The notes under the pieces were generated by a model. That model had not been told where the DNA came from. It made no database searches and saw nothing but the letters and a program-made list of their open reading frames with translations. Positions 1 through 58,688 of a DNA stretch of 58,688 nt are shown here, piece after piece (position 1 is the first letter of the stretch; each line of letters begins with the position of its first letter). Source of the stretch: Acanthamoeba castellanii str. Neff (Eukaryota > Discosea > Longamoebia > Acanthamoebidae); contig NW_004457323.1 of the NCBI RefSeq assembly GCF_000313135.1, positions 666,965-725,652 on the forward strand, given 5' to 3'. A program made the translations under genes and the position numbers.

Positions 1-1061
1 CGGCATGCCTCCAGCGTCTGTTCAAGTACCGCCGGTGGAAGACGTCTCTGGCTTTATCACCAAGGCCCTCGCACTCATTAACCCCAAGGCTGCCTCGGCC
101 AAGGCCAGCAACACCGCATCCGCCACCAGCTCACCCATCATTGTACGCCTTCGCTCTCTTAATTTGATTGCCGACGTCGCTGCGACTGGTTTTCCACGTC
201 CTGACAATGCCTAACATTTCTGGCCGGTGCCAACGCAGCCAGCGAGCCTGCTTGATTCGCCGTTGTTCCCTGCGGGAAGTGAGAGCGAGGTGGCGACGAC
301 TGATCCGCTCGGGGCCCACAAGCAAGCGAAGCCCGCCAAGGCCACCAAGGCCGCCAAGACAGACAAAAAGAAAAAGTCGGACGACAAGCCCTTCTCCCCG
401 AGCTCTCACCGGCACAGCCTCGCCGACACGCTGAAGCACCTCATACCCGAGTCCAAGCCACACGTCAGCAAATCGCCCGCCAAGGTCTCCCTGATTCGCG
501 AACTTCTGTGTTTTGCAAGACCCGCGCTCAAGTGTTGGCTGACCCCCCCCCGACCCAACCCAAACAGAAGCGAGTCTCCGGCAGTGACGGCGCTGCACAG
601 CCAGGTGGCCGAACTCACAGCGCGCGTGGCCGAACTCGACCGAACGCAGACTCACATGGCCACCGACTCGAGCGAATCATCTTTCCCTGCACAACGGCTT
701 CGTCGACAAGAAGTACGCAGACCTTCGTTGGCTGTGAGATGTCGGTGACTCAGTGTGTGTCGTGTGTGGCGTGTTTTGACCTCAAATCTTGTGTTGGTGG
801 AGCAGGAATGTGCTGTCGGAAGATGAGCGAATGGACTCTGTGCTGCTGGCTCTCGCCGAGATGAAGCAGATCAAGGACATTCTCACCGGGCTCCTCCCGC
901 TGGAGGCTCCTGAGGCCTTTGACAGCTTCGACTCGCCCATCTCTTCGACGCCCACTGACTCAGCGCCAATGCCGTTGGCGCCCCCCGTTTTTGCCGTCGC
1001 CGACGACGCCGACGCTGATGCCGAACCCTTGCCAACCACCGGCGAAATGGCCCACGAATGA
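1..1061 (+). CDS. 3' part of an unknown host gene (Ser/Lys-rich, coiled-coil-like)
   Basis: The gene is cut by the window edge and spread over several exons. Readable blocks are an Ala-rich segment (about 5-135), a Ser/Lys-rich segment (about 230-505) that includes a KTDKKKK run, a short heptad-like block (VAELTARVAELDRTQ, about 600-650), and a final exon (about 808-1061) with DSVLLALAEMKQIKDILTG and an acidic/proline tail ending in TGA at 1059-1061. Candidate introns lie near 140-230, 505-569 and 737-806. The block near 660-740 reads best in a different frame from the heptad block, so there is an unrecognised intron or an indel. I recognise no family. The Lys-rich and coiled-coil content would suit a nuclear or scaffold protein, but that is a guess. 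Confidence 0.5.
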
Positions 1062-1322
1062 TTAATGATCTGCGCCACTTTGACCTCCAACGTTGGTGCA
1101 ACAAGTAGCACCCACGCCACGTCCGCTCCACTTGAGCCCCCGTGTTCGTCACGTCTTCCTCCCCTGCGAAAGCCAAAGACTGAATTCTTGGGATACCACG
1201 GCACACATGAAATGAATTGGTGGTCGAAGTTCTTGGCCTGGCGTTAGCAGAAACGGCACAACCAGAGAGAAGAAAAGGCAAAGCCCTGGGCGAGCTGCCG
1301 TCTGTACTGGCGCAGAGCATCG

Positions 1323-3922
1323 ATGGAGCGGAAGGTCGGTGTGGAGTGCTTTTTGGTGTGCGTGGGTCTGCTAGTGGTTGTGTTTGCGAATGCGAGCGCG
1401 GCGCTTTCGATGGACAGCGCCGTCCCGATGGAGTTCGCGTGGGCACCCACCCCGGACGGGTTGGGGAAGAGGGACTACATCTACCCCGAGCTGAGCTGCC
1501 CTCAGGCTCCTCAGCCTGTCGAGCTCCCGGCCAACTGGCGTGCGCACCTGGAACCTCACTTTGACCTGCTGGTCAAGACGTGGACCAACCAGTTCATCCT
1601 CACCAATCAGACCCTGGGTACTCATGATGCCTTCGCCTAGCTTGACGCGTGAACCACCTTCGGTGTGCATGAAGACAACTCATCAACCGCTCTGTGCGCG
1701 TCATCATCAGGTATGACCGCAGCGGTGGTCTACGATCAGAAAATTCTATGGAAGGTGGGACTGGGCTCTGCAGAGATGGGACCGAAGGCCAGACCCGTCA
1801 GTCCCGATAACATCTTCAGGATTGGTATGCTTCGAGCACTATTTTGCGCGAGTGATGACTCTGCTTACTAACTTGGATGGTTCTGGTTCAATGTAGGATC
1901 GATATCGAAGGTGTTTCCTGATCTGATGCTTCTCCAGCTCCGTGATCGTGGCGTCCTTGATCTCGATGAAGAGGTCCTCTTTCGTCTTGAAGGCCAGGAG
2001 TCGTTTTCCTGATAACTAACCCTATAACTGTGGTGGGTGATCATTGTAGATCGGCAAGAAGTTCCCTCAGTGGAAGTCCGCCATCCAGAACGTCTTTCCT
2101 ACGAAGCGGGGCATAACTTGGCGTCAGTTGGGATCCCATATGGCCGGCCTCCCACGCTCCTCGTAGGTCATCACACTCTCAAGATTGTTTAGTGCAACGA
2201 TGAACTCAGACTCCTCACGCACGCAGGCCGTGTGGCGGGTTATGGGGAGACTGCAACGTCACCACTGATGAGATACTGAGACGCATCAACTCGCAGAAAA
2301 CCATTCAACCCATCGGTACGTTGGAGTGTGGCTCCACTCAGACCAGCTTCAACATTGTTCTCACTCATCATTTCATTCCAAAGACACCAGACCATCGTAC
2401 AGCAATTTTGGGTTCGCCCTGCTTGGCCGTCTCCTTGAGGAGCTTGTTGGCGACAGCTTTGAATCGTACGTCGAGAAGAACATTCTCCAATCGTTGAACA
2501 TGACCAACACCGGATTCACGGTACGCCTCACAAACTTGTCCCACAACCGGTTGACCGAAGTGATCAAATTAATCGGGTGTGGCCATCAGTTTACACCCGA
2601 GGTAAAAAGCAAGATGGCTGTGGGCTACTTCGATGGAACGGACCAACCTGCGCCTCTTTATGATCTGGGATGGGAAGCTCCCGCAGGCCAGATGTACGCA
2701 CCATCACTTGAAAGGGAAGCTTCAGGGATGCAAGAGATCTCATGCTTTACATGTGCGCGTGTTAGGTATTCCACGGTGGAGGATCTGTGCCACTTGATGT
2801 CCCTCATCTTCAGGGACAACTACACCGAGTACACGATTCCATCGCAGATTCTTGACGGCCAGACCATCAAGGAATGGCTGATCCCTCTCTACGACTCAGC
2901 TGCAGCCAAGTATGGTGTACGCACAGCAATGACACCTCACACAGTTGTCGTAGCTTATACTGAGATGAACCTTCTTCTTTCAGCTTACCTCCATGGGCAT
3001 GCCTTGGGAGAATCTACTCTTGACCTATCCAGGAAACCCAAACTACTGGCAAAAGGGAAAGGTACAGCGCGTCCACACCCATCTCTCTTGAATGATGGCC
3101 GCAGGGTAACCCGTGTGAATGTGAATCAGAGCGGAGCGGTGTTTGGCTATACTGCTGAAATAATGATGATCCCCGAACTCAAGCTTGGCGTAGCGGTGTT
3201 GATGAATGGTACGCACTGGGACCCCCTCCATTGCCCGTCAGGATGCACCTCACCCTAACACATGCACGAACCGTGAATACAGGCGGGCTTGGTGGACCGG
3301 CACTTACTGCAGCGCTACAGGCGAACGCTGTGCTGGTTCCTCCACTAACTCAGCTTCTGAGCCAAGTTCAAGTCCCTCCTGCCCTCCCGCCCCATCCCCA
3401 GAACATCGTTGGATCCTACAAGGCATACAACAATGACCCGCTCCCCCCAATCTTCCAAGGTATCCATCATCCATCCCATGCAAAGTGTGCGTTCTCCTTT
3501 GAGTCCTCATCATTGATGATCGCCAGGAATCACTGCGGACGTGAGGTTGATTCAGGATGAGACCAACAGGACAAGGGTGCTCATCACCATCTACATTGGG
3601 CATGACACCACCCCATTCTTCTCAGCCCTACTGGACTACTATGAGGCCTTCAACAAGGACCCCAACCAGCTGATCCTTCAAGTGGCCATCTCCTGTGCGT
3701 TCCCTTGTCTCTTGTTTTGCCCCTGTTGGGGTTGGTGGATGATGATCTGCTTATCACTCACCCATTGAATGATGAGCAGCCACCCATCCTGATCTGTGTG
3801 AGGAGGTCCTTGGTGGAGGCAACCAACTGGTCTACTTCACCATGAACCCCACAACTGGTGTGGCCACCACCTTTGAGCTAAAGGGGCTCTACTATGGCTT
3901 CATCTTTCATCATGCCTTGTGA
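1323..3922 (+). CDS. Secreted serine beta-lactamase / penicillin-binding-like hydrolase, multi-exon
   Basis: The first exon encodes a hydrophobic signal peptide (FLVCVGLLVVVFANASAA), so the product should enter the secretory route. Later exons give the class C beta-lactamase/LACTB-like motifs in order. These are the SxxK nucleophile as GSISK near 1897-1915, an LGSHMAGLPR block near 2125-2160 (normally SHtSGLp), the YxN motif in YSNFGFALLGRLLEEL near 2400-2450, and a GY-type third motif in NQSGAVFGYTAE near 3124-3160. The C-terminal exons run to TGA at 3920-3922. All core catalytic motifs are present, although His of the usual HxG motif is not evident. The family covers amide and ester hydrolases; in amoebae they are often annotated as beta-lactamase-domain proteins. 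The substrate is unknown. Several GT-AG introns interrupt the gene and exact boundaries are approximate. Confidence 0.82.
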
Positions 3923-4753
3923 ACAGTCATTAGTTTTACATCACCATTTGTTATTTACAATTACCTGGTACAGTCTGGTGTCAGACTGCTCTCTTTGCTG
4001 GCCATCTTGTAGTTTCAATTCACATTTTGTAATAAAAAATCTTAAGAGTTTGTCCTTTCTGTGGACAGGCAGAAATTGGTTGGTTGAATTCCAAGTCAAG
4101 CCCAGTGCATGTGAATAGGGCACACAGGCCCCATTGTGTGATCCCAGAGTGACTTCCTGACCATAATAACACTCAAGATTGACTCAGCTTGTGAATGCAA
4201 TTGTTTGCACACCAAGCACACAGGGGACTGCTGCCACTGGGTGGTGCTTTGTTTATTTCATCACAATTAGGGGGGACACCATGTCTGATTCCACTTCAAC
4301 AGGTTGTGATGTCCACTACTGGGCTGCATTAGAGGGCATGTGTGGGTGCATGACTGCTGGTGTGTTGAGTACCAAGGTCAGCACAGCAGCACTCCAATCA
4401 GGCTGGAGGAACCTGGAGAGCAGTCTCTGCAACTTCTTCACCTTCTGGCAGATCCTGGATGGTTTGACACCCATCCATCTCTCATTATTGTCTTCATCCT
4501 TGTTGTTTTTGTCTTTTAGGGTTAAATAGTTATCTATTTACACATTTTTTTTAACATGTTAACACTATGCCAGGCAACAAGCTGCCATGGCCAGATGAAA
4601 AACCTAAGTACAAAAAGTACAAAAGGAAAAGGGGGGGAAAGGGGGAGAGAGAAAAACAGGCCAGTAAAACCAGACCAAAAGAGTTGCCCAGGTGGGCTCA
4701 GGAAGCCAGGGGCTCATGCCAACTGAGGCTTGTAATGGCTGGCTGGGTGCAAC
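3923..4753. other. Non-coding CpG-poor tract
   Basis: After the beta-lactamase-like stop the sequence becomes AT/TG-rich and poor in CpG. A run of T's near 4547-4553 and a Lys-rich open stretch (about 4567-4760, KYKKYKRKRGGKG) are visible. I see no conserved protein. The style matches the CpG-depleted repeats that follow, so this is probably old repeat-derived DNA. Confidence 0.5.
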
Positions 4754-5452
4754 CTAGCTGCCTGTACAGTGTGCAACATTTTTGTCATGGTGCTTGTGGT
4801 GTAGGTGGTTGCTTTTGCCCTTGCCTTCATTGTTGTCCTGGCCATCCTGGCTGTCCTTCTTGTGCATTAGTTGCTGATGAGGGTGCAGGTGCCCCAGGTG
4901 GGCTTTGCCCTGAATGGTGGCCATGGCAAGGTGCAGACATGCCTTGGCCTGCTTGGCTGTTGTTGTGTTGCCCATGGCATGCTTGAGGAAGGCCTTTGCT
5001 GGCCTTGAGAGTGTGCCAAAGGGTGACATGATGAATGGCACCACCTTGGTGATCAAGCTGTCAGCTACTGCTGGGCTGTATTTTGTGGCCTTGCAGTTGA
5101 CAGCTCAGTTGAAGGCCTTGGCACATGATCTAGCAGGTCCACTGCAGTGGCAGTGGTGGGCAGCCACAGGTCTGTGTAACAGTGCATGGGTGGGTGTGGT
5201 ATGGCACTCAGGGTTGGGCCTTTCTCCTGTCATGGTGTTAACACTTTGAGTGATGCTCTGGTCACTGTATTTGTAGTCCAGGTTGCCACTGCCTTCATCC
5301 CTGTCACTGCTGCTGCTGCAGGTGTCATTGTTCTTGTCATCTTGACCATCTTTGCCCTCATCCTGTTGCCCTTGTTGTTGTTGTTGTTGAGTGTGTTGTC
5401 CATGGCAAAGGGCATGGCAGTGTAGTGCCCAGGGCACATGGTTTCCACACAC
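4754..5452 (-). pseudogene. Reverse-transcriptase-type retroelement fragment, CpG-depleted
   Basis: Read on the minus strand, the segment around 5105-4960 gives KATKYSPAVADSLITKVVPF and then IMSPFGTLSRPAKAFLKHAM. This resembles the C-terminal tail of protist retroelement ORFs, where the polymerase is followed by a 'vvPFvisxfG.lgxxAxxfL' block. A Gln/Asp/Ser-rich stretch (about 5400-5280) lies upstream and a His/Lys-rich tail downstream. No polymerase core is present, so it is a 3' fragment. CpG is nearly absent and TpG/CpA abundant, as in the transposon copy next to it. The family call rests on recall of a motif pattern and is tentative. Confidence 0.4.
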
Positions 5453-5477
5453 AGTGGCAATCAGCTGCAGCCCCTAT

Positions 5478-5592
5478 CACTCACACACCATGTTCACAAA
5501 AGTACTGCTTTCGCTGCACATACACATATATCACTTGTGCAGATTTTACTTAACAAAAGGTGCCACTGGCACCTTTTTCTGGACACAGTGTT
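5478..5592 (+). repeat. Detached 115-bp transposon terminus
   Basis: This block is nearly identical to 56292-56406, the right end of the complete transposon, and lies in the same orientation. It includes the inner palindrome AAAAGGTGCCACTGGCACC and the terminal GGACACAGTGTT. The differences seen include CCGGA to CTGGA, a CpG loss. The decayed copy beside it is inverted relative to the complete copy, so this end faces the wrong way to be that copy's own terminus. It must come from another insertion or a local rearrangement. Confidence 0.8.
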
Positions 5593-5602
5593 TGTTGTTC
5601 TT

Positions 5603-8106
5603 TCATTTCCTGCTGGTTGCTGTCATCTTTCTACCACTGCTTCTGCTGCTGCCATCACTCTGCTTGTTGTGATTGTTGTTGTTGGCCTTGTTGTTGTTGT
5701 TGTCATTGTTAATCCATTGCAGGTCAGAGTCCATCAGTTTGGCCCTTGCCTTTCTTGGAGTGGTCTTCTTCTTCTTTGTCCTCCTCTTTTTGAATTGTGT
5801 TGGTTGGCCAAGAAGCTTGGTGAGTGGCTTGGTGAATTGGGGGAGATACTTTTTCTGGAGAGCAAGCTCTGCCTTGTGCTTGATGGTAGATGGTTCCTCT
5901 TCAGCCTTACCCTTGCCATGTTTCTTGGTAGCTGTAAAGAACAAGCATGTGGTGAGCTTGGAACTTTACCAGCAAAATGAAAATGTACTGGTTGGGGTGG
6001 TTGGAGTGGTGCCAGAAGCTTCAGTGGCTGCATGAACAGCCTGATGAAAGGCCTCCATCTGCCTTTTGATCATGCTCCAGTGGTTGGTGATTAGTGACCA
6101 GAAGTTCTCTGGCAAGAGGGAAGTAGTTAGACTTGTGGGGAGAAGAACAAAAGAACTCAGAAGAAAGGACATACTCTTGGAAGGGGCTTGGTGTTGGTAG
6201 TGCTTATAATGATGAAGCACAGCAATCATGTCATTGGCACTCAATTCCCTGAAGGCACCAGAGTTGAGGTTGTCAAGGGAGATGAACACCTGACCCTCTG
6301 GAATGAGGCGATTGAGTTCCTTGATAAGACTGGAAAAGGGGAACAGTTAGTGAGGACTCAAAACAAAGGTGAAGAGTTAGAGTAGAAATAACATACTCCA
6401 CCACTCCTGGAGCATGGAACAGGGCCCTTAAGGTAGTTGAGTACTTCTGCAGAGTGGTGGGCTTTGGTGCAGCATGACCCTCAAGCGTTTTCTGTGAGGT
6501 GTGGGGTGATGAGTAATGGTTTGAAATATGAGGGTGGTGGACACACCAGGTGCTCAGCAAGAGCATTGTAGTCCCACTGAGTTGATGTAGTTCTCAAAGC
6601 CAGAGATGTGGTTGAGGATGATCCAGCTGAGTTCCATCCCTGCAGCTGCTGGCACAACTTCATAGACATTCTCCCACTGCCAGTGCTCAATGAGGTTCCA
6701 GACCACAACTCTGTGGTTACAATTGACAGCCTCTGGAAGGTTAAAAGTTAGTACCCAAAAAAACCACTGCACATTGGGAATTGTGAATAGCCTAAAAACT
6801 GAATGGCCATGAGTGCAGCTAAATTGAAGTGGTGTGGGAAGTAATACCAAACTCATCAACATTGTTTTGGTCAAGGCACTCATCTTCATTGAGAAATCTA
6901 ACAATGAAGGGCTTGGTTGTGAGACACCCTCCATCCACAACAGACTGCAGCAAGTGACGAATTCCTGGAACTGTCACTGGGTGATGCTGTTCTGATGGCA
7001 GTGCAGGTGGTTAGCAAGTGAAAGCATCTACACATTGCCATAATGAAAAGAGGAGTTGTACCAAAGATGGTGCAGTTCCAAACATCAAGGTGGCATGATG
7101 TGGGTTGAACCCAGGTACAGTGCAAAGTTGAAGGGTCGATGCAATTGAGCTGCTCCTTCTGCTGGTGAATTGCTTGGTTGTTGTGGGTCACCTGAAGGCT
7201 GGCACTGATGATGTTGGGGTTGGACTGAAGTGATTGGAAATTTGGGAGTGTATGAATTTTCGTTTCTGAATAGTAAGGTGGAGGTCAGCAACACAAACTG
7301 TTAGAGAACATGGTTCTCACAGGTCAAATAAAAAACCAATGCGCATTGGGGAAAAGAGTTGACAAATAAAAAACTGATGTGCATTGGGAAAAGAGTTGAC
7401 AAATAAAAAACTGATGCGCATCAGGAAAAGAGTTGACAAATAAAAAACTGATGTGCATAGGGAAAAGAGTTGACAAATAAAAAACCAGATGCACATTGGG
7501 AAAAGAGTTGACAAATAAAAAACCAGATGTGCATTGGGAAAGGAGTCCACAAATAAAAAACTGATGTGCATTGGTTTGGAACTTGTCAGTGTGGTGAACA
7601 GTAAAAACACACAAAGTGTACATACCTAGCTCCAGGTCAGGCAGCACAAGTAGTCTGGCAGCCTCCTTGTGTTGCTCTTTGGTGTTGCCTGCAGAGTACT
7701 GGCACACCACTGGCTGCTTGTGTGGCTTGGTCTTGATCTCCTCTGCCTCCATCTCCTTGTCCATGTCAATCACCTCTGGGTGTGTGTGTTTCCTCTCCTT
7801 GTGCTCTTCCTCTACCAGCTTGTGCTTCCTTGGTGGTGCTTGGTGCTCCTCCTCCTCCAGCTCCTCCACCTCCAACTCCTCCTCCTGCTCCTCCTCCAGT
7901 GCTTCCTCTCCCTTCTCCTCCTCTTTCTCCTCCTCCACTATGTCCTCCTCCACCCCCTTCTCCTCCTCCTTCTGCACCTCCCCCTGCTTCTCCTCCTGCT
8001 CCTCCTCCTCCAGCTCCTTCTCCTGCTCTTCCTCCTCCTCTGCCTCCTTTTCCTTCCTCTCCTCCTCCTCCACTTCCACATCCATTGGCTCTTTCACTCC
8101 CTCCTC
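5603..8106 (-). pseudogene. Decayed copy of the transposon accessory gene
   Basis: Minus-strand exons match the accessory gene at 52054-56133: the Lys/Glu-rich exon (about 8097-7628), the intron with palindrome repeats (7576-7327), and the exons encoding EDERLDQNNV-like, WQWENVYEVVPAAAGMELSW, FISLDNLNSGAFRELSANDM and KKYLPQFTKPLTKLLGQPTQF blocks. The 5' end is deleted: exon 1 breaks at about 8106 and runs directly into repeat units. The 3' end diverges after GQPTQF into an Arg/Lys/Asn-rich tail stopping at 5603. Loss of the start and last exon makes it non-functional as this gene. Confidence 0.8.
7327..7576 (-). repeat. Palindrome/T-run intronic array, seven decayed units
   Basis: There are seven units of about 38 bp. 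On the minus strand, which is the gene's sense, each reads a palindrome of the type CCAATGCGCATTGG or CTGATGCGCATCAG followed by TTTTTTATTTGTCAACTCTT. The complete copy has CCCGATGCGCATCGGG and GTCGAC at these places, so most differences are CpG transitions. The array lies in the first intron of the decayed accessory gene. Confidence 0.9.
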
Positions 8107-8108
8107 TC

Positions 8109-8218
8109 ACCAGGTTTTTTATTTGTTGACTTGCTTCCTGATGTGCATCAGGTTTTTTATTTGTCAACTCTTATCCCAATGTGCATCAGTTTTATTTTGT
8201 TGTCCTGTTTCCTGATGG
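8109..8218 (+). repeat. Palindrome/T-run units upstream of the decayed transposase gene
   Basis: About three degenerate units (palindrome core such as CTGATGTGCATCAG, then TTTTTTATTTGTCAAC). They are oriented sense to the transposase reading frame and equivalent to 51746-51881 of the complete copy. They now abut the broken accessory exon, so the promoter deletion probably had one breakpoint inside this array. Confidence 0.85.
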
Positions 8219-8420
8219 CATCAGGTTTGTAAAGTTGTCCCATATTTTCCTCAACTCCACTGTTATTAGTTGTGAGCTCATTGGTCTGGAGTTCCAAGAA
8301 ACACAATGTTCACCAATCCAGAAAAACCACATCTATCCATTATGTGGCCATTGGGAATCAGAGGTATCACACCAAATGTTTAAATACCTCTCCAGTGTCA
8401 TTCAGTTGTTCTCCACCTCA

Positions 8421-10693
8421 ATGAGCCACTCTCTCCCCACCAACACAGAGGTCCTCGCCTCTACCCTACTATCCCCAATCTTTGGCCAGTCCTCACAAGC
8501 CACAGCTCAAACTCCAAGGAAGAGAGTTCTCTGAACTGCTGAAGAGTGAATCCCCAAAAAGCGTCGCCTGCTTGTCAGCAATGATCACATCAATACTGTT
8601 CTTGCATCATTCTGTTGTTGTAAGAAATGCCTTGATAACTTCTCCTTTGCTGACATTCTCAACACCACACAACCCTTTGCAGATCTCAATGAATGCAATT
8701 GCACCACCTACATCATCAACATCATGTCAGCCAGCTGTGTCTCAACACTACCTGAGTGCCACATTGCTGCTCTACAAGGTGCATGGTTTCAGAAGTGGTG
8801 TTCTGCTAAACAGATTTTCATTTCTGGTGGGCGTGTCCCAATACACAACACCACTGGACTGCAATGTCCCTCAAATACCCACTTATGGCTAGCCACTTTC
8901 TTTGATGTTATTGGAGATCGCCTTCCTGATGCCACCATCCATTTACCTATTTCTTTGACTTGGCAAGAAGTGCACTCTATGTGTGCCAATGCTCATCCCT
9001 CAACTGTTCCTGTGCTCACCTATTCTGCTATGCTCAAACACATTGCTTCCCACTTTGCCTATGTGAAGTTGCCTAAGAACTCACGCCTTGGCAAGTGCTC
9101 TGCTTGCATTGACTTTGCACAGCAATGCTTGAGAGCCAAAAGCCCTCTTGAGGCAGCACAGTTTGCAAGTGCATGGACTCACCACCTTGCACTTTCTTCT
9201 GCAGAACGCCTCAGTTACAAGGACCAATGCCACCAAGCAACAAGTCGACCAAGTCTTTACATGAGCCTGATCATTGACTACTCCAACCCACTCCCTCTCC
9301 CCACCCACACTCCTGTGCCAAAGGCCTGGATGCACTTTGGCAACTGGTTCACCATGGTTCTTGGTGGTCTCATTGACCACAGCCATGGCAAACACCTCTT
9401 TCTACACCCTCAGCCCTTTTGGCCAAAAGATGCTAACCTTGTCATCTCCACACTCTTTCACCACATCTGAACTCACATTTTGACTAACACCACCTCCAAC
9501 ACTCACCCTTCTATCCTCTACCTGCAGGCTGACAATTGTGCTGCTGAGAACAAGAATGTCTTCATGCTTGCCTTCCTCAGTCTCCTGGTCAGCCTGGATA
9601 TGTTCCAAGAGGTCTACCTGAGCTTTCTGTTGGTTGGGCATACACATAAAGACATTGACCAGCTCTTCTCCACTGCTCAGACAAAGTTCCATACCTCTTC
9701 CATTCACACCCCAAGGTAATGGTCATCACTCTTTTTTTGTCTTGATTGTTTTCCTGATGCGCATTGGGTTTTTTATTTGTTGACTCATTACCCCAATGCA
9801 CATCAGTTTTTTCTGTCAGCATTAATGATTGCCCCTTTTTGTTCACCTTCCTAACTTCATCTTCAAATTTCAGTCAACTTTCTGGTTTTCTTGAGCAGGC
9901 TTACCAATCCACCAGCCCAGCTCCTTCCCTGCACACCCTTGAAACTGTTTGGGACTGGAAGAGCTGGCTTGGAAATCACATGCATGGCCTGACTGGTCAC
10001 TCCACCCCCCATGTTTTCCATTTTTTATGTGATGCTTCAGGCAAACCAGTGATCTGGGACAAAGCCTACCACACCCAAGGAGCCTACTCTGAGCCATACC
10101 AGCTTCTCACATCCATTCTGACTGGTTTGCTCCTCACTATGTTGCACACACCCCACCAAAAGATATCACAACTTACACAAACCACATCAGGAGCACCTTT
10201 CACTATCCCACCTCAGCAATTTCCACCTGAAGTGCTTACTGAGTTGGCTGACAACTGCTGTGCTCCACTGTTCCTTGAGGCTGAGCTAAGTGAGTGGGCT
10301 GATATCTTTGAAGCACATGAGGCTCTTGTTTCAAGCTCCCAACCAACCTGTGATAACTTGATTTTTGATGGACTCACAGCTCACCCCATCACTAATCCTC
10401 TCCTTGATGGTCCATTGTTCTGTCTCCAAACCAGGGTCAAGGTTGTCCACACACAGACTACACCCCAAGTCCAACATTTCAACTTTGCTCCTGGTCAGTG
10501 GGTTGCTGTCCAGGCTGATGCTGATGAAGACACTCAGGACTTTTGCTGGTGGAACTTCACTAATGGATGCTGGACTGACCATGGCTCAGAAAGCACTGTT
10601 CCAATGGGGTCTGTTTTAGCTTGTGGCTTTGACTTTAACGCCAACACTGGAGTTCCCCCACCCACCCTTCAAGAAATATTTAGACACCTGTAA
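8421..10693 (+). pseudogene. Decayed transposase gene
   Basis: This matches the transposase of the complete element throughout: MSHSLPTNTEVLAST at the start (8421), FCCCKKCLDNFSFADIL, LYMSLIIDYSNPLPLPTHTP, LQADNCAAENKNVFMLAFL, GHTHKDIDQLFS and the C-terminal block to TAA at 10691-10693. It is dead for several reasons. A CGA arginine codon has become TGA at 9468-9470 (the complete copy keeps CGA at 50356-50358, minus strand). A 7-bp deletion near 8790 shifts the frame, about 100 bp around an intron is lost near 8763, and the block before HWWN is deleted. GHTHEDIDQ reads GHTHKDIDQ here, changing a conserved acidic residue. Confidence 0.85.
9752..9808 (+). repeat. Two palindrome/T-run units in the transposase intron
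   Basis: The intron runs from GTAATGG at about 9717 to TTTCAG at about 9873. It carries CCTGATGCGCATTGGG and a second weaker palindrome, each followed by T-rich sequence, in sense orientation. The same intron in the complete copy carries the units at 50020-50073. Confidence 0.88.
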
Positions 10694-10802
10694 ATAAAAC
10701 TTCTCTTCTCTGTGTACATTCAAATTCCACAGTGTTTTTATCTCATGTACACCTGTTTTTAGTTTCATTAAAAAGTACCACTGTCACCTTTTTCTGGACA
10801 CA

Positions 10803-10991
10803 GTGTTTCTTGTGGGTCAGTACTGCAACAACACTACTCCCTGTTGCAACCCCAATCTGGGTTTCAGCCTGGAAGTGAGGTGCAATCAAGTGTACCACCA
10901 TTGCACATTGTGCCTGCCCATAGGAGAAATCTGCAACCAGGGTGACCTGTGTTGCACCGGCCACCACTGTCCATCCACTGGTATGTGCTAA
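10803..10991 (+). CDS. Cysteine-rich (CC-motif) protein fragment, 5' end replaced by the transposon
   Basis: The open frame begins within the last bases of the transposon end (GTGTT, 10803-10807) and runs to TAA at 10989-10991. It encodes about 60 residues with 10 cysteines, in the spacing YCNNTTPCCNP ... RCN ... CTLC ... EICNQGDLCC ... HHCPSTGMC. The paired-Cys pattern is typical of small secreted disulfide-knot domains. AATAAA overlaps the stop (TGCTAATAAAG), a plausible poly(A) signal. The transposon end therefore sits inside what was a coding exon of a cysteine-rich host gene. No signal peptide remains. The function is unknown. Confidence 0.5.
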   Translation: MFLVGQYCNNTTPCCNPNLGFSLEVRCNQVYHHCTLCLPIGEICNQGDLCCTGHHCPSTGMC

Positions 10992-11538
10992 TAAAGTGCT
11001 CACTAGCCGCAAGGGTGAGCATCATAAGGTTAAGTGCCAGATTCACAAAACCATTTGATTTAATCGCCCACTTCTGTCCTGGCGTAAACATCTTTTTGAT
11101 CATAAAAGGAAGAGAGATAATGGAACCAAGGTGAGGCTCTGCAGTTCCAGGGGCAGATGGAACAGGCACACAATGACCATGCTCCTGCGTTTGGCGCTTC
11201 CCGCTTTGTTGGTGGTGCACTGGGAATGCAACATAGCACTGCCAAAATTGCAAGATTCCACTGACCACAGACACGAAGAGCCAGTTGCATGTCTTTGGGC
11301 TGGGTCGTCACTGGAATAATTAGGAAAAAAAAACGATCCAGGGGCATCAACCACAGCAGAAGCAGCAGCAGCAGCAGCACACAAAGAGATTGTGTTTGTT
11401 TCTTCTTTCACGGCAACTGTGACAACCGAGGTGGCGGCGATCCTCTTCCATCATCACCATCCGACCAGGAGGTGTCGAGTCCCAATTCCTGAGACCGGTT
11501 CATCGTGTGCTCCATCATGCCACCTGATGAAAAGGCTT
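10992..11538. other. Spacer between cysteine-rich fragment and viral-like island 1
   Basis: I see no convincing coding region. A CAG/AGC run (about 11355-11380) is present. This is the most likely place for the left junction between CpG-poor host/repeat DNA and the GC-rich viral-like block, because composition changes sharply near 11.5 kb. Confidence 0.45.
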
Positions 11539-12201
11539 TTATTTTTCCTTGAGCATCTTCATGATGTTGTCCGCGCGCTTCTCCTGGGTGGCCTCGCGCA
11601 AGATCTCCAGCGCATCGCGCTTGGCGGCGCGCCCTCTGCTTTTGCTGCGGCTCCTGCTGCGGCTGCGCTCCTTCTTCTTCTTTTTGTCCTTCTTCTCCTC
11701 GGAACGGCCGCGCTCCTCGGGCGCCTTGGCCTCGCCCTTGCCCTTGCTTGCCTCGCGTCGCAACTTCCGCGCGGCGCGCCTTTCCGCCTTGGCCGCCGCT
11801 TTGGCCTTGGCCCTGGCCTCGGCCTGCCGTTCGGCCTCGCCGGTCGGCGCCGCCTCCTCGCCCCACTCGACGTAGAGCATGTTCTCGCGCATGCGCTCGA
11901 CCACGTGCTTGTCCCTCCGGAGCCCGCCGACCAGCAGCTCCACCACCTTGTCACGGTGGGCAAAGTAGAGCGGCATGCCGGGCACAAGCGCCGGCACCGC
12001 AAAGGTGATGTGCTCGCGCCCCATGGATGCGGCGGCCGCGATCGCCTGGTCGCATCGCTGGCGCAGCATGACGGCGACGACGCGATAGGTCTCGTCGGAT
12101 CGGTCGACCAGCGCGCGGGCGTGATCGGCCGTGATCCCCTGCGGTGGGCGATCACGTGGCCTGCGTGGTTGTTTCTTCTTTTTCGTGGTGTTGGTCGACA
12201 T
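11539..12201 (-). CDS. NCLDV-type virion protein with basic Arg/Ser-Lys-rich tail
   Basis: About 220 aa with start ATG at 12201; an upstream in-frame ATG at 12273 is less likely because MSTNTTKKKKQPR is a natural start. A Lys/Arg-rich N-terminus is followed by a compact domain containing CDQAI and then ITFAVPALVPGMPLYF, with LYVEWGE about 35 residues later. That 'xyxVPxxxxGxPLYd ... lxIsW' layout matches a short domain of nucleocytovirus proteins that I associate from memory with DUF5759 (number unverified). The C-terminal half is Ala/Lys/Glu-rich and then has an SRSRSRSKSRGRAAKR stretch, which is likely nucleic-acid-binding. An ATTAAAAATT element lies about 30 bp upstream of the ATG. There are no introns and it is the first gene of island 1. 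Confidence 0.65.
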   Translation of the reverse strand: MSTNTTKKKKQPRRPRDRPPQGITADHARALVDRSDETYRVVAVMLRQRCDQAIAAAASMGREHITFAVPALVPGMPLYFAHRDKVVELLVGGLRRDKHVVERMRENMLYVEWGEEAAPTGEAERQAEARAKAKAAAKAERRAARKLRREASKGKGEAKAPEERGRSEEKKDKKKKKERSRSRSRSKSRGRAAKRDALEILREATQEKRADNIMKMLKEK

Positions 12202-12244
12202 GCTCTTCTTACATACAACGTTGTCTGAATTTTTAATGTACGCG

Positions 12245-13649
12245 TTACGCACGTTCCTCCTCGTCCATTTCACCGGCGACTATGCCGGCGCGCCTGTTGG
12301 CGACCCTCAGCAGGTCCGACTTCACGAGGCTGGTGGTTTTATCGGCGCCGATGGTGACCTGGCCGCGCGCGATCATCTGGACCGTCTTGTTGCGCAGTCG
12401 CCGGATGCGCGGATCGACGGGCGTTGGGCCGGGCGTGCGCCACCACCTTTCGCCATCCCTCGATCTCCAGACCGGTCGGTCCGACGCGCTGCTCGCCCGC
12501 GGAGATGGTCACGCTGCCAAAGACCTCGGCGTAGACCATGGCGTTGGCGTGTCGGTCGACGATGACGACCGATTCCTCGGCGATCGGGCACGCGTAGGCA
12601 TCGGCGATGAGTCCGACGGCGGCGCTCGCGATGGGGGCGAATTCGAGAGCCTCGTCGTTGCTGGCCAGGAAGCTGAGCGAGATGAACTGCCCCTCGCCCT
12701 CCATGATCCGCACCAAGCCGCCGCCTTCGGTTTTCCTGGCGGTGAACCGGAACATCCTGGGCACAGGCATGTCGGTGGCGACGACGTAGACGAACGTCTC
12801 GAGCGTGGCACCACCCTCGCCTTCGATGACGAGACGGAACCAGCGCTCGGTATCGAACAGCGACGTCTTCTTGTTCCAGCGCGGGCCGTTCGCCGCTTTC
12901 TCAAAGGCGATGAACGCCGCATCATCGGTGGCAGTGTCGAGCGCGTATCCGATGGTCAGGCCTCTCTTTTTCGCCTCGTCCACGAAATTGGTGTATCGAC
13001 GTTGGGCGGCAGTGAGTCGCTTCTCCTGTTCGAGACCACCGGTCGCCGGGGCGGTCTCCCACTCCTGGGTCGTTGTCGCTCGGATCAGGCTGCCGCCAAG
13101 ACGGTCAACGAGACGATCGGCAGAGCTCGCCAGATTGAGGTAGATACTCGGGTTGGTGGGCACCTCACCGGGCTTCAACTTGAGCAGCTCTCGGACGATG
13201 GCCTGGACCCTGCCGTCGATGATTCGGCCCTCGTTGTCGGCGGTCGCGATGTTCAATAGGTCCGAGATCACGATGCGATCGCCGTCGAAGGTGCCGGTTG
13301 ACCGTTCGTCGTGCTCCGTGACGAGCGTGTATCCAAAGAGGGAAGACTGGGCGCTGAACTTCACCTGATCAAAGGCGTCGTCGAGCAGAACCTTGCGCGG
13401 CCCGCGTGCGTTGGGCGCGCTGATGACGGCTTCGGCTCGGATGTCAGACGTGGATCCGAGAGCGGCGCGCAGGCCACCGAGGAGCGCCGTCCTGTACTCG
13501 TTCCTGTCAATGTCTCCGAGATGTCCGGCGATGCTGCTCGCGGTCGGCGCCAGGCACAGAAGGGCGAGCCTGGACGCCTGGAGGTGGATCGGATCGGCGG
13601 TGCCGCGTCGAGGGTTGGGTGCTGCCTGGTAGTTGTGTTTGGTGACCAA
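12245..13649 (-). pseudogene. Unknown viral-like protein (~450 aa) with a C-terminal frameshift
   Basis: The frame opens at 13649 (MVTKHNYQAAPN) and stays open to 12339, but its last 25-30 residues turn into an Arg/His/Pro-rich string. Another frame from about 12470 gives a much more protein-like end: TPVDPRIRRLRNKTVQMIAR, then VTIGADKTTSLVKSDLLRVA, ending in EMDEEERA with TAA at 12245-12247. A one-base indel near 12430-12480 best explains this. The body is mixed alpha/beta (RWFRLVIEGEGGATLETFVYV, GEGQFISLSFLASNDEALEF). It starts 6 bp after the next gene's stop, as in compact viral genomes. I do not recognise the family; a virion structural role is only inferred from its neighbours. Confidence 0.55.
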
Positions 13650-13655
13650 TGCTGT

Positions 13656-16100
13656 CTACAACGGTGGGGGCATCGTGCGGGTGTCGCCGATGGTCACCAG
13701 CCTCACGATGCATCCCGACACGACGGCGTTGATGCTCGCAGTGAGCCAATCGACGGCCTGGCCGTCCTTGGTCCTCGCGAGCTGGATGCGCTGCGCGATC
13801 TGGGCGTGAGTGGTGGTCGGCTTGAGTCCCTCCTCGTCAAGCGTCTGGTCGAGGTCGCCGATTTCCACCAGATCCATGCGCGGATAGTCCTCGCTACACA
13901 CCAATGACATGGCCAGTAATGTGACACAGAAGGCGCAATGATCCAGGGCATCATTGAAACCTTGCATAGTGCCGTTCTGGGGCACCGGCAGGAACTGCGG
14001 GGCCATGAACTCGGGGCTCTCGGTGACCGCGAGGCTGACAAACTGCAATGCCATGGGGAACACATCCATGTGTCCCACCGTCAGTGACACCGCACACTTG
14101 ATGTAGCGCAGCAGGATCCAAGCGGCCGCGACGTCCATCTCGCTCATCCAGTTCCACCACATGTCCAACTCAAGCGTGGCGTTGATCAGGATCGCGATGA
14201 TGTGCCGGATGGTGAAATCCGTGGGCTCCCACTTCATGTATCGGGCAAAGGTCTCCACGACGGGCTTCACCATGGTGTTGGCCAGCAAACCATTGACTAG
14301 TTGAAGGAGGAGCTGTTCTGCTTGCTCCTCATCATCATCGATGAGATCGAGCGGGCCTGGGATGGCAGGATTGGTGTGATGAAGATCGGCGGCGGCCTTG
14401 TAGACTTGCGCAAGGCCTCCACCGACGGCTGTCAGTGCCAGTTCTACCTGGCCTTCGCTTACAGGCGAACCGTTGGCATACGGTAGCCGAAGGAAGGCGC
14501 ACGCAACGAGACTGTCGTCGACATTGAGGATGGGCACGCCAGCGATGAACTGGCCGATGAAGTCGATCTTCTGTTCAGCGGATATGAAGAAACGGTTGAG
14601 ATCGCCATGATTCACCAGTGCATTGTAACGTGCTCGGGTCATTTTTTCCCATTTGTCTCTTGTGTACTTGCGGTGGAAATGCTTGACGTCAAACTCACAA
14701 TGCACTGGCACCGCAACGGGGCTGGGCAGTGTCGCAGCTGTCGCTGTTGGTTGTGCCTTGGCGATGACGGCCTCGTAGATCTTCTGCGCGATGGCATTGA
14801 ACGAAGGCGTGGCAGTGCCCTTGATGTTGGCAGTGTCGATGGCCTCCTGCCACATCCGGCTGGTTCGCGTGACAACCGTTGAGACACCCAGCTTGGCCGC
14901 CGCCTCACTGGACTTCTCAATATCTGGTGCTATCTTGTTGGTCGCCTTCCGCCAAGCCCCGCCCACGGTGGCGGCGACGCGTCGCTGCGCTTCGGCGGCG
15001 GTGTCCTTGATGGCCTTGCTGTCGTCGGCACTCAAGCCGGTGTTGTCGGGAATCTTGACCAACACTATGAGCTCGTCGCGTCGCTGCCGTGCCGTCAAGT
15101 TGATCTCTCCGATGGTGGTCTGTCCCACCGCTTGATCGACGACGCCGACAGCCTCGCGCAGACCATCCAGCGCGCCGAAGGTCCTGGCACGGGCCACGCG
15201 CTCCAGGAGGGCGGCACGTTGCTCCGCAGGATTCGGGATGTTTACGTCCTCGGAAATGACGTTCTCTCGGATCACCGCCAGCGCCTCGCGTGCCCGTGCG
15301 AGGGTGGCCGTTGTGGTGTTACCCTCCCCGATCTGGGTGGCGATCCTCTGCAGATCATCCGCGATCTGACCTAGCTGTCCGCCTGGCGTGCTGTCTTTGA
15401 TGGTGTTGATGGACCGCACGATGCCGTCGATCACCGTGGGTGCGCCGGCGACGGTCTGATTTGCCGATCGCATGATCGCAAGGGTGTTGTCCAGTTCGGT
15501 CTTGAACGCGGCCACCTGCTGAGACAGCTGTTGCACGCCGGGGAGGTTGACATCAGCCATGCTCTGGCGGATGGTGGCCACCGAATCGCCAAGCGTCTGT
15601 ATATTCTTTGCGACGGTGCCATCGACGAGCGCCTGCAGCGCGTTCACCTGGCCCATGATTGGTTCGGCGGCGAGCAGCTGGATGGCCAGCTGTGCGATCC
15701 GACGTTGGATCCCGGCGATGTGTTTGGCGATGTCTTCGCCACCCGTTGTTGGTGCTCTTGATCCGATCGCGGATTCAGTGTCGATGATCGCGGCTGATAC
15801 GGCCTCGGTGCCAGAGTTGGTGGCACGTATGGCCTGCTTGACGGTGTTGATACGTTTGAGGATCTCTGGACCGAGGGTGGCAGATCCGGATCGGCTGTTT
15901 GCAAGATCGTTGGCGGCGGCGATTAGACTGGCGATGGCGTTCTGCGATCCCTTGTCGAGGACTACGGCTTCGTCCAGTTGACGACGCAAGTGAGACGCGA
16001 GCGCGTCCACCTTGGCATCGGAGCCGGCATCGTGTGGGATCTCCACATCCACCACGAACGGTTGCGAAGGAGTGCGCAGATTCTGGATCATGGAGGCCAT
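13656..16100 (-). CDS. Large coiled-coil viral-like protein (814 aa)
   Basis: A single intron-less frame from 16100. Residues 1 to about 430 are long alpha-helical repeats with regularly spaced hydrophobics (LSQQVAAFKTELDNTLAIMR, IVRSINTIKDSTPGGQ), like a phage or NCLDV fibre or tail-like coiled coil. From about residue 470 a folded, Trp/Met/Cys-richer domain follows (RKYTRDKWEKMTRARYNALV, DMWWNWMSEMDVAAAWILLR). The length and intactness contrast with the broken neighbours. Its start overlaps the upstream gene's 3' end by 13 bp. I recognise no family; the architecture suggests a virion component. Confidence 0.6.
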   Translation of the reverse strand: MASMIQNLRTPSQPFVVDVEIPHDAGSDAKVDALASHLRRQLDEAVVLDKGSQNAIASLIAAANDLANSRSGSATLGPEILKRINTVKQAIRATNSGTEAVSAAIIDTESAIGSRAPTTGGEDIAKHIAGIQRRIAQLAIQLLAAEPIMGQVNALQALVDGTVAKNIQTLGDSVATIRQSMADVNLPGVQQLSQQVAAFKTELDNTLAIMRSANQTVAGAPTVIDGIVRSINTIKDSTPGGQLGQIADDLQRIATQIGEGNTTTATLARAREALAVIRENVISEDVNIPNPAEQRAALLERVARARTFGALDGLREAVGVVDQAVGQTTIGEINLTARQRRDELIVLVKIPDNTGLSADDSKAIKDTAAEAQRRVAATVGGAWRKATNKIAPDIEKSSEAAAKLGVSTVVTRTSRMWQEAIDTANIKGTATPSFNAIAQKIYEAVIAKAQPTATAATLPSPVAVPVHCEFDVKHFHRKYTRDKWEKMTRARYNALVNHGDLNRFFISAEQKIDFIGQFIAGVPILNVDDSLVACAFLRLPYANGSPVSEGQVELALTAVGGGLAQVYKAAADLHHTNPAIPGPLDLIDDDEEQAEQLLLQLVNGLLANTMVKPVVETFARYMKWEPTDFTIRHIIAILINATLELDMWWNWMSEMDVAAAWILLRYIKCAVSLTVGHMDVFPMALQFVSLAVTESPEFMAPQFLPVPQNGTMQGFNDALDHCAFCVTLLAMSLVCSEDYPRMDLVEIGDLDQTLDEEGLKPTTTHAQIAQRIQLARTKDGQAVDWLTASINAVVSGCIVRLVTIGDTRTMPPPL

Positions 16101-17885
16101 GTCGCGTTGGCCATGAATGCGTCAGTGGTCTTGGCGATGGTCTTGGTGGTCTCAGCGATGCGCTCAACCGTCAGCGCAATCAATGGCGCAGTGTGGATCT
16201 CATTACAGATGCTCTTGATTTCATTGCAGATGCTGTTGATCTCACTCTCAATGGATGTGAGGTCAATGACTGGAGCCTCTACAACAATCCCATGGATGGC
16301 CTCTTGGATCTCAATGGCCTTCTTGAGGAGCTGCCGATCACGTGCCTTGGATGCTTGTGCGGCTTGATAGATGGCATTGATGCTGCCGCTGTTGTCATGC
16401 TGTTGGAAAACCGGGGGAGCCGGGCTGGGCGATGGCATGGGCTCAGGCTTGACGCCTGGCGGATGCTCCTTTTTGACCTCCTTCTTGATCTTCTTGAGTT
16501 GCCCACTGACATCGTTGCAGATCATCTCCTTAATCTCCAGTATGCCCTGCAAGATGTTGGTCGTGTCCTCCTGCTTGACAATGATGGGGCATGCTGGCGT
16601 TGGTGCTGGTGGGGGAGGTGGTGGTGGTGCCTGTGGGATGTGTCAGTGATTGATGGCCTTGATCTGGATCTGCTGGATCTTGTGTGACGTCGTGATCTGG
16701 GATTCTTGAACCTTGGCCATGATGTCGTTGAGATGGTTCTGGATTGGGTCAACCACGGTCTTGATGGCGGTCACCCCATTCATCACATTGTTGATTTGGT
16801 TGATGATTGCTGGATCCTGTTGCTGTGTCACATGTTGCACGGCAGGCACTGGTGTGGCTGTGCTGGCTATCTGGATGTTGCTGATGGTGGTGGTGATATG
16901 TGTCTTGGCATTGTGCACCATGTCTGTGATCTGCTTGGTGTTGTTGGGTGCATGTGGTGTGTCGGCGAGGGCCTTGATGCGCTGATTGATGCCCTTGAGC
17001 CTGATCTTGAGTGATCTGATGGTGGCCTGCAGGTTGGCCGTGGTGGCGGGCACAATGAGCGCCTGGATGTCGCCGTGGATGGCCATGAGCTGATGGTGGA
17101 GGGCATTGGATATGGTGCTGGCCTTGAGGCTCTGGTTGATCTTGGCCAGCTGCGTCTTGGTCTCATGGGTGATGTGCTCAATGGCGCGCTTGAAGGTCAC
17201 CTCGTCGCTCATGTGGATGACGCGACCGCTTGGATTAACATTCTTGAGTGCGGTCTCGATCTGGGCCACCTGCTTCTTGAACTCGTCCTGCTGGGTGGTC
17301 TTGAGTTCGCGGATCTCATCCTGCACCTGTTTGTGCTGCCTCTCGATTGCCTCGACGATCGCACCGCTGCCGGAATCGTCGTGGATGACGGTCGGTGCTG
17401 GTGCCGGTGCCTTGATGTTGCGCAGCATCTCAACGGCGACGGCCACATCGCGCTGCAGATTCGCCAACACGGGCGCCGTGGCGTCCGCCGCTTGGGGCGC
17501 ATCATTGTGGCGCTCGGCCACCGCCTTGAGCTTGCGCGTGACCGCCTTGAGTTCTCCGGCAGCGCGCACAGCCGATACGTTGGAGACGTCCGATCCGTGC
17601 TCGACGATCTCCTTGATCGACGTGACGATCCCTTCGATGCGGTCGATGGTCTCAACCACGGGCACCATGACGGTCACGTTTTGCGACGACGAGCGGACAG
17701 GACCACGACGGTGGTACCGTCCCTCGTCCGGATCCGAAATCGGATATGTGGATCTGCTCGGTATCGCTGTCGCCGTCGGTGTGGCGGATGACGGTGTGCG
17801 ACTTGGTGGTGCTCTTGCGCGTGCCGGTCGAACGGATCTCGCCCGATGTCGATGAGGCGTCCTTCTTCTTCCTGGATGACGACAT
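16088..17885 (-). pseudogene. Coiled-coil viral-like protein with a frameshift and an in-frame TGA
   Basis: The best start is ATG at 17885 (MSSSRKKKDASSTSGEIRST). That frame fails near 17700 and coding continues in the frame holding QNVTVMVPVVETIDRIEGIV, so there is an indel at about 17690-17740. The second frame is helical, with repeated 'I..ik' heptads, to a TGA at 16643-16645. It is then open again in the same frame for 30 codons (IPQAPPPPPPPAPTPACPII) into the 154-residue block starting MQGILEIKEMICND and ending at 16088. The simplest reading is one ~600-aa gene broken by one indel and one nonsense codon. Stop readthrough or two separate genes are alternatives. A TTTATATTT element lies about 25-35 bp upstream of the start. 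Role unknown, probably structural. Confidence 0.55.
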
Positions 17886-17959
17886 TGGTGGTGATTACGA
17901 CAGTGGCGTTGGGGAAATATAAAGTCGGTTCCAAACGTCGCCATTTATTCGCACATGAT

Positions 17960-18497
17960 CTAGAATTTGAGGAACACGTTCTGTGCCAGATCGGGTATGG
18001 CGGGCGGCTGCTCGTTGGACAGCGGATAGTGGAAGGCGGTGGTGCGTGGTGCTGCCAATGTACGAGGGCACTGCGACCGCCGGGATGATGGCCTTGACCA
18101 GCTCAATGGACTTGACATTCTTGAGCACGAACGGCAGCGCCAGGCGGAAGCTGCTGGCCGACGGATTGGTGGCGCGATCGCGGTCCCGGCTGTCGAACGT
18201 GACGACGACGGACGACTGCAGTGCGTTCGGGAGGGGTCGCGGTGGTTCAACGGTGCCGTCGCTGCTGAGGGTGGACGTTGGGTTGGTCTGCGGGTGGAGC
18301 ACGGGCGGGCCGAACGTGGCCATGCCCTGGGCGTACGACATCGATTGCGGCAGCGGCGGTACAGCCCATCCGTTGTTCATGGCGTTGTGCCCGTCGCGAG
18401 AATCGTGCGCTGGCTTTTCCGTGCCTGTCGCGCGCGTCGACGTTATTGCTGGCGCCTCATCTATTTGGACCCCAAGAATCGCACTAGATCGTTGCAT
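17960..18497 (-). pseudogene. NCLDV virion-type protein with 'FDSRDR' motif, frameshifted
   Basis: Starting at 18497, a Pro/Gly-rich N-terminus leads to VVTFDSRDRDRATNPSASSF, then FRLALPFVLKNVKSIELVKA. Nucleocytovirus virion proteins often share this '[FI]DSRDRxxxxxPxxxxFxxxLPxxxknVxsIxL' pattern. After AVAVPSYIGSTT the frame switches. The continuing frame is the one ending AFHYPLSNEQPPAIPDLAQN and FLKF at 17960, whereas the original frame runs into the next gene's leader. So there is a one-base indel near 18040-18060. The start overlaps the glutaredoxin-like gene by 37 bp. Confidence 0.6.
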
Positions 18498-18724
18498 CCG
18501 CTGATGAGAATCGGTGCCTTGTCCTTTGAATCCGCGTAAAACACACGAGGCCAGGTGAGCAATCGCTTGCTTCCCGTCATCTGTGCGTAGGTGTTTTCAA
18601 AGTCGGGGATCGTGTCTGGATCGGCCCACGCCACCTGATGGGCCAATTTCCTTTCCTCGAGGAGGGACACCGCACGAATCGAATACCCGCACCCACGCTT
18701 TGCCATGATCATGTACTCTTTCAT
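18461..18724 (-). CDS. Monothiol glutaredoxin-like protein (87 aa)
   Basis: MIMAKRGCGYSIRAVSLLEE gives the beta1-CxxC/S-alpha1 start of a glutaredoxin, with active site CGYS (monothiol form). The ITGSKRLLTWPRVFY-like block supplies the cis-proline (TWP), and ILISGCNDL matches the '(i)GGxxdL' glutathione-binding turn, with one Gly replaced by Ser. At 87 aa the length is right for a minimal glutaredoxin. Small redox proteins are common in giant-virus virions. It is tightly packed between virion-type genes and has no intron. Intact as read. Confidence 0.7.
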   Translation of the reverse strand: MKEYMIMAKRGCGYSIRAVSLLEERKLAHQVAWADPDTIPDFENTYAQMTGSKRLLTWPRVFYADSKDKAPILISGCNDLVRFLGSK

Positions 18725-18751
18725 CGCCGTGATCCGAAAAGGCGGGTCATT

Positions 18752-19231
18752 TTATTTTTCGCATTCGAACAACTTGTTCTCGAGCGTGCGCCACGCCTTG
18801 ATGGCCCACGCATCACCCGATCTGCAACAATCGGGCTGGCTTCGGATCCTGATTGCGAGCATCGCCGCGGCAGGATGGGATGCCACGTTGGCCGGCAGCG
18901 GTGCGCTCGCGGGCGGGTTGTGCGGTGTCGCCAACTGACGCTCCCTGATCTGATGCGGTGACGCGATCCAGCATCCGTTCGACCACATGTCACGCAACAA
19001 TGCCGCTCGGTCAGGATCGTCGTGGTCAAAGGCGATAGGCCCCATGGTCGCGGCGATGGCGATCGCCTCAGCTACAACTGCAAGGCGCGCCATACAAAAC
19101 AGCTCGTTCGCGGAATCGGCGGTCTCGCCATCCTGCGTCGTGCGAAACATGAACCATCCGTTGTCACGGCGCTCGATCGACACCCATGCGAATCCGACGG
19201 AATCTGGCATATCCTGTGGTGGCATTAACAT
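18752..19231 (-). CDS. Unknown small viral-like protein (159 aa)
   Basis: An intron-less frame from 19231 that lies 27 bp upstream of the glutaredoxin-like start, in the same direction. The N-terminal half looks folded (VGFAWVSIERRDNGWFMFRT, ELFCMARLAVVAEAIAIAAT). The C-terminal half has Trp/Cys residues (AWRTLENKLFECEK). I recognise no family. Compact spacing supports its being a real gene of the island. Confidence 0.5.
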   Translation of the reverse strand: MLMPPQDMPDSVGFAWVSIERRDNGWFMFRTTQDGETADSANELFCMARLAVVAEAIAIAATMGPIAFDHDDPDRAALLRDMWSNGCWIASPHQIRERQLATPHNPPASAPLPANVASHPAAAMLAIRIRSQPDCCRSGDAWAIKAWRTLENKLFECEK

Positions 19232-19350
19232 CCCAACGTGGATGGGTCCCTGTCGTGACGGATGATGTCAAGCATCGTCGATATCAGCCCCTGGTTGTGA
19301 GCAAGTTCGTCTTCCATGGCGTGCACGCGACAAAGAACATGGAACGGGTT

Positions 19351-19791
19351 TTATGTTGCCACAGAGTTCAGCAGGTTGTCCAGTCTCTTGGTCCACCGGG
19401 CGGTGACGTGTATGACATCGAGTGACAGCCGCGATACGATGCCGAAGCCGAGCAGAATCCTGTGCACCATCGATCCTTGGGGTGATGCAATGTGCAGGCC
19501 TCCGTGTTCATCGCGCATGGACGCCAGATCGAGAGTCGCGGCGAATCCGATGCGCATGATCTCAGACGACAGGGTCAGTGCATACGCACGACGTTGGCGT
19601 TGGTCCTTTGGGGGTCCGACGCCCCACCGCTTCGCGATCAGAGACAGCGTATCATCCGAGTCAATCATCCGAGCTCTGCCTCTGACACCACTCACCACCC
19701 AGCGCGGCGTCGTCTGTTCTCCGGCGACCGAATCCAGAATGCGCGAGACCGATTCCATGGCCCGATCGTGGGCGCCGAATCGCATGCTCAT
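19351..19791 (-). CDS. Unknown viral-like protein, start uncertain
   Basis: The protein-like part runs from MSMRFGAHDRAMESVSRILD (ATG at 19791) to 19351, with IDSDDTLSLIAKRWGVGP and SSEIMRIGFAATLDLASMRD. The frame remains open far upstream, but that sequence is antisense to the gene at 19924-20235 and then to host exons, so a start near 19791 (or a frameshifted one near 19920) is preferred. Of unknown function; about 147 aa. Confidence 0.45.
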   Translation of the reverse strand: MSMRFGAHDRAMESVSRILDSVAGEQTTPRWVVSGVRGRARMIDSDDTLSLIAKRWGVGPPKDQRQRRAYALTLSSEIMRIGFAATLDLASMRDEHGGLHIASPQGSMVHRILLGFGIVSRLSLDVIHVTARWTKRLDNLLNSVAT

Positions 19792-19923
19792 CGTGCACCC
19801 GCCATCGCCGACCGGGAACCCGCAGATGGCCACACAACCGGCAAGATAGCCTTCATCTAAAACACGCACCGCAACGAGTAATCGGTCAGCATAGCGTCTG
19901 GTCGGCCAGCACACCCACACGAC

Positions 19924-20235
19924 ATGAATCCCAACGGCGCCGACACCACGACAACGCTCGACTGGGACCGAGCGCTGCGCGTGGTCAAGGAGACGCTGCC
20001 GCTCATGCGCTGTTCCAAGTTGATAGTGGATCGCAAGATCGCGACGGCCCGCGTACTCGCACCCTACAACATCGATGCCGTCTATGCGGTCGAAGCCATG
20101 GAGATGTTCAAGCAGCGCGGGATCGACCCGGCCGCATCCGATGACGTGTTTGATGCCTTTGCCAACGAGATTGTGAATGAGTGGAGGGCAAAGGCGGACG
20201 CACCAAAGGCCGAAATCGACGGCGATGTCATTTGA
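19924..20235 (+). CDS. Unknown small acidic viral-like protein (103 aa), last gene of island 1
   Basis: ATG at 19924. The protein is helical (WDRALRVVKETLPLMRCSKL, AVEAMEMFKQRGIDPAASDD) and ends in an acidic/Lys tail with TGA at 20233-20235. It is divergent from the preceding genes, with about 130 bp of shared upstream DNA. The family is not recognised. It lies immediately beside the broken end of the host transglycosylase gene, so it marks the island edge. Confidence 0.5.
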   Translation: MNPNGADTTTTLDWDRALRVVKETLPLMRCSKLIVDRKIATARVLAPYNIDAVYAVEAMEMFKQRGIDPAASDDVFDAFANEIVNEWRAKADAPKAEIDGDVI

Positions 20236-20400
20236 TCCGTTTGCGTCCCTCAACAGCTCCCCATCATTATTGTGCTTGTGTGTGTGAAAAGTTAGTGGTG
20301 GGTCTGGGACGTCCGCCAAGTGATTTCTTTTCACAGTGCGTGTGCGTGTGCGTGTGCGTGTGCGGTGGTGCGTGCGAGGTAGCGGGTACCGATAAGATTT
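20236..20400. other. Island 1 / host junction with GT-repeat
   Basis: This short tract follows the last viral-like gene and precedes, on the minus strand, the last identifiable transglycosylase exon. It holds a GTGTGC-type run (about 20336-20364) and no coding signal. Read from the host gene it is the beginning of an intron (GTACCCGC from about 20395 downwards), so the break falls within that intron. Confidence 0.6.
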
Positions 20401-20828
20401 GAAGAAGACGCCGTCTTCGTTGATGCGCTGCACGAGGCTTATGTATCCGCTCTCCTCGTTCCTCTCCCGGTCGCGTGCGCGGGCCAGCAGCTTCTTCGAA
20501 CGTTCGTCGCCGATGCCCTGTGCCTCGGCCTCGGCTTCTTGCCTGACCAGACCGCCACCACAATGAGCCCCGACACACATTCCATCGCACACATTCCACC
20601 GCACACATTCCACCGGGCACGCACACATTCCACCGCACACGCACACGCAAGGCGATGACATACCGGGCGATCTCTTCCTCTTCTCTTTCGTGGGGCAGCT
20701 GGTGCGAGTAAATGAATTGGTCACGCGAGGCCATCGACATCACTTGCGCGTGCACACAATACCACCGCGAGTCCCTCGCTATATAAGTGACCGTTGAGAC
20801 GTGTGCGGTGGTGTGCGTGGATGGAATA

Positions 20829-20856
20829 GAGAGAAAGAAAGAAAGAAAGAAAGAGG
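20829..20856. repeat. (GAAA)n microsatellite
   Basis: GAGAAAGAAAGAAAGAAAGA-type run inside a transglycosylase intron. Confidence 0.9.
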
Positions 20857-21175
20857 GCCGGCACCTGGAATCCACCGCTGTCGGTCATGATGGGCGTCTT
20901 GTGTTGGATGAACTTGTGCAGCCCGCCAGCGCTGCCGATCACCTCCGGTCCCGGATGTCTGATCTAACATGTCAGCTCTATGACATGCGACACATCCACA
21001 TCCAGACATACACACAACTTTGTGTTGTGGAGGGAAGGGCAGGGCAGGGCAGGGCAAGGGCAAATACAAGAGGAGGTGGTAGGTGTTCATGAACATGGCC
21101 TGCACGCCCATCTCATTGCCGTGCAGCGTGGAAATCTGCGACCGATATGTGAGCCCAGTCGTCATTGGCGCACGA

Positions 21176-21196
21176 CCACACACACACACACACACA
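21176..21196. repeat. (CA)n microsatellite
   Basis: CA run in another transglycosylase intron. Confidence 0.9.
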
Positions 21197-21716
21197 GGAG
21201 CGTACGTGCTTGAGCGTCCCGTTGGTGCCGACGGCCACAAAGCCGGGCGTTTCGATCACCCCTGCAAGGCCCACCGTCGTCGTCGCCGTGTGTCAGTGAC
21301 GTCCCCGCCGCCGCCGCCGCAGCCGCCGCCGCCGCCAAAGCAAGCCCGAGCGTACCGTGGGGCGTGTGGATGCGGCCAACGCGGGCGCCCGAGCGCTTGG
21401 AGGTGTGCAGCACTTCAAAGTGGAAGTAGGACGCGGAGGAGTGGGAAAGAAAGGAGGCCGGCGCGTAGTGCGCTGCATCGCCAGAGTCGGGCGGCGGAGG
21501 ATAGACGGACGATGAAGAGGAAGAAGTAGAAGAAGACGAGAAAGATGAAGATTGAGCCGAGGCAGATGAAATTGAATTCGAGGAAAATCGCTTGGGGAGA
21601 TGGAAGAGGGATGTGAGGCAGCACGCGGGATGCTGAGCGGTCCGGCCCAGCGCTAATCCAGAAATGGCCCAGGGTACATTTCGGCACAGATGCGAAGTAT
21701 CCGTTCTTGCCGCCAT

Positions 21717-22368
21717 CCAATTTTAAAAAATTTTATCAAAAGGCCAAAATTGTGTTTTCGTTTATTTTTTGTTTTGTCTTTTCAGCCTTTTTTGGCGGAT
21801 CTCATAAATGGCACTTGGCGACCCATCGCACGTGGCTTGACGGCCACACAGGACCTTAGAAAACTCGTGGCTGCTCGATGCTGGGTCTCCGTACTGTAAT
21901 GGCAAGGGCCAACGGCCGCCCATGGGACGAGTGGACGTGCGCCTGGACGGCCTCAAGAGGCGACTCCAGTGGGCGCGTGGGACGAGGAAACGTGCGCTGA
22001 GGCGGCCGTAGCGGCTCTGGAAGGCCACAAATAAGTGGGAGAGGGCCATTGCACTCACAGGGACTCGAATCACCCCTCACCAAAACTGCGTCCTGCTCAA
22101 CCCCCCCCCCAATCCTCTTCCACCTTATGACCAGCAGCCCTTGACATGCCCTGCATGTAGGTGAATAGATAGCGCTTTCAATGTGCCAACGATTCCCCTC
22201 CGTCGCCTCTGTGGTTGAAGAGTTGTGCGCCGGGAAAGACCTCCGAGTTCTGGGATTTCGTTGGTTACGTCCACGACCTATTCTCCAAGTGACTGGGTGT
22301 CTTCAAGTGGTGAGGTGTTGGTGTGGCCTTGGTCACTGACATGGCAGGTGAGGTCCCCTGGTCCGAAT
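21717..22368. other. Spacer between transglycosylase start and helical-repeat gene end
   Basis: Contains AT-rich sequence just upstream of the transglycosylase start (21720-21790) and a C9 run at 22100-22108. I see no supported gene. It probably holds the transglycosylase promoter and the 3' untranslated region of the next gene. Confidence 0.5.
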
Positions 22369-25300
22369 TCAGTTGCGTCCAAAGAGCCGACGGCGTTCGG
22401 CCTTCTCCTCGGCCTCCTCTCGCGCCTCCTCCTCCGTTGCCGGGGGCAGCTCGGCTGCAATGCCCAGGGCCCGCGCCAGTCCTCGCCTGGTTGGATTCCC
22501 AAGGATTCTCAGCTTTTGTCTCAGAAGCCTGCGCAGCTGTTGCACCTGCTCTCTGTCGGCCCAGACACGCTCGCATCTGGTAGTGGGCGCGACTTGTGAG
22601 CCAGAGACAGTCACACTGACCCGAGGGGGCGACACACGAACCGGACAATGGCGGACAAGACCACCTTGGTCTCCTCGTCCACGCTGGAAATGCCTCGCGC
22701 CTCCTCTTCCTCCCTCGTCTCTTCCTGTACGGCTTGTGCTGCTCCGCGGGGGCGGGGGCGGTTTGGCCGCCTAGCTTCGTGACACCACGCGGAAGCCAAC
22801 TCCATGGCCACGTGCACTGCCGTCTTCACTGCGTAGTGGTCGGCAGCTGTGACATCAGAGAGTGACGTAGTGAGAGACAGAGAGAGAGGCGGTCTTGGCC
22901 TACCGTGAAGGTCGAGATCGCTGAGCTTGGCCAGGAAGGTGTCCTTGAGCTCGCTGCTTGCGTCGTCCCCGAACAGCCCCAGGCTCATCAGGAAGATCTG
23001 CTCCAGGCCTTTGTGTGTAAAGCCGGGGCGCGGGTCCGTGTCAGCGGACGAGGCCGGGTCGACAACACGGTCAATGAGCACACGCTTCACGCCCGGCAGC
23101 CACTTAGGCAGGTCGAGCTCGAGCTCGGCCTCAGCGACTTGGGTCCAATTGGCCTGCGCCTTTTGGCTGAGAGCTTCGCTTATCTCGTCTGTCGTTCGAG
23201 GGTGGAGATCGTGAGCACTTGGTGTTGTTATTGAACACGGGAGCGTACCGAAGGTGGGCCATGCAGCCACGCGGACGTCGCGAATGCGCCAGATGAGACG
23301 GCACAAGCCCTTGGCGGCGCTCCGCTGCATGCGCCAACCAAGTTGCAGCGGGCGAACATGTTAGTCAAGTGCGTTGGCGTGGGCGTGTCGGGCCATGTGT
23401 GGTGCGTGCCTGCAGGAGAGGGTCATTGGCTAGCGTGCGGTGGGTCAGGAGGGTCTGCAGCTCTGACGGTAGCGAGGCGGCTTGCCCTGGACCGGCCTTG
23501 TCGTCGATGTGTTGCCGGGCGAGTCGCATGGCCGTCAGATCGCGCAGCCGCGTGGCCGCTCCTGTCATCGGTTGGCCCTCCGGTTACACAGTGTGGCTTC
23601 GCTCAACCCTGCGAAAGGGCTGTGTCGTACCGGAGGGAGATGGCAAGAAAGAGACCAACAGATCCACAGTCCGTTGCACGGCCTCCTTGGCCGCAGCCGC
23701 CACCTCGTCATCGCCGCCCTTCTCTTCCTCATCGTCACCGTCCTGGTTCTTACGGTGGTGGTAAATGTGCACGGGGGCCAGGAAGGAGAGGGTCTCGAGC
23801 GCGTTGGCTCGAAGGTGAACCGGCTGTGCCGCGTCGTGAAACAGGGCTTCCAGCACGGGCATCGTCGAGCGCCACTTGCTCGGACACATCTGGTTTAGGC
23901 GCGAGCGAATGAGTTGTTAGGTCTCTGAAGATCGTCGTCTTCTCAGTGGCCAGCAGCGGGGGCGTCCGTACGGCTAGCAAGAATATGGCCTCCTGCTGGA
24001 CCCGTGCGTCACCGGCCTCCCGAAGCAATTTCACAAAGAGATCTGTGTTCTTGCTCTAGTGGTGCATCACCGCCACACCAGCCACCGTTACCATGTGGTG
24101 GCATCACAATTGCGGCATAGTAAGGTCCCACGTCCCGCGCTCGCCACTCTCCAGCCACGGCCGGCCCTTCTCCGCGCGCACACACAGAAGATGGGAGGAT
24201 TTGATGGAGAGATGTGGTACCACTTCGTCGTAGCAGGCCTGGTCGGTCTCGATGTCATCGAACTCGGAGGGACAGCCGACCAACAGGTGGTGCGCGGGGA
24301 AGCCCAACATGAGGCACGCCAGGTACTAGTAGGTGGGCGGCATGGTCATGGTGGGCAGTGGAGAGGTGGGACAATAGGGGGAGGGGACGGCTGAGCAACC
24401 AACCTCGAGGAGCAGATGCTTGTTGGGCACGGCCTCGTACTCGAGGAGGTGGGCCACCCACTTGGCGACCACCACCGCCGAGGGGTACCTTGTCCCTGCA
24501 CCATGCATTCATAAAACACGCGGAGGGAGGTGAGAGGAGGAGAGTAATGCCAAGCCAGACGGCGGCTCGGTTGAGTCGAGCGTTACCCTGATGGATGACA
24601 TTGCCGTTGAGTTGGTGAAGGCAAGCCAGCTGCAGCTTAGGTTGGGGCGAGGCGAGGCCACGGATCAAACGAGGCACATCCAATGCTGTGACGTTTACGG
24701 TTAGGGCTTACCCAGTTGGCGAAGCCGCAGCCATGCCACCGCAAGCACAAAGCAAGCTCGCATGGGGTAGGGGTAAGTACCGGAGCCGTAGGCGTGGTAG
24801 AGCTGCGCCCAGTTCTCGTCGTCCAGGCCTTCGAAGTTGGGTACTCTGTCGCCCACGCGCCCAGGGAGTCGTCGTTGAGCCCGTTATTGATGTGGCGGAA
24901 ACCCACAATCTGTGCTTGCGTTGAGTGTTTGGGAGGGGGCCAGCACCGTTTGCGGCCGACCAGGTGCGCCGGCAGAGGCGCGTTGAGGAACTGCTGGAGG
25001 GCCTCGCGCGAGTTCATCGGAAGGCCCCTCGTTTTGGTTATGGCTGGCTGACCACCTCCTCGTCTGTCATTCGGCAGCGCTGGGTGTATCAGCGCGACTG
25101 GAGACCGGCGTGCAGTAGGTTGCGGGTCAAGGCAGCGTACACAGGGGAGAGCAGCGACCACATGCGGTCAAACCGAGGCTCGAAGGCCAGCTGGCGCAGC
25201 ACTCCCACGAGGCACTTGTCGAGCTCCTGCACCACGGTTCCCTCGGCCAGGGGCTCCGGCACCAGGAGCGCCAGCAGGCACGACACCAACGCCCCCCTTG

Positions 25301-26888
25301 CAACGTTGCACACCGCCGACCCATCGCTCGGACATAAGCCACAAACCATTTGTCAACGACAGCGGCACAGAGGGGCGGTGGGGCTGGCGGCAGCTTGCGC
25401 GAGGTGATCGAGCAAGCGCGGCATGAGCTGCTGTTTCGCCCACTGGGCCTCGAGCCACACCAGCGTTTGGAGGAGGACCTGGCGCGTGCGAATCACTCGC
25501 TAAGTCACGACAGAATGCAATGCAGCGGGAGAAGCGGGCAACTCTCTGGCGCGATGCGTGGAGAGGAGAGAGAGGGCGACCTTGATGAACGGGACGGCTT
25601 TCGGCGCCCTGAGCGAGGGGACCGTCGGCTGCTCGTCCTCCCACTCGTGGCGGGACGCATTGGCCCGCTCCATGGCCTCGCGGTAGGCCTCCACTTGGTC
25701 GTACACGCTCGCCATGAACTCCTCTGACACCATGGCCGCGACAGGCCCCGTGTTTCGGTGGGACGTCAACAGCCAGCTTCCTGCATCTGCTCGTGGTGCA
25801 GTCACGCGCAGGACTGTGCGATCAGCAGAGAAAGAGAGAGGGGAGGCCCAAGAAAGGCGCGTGGAGGAGCACCAGCTACAGACGCCCATGCCCCTCGGAC
25901 GGAGGAATCGTCAACGAGCACCGAGAGGGCGTGCTCGATGGCCTGCACGGGCGCGTTCCTCAGACGCCGAAGGGCCACCAGGGCCAGCGCGGCCTTGCTG
26001 AGGACGCCCATATCGAGTTGATGGACGACAGTCATCTCGGCGGCCTCCTTCTCATCGGAGACGGGTTCGTCTTGATCGTCGTTGTCGTCTTCACCGTCGC
26101 TGAAATCGGCGGGGTAGAGGGCAGGGTCCCACGGCGCGCCCCAGGCACACGTCAAAAATTCGCGCACGTGGGCCCACTTGGCCTTGCTCTCGTAGTCGTC
26201 CAGGCAATCCAGCCACCGGTCGAGGGCTAGGATGGCGCAGGCGCGCGCCGTGTCGTGCCGCTTCTCCTGCACAATGCGCTTCATGAGGAAGCACACCATC
26301 TCCTCCGGAGATTCGGAGACGCGGCGCTCGCGGGTGTTGGCGCAGAGGAAGGCGTAGAGCGCGGCCTTGAGCCCCTCCGGCGTCTTCTCGCTCGCCTGCA
26401 CAGCACGACGATCCAAGGCCAACGAGATGATGGTGGATGAAATCATGACCAAGACTGCGTGGGCACAGAGGCGTGAGGGGCTTGAAAGGGGAGCGCACGA
26501 TGATGGCCAAGATGTGGTCGAGCGAGGGCTCGCACTCGGCCGAACCCATGCATCCAAACCGGAGCAACCCAGCGAGCAAGCATTCCCGCCTGATGCGCTC
26601 ACCCTCATCGATGTCGGTCTTGTCCGTCCCTTCTCGTGCCTCTGCCTGTGCCCCGCAAACCACCATTAGTGGCGCCGCGGGGTGGCGCCTCCAAGGGTAA
26701 GTCCGTGGTGTCCGTGAGGGACTAAAACAGTAGAGGAAGATACGAAGGAGCTGCACCTGGCGCACGAGCGTGCCGACGATGAGCGGCCATAACTGTTCAT
26801 ATGCTGCACCGTCGTGCTGGCTCGTAGCCAGCGCGAAGAGCAAGTGTGCGTGGGCGTCACGTCGGCGGACGGCATCGGGTTCCTCCAT
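22369..26888 (-). CDS. Large multi-exon helical-repeat (HEAT/armadillo-like) host protein
   Basis: Start MEEPDAVRRRDAHAHLLFAL at 26888; end RRRLFGRN with stop at 22369-22371. Many short exons encode amphipathic helix pairs typical of HEAT-like superhelices: ECLLAGLLRFGCMGSAECEP, GLKAALYAFLCANTRERRVS, RACAILALDRWLDCLDDY, FVKLLREAGDARVQQEAIFL, PVHLRANALETLSFLAPVHI, KGLCRLIWRIRDVRVAAWPT. Acidic loops (DFSDGEDDNDDQDE) and a coiled-coil-like C-terminus (EQVQQLRRLLRQKLRI, EEAREEAEEKAERR) are also visible. The size and composition would suit a scaffold such as focadhesin-like or TTI/importin-like proteins, but I cannot assign one. Introns are GT-AG and some contain hypermutable GC runs. Exon boundaries are approximate. 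Confidence 0.65.
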
Positions 26889-27965
26889 CACCTCCCGCAC
26901 CCACCCTGTTCTCGAAAACAAAACAACAACTAAGAGTTGTTCCTTTGAGGAGATAAATAAATAAATACATAAAGAAATAAATATCTCAATATAAATAAAA
27001 TTCAAACGGAGGGAGAACCGGAAAGCTGGGCGGGGAGGGTCCGGACTGGTTCGCCACCCTCGTTGCATTCTGTTGCGGCATTGGCATCGGCGACCGACAT
27101 GTCTGGAGCTCACAAAAGCAAAGACCCACCTTGTGCGAGTTGGCCTGTCGCAGCTTTGGTTTGGTTGTGAACTGAAACGCTTTGGAGAATTCGAGCCAAT
27201 AGGAAAAAAGTCAGATTTTATGCAACACACTCTCCTAATCCCGCAGTAGGCGTATGTCACAACCAAAAACTTTACTCCATTGCATCTCCATCTTCACTAT
27301 TGCTGCCTCCCTTAGGGCATCGGGGCCATGTGGTGCAGCAATGTCTGATTCGTCCCTACCGAGTTTGCGGAGAAAAGGTGACCTTTACACTCCCACAATA
27401 GTCGGCACACTGGGGTGGACGGCTCACAAAGGGCAATGAGCTGCTCTATGGAGGGTGGAGGAAGCGCGTCCTGGATGTTTGGTGCTACTTCGTGTAGTAT
27501 TACTGGCAGGCCTTTCAAGGCTAGCCACGGATGCACTCTCTGCTGTCGCTTCCTCCTTTTTTGGCATGCCACATCTTGCTGGTCGGCTCAAGGCCCACAC
27601 GCCGGACGCCCTCATCTATTCAAGACAGTCGTACATGTGTGGTCTTCATTATAATCTGAGCTTTGGTTCTTGACTTCATATGTATCCGCAGTACAGAACG
27701 CTACATTTGACCCAAGTGAGATCAGTGGTGTTCTTGGCGTTGATGCTGATTGTACGGGCGTGCGGGGAGGTAAGGTGGTATGAAGGTGCAGGAAAGACCC
27801 CTTTCTACGACGGTTCGTGAGGCTTGCCTCGTTGTCATCAATCCCCCAAGGAATCGCTGCTGATGAGATAAAATAAAATTATATAAATTTCTTGCATTCC
27901 ACAAGCTTACCGAACAATTTGGGATTGGGCGAGTGGGTGGGCCACAAAACAAAAACACAGCCAAG
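26889..27965. other. Spacer with AT-rich promoter region and one possible small minus-strand frame
   Basis: 26950-27000 is AT-rich (AAATAAATAAATACATAAAG) and lies just upstream of the helical-repeat gene, so it is probably its promoter. A minus-strand frame at 27312-27572 reads reasonably (LKGLPVILHEVAPNIQDALP, IEQLIALCEPSTPVCRLLWE) and could be a small exon or relic, but there is no supporting context. Otherwise I see nothing coding. Confidence 0.4.
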
Positions 27966-30900
27966 ATGAACGCTGGCTCGCGAGAGATTGTGAGAGCGCA
28001 GGCGGTGGTGCGGGGATACCTCGCCCGACAGCGATACGCCCCCATGTGTACTCGCCCTTCTTTTCTTTTTTTTTTTGAATTAAAGACGCGAATTTTTTTT
28101 CTATTTAGATTATCTTTTTTAATTCTCTTTTTATGCTTGCAGTGAAGAGAGCACGCAAGCGAACACAAATCGTGGGCGAAATACTCCGGACACCGAGCGC
28201 ACATACGTGCAGGGCCTGCACGTCATCGTCGGGGTACCCCAGCCCCTCACACACATATCCACCAATGGAAAATGTATTCACCAACGTTGGTGGGTCGGGC
28301 GGTGTGTTGGGCACGGTCGCTGCTTCAGGTTTTCCTGAATCCTCTCCGCAGCGCTCTGTCGGGGCCTTCTCCGGTCATCGACACACAATCCCTCACTCAG
28401 GTTCGCTTCACAGGCCATAGACGCACACGACACACGACACCACGCACACACGCACACAGGAGCGCGCGCACCACACGTGTGATCCAACATACGAGCGCAG
28501 ATATTCTCGATCGTGGAAGCGCTGCTGGCTGTGAACCAGGAACTGTTGAAGAACCTCGAGCAGCGCTACAAAAACTGGTCACAGCGCCAGACCATTGGCG
28601 ACGTGTTCCTTCAGATGGTTGCCTTCTCACCCATCCTCATGTTGCCGAATGAACACTCTCGTTGCACATTCTCACCCATCCGTCTTGTGCGTGCTCCGTG
28701 TGCGTGTGTGGTGCGTGCGTGCGGTGTGTGCGGTGTGTGGCACGTTAAGAGCCCACATTTGAAGGGCTACAGCGAGTACTGCCGTAACTACGACTATGCC
28801 GTGAGCTACCTCGACCGCTTGCAAGCGTCCACGTCCGCTCTCGCCCATTTCATTCAGGCACACGCCACTCCACGGGCTCGAGCAACTACTTGGACCAAGC
28901 GTGTTTAACTCCGAGATCTTGGCGTGATGGCGTGGGATCACACCATGCAGATCTGCAGCGGCTTTCCAGAGGCCAAGGGTTTGAGTCTGTCGTCGTATCT
29001 CATCATGCCGGTGCAGAGAATTCCTCGCTACACGCTTCTCATTCAGGTGAGCACACGCACACACCAGTGGGGCATGCTTGTCGGCGGGCTAACTCCGAGA
29101 CTTTCGGTCATGCCAGGACCTGCTCAGACACACGGACGAGACGCATCCCGACCATCAAAACCTGAGCCAGGCCCATGTCCGCATTTCAACAGGTTTGCAT
29201 CATAGGGAGCAACGCTTGTCTATATGTCTGAGTGAGTTAGTGAGAGCAGTGAGCGAGCGTGCGTGCTGCGTGTGGATCGCAGGTCGCGGACTATGTCAAC
29301 AACAGCATGCAGATGGCGTTGACCAACTCGGTCATCCTACGCATACAGCGGCACTTGGGCGCGGACATCACGGTATGCCGCTGTCAGCCCATCAGTCTGA
29401 GATCTAATCTCTCGTGATTGGCTGGTGGATTAACCCGAACGTGGCCATTGGCTGACTGGCTGGCTGGTTGTTGCGATGTGGGCGACAACAGCAATTGTTG
29501 GACTCGAGCTGCGTGTTCAAGAAAGAGGGCAAGTTTCGCCGGATCAAGGGGCAGGGGCCCAAGGTGACCGACCGACTGCAGATGTTTCTCTTCAACGATC
29601 TGCTGCTCGTTGCCGAAAAGGTACACTCCATCCACACAACCCCACCATCACCTCTGAGCGAGCCGCGCCAGCTAACGTATGCCTTGTGTGCCGTGTGCCG
29701 TGTCGTTGGTCGCGTCGTTGATCGTGTCGTGTGCCATGTGCCGTGTGTCGTGTGTGTTGTGTTGTTCATGAAGAGCTTTGGGCACATCCGGTCGTACAAG
29801 TGGAAGGTGAACATTCCGATGAAGGGATTGTGGCTTCAGGACATTCCAGACAATTCGCTGCCAGGTGGCCCCCCCTCTCACACAACCACACACCCTCTCC
29901 CTCACACGTACCAGCTCACACGACCACTGACACTGTGGTTGTTGTTCTATCACACAAGACCTGCCCAAGATGTACAAAAATCTGTTCTACATCGTGGGCC
30001 CCAAGAAGGCCTGGATCTTCTTCCCCAAGAAGGGCACCCTCCAGGTACGTTGACGTCAGCAACCCACGCCGGTCTTCGATTTTTGTGTCGACACACACAC
30101 GCTTTGGATTGGCAGGAGAAGAGCAACTGGATGCGCGATCTGCAACAGTGCATCGACGACTACATCGCCAAGCACCCCGAGGCCCAAGGTTGGCCACCAC
30201 CCGCCCGCTGACATGTCCCTGTGATCTCACCACCCACGCACTGCCGAGTTAGGGGTCCGTAATGAGTTCAAGCTGCCGTTCATCTCCACGAGCGCGTCGA
30301 CGATCACGATCCGTCGCAAAGGCCGAACGGCCGCCGGCGAACCGTCAGAGCAGCCCACGACTCAGCGGTCGTTTCTGGGCTCGCCGCCGCTGCTGTCCTC
30401 GATGATGTCCTTATCGCTTTCGCCCTCGCCCTCGCCCACTCGCGCCTCACGTTCGTACTCGGACCTGCCGCCGCCGGGCAAGCTCAGCACGTCGCCACCC
30501 ACCACATCCACCGTCGGCGGAGGCGCCAAGGGGTCGACCCTGCGCCGACCGCGGCCTGCGCCGCTTATCATCACCGACCCGCAGGCGATTTTTTCTGCCG
30601 ACAACTCACCGCCATCGCCGCCCACGCTCAAGCGCGAAGCGGCGCCTGTGACGACGACGTCATCGCCCTCCCTCTTGTCGCTCGCCATGCGAACCGCCTC
30701 GCCGCCATCGCCGTCGCCACTCATGCCCTCTCCGCCTCCACTGAGCCCCACCGGTGGTGGCAGCAGTCGTGAGCGATCGGCGCCTACAGTGCCGCCTCGG
30801 CCAGAGAAGCCGCAGCAGCCGTCGCCCACGCTTTCGTCGTCGAGCCTCGGGATCACCACCCGAGCGTCGCCAGCGGTGCCTCAAAACGTGTTTGCCACCA

Positions 30901-31492
30901 GGCAACCGACATCACCACTTCCTCCCAGCAGACCCAGTGGTGCGTGTATCGTGTCGTTGGTCGTGTCGTGCCGTGTCGTCATGTGTCATTCCTCAATCTT
31001 GGACCCGTATGGCAGTCGAGACGCAGTCGCCGTCGTCCACGAGCAACTGGGACGCGACGTTGAAAGAGGACCGCCCCCTCTGCTCCAACAGACACTTTTG
31101 CACGCTCAAGGATCCTCAGGTTGCACACCGCTGCACTCGCCCCGTCTCACCTACAGCGCTCGACGACAGACGCTTGGGCTTGTGGCTTGTGGTGGCGCGC
31201 TGACCAAGCGTCCCTTCTTGTGTTCGTTCTGTGTGCAGCACTGGGTGGAGTACAAACACTGGGTCGACGGCGGAGGTGATGGCCAAGCTACGCAACCCTC
31301 GCGCCCAAGGTTCGTGCAGGCACTCACACACACACACACCGCACAGCGCTTGTTTTTCAGCGCTCTCTGCCATTCAATCGTTGATGGGTTGTCACTTGGC
31401 TGGTCGCAGGCAAGCTCTACGGGTCCAACACACTCGACTTGCGGTCGCGCGTGCGATCTCCGCACCAGGAACCCAAGAAGGGCAACCCATGA
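27966..31492 (+). CDS. IQ-motif RhoGEF (DH-PH) protein, multi-exon
   Basis: Exon 1 (ATG 27966) encodes an IQ calmodulin-binding motif, IVRAQAVVRGYLARQRYA. A long T-rich intron follows, then the DH domain: RTQIVGEIL, TERTYVQGLHVIVG, FLNPLRSALSGP, LKGYSEYCRNYDYAVSYLDR, and SLSSYLIMPVQRIPRYTLLI, the signature helix that contacts Rho GTPases. The PH domain follows (CVFKKEGKFRRIKGQG, RLQMFLFNDLLLVAEK, FYIVGPKKAWIFFPKKG, EKSNWMRDLQQCIDDYIAKH). The C-terminus is a Ser/Pro-rich, SH3-ligand-like tail ending KKGNP with TGA at 31490-31492. It should activate Rho/Rac-type GTPases at the membrane-cytoskeleton interface. There is an apparent 2-bp insertion between EIL and TERTYV (near 28188): a frameshift, polymorphism or error. 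The remaining exons join normally. Confidence 0.88.
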
Positions 31493-31507
31493 GCCACCGA
31501 GCCCCCA

Positions 31508-32006
31508 CTACCATCGTTTCGGTGGAAAGAGCCACAAGAGCTTGCTCTTGGGCATGGGGACGTAGCAATAGTGCCAGTCGAATCCAAACCTGTGGATGGC
31601 GCATTGTCGATCGGGACGCTTTTGAAGTCGACGGCGTAGCGTTGGTTGATGATGTCGGCAGCACCGCAGCTGCAGACAAACGAGCAGCCTTGACAGATCG
31701 GCGGGCATACAGCGTCGGATCTTCGGTGGTCTTGTCGGCGCCCAGCTCGATCTCGCCGTCCTTCGACAGGCGGAGGCGCGGAAAGACGGCGTCGACGGTC
31801 CGTGCGGCCTCATCGCGTCCGACAACCACGAACAGGTTGAACAGAGGCCCGCGATCAAACGTGACGTAGCCCACGGCGCCAATCGGGGGAGATCCCTCTC
31901 CGATGGTCGCCCAGTCTTCATCGCTCCCCTTCTCCGCAAATATGAGTTGATTGACGCTGAGGGTGGTCTTGGTGTCGGGGCCGGCGGCGTCGTGGTGCTT
32001 CATCAT
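31508..32006 (-). pseudogene. Unknown viral-like protein, two apparent frameshifts
   Basis: Start MMKHHDAAGPDTKTTLSVNQ at 32006. The frame is good through AVGYVTFDRGPLFNLFVVVG and FPRLRLSKDGEIELGADKTT. After KAARLSA the sensible continuation (DIINQRYAVDFKSVPIDNA) is in a second frame. The end (FGFDWHYCYVPMPKSKLLWL, stop 31508) is in a third. The stop lies only 15 bp from the RhoGEF stop, so the genes converge and the island begins abruptly. Function unknown. Confidence 0.5.
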
Positions 32007-32122
32007 TGCCGATCGTTGGGTGGTGGCGGTGGAATGGTGTGCGTGGCCGCTTTTTATGTGCGTGGCGTGTCGTTGGTTCGGCGACATTTTTGTTCATTGG
32101 CTGTCGTAGAAGCGAACGAATC

Positions 32123-34009
32123 ATGTCTGAGCTTTTTGACACAGGATCCGGGGCATCGGCGTTCGACGTCTTCAACGAACGCGTGGTGCCGCGCAACTAC
32201 ATCGATCATACCTGGAGTGAGGATCTGTACCGTAACCGATCACGCCCGGATGGCGAGCAGCAGCAATACGCGGCCGACGAAGCGGCACCGCTGATCACGT
32301 TCGACGAGGATCCGCGCCGGTACGATCTTCGCGCATCAAGTGAGGCCGGCGCGCTGTGGGACGAATTCCCGCCCGAGATGGGACCGACCTTGCGCCGCGG
32401 CGGTGCCTACATCCCACTCTATCCGCTGGATCCCGAACTGTTTCGTCCGGAGAAGACCACCAACGCGTGGGAGGATGTCTACGGTGAGGCCCAGCGCAAT
32501 CACGATCGCCCAGTCACGCTCAACATTGGCGATCGAGCGCGCGAGCAGATGATCCACGGGGCAGCGCATTATCGACGCAGCGACGAGGGTCAGGAATACG
32601 CCAACGGTGACATGTTCAGCGACGGTCACGAGCGCATCACGTCGGCGTTCCGGCCGTTCATCTATGCGCCCCAACGCTCGGTGCCGATCGAATACCGCGA
32701 GGGTGGCGCCGATCTCGCCGGCCACCAACGCAGCGCGGATCGCGTGGCGCCGTTTGGATTCTTCACCGAGGCGCGCAACGCGTCGGTTCGCGATGCACAC
32801 CGCGCGGCTGAGCGAAGCTCCGGTATCAGTAAGGGTCCGCACGTGCACGGCGAGGTGCGCCATCCGCTCCGGCACGAGATCTCACGGGCGGCCTCGGGTG
32901 TCGCCCACGCCGCGCTCCAGCACTCAGAGGCCGTGCGCGAACGCAACGTCGACGCCGATCACCGTGCCGAGATCTTCAACCCGCTCCAGTTCAACCGACC
33001 CGATCGCGGCGCGGATGCGGCCAAGGAAGCGATGCGCGGCAACGCGCTCACCCTGCGCGCCTACCAGGATCGCGTCAACATCCATCACTACGGTGCTCCG
33101 GCGAGCCGCGTGCGATCGGTGGGGCCCGGTGCTATGAGCCGCGACAGCGTCATCAGCATCCCGGTGATGAAGGAGCTTACGGCCGGAGCGAGACGCGTTG
33201 GTAACGCCTTCGCCGACGCCACAGGCGGCAGCCTCGCGGCCGCACACAACATGACCGACGTGTTCACCTACAACAACACCCAGAAACTGGCGGCTTCTGT
33301 TGCGACCGCGGCCGGTCAGGGTATGGCGCTCAACAACATGCCGGCGATCCACAACGTGCTCATGCCGTTCACCACCGACGGATCCGTCAAGCTCTACGCC
33401 GCCGGCCAGGCGATGCCGACGGGCATGACGGGCGCCTACAACGAGCGCGGGCACAACGCCTACTACAACACCGAGGTCTTTATCAACCCGTTCGCGCTCA
33501 AACAGGCCACCGAGACCGCCTACGCCGGCTACGGTCACGCGGGCGATCCCAACGGCGGCGCTGTGCGCAACGTGCTCATGCCGTTCACCACCGAGGCCTC
33601 CATCAAGCAGGCCACAGATCACTCCTCCGTGGCCGCTCCGGGCAACGGCGCGTACGGCGATCCGGCCCTGTATTCGGCAGCGATGGTGGCCAGCAGTGGC
33701 GACATGATCAAATCGCTCGGCGGACGCGAGGGCATCTCGCATCTGGGCAACGGTGTGCGCGCCCACGGCACCGTCACCGACGAGAACATCAACCCGCGCT
33801 ACCTCGACCACACAAACCGCGACACCTACTCGGAGTTCACGCATGCGGGCGGCGCCGGCATGTCGCGCTGGGCACCTATCGGATCCGAGCCGCTCACGCT
33901 CTACGACGTGCACGAACGCACCGTGTCAACGAGCACTCTGCCCGATGCGTCCATGCTGGCAGCCTTCCAGAACAACCCGCTGGTGCCCGTGCCAGTGCGA
34001 TACCAGTAA
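32123..34009 (+). CDS. 628-aa viral-like structural protein with internal duplication
   Basis: Intron-less; ATG at 32123 (MSELFDTGSGASAFDVFNER), TAA at 34007-34009. The N-terminal half is rich in Arg/Asp/His with PRNYIDHTWSEDLYRNR and RFRPFIYAPQ-like segments. From about residue 370 a roughly 80-residue unit appears twice, each copy ending in NVLMPFTTDGSVK or NVLMPFTTEASIK and preceded by TDVFTYNN or TEVFINPF. The C-terminus has YLDHTNRDTYSEFTHAGGAG. The His/Asn/Tyr-rich composition without transmembrane or enzyme motifs suggests a virion protein. The matching family name escapes me. It is the largest intact gene of island 2. Confidence 0.6.
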   Translation: MSELFDTGSGASAFDVFNERVVPRNYIDHTWSEDLYRNRSRPDGEQQQYAADEAAPLITFDEDPRRYDLRASSEAGALWDEFPPEMGPTLRRGGAYIPLYPLDPELFRPEKTTNAWEDVYGEAQRNHDRPVTLNIGDRAREQMIHGAAHYRRSDEGQEYANGDMFSDGHERITSAFRPFIYAPQRSVPIEYREGGADLAGHQRSADRVAPFGFFTEARNASVRDAHRAAERSSGISKGPHVHGEVRHPLRHEISRAASGVAHAALQHSEAVRERNVDADHRAEIFNPLQFNRPDRGADAAKEAMRGNALTLRAYQDRVNIHHYGAPASRVRSVGPGAMSRDSVISIPVMKELTAGARRVGNAFADATGGSLAAAHNMTDVFTYNNTQKLAASVATAAGQGMALNNMPAIHNVLMPFTTDGSVKLYAAGQAMPTGMTGAYNERGHNAYYNTEVFINPFALKQATETAYAGYGHAGDPNGGAVRNVLMPFTTEASIKQATDHSSVAAPGNGAYGDPALYSAAMVASSGDMIKSLGGREGISHLGNGVRAHGTVTDENINPRYLDHTNRDTYSEFTHAGGAGMSRWAPIGSEPLTLYDVHERTVSTSTLPDASMLAAFQNNPLVPVPVRYQ

Positions 34010-34090
34010 TAAAAACCAGGCACATCTGTGAGCTTGCCCCTTCCTCGATCGCAGTGCGCATTGGGGCCGCACACAAACAACGACAAAAGA

Positions 34091-34681
34091 ATGGCCATGG
34101 AAGACACGGTGCTGGCGCTTGTGGTCGTCTCGGCGCTCGCATCCATCGGGACGCTGGTGTTCGCCGTGGTGCAGGGATGGGAGTTCCTCCACAAGTATTT
34201 CAGCAAGACCAACGGCGACGACGGCGACAACGTGTTTGGCGCCGCCGAGCGCCAGATGCTGTTCGACGTGCACGCCCGGATCACCGACGGCAACAGAACG
34301 CTGTGGAGTCTGCCACTGGAGGTGCTGGGCAAGATCGATTACGTTTATAATGCACTGCGTAAGGATAACAAGCATGGCGCGCGCGAGGTCAATCGGCCCA
34401 TCATGCGAAACGGCCGGATCACGCTTGTTCTGGCGGCGCGCAGCTACGTGGGACCTGAACATGGCTATGAGGATGGATCGTCGCCGAAGCGGCGCCGGTC
34501 GACCACCGACGACGCGCTCGATTGCATGGAGGGCCAGTGGCTGGGCGCCCGGAAGGGAGGGCAAGTGGCTGAGCGCCAGGCAGTGGATGAGGACAGTGAG
34601 GAGCATCACTCGTCGTCGCTGTTGGACGTTGTATTGTTGGAGAAGGAGAGCTCCTCCTCGTCGTCGTCCTCGTCGTTGTAG
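34091..34681 (+). CDS. Viral-like membrane-anchored protein
   Basis: MEDTVLALVVVSALASIGTL gives an N-terminal transmembrane segment (residues ~6-28), followed by a soluble part with MLFDVHARITDGNRTLWSLP and PIMRNGRITLVLAARSYVGP. The last ~25 residues (ESSSSSSSSSL) are antisense to the acidic end of the converging gene at 34606-35106, so the true stop may be earlier if there is an indel. There is an 81-bp gap after the 628-aa gene, in the same direction. Short N-terminally anchored proteins are common in NCLDV inner membranes; the function is unknown. Confidence 0.5.
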   Translation: MAMEDTVLALVVVSALASIGTLVFAVVQGWEFLHKYFSKTNGDDGDNVFGAAERQMLFDVHARITDGNRTLWSLPLEVLGKIDYVYNALRKDNKHGAREVNRPIMRNGRITLVLAARSYVGPEHGYEDGSSPKRRRSTTDDALDCMEGQWLGARKGGQVAERQAVDEDSEEHHSSSLLDVVLLEKESSSSSSSSSL

Positions 34682-35106
34682 ATGATGCCGCAGTCCTCCT
34701 CGCCGCTGTCGCTGACGCACTCCTCCTTGGAGGTGTCAATAAAGGAATCCTCCTCGTCATAGTCGTTGGACTCGCTGCTGCCCTCCTTGAGATCCGATCC
34801 CCACTCGTTATCGCTGAGATCCTTGTCCTCTGGGTACTTGGCGTCGTTGTACCGTTCGACCGGTTTGATGGTGCGCTACGCGACCATGGCCGGTTTTTTC
34901 GCGGTGGTGGTCTTTTTGGGCGCAACCGGCTTCGTTGCGGTGGCAACCTTTTTGGGTACGGCTGGTTTCTTTGTGGTCGCGGTGGTGGCGACCTTCCTGG
35001 CGACCTTGGAGGGACGCGCGGTCGCCGCCGCTGCCTTGGGCGCAGCGCGCTTCACTGGTGCCGTTTTGGTGGTGGTGGTGGTGGTGGTCGCTTTCTTGGG
35101 TGGCAT
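34606..35106 (-). pseudogene. Histone-H1-like basic / acidic-tailed protein with in-frame TAG
   Basis: Start MPPKKATTTTTTTKTAPVKR at 35106. The first 76 residues are Lys/Ala/Pro/Thr-rich with KPAVPKKVATATKPVAPKK-type repeats, like linker-histone tails or adenovirus/NCLDV core proteins, so it is probably DNA-condensing. A TAG at 34876-34878 is followed in the same frame by RTIKPVERYNDAKYPEDKDL, then long Asp/Glu/Ser runs ending NTTSNSDDE with TGA at 34606-34608. The uninterrupted, biased frame beyond the stop argues that this was one ~166-aa protein. A recent nonsense change, programmed readthrough, or a base error are possible. It overlaps the converging gene by 76 bp. Confidence 0.6.
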
Positions 35107-35163
35107 GTTCGCTTTAATAGACCAAGGGTGAGACAAGATGATGACAACGCACTGCGCGGTGTA

Positions 35164-35637
35164 TCACTTGCGGCGTGGCGCGCGCCGTCGTGGTCTCCTG
35201 GCGCCGGACGAGGCAGACGGCACGACGACGTCCTCGCGCATGAGGGCAGCGATGGCATCGGCGCGACGCTTCTTGGCGCTCGAGGCAGGATCCAATGAGG
35301 CCGTCCACGAATCGTCGATAATCGCCTCGGCCTCACGGCGTCGGCGCTTGCGGGCGCACCCCTCGTGATCCTCGTCATCGTCCCCCTCCCCATCGCCGTC
35401 GTCGTCGTTTTCCCCCGCCTCGGGCTCGTCCTCGTCTTTCGCCTTGCCCTCGTCGTTGTCGTCGTTGTTGTCATGCCTCACCTCGATCTCGGTCTCGGTC
35501 TCCTCTTCAGCTTCATCTTCAATGTCGCTGTCGACGGTCTCAAGGTAGATGTCGCCGACCTTGTTGTCGTCATCGCCAAACAGCGAATCGCGATAGAACG
35601 AGAGCGGAAACACGGGCGCCGACGGTGGCTGCTCCAT
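35164..35637 (-). CDS. Acidic/basic viral-like protein (157 aa)
   Basis: Start MEQPPSAPVFPLSFYRDSLF at 35637; an upstream ATG at 35721 is less likely. A folded-looking N-terminus is followed by a long Asp/Glu/Asn run and then basic clusters (ARKRRRREAE, SSAKKRRADAI) and a final GARRPRRRAPRRK tail. The alternating acidic and basic blocks resemble chaperone or packaging-type proteins. No family recognised. Divergent from the next gene, with 96 bp between. Confidence 0.5.
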   Translation of the reverse strand: MEQPPSAPVFPLSFYRDSLFGDDDNKVGDIYLETVDSDIEDEAEEETETEIEVRHDNNDDNDEGKAKDEDEPEAGENDDDGDGEGDDDEDHEGCARKRRRREAEAIIDDSWTASLDPASSAKKRRADAIAALMREDVVVPSASSGARRPRRRAPRRK

Positions 35638-35733
35638 TGCTCTTTCTTTTTTTCGTTCGGTATTAGGGCATCCGCGCAATGCAGTGTGCGCACGGGAGAC
35701 GCGCGAATTTTGCTGTCGCACGTGACAACAACC

Positions 35734-36358
35734 ATGTCATCGGCGCCCCCTAAGCAGCGCATTCAGACCGTCCAGGATTTTGCCATCACGAGTCAGCTGC
35801 GGCAGGATCATCTGGCGGTCAAGATCGCCCCGCTGCTGACCGATTTCTTCCTCTCCATCTACCGTTCATGTCTCAACTATGCCGAAGCCGTGATGGCCGA
35901 ATCGGGCGACGTGGTCGACCCCATCGATCACTTTGCGCGCGCCGTCGAAGCGCTCGATCTGAGCGAACACGCCGATTCGCTGGATCGCATCATCGGGCAG
36001 CTGCCGGAACTCAGCACGGCCTTCAAGACCTTCTTCTTGGCGCAGGCGTGGTGCTCACCTCGGTGCGGCTCCAGCAGGGCGCCGGATCCGTGTCGCCGGC
36101 GCTCATGGCGACGCTGCCGACCAAGCGCAAGATCGTCGGCGAGCTCATCGACGAAGCCGGGACGGTGTTCCTCAGCGATCCCGCGCTCATCGCCAAGCCG
36201 CGTCGCGCCATCGAATCGGCGGCCATCTGGCGGGGCGGAGGCGGGACGGCCGATGGTGCGAACCTGTTCTCAGTCTTCATGGCCTTGAGGAATCCATCCA
36301 GGAAACCAAACGACGCCGTCGTCATCGCCGGCGCGAGCGACCACCATTGTGTGTTTAG
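35734..36358 (+). pseudogene. Conserved NCLDV-type protein (~205 aa), two frameshifts
   Basis: ATG 35734. IQTVQDFAITSQLRQDHLAV followed by KIAPLLTDFFLSIYRSCLNY, then FKTFFLGAGVVLTSVRLQQG, TKRKIVGELIDEAGTVFLSD, and a final LEESIQETKRRRRHRRRERP to TAG at 36356-36358. This helical layout ('iApl...fl.siY..c', 'vfl..a.vLtsvR', 'e.a..f..dP', 'i..sI..Tir') matches a widespread short nucleocytovirus protein whose exact name I cannot give. The frame changes near 36045 (after FKTFFL) and again near 36230-36270, so it is broken twice as read. Confidence 0.55.
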
Positions 36359-36379
36359 TGACTAACCCTTCTTTGTCAG

Positions 36380-36880
36380 ATGATGGACGTGCAGCCCGCC
36401 ATGCGCAGTAACGCCAACTACATCTTCCTCACCAAGGCGAAGTCGGGCGTGTTGCGCGAGAAGATCTACAAGAACTGGGGCAGCTCAGTGCCCAACGCCC
36501 GCGTGTTCAACCAGATCATGGACGCGGCCACGCTCGACTACAGCTGCTTGGTCATCGACAACAAGAACAACAGCTCATCGCGCATTAGCGACTCGTTCGC
36601 GCGTTTCAAGGCCGACTACGATCTGGCCGAGAGCCCCTTCAAGATGGGCGGTGCGCCCTTCTGGGCGTTCGGCGCCACGGCCGGCATTGGAGAGGACGAG
36701 ATGGACAATGACGAGGTACGTGACGCCCCCGCCGATGGTGACGCTGATGAGTTTGGCGCGCAGGGTGGCAACAACGTGGGCGACGACGAGATCGACGCCA
36801 TGGAACGCGCGCTGCGCAACATCGGCCCCAAGACCAAGGTACGAGTGCGCCGTGTGACGAGGGACGAGGATGATGAATAA
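36380..36880 (+). pseudogene. A32-type DNA-packaging ATPase, C-terminal part only
   Basis: The product begins QMMDVQPAMRSNANYIFLTK, the sensor-region helix and strand that in poxvirus-A32-like FtsK/HerA ATPases follows the Walker B strand. It continues KIYKNWGSSVPNARVFNQIM and SCLVIDNKNNSSSRISDSFA, a close match in layout to the family's 'F..vmd..T..y.clVidn' end. An acidic tail runs to TAA at 36878-36880. The Walker A and B motifs needed to pump viral DNA into capsids are not upstream; a different NCLDV gene is there. 36358-36379 (GACTAACCC then TTCTTTGTCAG) looks like an intron 3' end, so either a missing 5' exon or a deletion truncated the gene. Confidence 0.7.
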
Positions 36881-36895
36881 AAAAAGACATCGATC

Positions 36896-37408
36896 ATGGC
36901 GCCCGAGGGGTCGATGGACTGTGGCCTTTGCCATCGCCACAATATGGACGGCTATCAAACTGGAGGCTTAAAAACAATGCTCCATTATACATTTTTCTCA
37001 CAAAGCGTGCACATGGAGGAGACGGTGCGGTTCATTGTCGTATCCAAGCGAGACCTGACGCAAATCAGGGAGGGATTGAACACGCACGATGTTGTGTCCA
37101 TCCACGTTGGCCCACCCGGATCCGAAGTGGTGACATGCCTCGTCAAAGATGTTGAGGATCGTGTCGTTACGACCGACACTGGGTATCTCGTGGTCGACGA
37201 CTCATCAATTATCAAGATGCTCGCCGAGGATCAGGCGAGACTCGCCCACGGAAACGACGAGTGTGTTCTTGCACGCCTCCGATGCGCCGCCTGCGGGGGC
37301 ACGCCCCGCAAGCTGCTCACGTGCTCGCGATGCATGAAACGTCGGTACTGCGACAGAAAGTGCCAACAATCACATTGGAGGGTGCATAAATCAGAGTGTA
37401 TTCAATAG
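36896..37408 (+). CDS. MYND zinc-finger viral-like protein
   Basis: The C-terminal ~40 residues form a MYND-type finger: CAACGGTPRKLLTCSRC, then RRYCDRKCQQSHWRVHKSEC, supplying all the Cys/His ligands in the usual order. MYND fingers bind proline-rich peptides. The N-terminal ~90 residues (TVRFIVVSKRDLTQIREGLN, GYLVVDDSSIIKMLAEDQAR) form a separate, unrecognised domain. ATG at 36896 gives 170 aa; ATG at 37013 (MEETVRFIVV) gives 131 aa and looks the more natural domain start. MYND proteins are common in large amoeba viruses and in the host, so origin rests on the neighbours. Intact. Confidence 0.7.
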   Translation: MAPEGSMDCGLCHRHNMDGYQTGGLKTMLHYTFFSQSVHMEETVRFIVVSKRDLTQIREGLNTHDVVSIHVGPPGSEVVTCLVKDVEDRVVTTDTGYLVVDDSSIIKMLAEDQARLAHGNDECVLARLRCAACGGTPRKLLTCSRCMKRRYCDRKCQQSHWRVHKSECIQ

Positions 37409-37424
37409 AACTACTTACTCGCTC

Positions 37425-37748
37425 TTATTCTTGGTTGAGCGGCGCTTCTTGACGGGGATCCTCATGTTGGAAGAGCATCGCACAACCATCGAGGGCGTCG
37501 TCGTCGTCATTGCGTCCTGGGCGCCATCCCAAGGAGATCCATTTTTTGGCGTTTCGTTCGATGCCCAAGATCAGATCCATCCATCCATCCGGAGGATCCG
37601 AGAGATCCAGTGCCATTCGCGTCAGTGGGGTGGGTTCAGGTGGCGTTGACAGCCCAAGCGGTCGGCGCACCCTGAACTTGAGGTTGGCACCCAGGAGTTT
37701 AGCACAACCGGTCTCGGGATCAAACTCAACGCGCTCGAGATCACCCAT
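37425..37748 (-). CDS. Unknown small viral-like protein (107 aa)
   Basis: Start MGDLERVEFDPETGCAKLLG at 37748; the body has KFRVRRPLGLSTPPEPTPLT and DGWMDLILGIERNAKKWISL. The printed end is EDPRQEAPLNQE, but another frame would end MRIPVKKRRSTKNKSE, a more natural basic tail, so a late indel (near 37470) is possible. A GTTTTATGTC element lies about 30 bp upstream. It converges on the MYND gene (17 bp between stops) and is the last viral-like gene before the retrotransposon. Confidence 0.45.
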   Translation of the reverse strand: MGDLERVEFDPETGCAKLLGANLKFRVRRPLGLSTPPEPTPLTRMALDLSDPPDGWMDLILGIERNAKKWISLGWRPGRNDDDDALDGCAMLFQHEDPRQEAPLNQE

Positions 37749-37815
37749 TGTCTGCTGGGTGGGGGAATGACATAAAACGAACGAAAACCAGCGCCCAATT
37801 TTTTTTGTTTTAGCC

Positions 37816-38616
37816 ATGCCCAGCACCACCAAGGAACGTTTCGACGCCGCACGCCTCCACATGGCCCGCGAGAACATCGAGCGCGATCCTGCGACCGCCG
37901 AAGAGGAGGACGACGATGATGAGGATGAGGAGGATGAAGACAGTGGTGGCAGAAGTGGTGGCGAGTTCAGCGAGGATGTGGCTGGCCAGGGCTTGTCGCC
38001 GGGGCGGGCTGGTGTGGCGGCGGCCATGCTTGCCGCGGTGCGTGAGGTGCACGGTTTTCGGCGCCTGGCTAAGGCGGCGGTCTGGTTCCCTGATCGTAGT
38101 CTTACTACAGCGCGCGGTCAACACGAGTACGATTTTCTCAAGAAGATCGGGCGGAAGGTCATGGCGGTCGACCGTGACGCGCCTGGCGAGGTCCTCAAGC
38201 TGATCGTGGAGCTCCAGGAGGACATCGAGCGCCGTGCCCACATTGTCGTTGTGGGCGAGGAGGAGGGCTGGGAGACGGCAGGCTGCCTCGAAGAGGACGA
38301 GGGCAGCTTCATCGCCGGGCGGCAGGACAAGCTCGCCGAGGCTCGGAAGAAGGCCGAGAGCCGCAAGAAGGTCCGTAAGGTGGCCCCGGCGGACTCGCTT
38401 TTTCGGTCAGGCCGGGCGGGGCGCAGTCGCGGGGGTACGAGATATCCCGCACCTGCCAGGGACGACCGTGGCGTGCCCGCGACCGGGGACCCCCCTGCTT
38501 CAACGGCGGAGCCGCGGAGCCAGCGACCGGCGGGGAGGAGCGTCACCTGTTACGTGTGCGGTGGCAGCCACTACGCCAAGGAGTGTCCCAAGAAATGGGA
38601 TCGGCCGGCTGCGTGA
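37816..38616 (+). CDS. Gag-like protein with CCHC zinc knuckle
   Basis: 266 aa from ATG 37816. An acidic N-terminus (EEEDDDDEDEEDED) is followed by a helical middle (FLKKIGRKVMAVDRDAPGEV, VLKLIVELQEDIERRAHIVV) and a basic linker. The C-terminal zinc knuckle is CYVCGGSHYAKEC (C-x2-C-x4-H-x4-C). The product should bind element RNA. It overlaps the RT start by 22 bp, so the RT is probably made by reinitiation or frameshift. Confidence 0.8.
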   Translation: MPSTTKERFDAARLHMARENIERDPATAEEEDDDDEDEEDEDSGGRSGGEFSEDVAGQGLSPGRAGVAAAMLAAVREVHGFRRLAKAAVWFPDRSLTTARGQHEYDFLKKIGRKVMAVDRDAPGEVLKLIVELQEDIERRAHIVVVGEEEGWETAGCLEEDEGSFIAGRQDKLAEARKKAESRKKVRKVAPADSLFRSGRAGRSRGGTRYPAPARDDRGVPATGDPPASTAEPRSQRPAGRSVTCYVCGGSHYAKECPKKWDRPAA

Positions 38617-40199
38617 GCCTGCCCCCATTGAGCGAGCCGGTGGACGGGTGTTGGGGAAGCGTCTGCGTGGAGGAGACGGCAGTGGTGGAGGAGCAGGAGG
38701 ACAATCTGGGCGACCTGCCGGCGCTGATCGAGGATGAAAGCGACAGCGAGGAGGAGGGGGAGGACGAGTGGTGGCCGGAGAGCGAGTCGGTGGAGGTGGA
38801 TGGTGAGGAGGGGCTGCTGCAGGGGGAGGGGCCAGTGCCGCTCTCGACGCGGCGCCGGCGGGAGCCCGGGTGGGACGAGCACTACGAGAGCGACGGACTG
38901 GGCGAGACCAGTCCACGCCACCTGGGCACCCCTGGGGCGGGCGTGGTGCCAGTGACGGATCCGGCAGAGCTGTCGGTGGTCGGCCGCCTGCAAGCTCGGG
39001 CAGCGGCGTGGGCCCAGATCGGGGCATCCGACCAGGTCCGTTCGTGGATTGCCCACGGCGTGGCGTTCGAGTTGCGGGCCGAGGTCTCGGAGGACCGGCG
39101 CATCTTCCCGGCGACCCCAGCGCAGCAGACCTGGCTGCTCGCCGAGGTGGAACGCCTGGTCGCCACAGGAGCGGCGGAGCTCATGGGCATCGGCCCGTCC
39201 AAACCTGCCGGCATTCGCTACGTGTCGCCGGTGTTCTGCGTGCCGAAGAAGGGACCGAAAAAATGGCGGCTGGTCATCGACATGCGCCGCATCAACTTGG
39301 GGATAGCCGAGCGGAGGGTGCGGTTCGAAGGGCTGTCGTCGGTGGCCCGAGTGGCCGGGAGGGGGTGGTGGATGATCACTTTCGATCTAGCGCAAGGCTA
39401 CCACCACCTCCTGGTGGAGGAAGAGTCGTGCCAGCTGCTGGGCTTCCGGGTGGGCGACCGCTGGTTCCGCTACCGCGTCCTCCCCTTCGGCCTACGAATC
39501 TCGCCGTGGGTGTTCACGAAAGTGGTGCGCGCCATGGTGCGGGACTGGCGGCGTCAGGGCATCGTCGTGACGTCCTACCTGGACGATTTCGTCGTGATGG
39601 CGCCGGACTGCGAGGCCCTGCGGCGGATCCGCGACACGGTCATTACCCCGACACTGGACCAGCTCAGGTGGCTGCGCGAGCCCACCAAGGGCGAGTGGGA
39701 GCCGACCCAGTGTGCGGAGGTGCTGGCGCTCGTCGTGGTCCGGTGGTCGCACACGTTGCGCAGGCACAGGCCATTGAGCGCCTCGACCTTTGTCAGCCTC
39801 CAGGCGCGTGGCGCGTTCGCAGCAGACAAACTGGCGTGGCCAATCCACCACAAGGAGATGAAACCAGTCGAGCTAGCCGTCGATACGCTGGGGCACTACG
39901 TTGCCGGCCGGTGGGTCGAATTCGAAAGCGACAACGTCATGGTGGTCGCGTACCTGCGCGATGGTGGTGGCCCCGATCCGTGGATGACCGACGTCGTGCG
40001 GCGCGTGTGGCTGAGGGCGGCGGCCGAGGGTTGTGGAGTCTACAACGCGCGGTGGATTCGTGGGAGCACGGACAACAGGGAGGCCGATTGGCTGTCGCGC
40101 TACTCCGACACCGACGATTGGGAGCTCTCCTGGGACACTGTCGCCGAGCTGGAGCAGCAGTTCGGGGGCTGGGACTCGACCGCTTCACCAACAACCTGA
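38595..40199 (+). CDS. Reverse transcriptase-RNase H of YR retrotransposon
   Basis: From ATG 38595 an acidic N-terminus leads to RT motifs: RYVSPVFCVPKKGPKKWRLV, IDMRRINLGI, WMITFDLAQGYHHLLV (motif A, catalytic Asp), RYRVLPFGLRISPWVF (motif B), and SYLDDFVVMA (YxDD catalytic pair). RNase H follows: HKEMKPVELAVDTLGHYVAG (Glu), FESDNVMVVAYLRDGGG (Asp), and STDNREADWLSR (final Asp). The DN...ADWLSR form is that of DIRS-type RNase H. All catalytic residues seen are present. It converts element RNA to DNA. Confidence 0.9.
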   Translation: MGSAGCVSLPPLSEPVDGCWGSVCVEETAVVEEQEDNLGDLPALIEDESDSEEEGEDEWWPESESVEVDGEEGLLQGEGPVPLSTRRRREPGWDEHYESDGLGETSPRHLGTPGAGVVPVTDPAELSVVGRLQARAAAWAQIGASDQVRSWIAHGVAFELRAEVSEDRRIFPATPAQQTWLLAEVERLVATGAAELMGIGPSKPAGIRYVSPVFCVPKKGPKKWRLVIDMRRINLGIAERRVRFEGLSSVARVAGRGWWMITFDLAQGYHHLLVEEESCQLLGFRVGDRWFRYRVLPFGLRISPWVFTKVVRAMVRDWRRQGIVVTSYLDDFVVMAPDCEALRRIRDTVITPTLDQLRWLREPTKGEWEPTQCAEVLALVVVRWSHTLRRHRPLSASTFVSLQARGAFAADKLAWPIHHKEMKPVELAVDTLGHYVAGRWVEFESDNVMVVAYLRDGGGPDPWMTDVVRRVWLRAAAEGCGVYNARWIRGSTDNREADWLSRYSDTDDWELSWDTVAELEQQFGGWDSTASPTT

Positions 40200-41140
40200 A
40201 CGCCAAGGCTCCTCGTTTCAACAGCCTGTTCAGCTGTCCAGGCACAGAGGCCGTGGACACGTTCACACAGGGCACACGTTCACACAGGGCGCCGTCGACC
40301 ATGCGCGTGTACGATAGGTGGTGGGACAAGTTTTGAGCCTTCGTGCTGGCATGGGATGCCTGCCCGTTGCCGGCGGTGGAGGTGATGGTGGAGTGCTTCA
40401 TTGTGGCCCTTGAGGTGGCTGGGCGGGGCAGTGGAGTTCGTGCGGCAGTGGCGGCGGTCTCGATGCGTCACACGTGGGCGGGTCATGCGGATCCGTGCAA
40501 GAGCGCGCGTATGCGGGATCTGGTCGCCGGCGTGGTGCGCGAGTGGAGCCGGAGAGCTGTGCGGCGGCGTCGTGATCCGTTTCCGGTGGCGGCCTTGCGG
40601 GCGTGGGTCGCGAGCCGGAGGCGTGGCGACACGTGGGAGCGCGATGCATTCCTCGTGGCGCTCGGCTTGCGAGCGATGCGACGGGCGTCGGAGCTGGCGG
40701 GGCTTTGCCTGGAGGACGTCGAGCTTGGCGACGGCGGGCTGCGCGTGTGCATTCGCAAGGCCAAGAACGACCAGCTCGGCAAGGGCCAGCTGGTGTTCAT
40801 CGAGCCGACAGGGCGTGCTACGTGCCCGGTGCGGCTGTTCCGGCTGTTCGTCCAGTGGAGGGGCCGTGCGCCTGGCCTGCTCTTCACGACAGTCGGCGGC
40901 GGTGTGATGTCGTCGAGCGCGATCAGCGCGGTGTGCCAGCGCATGGTCGCGGCGGCCGGGCTCAGCGCGCAGGTCTCGTCGCACTCTCTGCGCATCGGCG
41001 GCGCAACGGCCGCCGTCGAGGGTGGCATGACGAGGGAGCAGGTCATGACCATTGGCGGGTGGCGGAGCGACGCCGTCAACAGCTACCTGCGGGCGCGCGA
41101 GCTGCCGAGTATGGCGGTCTCGCGGCGCATGGGCCTGTAG
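40200..41140 (+). pseudogene. Tyrosine recombinase of the retrotransposon, in-frame TGA
   Basis: The core-binding domain begins near PSTMRVYDRWWDKF, then TGA at 40334-40336, then AFVLAWDACPLPAVEVMVEC in the same frame. Catalytic residues follow: Arg in GLRAMRRASELAGLCLEDV, Lys in IRKAKNDQ, His/Arg in HSLRIGGATAAV, His/Trp position in IGGWRSDAV, and nucleophilic Tyr in NSYLRARELP. The recombinase inserts the circular cDNA. The TGA could come from CGA by a CpG transition; readthrough is the alternative. Otherwise complete to TAG at 41138-41140. Confidence 0.8.
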
Positions 41141-41274
41141 CGCGTGTAGGTGCTGCAGGCGACCTTGTCGTCGTCACGGTGGTGACGCTCGAGAAAATAC
41201 AAGTGGTTGTTTTTTCTCAGTTTTTTGGTGGTGCGACCTGGGAGGTCGGGTTCGCTGACCGACTCTCTGTTAGG

Positions 41275-41326
41275 CACCCAATGAAATATCATGTGTTTTC
41301 AGCTGACGCCGAGGGAGTGATAATGA
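41275..41326. repeat. 52-bp direct repeat, copy 1
   Basis: Starts CACCCAATGAAATATCATGT and ends GATAATGA. It matches 41700-41751 with two differences, both transitions (one GCCGAG/GCTGAG). It lies 134 bp after the recombinase stop. Confidence 0.9.
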
Positions 41327-41360
41327 GCAGTTACTGCGCAGCAGTAACTTGCATTATCAC
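41317..41360. repeat. Inverted repeat (hairpin) after copy 1
   Basis: GTGATAATG ... AGTTACTGC against GCAGTAACT ... CATTATCAC form a near-perfect stem of about 20 bp per arm with almost no loop. A second palindrome, GGAAATATCAGGATATTTCC, lies at 41377-41396. Confidence 0.85.
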
Positions 41361-41699
41361 GAGCGGTGGGCGCAGCGGAAATATCAGGATATTTCCGGGA
41401 GCGGCACGGAGTGCGTGCCGTGGTGCGTTTGTCGCTGTCAATTGACAGGAGTGGCAATTGACGAGGGCGACAAAACGCTGGTGGAGGGACGTGTTCAGCA
41501 TGTTTTTTCTTTCTCTGAGCGTCAGGTCCCGCCCGCCCGCCCGTGTCGTTGTTTGTGTGCGCAGGGTCCACCATCGGCACCGCTCTCTGGCATTCTCTGC
41601 CGGAGCATTCGGCATCGCGGGCACCAGGCAGCCAGGGAGGGGATGGGAGAGGGTGAGGTTAGAGATAGGAGGAGGTGATGTGTACAGGATGATGCTATT

Positions 41700-41751
41700 C
41701 ACCCAATGAAATATCATGTGTTTTCAGCTGACGCTGAGGGAATGATAATGA
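41700..41751. repeat. 52-bp direct repeat, copy 2
   Basis: Second copy of the 41275-41326 repeat. It lies 51 bp upstream of the RING gene start and lacks the hairpin. Confidence 0.9.
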
Positions 41752-41801
41752 AGAAATTTTTCTTTCGACACCAAGAAGTTTGTTTTCTTCATCCTGCCGC
41801 C

Positions 41802-42544
41802 ATGGACGAGCCACTGCAAAAGGCCCTATGCTTGGCAACGTTTTCCTACGTGGAATTAAAGCCAGTGGACAACAAGCTCGTGTGCAGCATCTGCCACGAG
41901 CCTCTCCTCGACCCGGTCGTCGAACCAAGCTGCCGCCAGATGTTTTGCCGCGGCTGTCTCAGGGGCTGGCTGTCGCAATCTGCATCGTGCCCGCACTGTC
42001 GGCAAGATGCGTCCATCGCGGCCGTTGTCCGCCTCGGTTCATCACGAACACGCTCGATGCCCTCCTCGTTGTTTGCCCCCTCTGCCGCAAACACTTTCAA
42101 CGCAAGGACCTCCATAATCATTTACCCGGTTGCCCATTGCGTACGTTGCCCACGCACCCCCATCTATGCCACTCGTCCCTTACTCCCTCCCTCCCCCCCA
42201 AAAAAAAGCCTTCAGCTTAGGGTGTGGCAGAAGGGTTGCGCCGGTCGACGACGTCGAACATCGCTTGGTTTGCCCCGCCAAACCTGTGAACTGCCCTGCA
42301 GTCGACGTCGGTTGCGATTTCCACGCCCCGCAGAGCCTCCTCGAGGAACATCGCTCGAGGTGCCCCCTGCTGCCCACACGTCCTCTTCTGCTGCGGCTCC
42401 AAGCTCTCGAGGAGAGTCACCAACGCCAAGCCCAGGTACGTTTGTTTCCTTTCAACTCTGCGGGCTTGTTGCTGATGTCTGCATTCGCAGTTGCTCGCAA
42501 AGCTGGAAGAAGAGAAGGAAAAGCACACAGGATCTTGGCGATGA
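41802..42544 (+). CDS. RING / TRAF-type zinc-finger protein (probable E3 ligase), frameshifted
   Basis: MDEPLQKALC at 41802, then a C3HC4-like RING: CSICHEPLLDPVVEPSCRQM, FCRGCLRGWL, CPHCR. Next comes a TRAF-type finger, RFITNTLDALLVVCPLCRKH plus HNHLPGC, and after an intron CPAVDVGCDFHAPQSLLEEH with RCPLLPTRPLL. The end is a short coiled coil (KLEEEKEKHTGSWR) with TGA at 42542-42544. Between the RING and the first TRAF finger the frame changes (near 42025), so as read the protein is broken there. Introns GTACGTTG...CAG and GTACGTTTG...GCAG are clear. Such proteins act in ubiquitin transfer and are often paralogous in amoebae. Confidence 0.7.
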
Positions 42545-42601
42545 TCATTTCAATGCAGATCAAGTTCATGTGGTCGCACTTGCAGGGCATCTCAGCGGTG
42601 A

Positions 42602-42649
42602 GTCGACCGGCTAGGTCTCACGGTGGTCGACCGGCTAGGTCTCACGGTG
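42602..42649. repeat. 24-bp tandem duplication
   Basis: GTCGACCGGCTAGGTCTCAC plus GGTG occurs twice back-to-back downstream of the RING gene. Confidence 0.9.
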
Positions 42650-42868
42650 GACGTCGCCGTGGCTCTGGAGGTGGTGTCCTTCGCAGAGGTTGACGCCGCC
42701 GCCTTGGTCATCCAATCCATGCTGTCTTGTCCCGAGAGCCTCGCATGACCTACCGAGCGGAGTCGGCCTCCTTCCCACTGCACTGTCATGTACATAAATG
42801 CGAACTCGTCCCAAAAGGAAGCAGACTTTGTTGACAAGCAAGTAAAACCACAATGGTACAAAGAGGCC

Positions 42869-43621
42869 CTAGTAGGTGCCGAGGTCGACGCCGCCAGTAA
42901 AGGCCGCGCCGCAATCGGGAGCCGCCCCGCTGTTGGGGAACAGGTTGGGCAGGCGGTTGATCACGGCCGGCAGGGTAAAGTTGATGAAATCGCTGGTGAG
43001 GGCAGAGCGCGCGCTGGAGCCCTGGACGGTGCTGGGCGCGCACCTGGCGGCGTCGTAGAGGCTGGCCGTGGGCATCCACGCCAATTTGGTCGTCTCGAAC
43101 TCCTGGCCCGATGGACCGGTCGACTGGGTCTGCATGTAGGAGCGCACCCGGCTAAAGTATTTGGGCAGGTTGGCGTCGTACTCGAACGGCACCAGGTAGA
43201 TGAGGTCGCCGTTGCTGGCCTTGACCTCGGCGGCCACCTGCTGGAGCGCGCCGGCAAGCGTGCTCGGCGTCCCCAGCAAGAACATGGTCTGCTGAGCGCC
43301 CGCGTTGGCGGCCTCGGTCAGGGCGTTGGAGGTGGTGGGATCGGCACCGACGATGCCAAAGTCGGACCAATGGCCATTGCCGGCAGTGAAGGGAGTCGGC
43401 GCGCCCATCTCCACTTCGTAGCCCAGCAGGACGACAAATTCGGGTTGGCCGTCGGCTCCTCGCCGCTGGGCATAGGGCATGAGGCTGATGCGCGTCGCCG
43501 GCCCAAACTGGGTCTGCTGCCCTTGGCCCTGCGCGGTGTAGGAGCCATATTGCTGCGGTGGCTTTTGCTGGCGCTGGCGCTGCTGTTGCTGTTGCTGTTG
43601 CTGTTGCCTCTGCATCATCAT
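42869..43621 (-). CDS. Gln-rich protein with degenerate Nudix-like domain (250 aa)
   Basis: Start MMMQ followed by an almost pure Gln run with a few Arg (residues 5-20). The body reads TRISLMPYAQRRGADGQPEF, VVLLGYEVE, then GHWSDFGIVGADPTTSNALT and EAANAGAQQTMFLLGT. This order recalls the Nudix fold (core strand, 'wsdFGG', 'tAxRElxEE'), but the catalytic RExxEExGxx helix is not preserved, so it is probably non-catalytic. It has no introns in a host-like neighbourhood; Nudix-derived proteins also occur in amoeba viruses. Ends GGVDLGTY at 42869. Intact. Confidence 0.5.
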   Translation of the reverse strand: MMMQRQQQQQQQQQRQRQQKPPQQYGSYTAQGQGQQTQFGPATRISLMPYAQRRGADGQPEFVVLLGYEVEMGAPTPFTAGNGHWSDFGIVGADPTTSNALTEAANAGAQQTMFLLGTPSTLAGALQQVAAEVKASNGDLIYLVPFEYDANLPKYFSRVRSYMQTQSTGPSGQEFETTKLAWMPTASLYDAARCAPSTVQGSSARSALTSDFINFTLPAVINRLPNLFPNSGAAPDCGAAFTGGVDLGTY

Positions 43622-43791
43622 TCTGCGTTTCTGTGGATGGAAGGTGGTGACGGCGAGAGTTTTTTCGCAAGGAGGTGTGGTTTACTAGTTGGGTGGACGA
43701 AGTCCAAACCACAAGACAAGATGATGATGATGATGTGCGCCCAACGTGCGGAGAAGAGCGATGGGAGGAATGCTATGTCGTGGCTTTGTGA

Positions 43792-45103
43792 TCAGTCAAC
43801 AAACTCTGATGGCTCGTCGTCATCCTCTTCCTCTTCGTCCTCGCTGCTGTAGTCGTCGTCAGATGAGCGGGAGGAGTTGGTGCCCGGATCGTCGTCAAAG
43901 AGGAACAGGATCGAGTACGAGCGTTGCAGTTTGGACGCAAAGCGCTCAACAATGTCAGACTGGAGACGCTGGGCGAGCTCGAGGGCCTGCCACGCCTCCT
44001 CCGACACATGGGCCGGTTGGTCCTGGGCCAGGTAGATGGCCAAGGGGCTGCGCTTGCAGGAATGAAACTCGTCAATCCACTTTGACTGCGTCTCGGTCTG
44101 GATGTAGGACAGCGGGTGGTGTGGTGAGGCGTTGATTTGCATCCAGGCTTCGATGATGCTGAAGAAACGGTGGACTTGCACGCGCGTGAGTCCCGCGTCC
44201 ATGAGCCGTTCCACCATTCGACAGTCGACTTGCAGACTGGCGACCAGAGCCTGCATGGCGATCACGAAGCGCACCATGCTTGTGTGGAACTCGGTGTCCC
44301 TGGGGTCCTCGGCAGACCGCCACAAGTCGCTGAACGCGTTCGAGTCGCGCGCGCTTAGCCAGTCCGCCACTAGCAGCCGCAAAGGGTCGAGATCCCAGCC
44401 CGCCTGGCGCGGTTGTATGACGACCAAGGATTCGCACAATCGCTTCCACTCCTCGTCGGCGTAGTCGTCGACTTTGGGCCTCCTCGGTGTCCCATCGCCG
44501 TTTCTTAGTCGGACCCAGCCAAGAAACATGTCGCTGTGGCGCAGCGCGGCGTTGAGCGCCACGCCGTTGCGTGTCGCGAAGGCTCGGTCGAGTGCCTCTG
44601 CGAGCAATTCCATGGCGTCCTTGAAGGCCGACAAAGAATGCGACGAGGTGTCCATGGCCAAGCCGTCCAATTGCATCAACATGGCCTCGGCCTGGTCGGC
44701 CACCTCCATGGCCGAGGCCAACGCCTCGAGCCACGCCAGCACATCGGTTTGCCTTGGGATGAGCAGCGCTGGACCCTGGCCAAAGTAGCCCGGTGCTACG
44801 ACTTGCGGCAACTTGCCGTCGTCATATATGTCGGCCAACACCACAACATCCCAGCCGAAGCGGCTGTCCTCCCCCTTGGCCGCGCCTGCAAGCCTGTTGA
44901 GGTCGAACAGTTTGTGCTCACCTTGGTCCTCTAGGATTGCGGCTGCCTTCCAAAAGAAGCGCCAGGCTGGCGCTATCCAAGCCGACGACGCGCTGCAACA
45001 CCGAAGCCAAGGTCGAGCGGTTGCCCGTCATGGCCTTGGCCATCGTCTGAGGAGTCACCGCCGCATCCGCCGGCCAAAGCGAATTCAAGGGGTTCTTGTA
45101 CAT
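43792..45103 (-). pseudogene. Unknown helical protein with acidic tail (~430 aa), one frameshift
   Basis: The first 50 residues (MYKNPLNSLWPADAAVTPQT, STLASVLQRVVGLDSASLAL) run from 45103. They then continue in another frame from about 44955 (WKAAAILEDQGEHKLFDLNR, LADIYDDGKLPQVVAPGYFG), implying a one-base indel. The rest is helical (ALNAALRHSDMFLGWVRLRN, VHRFFSIIEAWMQINASPHH) with a final Asp/Glu/Ser tail. No family recognised, no introns in the long part. The beginning may instead be a downstream exon of the secreted gene upstream (45573), since a GT...CAG intron could join them. Confidence 0.5.
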
Positions 45104-45179
45104 GATGGAGCCAAGAGTTCGAATGTCTGTTTGTTTTTGGATTGAAGAGCGTCCCTTTCATTGCTAACACACATACACA

Positions 45180-45573
45180 AAGGAGACGACAATATGAGAG
45201 GAAGCGGAAGCGGCGGTGGGCGTCGAACAGGTACTCCCAGGTGGTGCACGACACCGTGGCGTCGTACCAGCCGGGCATGTTCTGGGGCACGCAGTAGTTT
45301 GTGTCATCGCCACAATTGAGGGAGAAGGTCAAGTTTGTAGCGCATGGACGAGGACATAGCCGCCGACTCTCCGTAAAAGCGAGTTGCCAAGCCCTTGCTG
45401 ATGTTGTCCGCGCAGCGGATGATGTAGTTGCCGGTGGTGAACTCGACCCTGGCATAGTCCTCGGCGTTCGCGCTGTAGAGTAGGAAATTGTTGCCCCAAA
45501 GCCTGCCGCCGTGTGCAGTGGCGGCGCTCGCCAGCACCAAGAGCAGGATGGCGATGTTGAGACGGGCCGTCAT
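45180..45573 (-). CDS. Small secreted protein, frameshifted near the middle
   Basis: MTARLNIAILLLVLASAATA is a clear signal peptide with ATG at 45573. The mature part reads ARVEFTTGNYIIRCADNISK and GLATRFYGESAAMSSSMR. It then continues in another frame with NLTFSLNCGDDTNYCVPQNM, PGWYDATVSCTTWEYLFDA, so there is an indel near 45340. The Cys spacing and N-glycosylation-like NLTF fit an extracellular domain. The 3' limit is approximate because an intron may follow. Function unknown. Confidence 0.5.
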
Positions 45574-45824
45574 TGGTGGATTGCTTGTTTTCACATTCTC
45601 CAGCTGGCGGATATGGTGTCAGTGCCAGTCTCAGTCGTGAGCGATCTTATCTGCCATCCATGGTGGCCGGCGGTTGGGGGCTCTGAGGGAGCCACACATA
45701 CCTTGTGACATCATTGAACACAGGTTTTTTTATTACCTCGCTCATGACGACTGCGCGTTGTGTGTGTGGAAACGAGGTGGTCGTATAAGAGTTGCATGTC
45801 AAGTGAGCCGGTCGGGTAAACCCA

Positions 45825-46520
45825 TCAGTGGCAAATATGACAGCGAGACCTGCCCATTTGGGCATTGTAATAGGCAAAGAGGTCATCAAAGATGACGTCA
45901 TTGGCCGAGAGGACCACTTGGAGCAGGGTGCCCTGCAGGTTGGGCATGGTGCGGCCTGCCTCAGAGGCATTGATGGCCTGGGTGACGATGGTGATGGGGA
46001 CAGTGGCAATGTCAGCGATGTAGTGGTCCTGGTCGACGAGCATGGCGGCAGCATGGGGCCCCAGAGGCTGTAGCCGTTGAAGACGGGTCCCATCTGCTGT
46101 TGGAGGACAAGGAGGAGCGCGTTGACCCAACAGGCCTCAGGTGTGCGGAGGTTGGCCTCGATCCTGTTGAGATAGTCCTGGGTGATGATAAGCCTGCCAG
46201 TGGCGTCCAGGGGCACGAGCACAACATCAACGCCCGACAGCACCACTTGCGCAAGGGCCTCAGGGTCACCATAGGCATTGTACTCGGCAAAGGCGAAATG
46301 ATGTTATCTCTATCAGGTCTTAGGTACCCCACCCACGTGAAGAAGATGAAGGTGGTGAGTGGAGAAGGGTTGGTACCTTCTTGAGGAACTTGCCGAAGGA
46401 GGACTCGAAGTGGTGGGCGGAGCAGAAGTGGGCGTAGGCGCCGAAGACGTCCCTCTTGGATGGAGCAACTACTACCAACACACCAAACAGCGAGCCACCG
46501 CCCGTGAAGTAGTTTGTTCA
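45825..46520 (-). pseudogene. Inosine-uridine nucleoside hydrolase-like gene, N-terminus missing
   Basis: The minus strand gives RDVFGAYAHFCSAHHFESSF, an intron, then YNAYGDPEALAQVVLSGVDV followed by VLVPLDATGRLIITQDYLNR. This is the middle strand-helix set of nucleoside hydrolases, where the family has 'xxDxT'. Later come PVFNGYSLWGP, DIATVPITIVTQAINASEAG and VVLSANDVIFDDLFAYYNAQ. The family cleaves ribonucleosides to base plus ribose. The N-terminal DxDxxxDD calcium and catalytic site should precede residue ~1 of this part. However, the upstream gene's poly(A)-like AATAAA (about 46582) leaves no room, so the gene seems truncated or its first exon is unrecognised. Confidence 0.6.
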
Positions 46521-46562
46521 GAAGAAGAAGAGGAAGAAGGAGACATCGCGCACACACCAGAA

Positions 46563-47720
46563 TCATTCTCCAGATTTATTAAAGAGTATTTGCCGAATTA
46601 GAACACACAGCCGATCAAGCAGCAAGAGACAGACGCCTATCAAAGAAGGAGATGTAATGTCCTCCCATAGAGTCTTGGTGTCGTGGTGTAGCACCGTCGT
46701 GAGAGTTCCCACGATAGTGTGATCGCATCTCTTCGCCCTCCACGGCTTCACGGTGGTCGCGTCCACAAGCGTCAGCGTTCGAATGGTTTCGTTGGTGTAC
46801 TCGCGGCTGTGGCTCGCATGTAACTTGAGTGTGGACTTGATATGGCCGTCGACGAAGAATGGCACCTTCGCCTTGATCGTGGCCTCGCCCCCAATCTTGA
46901 CCCCTCCTTCCCACTTGATCGTCGCAGTGTTCCGGAGGCTAACCGCCTCGCTGACCGTTCTTTGGAGGGGGTCGTCGCTCTGGTTGTTGACCTCATGGGT
47001 GGAGACCGTGATCTCGTCAACGAGCCCTGCAGGGAAGGGTTAATAGGTGGTGGTGGTGGTGGTGGTGCCAGACGCACCTTGGTCGTTTTCCTGCTTTTCA
47101 ACGTTGATGGCGAGCACTTCCTCACAAGTCGACTGGGCAAGACACACCTCAAGGGAGAAGGAGACATAGTTGGCTCCCAGTAGGGTCCAGTCGTGCCCCG
47201 GTCTGGCCCAGGCGTTGATGTGGGTCCCCCAAGCGTGACGGACCCCATCCTGGTCGACTCCCGCCACCAGCTCGGCTCCTTTGCCCGGCTGTTTCCTCCA
47301 AAACCCGAGAACGGGTGCAGGCCTATCGTCGAAGAACGCGTAGAGATCGAAGTAGTTCTGTTGGTTGTAGGTGAAGCGCGCAATGCGTAGGGGTTCCCCC
47401 TCACAATTGCCCCAGCGATTGATCTTCTTGCTTGTCCCTCCTCCGTCGCTAGGCTTTTTCTTCAGAATGAAGCCACCACATAGGCCGTGGCCTCCGCGCT
47501 GTTGCATATCCCAGTAACGTACGTAGGTGAAGAGGTAGCCGTAGCCGCGCTGGGGAGGGGACCTCTTGTCGTTGTAGCAATAGCCATGCATGATCTGCCA
47601 CCTTGCATCAGTGCTAGTACACTTGGTGTTGTCACCCGCCACCACCTCTTTGCTTGTTTTGTTCTCCATACGTTTGAACCTGAAGCCTACTATCTTGGCT
47701 ATCCTAGGAGGAGTAGTCAT
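46563..47720 (-). CDS. Aerolysin/ETX-MTX2-fold (beta-pore-forming-type) protein
   Basis: Two exons. Exon 1 (ATG 47720) encodes an N-terminal domain with Trp/Tyr/Gly-rich turns (GYGYLFTYVRYWDMQQRGGH, INRWGNCEGEPLRIA), perhaps ligand-binding. After a short intron (about 47078-47025) exon 2 gives the extended Ser/Thr-rich strands of the aerolysin module: TVSEAVSLRNTATIKWEGGV, KIGGEATIKAKVPFF and TLKLHASHSREYTNETIRTL. The last is followed by the proline-type turn and a hydrophobic end. No signal peptide is evident. In other organisms this fold serves as toxin, defence or endolysosomal protein; here the role is unknown. It is probably a host gene. No break seen. Confidence 0.6.
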
Positions 47721-48973
47721 CGCGTGTGGGTGTTGGAGAGTAATCGCAACAACAACCACGCAAAAGCGCTTTATGTACCCTCTCCCTCAAGTGCCATCAA
47801 CAGATTTTCTCCAGCATGTCGTGTGGCCTCTGCATGTTCGTCGCCCACTGGCCCAGAGGAACTCAGCTGCATGGCTGCACCTACAGGGCAGGATGTGGCT
47901 GGGCTCTTGATGTGCCTGTTGAGCGCAGTGTTGATCAAGTCCACCAAGCACATCACCTCTCTTCTACCGCCTCTGGCTCTCTTGACGATTGGCATCCTGA
48001 TCCTGTCTGCGCCATCGTGTTGTGCGTCGTATGAGTCATGTGTAATGTGAGTTGTGCAGTCTGTGTCCATCGTTGGTGAGTGGTGAGTGGACAAGTTGCG
48101 GTCCCAGGGGCTGCCGTGGCTCAACAGTTAGGTCGAGGGGAATATCAGTGGCGATTAAGGGAACTACGCAGAAAAAATGGCTTCCCAAGTTTGCCACTGG
48201 ACTTTGTGGTTTTCAGCATCCGCCCGCTGCATGGCTTGATCTGTAGTTTTGGTCGCGCCGCCTAATTTGGTGCTGAATCAGCCAAGCACATGGCACACTG
48301 CAGAATGGGAAGGTAATGGGCCAAGTTGTGGTGAGGATGATGTGTGGATCTTGCAGTCAAATCGTCAACCCTCCGTGCTAGGCCACAGCTCATGCTTGAG
48401 TCCCAGAAGCTCTCCACTTGCATATTGTGGCACCCAGCCACTCACCATCCACCAATACTTGTATTGTTTGGTATTCTCATTCAACATAACCCTTCTCTGG
48501 TTTCAACCTTGGAGGGCAACATTTGGACTACTGACCTGACTGTGAAATGCTGAGTGTGGCCCTCATGGTGGTGCAACACAACATAGCTGTGGCTTTGGTA
48601 TAGGCTGCACTGTCACATCATGACAACATCATCTCCATCATTATTTGTTTGTCAGAGTGTTGAGTAACTGGTGTTAGTGTTGGGTAACAGGCATGTGATT
48701 GGCTGTTGGATGGTGGGGATTATTTCTTGGGTCTCTTGAAGAATGGAGGGCTTGGTGTGACAGTGGGTTCAGTTGACTGGCGCTTTGATGGTGATTGGTC
48801 TGAAAGGTATTGGTGGGGTGTGGGATGGTGTGAGATGAGCAGTTGGGCCACCCAAGCGCTGGCTGAGGGGTTTGGGGTGGTGGTGACAGATGGATGGCTG
48901 AATGACTATGACAACAACAATAACAACAGCAAAGCCATGATCCAGTCTGGCAAGTTGCTTGGTGGTGGTGGCA
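47721..48973. other. Spacer with CpG-poor tract left of the complete transposon
   Basis: A hydrophobic frame at 47871-48050 (LLMCLLSAVLIKSTKHITSL) could be a tiny membrane peptide but has no support. From about 48240 the sequence becomes CpG-poor and TG-rich like 3.9-5.4 kb and 56.4-58.7 kb. I see no gene. Nucleotides GGCA at 48970-48973 are repeated at 56407-56410 and may be a target-site duplication. Confidence 0.45.
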
Positions 48974-49011
48974 AACACTGTGTCCGGAAAAAGGTGACAG
49001 TGGTACTTTTT
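48974..49011 (+). repeat. Left terminal inverted repeat
   Basis: Begins AACACTGTGTCCGGAAAAAG, then GTGACAGTGGTACTTTTT. It pairs with 56369-56406 with only a few mismatches. The same sequence, complemented, ends the decayed copy at 10807. Confidence 0.92.
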
Positions 49012-49087
49012 AATGAAACTAAAAACAGGTGTACATGAGATAAAAACACTGTGGAATTTGAATGTACACAGAGAAGAGAAGTTTTAT

Positions 49088-51522
49088 TTACAGGTGTCTA
49101 AATATTTCTTGAAGGGTGGGTGGGGGAACTCCAGTGTTGGCGTTAAAGTCAAAGCCACAAGCTAAAACAGACCCCATTGGAACAGTGCTTTCTGAGCCAT
49201 GGTCAGTCCAGCGTCCATTAGCGAAGTTCCACCAGTGGACATGGAGCCTCTTACGGAGAACGCTGATGATCTTGCATATCCAAAAGTCCTGAGTGTCTTC
49301 ATCAGCATCAGCCCAGACAGCAACCCACTGACCAGGAGCAAAGTTGAAACGTTGGACTTGGGGTGTAGTCCATGTGTGGACAACCTTGACCCTGGTTTGG
49401 AGACGGAACAATGGACCATCAAGGAGAGGATTAGTGATGGGGTGAGCTGTGAGTCCATCAAAAATCAAGTTATCGCAGGTGGGTTGGGAGCTTGAAACAA
49501 GAGCCTCATGTGCTTCAAAGATATCAGCCCACTCACTAAGCTCAGACTCAAGGAACAGTGGAGCACAGCAGTTGTCAGCCAACTCAGTAAGCACTTCAGG
49601 CGGAAATTGCTGAGGCGGGATAGTGAAAGGTGCTCCTGATGTGGTTTGTGTAAGTTGTGATATCTTTTGGTAGGGTGTGTGCAACATAGTGAGGAGCAAA
49701 CCAGTCGGAATGGATGTGAGAAGCTGGTATGGCTCAGAGTAGGCTCCTTGGGTGTGGTAGGCTTTGTCCCGGATCACTGGTTTGCCTGAAGCATCACGGA
49801 AAAAATGGAAAACATGGGGGGTGGAGTGACCAGTCAGGCCATGCATGTGATTTCCAAGCCAGCTCTTCCAGTCCCAAACAGTTTCAAGGGTGTGCAGGGA
49901 AGGAGCTGGGCCGGTGGATCGGTAAGCCTGCTCAAGAAAACCAGAAAGTTGACTGAAATTTGAAGATGAAGTTAGGAAGGTGAACAAAAAGGGGCAATCA
50001 TTAATGCTTACAGAAAAAACCGATGTGCATCGGGGTAATGAGTCGACAAATAAAAAACCCGATGCGCATCGGGAAAACAATCAAGACAAAAAAAGAGTGA
50101 TGACCATTACCTTGGGGTGTGAATGGAAGAGGTATGGAACTTTGTCTGAGCAGTGGAGAAGAGCTGGTCGATGTCTTCATGTGTATGCCCAACCAACAGA
50201 AAGCTCAGGTAGACCTCTTGGAACATATCCAGGCTGACCAGGAGACTGAGGAAGGCAAGCATGAAGACATTCTTGTTCTCAGCAGCACAATTGTCAGCCT
50301 GCAGGTAGAGGATAGAAGGGCGAGTGTTGGAGGCGGTGTTAGTCAAAATGCGAGTTCGGATGTGGTGAAAGAGTGTGGAGATGACAAGGTTAGCATCTTT
50401 TGGCCAAAAGGGCTGAGGGTGTAGAAAGAGGTGTTTGCCATGGCTGTGGTCAATGAGACCACCAAGAACCATGGTGAACCGGTTGCCAAAGTGCATCCAG
50501 GCCTTTGGCACAGGAGTGTGGGTGGGGAGAGGGAGTGGGTTGGAGTAGTCAATGATCAGGCTCATGTAAAGACTTGGTTGACTTGTTGCTTGGTGGCATC
50601 GGTCCTTGTAACTGAGGCGTTCTGCAGAAGAAAGTGCAAGGTGGTGAGTCCGTGCACTTGCAAACTGTGCTGCCTCAAGAGGGCTTTTGGCTCTCAAGCG
50701 TTGCTGTGCAAAGTCAATGCAAGCAGAGCACTTGCCAAGGCGTGAGTTCTTAGGCAACTTCACATAGGCAAAGTGGGAAGCAATGTGTTTGAGCATAGCA
50801 GAATAGGTGAGCACAGGAACAGTTGAGGGATGAGCATTGGCACACATAGAGTGCACTTCTCGCCAAGTCAAAGAAATAGGTAAGTGGATGGTGGCATCAG
50901 GAAGGCGATCTCCAATAACATCAAAGAAAGTGGTTAGCCATAAGTGGGTATTTGAGGTGGCATTTGAGGGATGTTGCTGTCCAGTGGTGTTGTGTATTGG
51001 GACACACCCACCAGAAATGAAAATCTGTTTAGCAGAACGCCACTTCTTCCTGCTGAAACCATGCACCTTGTAGAGCAGCAATGTGAGGTGGGATAACAAA
51101 TGTAAGGCCGCAATAAAAAGGGTTGGCACCTTTTGGAAAGCATTCAAACACACTGGAGAACCATTGAGTCGCAACTTGAAGTGGCACTCAGGTAGTGTTG
51201 AGACACAGCTGGCTGACATGATGTTGATGATGTAGGTGGTGCGATCGCGTTCATTGAGATCTGCAAAGGGTTGTGTGATGTTGAGAATGTCAGCAAAGGA
51301 GAAGTTATCAAGGCATTTCTTACGACAACAGAATGATGCAAGAACAGTATTGATGTGATCATTGCTGACAAGCAGGCGACGCTTTTTGGGGATCCGCTCT
51401 TCAGCAGTTCAGAGAACTCACTTCCTTGGAGTATGAGCTGTGGCTCATAAGGACTGGCCGAAGATTGGGGATAGTAGGGTAGAGGCGAGGACCTCTGTGT
51501 TGGTGGGGAGAGAGTGGCTCAT
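49088..51522 (-). CDS. Transposase-like protein (QADN...ENKN / GHTHEDIDQ family)
   Basis: A multi-exon gene. The likely start is MSHSLPTNTEV at 51522, though splicing of the first exons is unresolved. An NLS-like IPKKRR (about 51390) precedes a CCRKKCLDNFSFADIL zinc/Cys block. After an intron (FQK|VHGFSRKKW) come CSACIDF, MSLIIDYSNPLPLPTHTP (first Asp), HGKHLFLHPQPFW, SILYLQADNCAAENKNVFML (second Asp) and SFLLVGHTHEDIDQLFS (acidic third position). This layout fits an RNase-H/DDE fold of the widespread 'ENKN...HTHEDID' proteins (DUF7869 as I recall). The C-terminal part has PGQWVAVWADADEDTQDFWI, CKIISV, resembling a BAH/Tudor-like module, and ends IFRHL with TAA at 49088-49090. Inferred to mobilise the element. 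Confidence 0.75.
50014..50073 (-). repeat. Two palindrome/T-run units in the transposase intron
   Basis: Read with the gene: CCCGATGCGCATCGGG, then TTTTTTATTTGTCGAC, then a second palindrome CCCGATGCACATCGG and another T-run. The intron runs from GTAATGG (about 50105) to TTTCAG (about 49955). Confidence 0.92.
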
Positions 51523-51745
51523 TGAGGTGGAGAACAACTGAATGACACTGGAGAGGTATTTAAACATTTGGTGTGATACCTCCGATTCCCAACGGCCACA
51601 TAACGGATAGATGTGGTTTTTCTGGATTGGTGAACTTTGTGTTTCTGGAACTCCAGACCAATGAGCTCACAACTAATAACAGTGGAGTTGAGGAAAATAC
51701 AGGACAACTTTAAACACCCGACACCATCGGGAAACAGGACAACAA

Positions 51746-51881
51746 AATAAAACCGATGCGCATCGGGATAAGAGTCGACAAATAAAAAACCCGATGCGCA
51801 TCGGGAAGCAAGTCGACAAATAAAAAACCCGATGCGCATCGAGAAGCAAGTTGACAAATAACAAACCCGATGCGCCTCGGG
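51746..51881 (-). repeat. Four palindrome/T-run units upstream of the transposase gene
   Basis: Four units with cores GATGCGCATC (one GATGCGCCTC on the plus strand). They are oriented so that the T-run follows the palindrome in the transposase sense, and sit between the transposase start and the divergent promoter, probably in its 5' leader or first intron. Confidence 0.9.
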
Positions 51882-51983
51882 AAGATCTCAAAGCTCTCCA
51901 GACCACATGAAATTTCGCCACCTGTTTCCTGTTCCTCCAATTAGAATTTAATGCGGACAGCTTTTTTGTAGACCTGCACTACC

Positions 51984-51990
51984 TATAAAA
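51984..51990 (+). promoter_or_regulatory. TATA box of accessory gene
   Basis: TATAAAA lies 64 bp before the accessory gene ATG at 52054, in the gap between the divergent genes. This region is deleted in the decayed copy. Confidence 0.6.
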
Positions 51991-52053
51991 CGTCGAACAA
52001 CCTGTTTTGATCATTTTGTTGTACCACCCACGTTCAACACACACTTCCTTTCA

Positions 52054-55000
52054 ATGTCTTCTCGCCAAGCTGCCTCCGGACTTCCCAACTTCTCGGCCAT
52101 GTCGGCCACCGAGCTTCTAGCAAGCTCCCGTAATGCCCTAGCGAAGGTGCACCAGCAACCCAACACCAAGGTTATCACCAAGGCGTACATCGACGGGTTG
52201 CTGCAGGCGCGGGGCCAAGACACTGGCTCCACGAAGCAGCAGTCTCTCAAACTGCTAACGCAGTGTACGCCAACGATAGCAGAGGAGGGAGCAAAAGAGC
52301 CGATGGACGTGGAAGAGGAGGAGGAGGAGAGGAAGGAAAAGGAGGCAGAGGAGGAGGAAGAGCAGGAGAAGGAGCTGGAGGAGGAGGAGGAGGAGGAGAA
52401 GCAGGGGGAGGAGCAGAAGGAGGAGGAGAAGGGGGTGGAGCTGGAGGAGGACATAGTGGAGGAGGAGAAAGAGGAGGAGAAGGGAGAGGAGGAGCAGGAG
52501 GAGGAGTTGGAGGTGAAGGAGCTGGAGGAGGAGGAGCACCAAGCGCCGCCAAGGAAGCGCAAGCTGGTAGAGGAAGAGCGCAAGGAGAGGAAACGCGCAC
52601 GCCCAGAGGTGATTGACGTGGACAAGGAGATGGAGGCGGAGGAGATCAAGACCAAGCCTCACAAGCAGCCGGTGGTGCACCAGTACTCCGCAGGCAACAC
52701 CGAAGAGCAACGCAAGGAGGCCGCCAGACTACTTGCCCTGCCCGACCTGGAGCTAGGTATGTACACTTTGTGTGTTTTTACTGTTCACCACACTGACAAG
52801 TTTCAAACCGGTGCGCATCGGTTTTTTTATTTGTGGACTCCTTTCCCAATGCGCATCGGGTTTTTTATTTGTGGACTCTTTTCCCGATGCGCATCGGTTT
52901 TTTTATTTGTGGACTCTTTTCCCGATGCGCATCGGGTTTTTTATTTGTCGACTCTTTTCCCGATGCGCATCGGGTTTTTTATTTGTCGACTCTTTTCCCA
53001 ATGCGCATCAGGTTTTTTATTTGTCGACTCTTTTCCCAATGCGCATCGGGTTTTTATTTGTTGACTCTTTTCCTGATGCGCATCGGTTTTTTATTTGTTG
53101 ACTCTTTTCCCAATGCGCATCGGGTTTTATTTTCGACCTGTGAGAACCATGTTCTCTAACAGTTTGTGTTGCTTACCTCAACCTTACTATTCAGAAACGA
53201 AAATTCATACGCTCCCGAATTTCCAATCGCTTCAGTCCAACCCCAACATCGTCAGCGCCAGCCTTCGGGTGACCCGCAACGACCAAGCAATTCGCCAGCA
53301 GAAGGAGCAGCTCGATTGCATCGACCCTTCAACTTTGCACCGTACCTGGGTTCAACCCACATCACGCCACCTTGACGTTCGGAACTGCACCATCTTTGGT
53401 ACAACTCCTCTTTTCGTTCTGGCAATGTGTAGATGCTTTCACTTGCTAACCGCCTGCACTGCCATCAGAACGGCATCGCCCAGTGACAGTTCCAGGAATT
53501 CGTCACTTGCTGCAGTCTGTTGTGGATGGAGGGTGTCTCACAACCAAGCCCTTCATTGTTAGATTTCTCAATGAAGATGAGCGCCTTGACCGAAACAACG
53601 TCGATGAGTTTGGTATTACTTCCCACACCACTTCGTTTTAGCTGCACTCATGGCCATTCAGTTTTTAGGCTATTCGCAATTCCCGATGCGCATCGGTTTT
53701 TTTGGGTACTAACTTTTAACCTTCCAGAGGCCGTCGATTGTAACCACAGAGTTGTGGTCTGGAACCTCATCGAGCACTGGCAGTGGGAGAATGTCTACGA
53801 AGTTGTGCCAGCAGCTGCAGGGATGGAACTCAGCTGGATCATCCTCAACCGCATCTCCGGCTTCGAGAACTACATCAACTCGGCGGGCTCAGTCGTCCTG
53901 AATGCTTTCGAGAAGGCCCTGAACTACTACACCCTCGGCCAAAACCCACTCTTCCAGATCACACGTGGCAAAAAAACTGTTACCGACTACAATGCTCTCG
54001 CTGAGCACCTGGTATGTCCACCACCTTCGTATTTCAAACCATTACTCATCACCCCACACCTCACAGAAAACGCTCAAGGGTCATGCTGCACCAAAGCCCA
54101 CCACTCTGCAGAAGTACTCGACTACCTTAAGGGCCCTGTTCCATGCTCCAGGAGTGGTGGAGTATGTTATTTCTACTCTAACTCTTCACCTTTGTTTTGA
54201 GTCCTCACTAACTGTTCCCCTTTCCAGTCTTATCAAGGAACTCAATCGCCTCGTTCCAGAGGGTCAGGTGTTCATCTCCCTTGACAACCTCAACTCTGGT
54301 GCCTTCAGGGAATTGAGTGCCAACGACATGATCGCTGTGCTTCGTCATTATAAGCGCTATCAACACCAAGCCCCTTCCAAGAGTATGTCCTTTCTTTTTA
54401 GTTCTTTTGTTCTTCTCCCCACAAGTCTAACTACTTCCCTCTTGCCAGAGAACTTCTGGTCGCTAATCACCAACCACTGGAGCATGATCAAAAGGCAGAT
54501 GGAGGCCTTTCGTCAGGCCGTTCATGCAGCCACGGAGGCTGACTGCTGCTGCGAAGATCCTGAGGAGCTTCGCCACATCTGGGACCGGATCTGCGTTGCG
54601 GAATACATCGCGCCGCGCGGTAAAAACATTGAGATCGAGCAGCCCCACAGCATCACCTCCGAAGTTGTCGACACGTTCCACAAGCACCTGTTCCAGTCGA
54701 AACTTCTCAGCGATGAGGCAGAGGAGACCACACCTCGCCAGTTACGAGGGGAGATTGCACGTGCCACCGCAGCTTCTCGAGCAGAGGAGGCATCCCTTGC
54801 CTCAACGTCCACAAGCGAACAGCGCCGGCGTCTTTCTGCGTTGGCCAAGGGGAAAATGGTATAAATCAACTCCTTCCTGTTCCAATTCACACCCCATTAC
54901 TTTCACTTACACCACTATTATCTGACTTCAGCCCGCGGTACCCACTGCCGCTGAAGCTTCTGGCACCACTCCGACCACCCCAACCAGTACGTTTTCATTT

Positions 55001-56133
55001 TGCTGGTAAAGTTCCAAGCTCACCACATGCTTGTTCTTTACAGCTACCAAGAAACGTGGCAAGGGTAAGGCTGAAGAGGAAAAGTCGCCATCTACCATCA
55101 AGCACAAGGCAGAGCTTGCTCTCCAGAAAAAGTATCTCCCCCAATTCACTGAGCCGCTCACCAAGCTTCTTGGCCAACCAACGCAATTCCATGAATGGCC
55201 GGTGCGTTTATCGGCCCGCATTGCTTTCCTGATGCGCATCGGTTTTTTATTTGTCGACACTTTTCCCGATGCGCATCGGTTTTTCACTTATTCCTGTTGT
55301 CCACTGGTTTTTTTCTTCCACAGGTGTTGATCTACATGCATGACTTTACCATCCACAGTGTGGACATTCCTCTCAACATCGACGATGCAGCAACTCGCCT
55401 ATCGAAGTCTTACGGCGTCGGATTCTACATCTCCTCATCTCCCTCCAACATCGCCAACGCCATCACCTCACTCGAGTCACACTCCACCCTCCAGGTCTTC
55501 CGCCTACTCCACTTCTACTACAGCTCCCCAACTTACTCCAGCTCCATGCCCACCTCTGAACCTCTCATCAGTGGCTTCGATGTTCTCATCTTCAGCCACA
55601 AGAGGGTTAACATGTCCGCCATCTGGCATCCTCTGGCCAGCGACACCATCCCCAAACCCTTCTGCTATCTGCACCACATCCCCATCCCACACCCAACGCG
55701 TGAGGTTGTCCGCTCTGCTCCTGCTTTCCTCACTGCTCAATCATCGGACCGCACCCCGCTTCACATCGGCCTCTACAGCTTCCTCATCCAGAGCTTAGAG
55801 CTTCCCAATCCTTCTCCCCACCCCATCACATCGCCCACCACCCCCTACCACATTCTCTATGAGGCAAATCCCACCTACTACCTCTCCTTCTGTGCTGCCC
55901 TTTACTCCAGCTTTGTCTGCCTCTCCTCTACCCCCATAGCAGAGGGCAACATCTCCTCTCTCGGCAACTGGCTCCTCACCTTCCACTCTAAATTCCTGGA
56001 GGAGTCAGATCTCACAGCCATCACTTCCTTCCTACAAGGCCTAACTTCACATCCTGCCCTTGCCCCTCTCACACCCAAGACCAGCTCCTCCTCCTCTTCC
56101 GGTCCACAGAAAGTGCGGAAGTCCATTGGCTAA
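52054..56133 (+). CDS. Transposon accessory gene: Lys/Glu-rich nuclear-type protein, about 10 exons
   Basis: Exon 1 (MSSRQAASGLPNFSAMSATE) contains a 120-residue run of Glu/Lys with few other residues, then NLS-like RKRKLVEEERKERKRARPEV. Later exons encode a folded part: VPGIRHLLQSVVDGGCLTTK, WQWENVYEVVPAAAGMELSW, FISLDNLNSGAFRELSANDM and ENFWSLITNHWSMIKRQMEA. After these come KKRGKGKAEEEKSP with KKYLPQFTEPLTKLLGQPTQ, and a final large exon (about 55324-56133) with YMHDFTIHSVDIPLNIDDAA and KVRKSIG before TAA at 56131-56133. GT-AG introns join all blocks in frame, so the gene appears intact. No known domain is recognised. Pairing with the transposase and nuclear signals suggest a DNA- or chromatin-binding partner needed for mobility. 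Confidence 0.7.
52807..53132 (+). repeat. Nine-unit palindrome/T-run array in accessory intron 1
   Basis: Nine units of about 38-40 bp: a 14-16-bp palindrome (best form CCCGATGCGCATCGGG), TTTTTTATTTGTCGAC (or GTGGAC) and CTCTTTTC. The whole array lies inside the intron from GTATGTAC (about 52757) to TTCAG (about 53198). All units have the same orientation, sense to the gene. Confidence 0.95.
53684..53703 (+). repeat. Single palindrome/T-run unit in an accessory intron
   Basis: CCCGATGCGCATCGG followed by TTTTTTT. It lies in the intron between EFG and EAVDCNHR, just before the branch-point-like TACTAAC and the splice acceptor CCTTCCAG. Confidence 0.9.
55227..55280 (+). repeat. Two palindrome/T-run units in the last accessory intron
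   Basis: CCTGATGCGCATCGG-TTTTTTATTTGTCGACA and CCCGATGCGCATCGG-TTTTTC. They lie between HEWP|GTGCG (about 55200) and the acceptor CCACAG (about 55323). Confidence 0.9.
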
Positions 56134-56368
56134 TGTTTCCCTCCACTCTGTTCTGTTCCTCATTCCAACAAAATACATTTGCCCTTTTTTACACTTATGC
56201 CTTGAAATTCTTCATTGGCCCCATCTGCTTTTACCATGACCTACACCATTTTTCCCTGTTTTGCCACTCTCTGTACATAATTTGGCAAAACCACTCACAC
56301 ACCATGTTCACAAAAGTACTGCTTTCGCTGCACATACACATATATCACTTGTACAGATTTTACTTAAC
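56134..56368. other. 3' region of the transposon
   Basis: AT-rich 3' flank of the accessory gene. 56292-56368 is shared with the detached end at 5478-5554. No gene. Confidence 0.6.
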
Positions 56369-56406
56369 AAAAGGTGCCACTGGCACCTTTTTCCGGACAC
56401 AGTGTT
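56369..56406 (-). repeat. Right terminal inverted repeat
   Basis: Plus strand reads AAAAGGTGCCACTGGCACC, then TTTTTCCGGACACAGTGTT. It is the complement of 48974-49011 with few mismatches. Confidence 0.92.
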
Positions 56407-57987
56407 GGCAGGACATCATCTCCATTGCAACCACCACCACCAATGATGATGATGACACTGATGACTTGACCATGATGTGGCGTGGCCACCATATGGAGTC
56501 AACGTTGATGACTTGGTCTTGAAGCCTTCTGATGTCATCATTGTCCCTTGGTGGTTGGCCAGCAGTGTCACCACCACTGATGTTGACGTCAATGATGATG
56601 ATGATGATGTCTTGGTAGTGGTATGGATGGAGGGGTAGAGAAAGCCAGGAGACTGAGACTAGGTCCTCAAATGGTTCCTGCTGGAGTCTTCCATCCATCT
56701 GTACCATTCCAACCCAGATCTGTCCTGAACTCAAGTCTCCAACAACTATGATGAAACAACATTTGGTGGTGGCTGATGGTATGGATGATGATCACCAATG
56801 GCATCTTGGATCTTGAAGTTTGGCAAGCCCTACCATACAGACAGTTGGTTGGAGGTGAAGAGGACTAAGGAAAAACAACCCATCCTTCCCCACCCCACCC
56901 TTCCAAAACCTTCAGCCTCCTCCTACTCCTTGAGACACCTCCAAAAGTTGTTGACATCCACATGGTCTGGATTTGTGCGCCGTCTTTCAGTTTCTCTGAG
57001 CCAGCCTTCACACCATCCCATGGGCAACTGCATGAATGGGATGCTTGGCCCTGTGGCCCTCTTGGAGCATGTGCAACAAAACAAGAGTTCTCTCCTCAAG
57101 ATCCAACCCTACCACTCACCCTTGGCACTGGTTCCACAAGACACTTGACACAATTAGAGGGCTCATGTCAAAACACAGGCATGCTGGCGACAACAGACCA
57201 GTTTTAGTGCAGACTTTTGCCACTTCACCATTTGAGTTGTGTGTTGTCAATGTTTTGCTTGCATCCACAACAGTTTCCCTTTTCAATCCACACAGCATGC
57301 AGCATGCTGTTGGCCTTGGGGTCAAACTGCATGCTGTTGTGGTGGGGGTGGTCATCTTCCTTTTTGCTCTTACCACAATGACATGTTTTTGTAACTGGGA
57401 CCAAGACTGGCCTGCCATAGGTACAGTTCACAGTTTTTTTTCATTTACAGATCATTGTACAACACTAAGGTGCACCTCTGCGGCCACCCCATGGTGGTGT
57501 TTGTCCATGGCACCAGCACTTCTTCTTCCATGGCCAATGTCTTGGAATTTCTGCAACAAGAGAACCTTGCTTTGCCACAATGCAGTCAACTCTTGTCGTT
57601 GGCACAATGCCTTTCCAGCAAGGGACACTAACCTTAAGGGAGTTTCCACTGCCACCACCACCAAAAGTGATGAAGTTGTCATTGTCATTGGACAATCATT
57701 GGTCTTACATTCCCTTGGTCCTAAAGTGGCTCACAACAATGGCCATGCCATCCACCAAAGGCAGTTGAGGGTGGTCATAGTGGTTCACCCTTTCATTGCC
57801 CAGTTGCTGGATGACCATCAGATAGTGCTGATTGGAACTGTTGCATTCTTGAGCGGCACAGCAGCAGGCACCATGGAATCCCAGCATGCAACCACCAGGG
57901 GCCAGATGGCTCCATAGGTTCTCACCCTCCAGCAGGGGCTTGAAGTGGAGGGGACAGGTGGGGAAGCAACAGCAGTTGTTGAGGAGC
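56407..57987. other. CpG-poor degenerate tract
   Basis: GAT/CAC-type simple patterns (ATGATGATGATGATG near 56593-56608) and TG/CA-rich sequence with almost no CpG. Long open stretches (for example 57036-57917) are hydrophobic and biased but show no conserved motif. They look like methylation-decayed repeat DNA of the type seen at 3.9-5.4 kb. I see no supported gene. Confidence 0.5.
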
Positions 57988-58021
<34 letters not shown>

Positions 58022-58042
58022 GGTTAGGGTTAGGGTTAGGGG
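57988..58042. repeat. Interstitial telomeric repeat (TTAGGG)n
   Basis: About eight TTAGGG units, one with an extra T (TTTAGGG). Unrelated sequence continues beyond it for at least 646 bp, so it is internal. Confidence 0.95.
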
Positions 58043-58688
58043 AGTTTCCTGGACCAATGGCGTGCAAGCAGGATTTTCTGCTATTTTTTCATTGGTTTGT
58101 GCATTTTTGCCCTATTTTCCTATTGGCCGGTTTCTTGTAGACACTCTAGCTTGGCCCCACCTCATCTGTTTGCCTTGAGATGCATACCATCCTGTTCCCC
58201 TGTTCATGCCCTACATGCTCATATGCAACACCCCCTTGTATGTTATACCTGACTATGTTGTTTGCCTTACCCTCACCTGGCACACTTGTCCCCTCTCTTG
58301 GCTTGTTATTTTTGTTTGCCACCATATGCAAATGGCACTTTTATTCCCATAATCATATGAATGCTGAACTTATTTGTGTGTGTGTTGTGTGTGGCATGTG
58401 TGTATGTGGTGTGTGTGTGTGTGTGTCATCTCAATAGTAATATAAGTACTTGTGGGTGGAAACACACAGAACCCCCCACAGGAAAACCCAACTTAAAATG
58501 CATGTCATGGTGCACAACACACACACACACACACACACACATGCACACTCCACACTTCTCTTTCAATTGCACTTGCATGTGCAATTCAAGAAAATGCCCT
58601 TCATCCACAATGGTGTGTGCATGTGTGTGTGTGCCCTTCTTGGTGGTGTGATGCATTGTTCCCTAATTGGGCAGACACAATCATGCCT
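58043..58688. other. Low-complexity subtelomere-like end of window
   Basis: TG-rich (58376-58430) and CA-rich (58515-58541) microsatellites separated by AT/C-rich sequence. No gene seen. Confidence 0.6.

Follow-up and report, generated by a model that had tools for sequence, protein, structure and literature searches.

What reads the short palindromic repeats that lie in the introns, and between the genes, of a DNA transposon in Acanthamoeba castellanii: are they signals in RNA, binding sites in DNA, or neither? The window analysed here is the whole 58,688-nt stretch of genomic DNA that contains this transposon. Each repeat unit has a 16-bp palindromic core and a T-rich arm, TTTATTTGTCGAC. 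Scanning the window with up to three mismatches gave 24 matches against 0.38 expected, and none of 100 shuffled sequences reached 24. Eighteen of the matches lie within one element, transposon B (48974–56406), and six within a decayed copy at 5.5–10.8 kb. The features are as follows, with genes and introns as predicted:

48974–56406 (unstranded): DNA transposon B, 7.4 kb, with terminal inverted repeats (TIRs) AACACTGTGTCCGG and a 4-bp target duplication, GGCA
48970–48973 and 56407–56410: copies of the GGCA target duplication flanking transposon B
49088–49952 (−): transposase exon 2, covering the remainder of DUF7869 and the C-terminal region
49953–50110 (−): transposase intron, two units (50019–50034 and 50058–50073)
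50111–51408 (−): transposase exon 1, DUF7869 with predicted RNase H-like core
51752–51881 (−): intergenic array of four units, in the promoter or leader of the divergently transcribed transposase gene
52054–56133 (+): accessory gene, 10 predicted exons, 1005 amino acids, acidic N-terminal region, no family match
52757–53194 (+): accessory intron 1, 438 nt, nine units at 52807–53124 with a period of 37–38 bp
53613–53727 (+): accessory intron 3, 115 nt, one unit (53682–53697)
55202–55323 (+): accessory intron 9, 122 nt, two units (55228–55243 and 55265–55280) and a degenerate third reaching the acceptor
5478–10812 (unstranded): copy A, with rearrangement and CpG decay; 12 units found (seven in intron 1, one in intron 3, two intergenic, two in the transposase intron)

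A matching 4-bp duplication was read by eye in all nine copies that have both ends. Each end of transposon B also contains a smaller inverted repeat (48980–49005 and 56368–56395, AAAAGGTGCCACTGGCACCTTTT on the right). Both transposase exons matched only PF25273 (DUF7869) at E ≤ 1, and the predicted structure has an RNase H-like catalytic core with conserved acids, as expected of a DDE-type enzyme. The intron models are predictions from reading frames, splice signals and homology. At the transposase intron the DUF7869 profile continues from one exon into the other, with profile positions 9–125 in exon 1 and 126–190 in exon 2. In window copy B there are stops upstream of 51408, taken here as a provisional 5′ limit of the gene.

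Predicted splicing of the accessory gene at GT...AG ends gives a single open frame of 1005 codons. The pieces of its product that were scanned matched no Pfam family above the cut-off, and a homology search, in which scoring was limited to the 7989 candidates sharing the most words with it, gave none at E ≤ 0.001. The last exon has a poor predicted fold (pLDDT 41), and no DNA-binding domain was recognisable in the Pfam scan of the pieces or in this poorly folded exon. Among the genomic matches, the last exon is stop-free in seven of at least 249 residues (L036, L039, L041, L042, L047, L049 and L055) and has stops in L046 and L050; many copies carry stops in transposase exon 1.

The numbers of units given by the original prediction were confirmed at each place: nine at 52807–53124, four at 51752–51881, two at 50019–50073, one at 53682 and two at 55228–55280. 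Its statement that exons are free of units also held, with none of the 18 in a predicted exon of transposon B, although by our gene model ∼71% of the element is coding. The T-run is in the sense direction for both genes in 18 of 18 units, as had been described; a stricter rule leaves the unit at 51866, which has an interrupted run, uncallable. The four units assigned to the transposase leader do lie between the two gene starts, but this region may be promoter rather than leader. The single unit of intron 3 is immediately 5′ of a branch-point-like TACTAAC. The outermost units are ∼1.0 kb (left) and ∼1.1 kb (right) from the ends of the element.

The intron-1 array is open in all three sense frames, but a coding role was rejected: copies differ here by steps of 37–38 bp, and splicing restores the frame of the accessory gene. 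One frame of the array, used as a protein query, gave nothing at E ≤ 0.01. There were no exact matches to the unit in viral contigs or in prokaryote genome contigs. The exact palindrome was likewise absent from the literature searched, and no comparable element was found in the titles and abstracts of papers on palindromic or internal transposon repeats.

We then considered the other copies of the family (family 1). Eighteen further loci (L035–L052) and the two window copies, 20 in total, were mapped onto transposon B; the count leaves out other copies and fragments, for example those at C84, C113, C94, C154 and C175. The same five slots accounted for 176 of 183 matches. The seven off-slot matches were one intron-9 unit missed in the mapping, three units from a diverged element in L044 and three strays. 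Because the copies share ancestry, the 176 units cannot be counted as that many independent events; five inherited slots amount to about five. Three-mismatch matches with neither a T-run nor an A-run were dropped before counting. In the strict orientation count, 167 of the 176 slot units had the T-run in the sense direction, two had a reversed arm and seven were uncalled (five with an interrupted sense run and two adjoining a reversed arm). The two units with a reversed arm, at L036 2923 and L045 2772, are both in the intergenic array and have an A-run on one side and the full reversed arm on the other. Unit number varied from 3 to 9 in intron 1 among copies with no evident break there, and was exactly one in intron 3 in all 12 copies with a unit detected there. 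Copy A has a right-end fragment (5478–5592) in direct orientation, with the remainder inverted.

A second family is represented by L053 with L056 (C142) and by L054 (C78), with matching arrays also at C48. Over four aligned pieces, its transposase shares 47–78% (L053) and 31–81% (L054) of amino acids with that of family 1. At fourfold sites 80 of 194 positions are identical between L053 and family 1, or 26 of 54 with CpG-type sites removed; the overall value of 41% would make the families well diverged, short of saturation. The palindrome is identical to that of family 1 save for CpG decay. Units were found in slots that read as homologous. These are intron 1, the transposase intron, with two units, and the intergenic array, which has five units in L053 and two in L054; none were seen in intron 3 or intron 9. 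All are sense-oriented except for one reversed arm adjoining an intron-1 unit (L053 160). By eye, most spacers in each of the three slots are 20 nt long and start with AG, compared with 21–23 nt and a starting T-run in the multi-unit slots of family 1. The palindrome thus appears to be constant between the two families while the spacer changes alike across slots.

More distant relatives depart from this arrangement. The diverged element in L044 (∼4600–6740), a single copy, carries three units at 5625–5712, in the homologous intron 1, with the T-rich arm antisense to the gene. In a third clade, L058 (C124) and L057 (C173), where the last accessory exon is 27–29% identical, the palindromes are ∼100 bp apart and intronic as read, with no constant T-run directly after them. 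L058 has nine sites matching a degenerate pattern in 3 kb, none of them inside the five coding matches supplied. These CpG-decayed sites point to TCCGACGCGCGTCGGA as the form of the palindrome in this clade, which would differ from that of family 1 at two base pairs, each altered on both arms; a GCGC centre is common to the undecayed sites of both clades. Genome-wide, the degenerate TCCGACGCGCGTCGGA pattern gave 35 matches per strand (37 places, counted by hand), compared with control values of 0 and 1. Because the search patterns are themselves symmetric, they impose part of the symmetry seen in decayed sites; independent support comes from the near-empty control and from two sites that are exact and undecayed. 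Both of these sites belong to copies of a short element (∼460 bp) that has ends matching those of the third-clade elements at C180 and C51 and no internal match to the transposase or the accessory protein. This short element (e.g. L061 555–1016 and L060 798–1260) matches 78 pieces of the genome, many of them ends only. Half of the central palindrome was lost in 3 of the 13 copies examined, and most of the others have CpG transitions. L059, a distant DUF7869 element (33–35% in the transposase), has no site at up to one mismatch and no convincing accessory-gene match, with ∼2.1 of its 7.0 kb masked. The link between the sites and the accessory gene rests on this one partly masked element with neither.

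The copies have undergone extensive CpG loss. The observed/expected CpG ratio is 0.56 in copy B and 0.06 in copy A, compared with 1.06 for the window at 12–48 kb. The three CpGs of the unit were kept in 1, 24 and 5 of 130 units pooled from the 19 other copies, and those lost had become TpG and CpA in about equal shares. Such decay implies DNA methylation of the copies, being the mark expected of it. Within units the GCGC was kept at 34 of 199 sites and elsewhere in the element at 25 of 118 (P = 0.46), giving no footprint, and the arm mutations of decayed units retained no symmetry (P = 0.21).

These observations bear on three explanations for the units other than recognition by an element-encoded protein. 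The original prediction favoured a signal in the nascent RNA, with a hairpin and U-tract that slow, end or attenuate transcription, or tune splicing. The T-run is indeed sense in all five slots of family 1 and, one reversed arm excepted, in the three slots read in the second family; the combination of palindrome and T-run resembles a terminator, and the degenerate unit at the intron 9 acceptor supplies a pyrimidine tract. For family 1, the non-coding place and sense orientation on which the RNA interpretation was built stand, but they do not generalize to relatives. A hairpin with a sense U-tract, present in family 1, fails in both the L044 relative and the L058 clade: the L044 units are antisense in a homologous intron and the third clade has no constant T-run. 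In these relatives the outcome is thus the one that the original prediction had named as refuting it. In addition, the intergenic array of two family 1 copies contains a reversed arm, and the site is present in the ∼460-bp derivative, which has neither gene. The sense hairpin is weak (z = −1.2, with 27 of 200 shuffles folding equally well or better) compared with the opposite strand (z = −2.2), the unit-free introns of the accessory gene are likewise T-rich (T 0.37, A 0.21), and an Rfam search gave no match at the gathering score. Units of families 1 and 2 share with intrinsic (rho-independent) terminators an inverted repeat followed by a T-run, but they occur in spliced, eukaryotic-type genes, and the T-run is inconstant or inverted in relatives. 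Pol II is not known to terminate at a hairpin with a U-tract. A terminator or attenuator RNA is the least supported of the three options originally raised, and we regard an RNA signal as quite improbable.

A site for a host transcription factor, captured to drive both genes as promoter and intronic enhancer, would explain a CpG palindrome with a GCGC core placed between divergent gene starts and in introns. Allowing up to two mismatches, units occur at 50 places in the genome; sorted by hand, 35 are in copies or relatives of transposon B and 15 elsewhere. The latter do not exceed the 18 places found with a reversed-pattern control, so no enrichment is seen beyond the elements. The genome also holds two clades with different symmetric versions of the site, which element-specific readers fit better, and a host factor appears improbable. 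The units might instead be a functionless, unstable tandem repeat that arose once, was spread by recombination among the element's non-coding gaps and is merely tolerated. The variable number of units in intron 1, deletion breakpoints read within units in L038, L044 and L046, and spacers that are similar inside each family are all as expected of such a repeat. It stays alive as an explanation because decayed copies show neither footprint nor arm symmetry, no DNA-binding domain was found, and half-palindromes have been lost from the ∼460-bp derivative. It accounts poorly for a palindrome that is the same, save for CpG decay, despite 41% fourfold identity between families, for a symmetric variant in another clade with a spacing of ∼100 bp rather than 38 bp, and for the constant single unit of intron 3. 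We consider it unlikely.

The remaining explanation, and on sequence grounds the best supported of those originally put forward, is a binding site for a protein of the element. We put at about even the chance that the units act as double-stranded DNA and are bound by a dimeric protein that the element itself encodes. A dimeric DNA-binding protein fits the features that persist: a 16-bp dyad, its placement in non-coding gaps and its clade-specific versions. In its favour stand the recurrence of five slots among the copies, the palindrome kept in the second family while the spacer changed, the two-arm difference in the third clade, the common GCGC centre and the site in the ∼460-bp derivative. 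The accessory protein is the likelier candidate reader, because the transposase would be expected to read the terminal repeats. The palindrome would be the recognized core and the T-rich arm a family-specific extension or spacer, and sites would be confined to non-coding gaps since exons would not tolerate them. Binding could act in transposition, in the element's control of its own two divergent genes, or in both; with 3–5 CpGs per site, it might be controlled by DNA methylation. Counting against protein sites are their position, which is not subterminal, together with the missing CpG footprint, the missing arm symmetry, the half-site losses and an accessory protein in which no DNA-binding domain was recognised.

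More tentatively, and with clearly less than an even chance of being correct, this may be a DUF7869 clade in which the cis-sites of a two-protein system lie in introns and a shared promoter and in which candidate site and reader co-evolve, with a perfect dyad particular to each clade, changed on both arms and concertedly among the slots. If the clades do hold distinct versions of the site in one genome, protein/site co-evolution would be directly testable in vitro.

The plant CACTA transposons (En/Spm, Tgm) are the closest working analogue of transposon B. In these elements the repeats bound by TNPA-type proteins vary from family to family and combine a GC-rich with an AT-rich part, and methylation has been suggested to hinder this binding (PMC2613891). 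Shared features are a transposase with a poorly conserved second protein, and many copies of a short family-specific motif with GC-rich and AT-rich parts (PMC2613891). The sites of transposon B could work as TNPA sites do, but internally placed. Here the motif is a dyad and lies in introns and between genes rather than subterminally, and whereas binding has been demonstrated for TNPA, binding by a transposon B protein is our proposal. CACTA TIRs start with CACTA or CACTG. The TIR here is AACACTGTGTCC, and AACACTGTGTCCGG begins with neither. The transposase carries DUF7869, with no match to a tnp2-type domain at E ≤ 1. The target duplication is 4 bp in 9/9 two-ended copies, rather than the 3 bp given for CACTA (PMC2613891). 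Duplication length, transposase and repeat position together rule out CACTA identity.

A 4-bp target duplication is also characteristic of the Sola superfamily. The duplication length of transposon B agrees with that superfamily. DUF7869 (PF25273) proteins, to which both transposase exons match and whose core is predicted to be RNase H-like, also occur in mollusc, sea urchin and lancelet entries. The literature searched contains no description of DUF7869 and does not name it, so there is no described DUF7869 element for comparison. Transposon B places DUF7869 in a complete DNA transposon that has ends, a partner gene and a target duplication, as well as candidate sites for protein binding.

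Elsewhere in the window, an open frame at 38379–40199 encodes a reverse transcriptase (PF00078) and is probably part of a retroelement, and one at 2272–3258 matches the Beta-lactamase family (PF00144). Long open frames at 13656–16121, 31961–34009 and 43792–45027 had no Pfam match at E ≤ 0.01. Close to the end of the window, at 57988–58040, there is a telomere-like tract of TTAGGG repeats.
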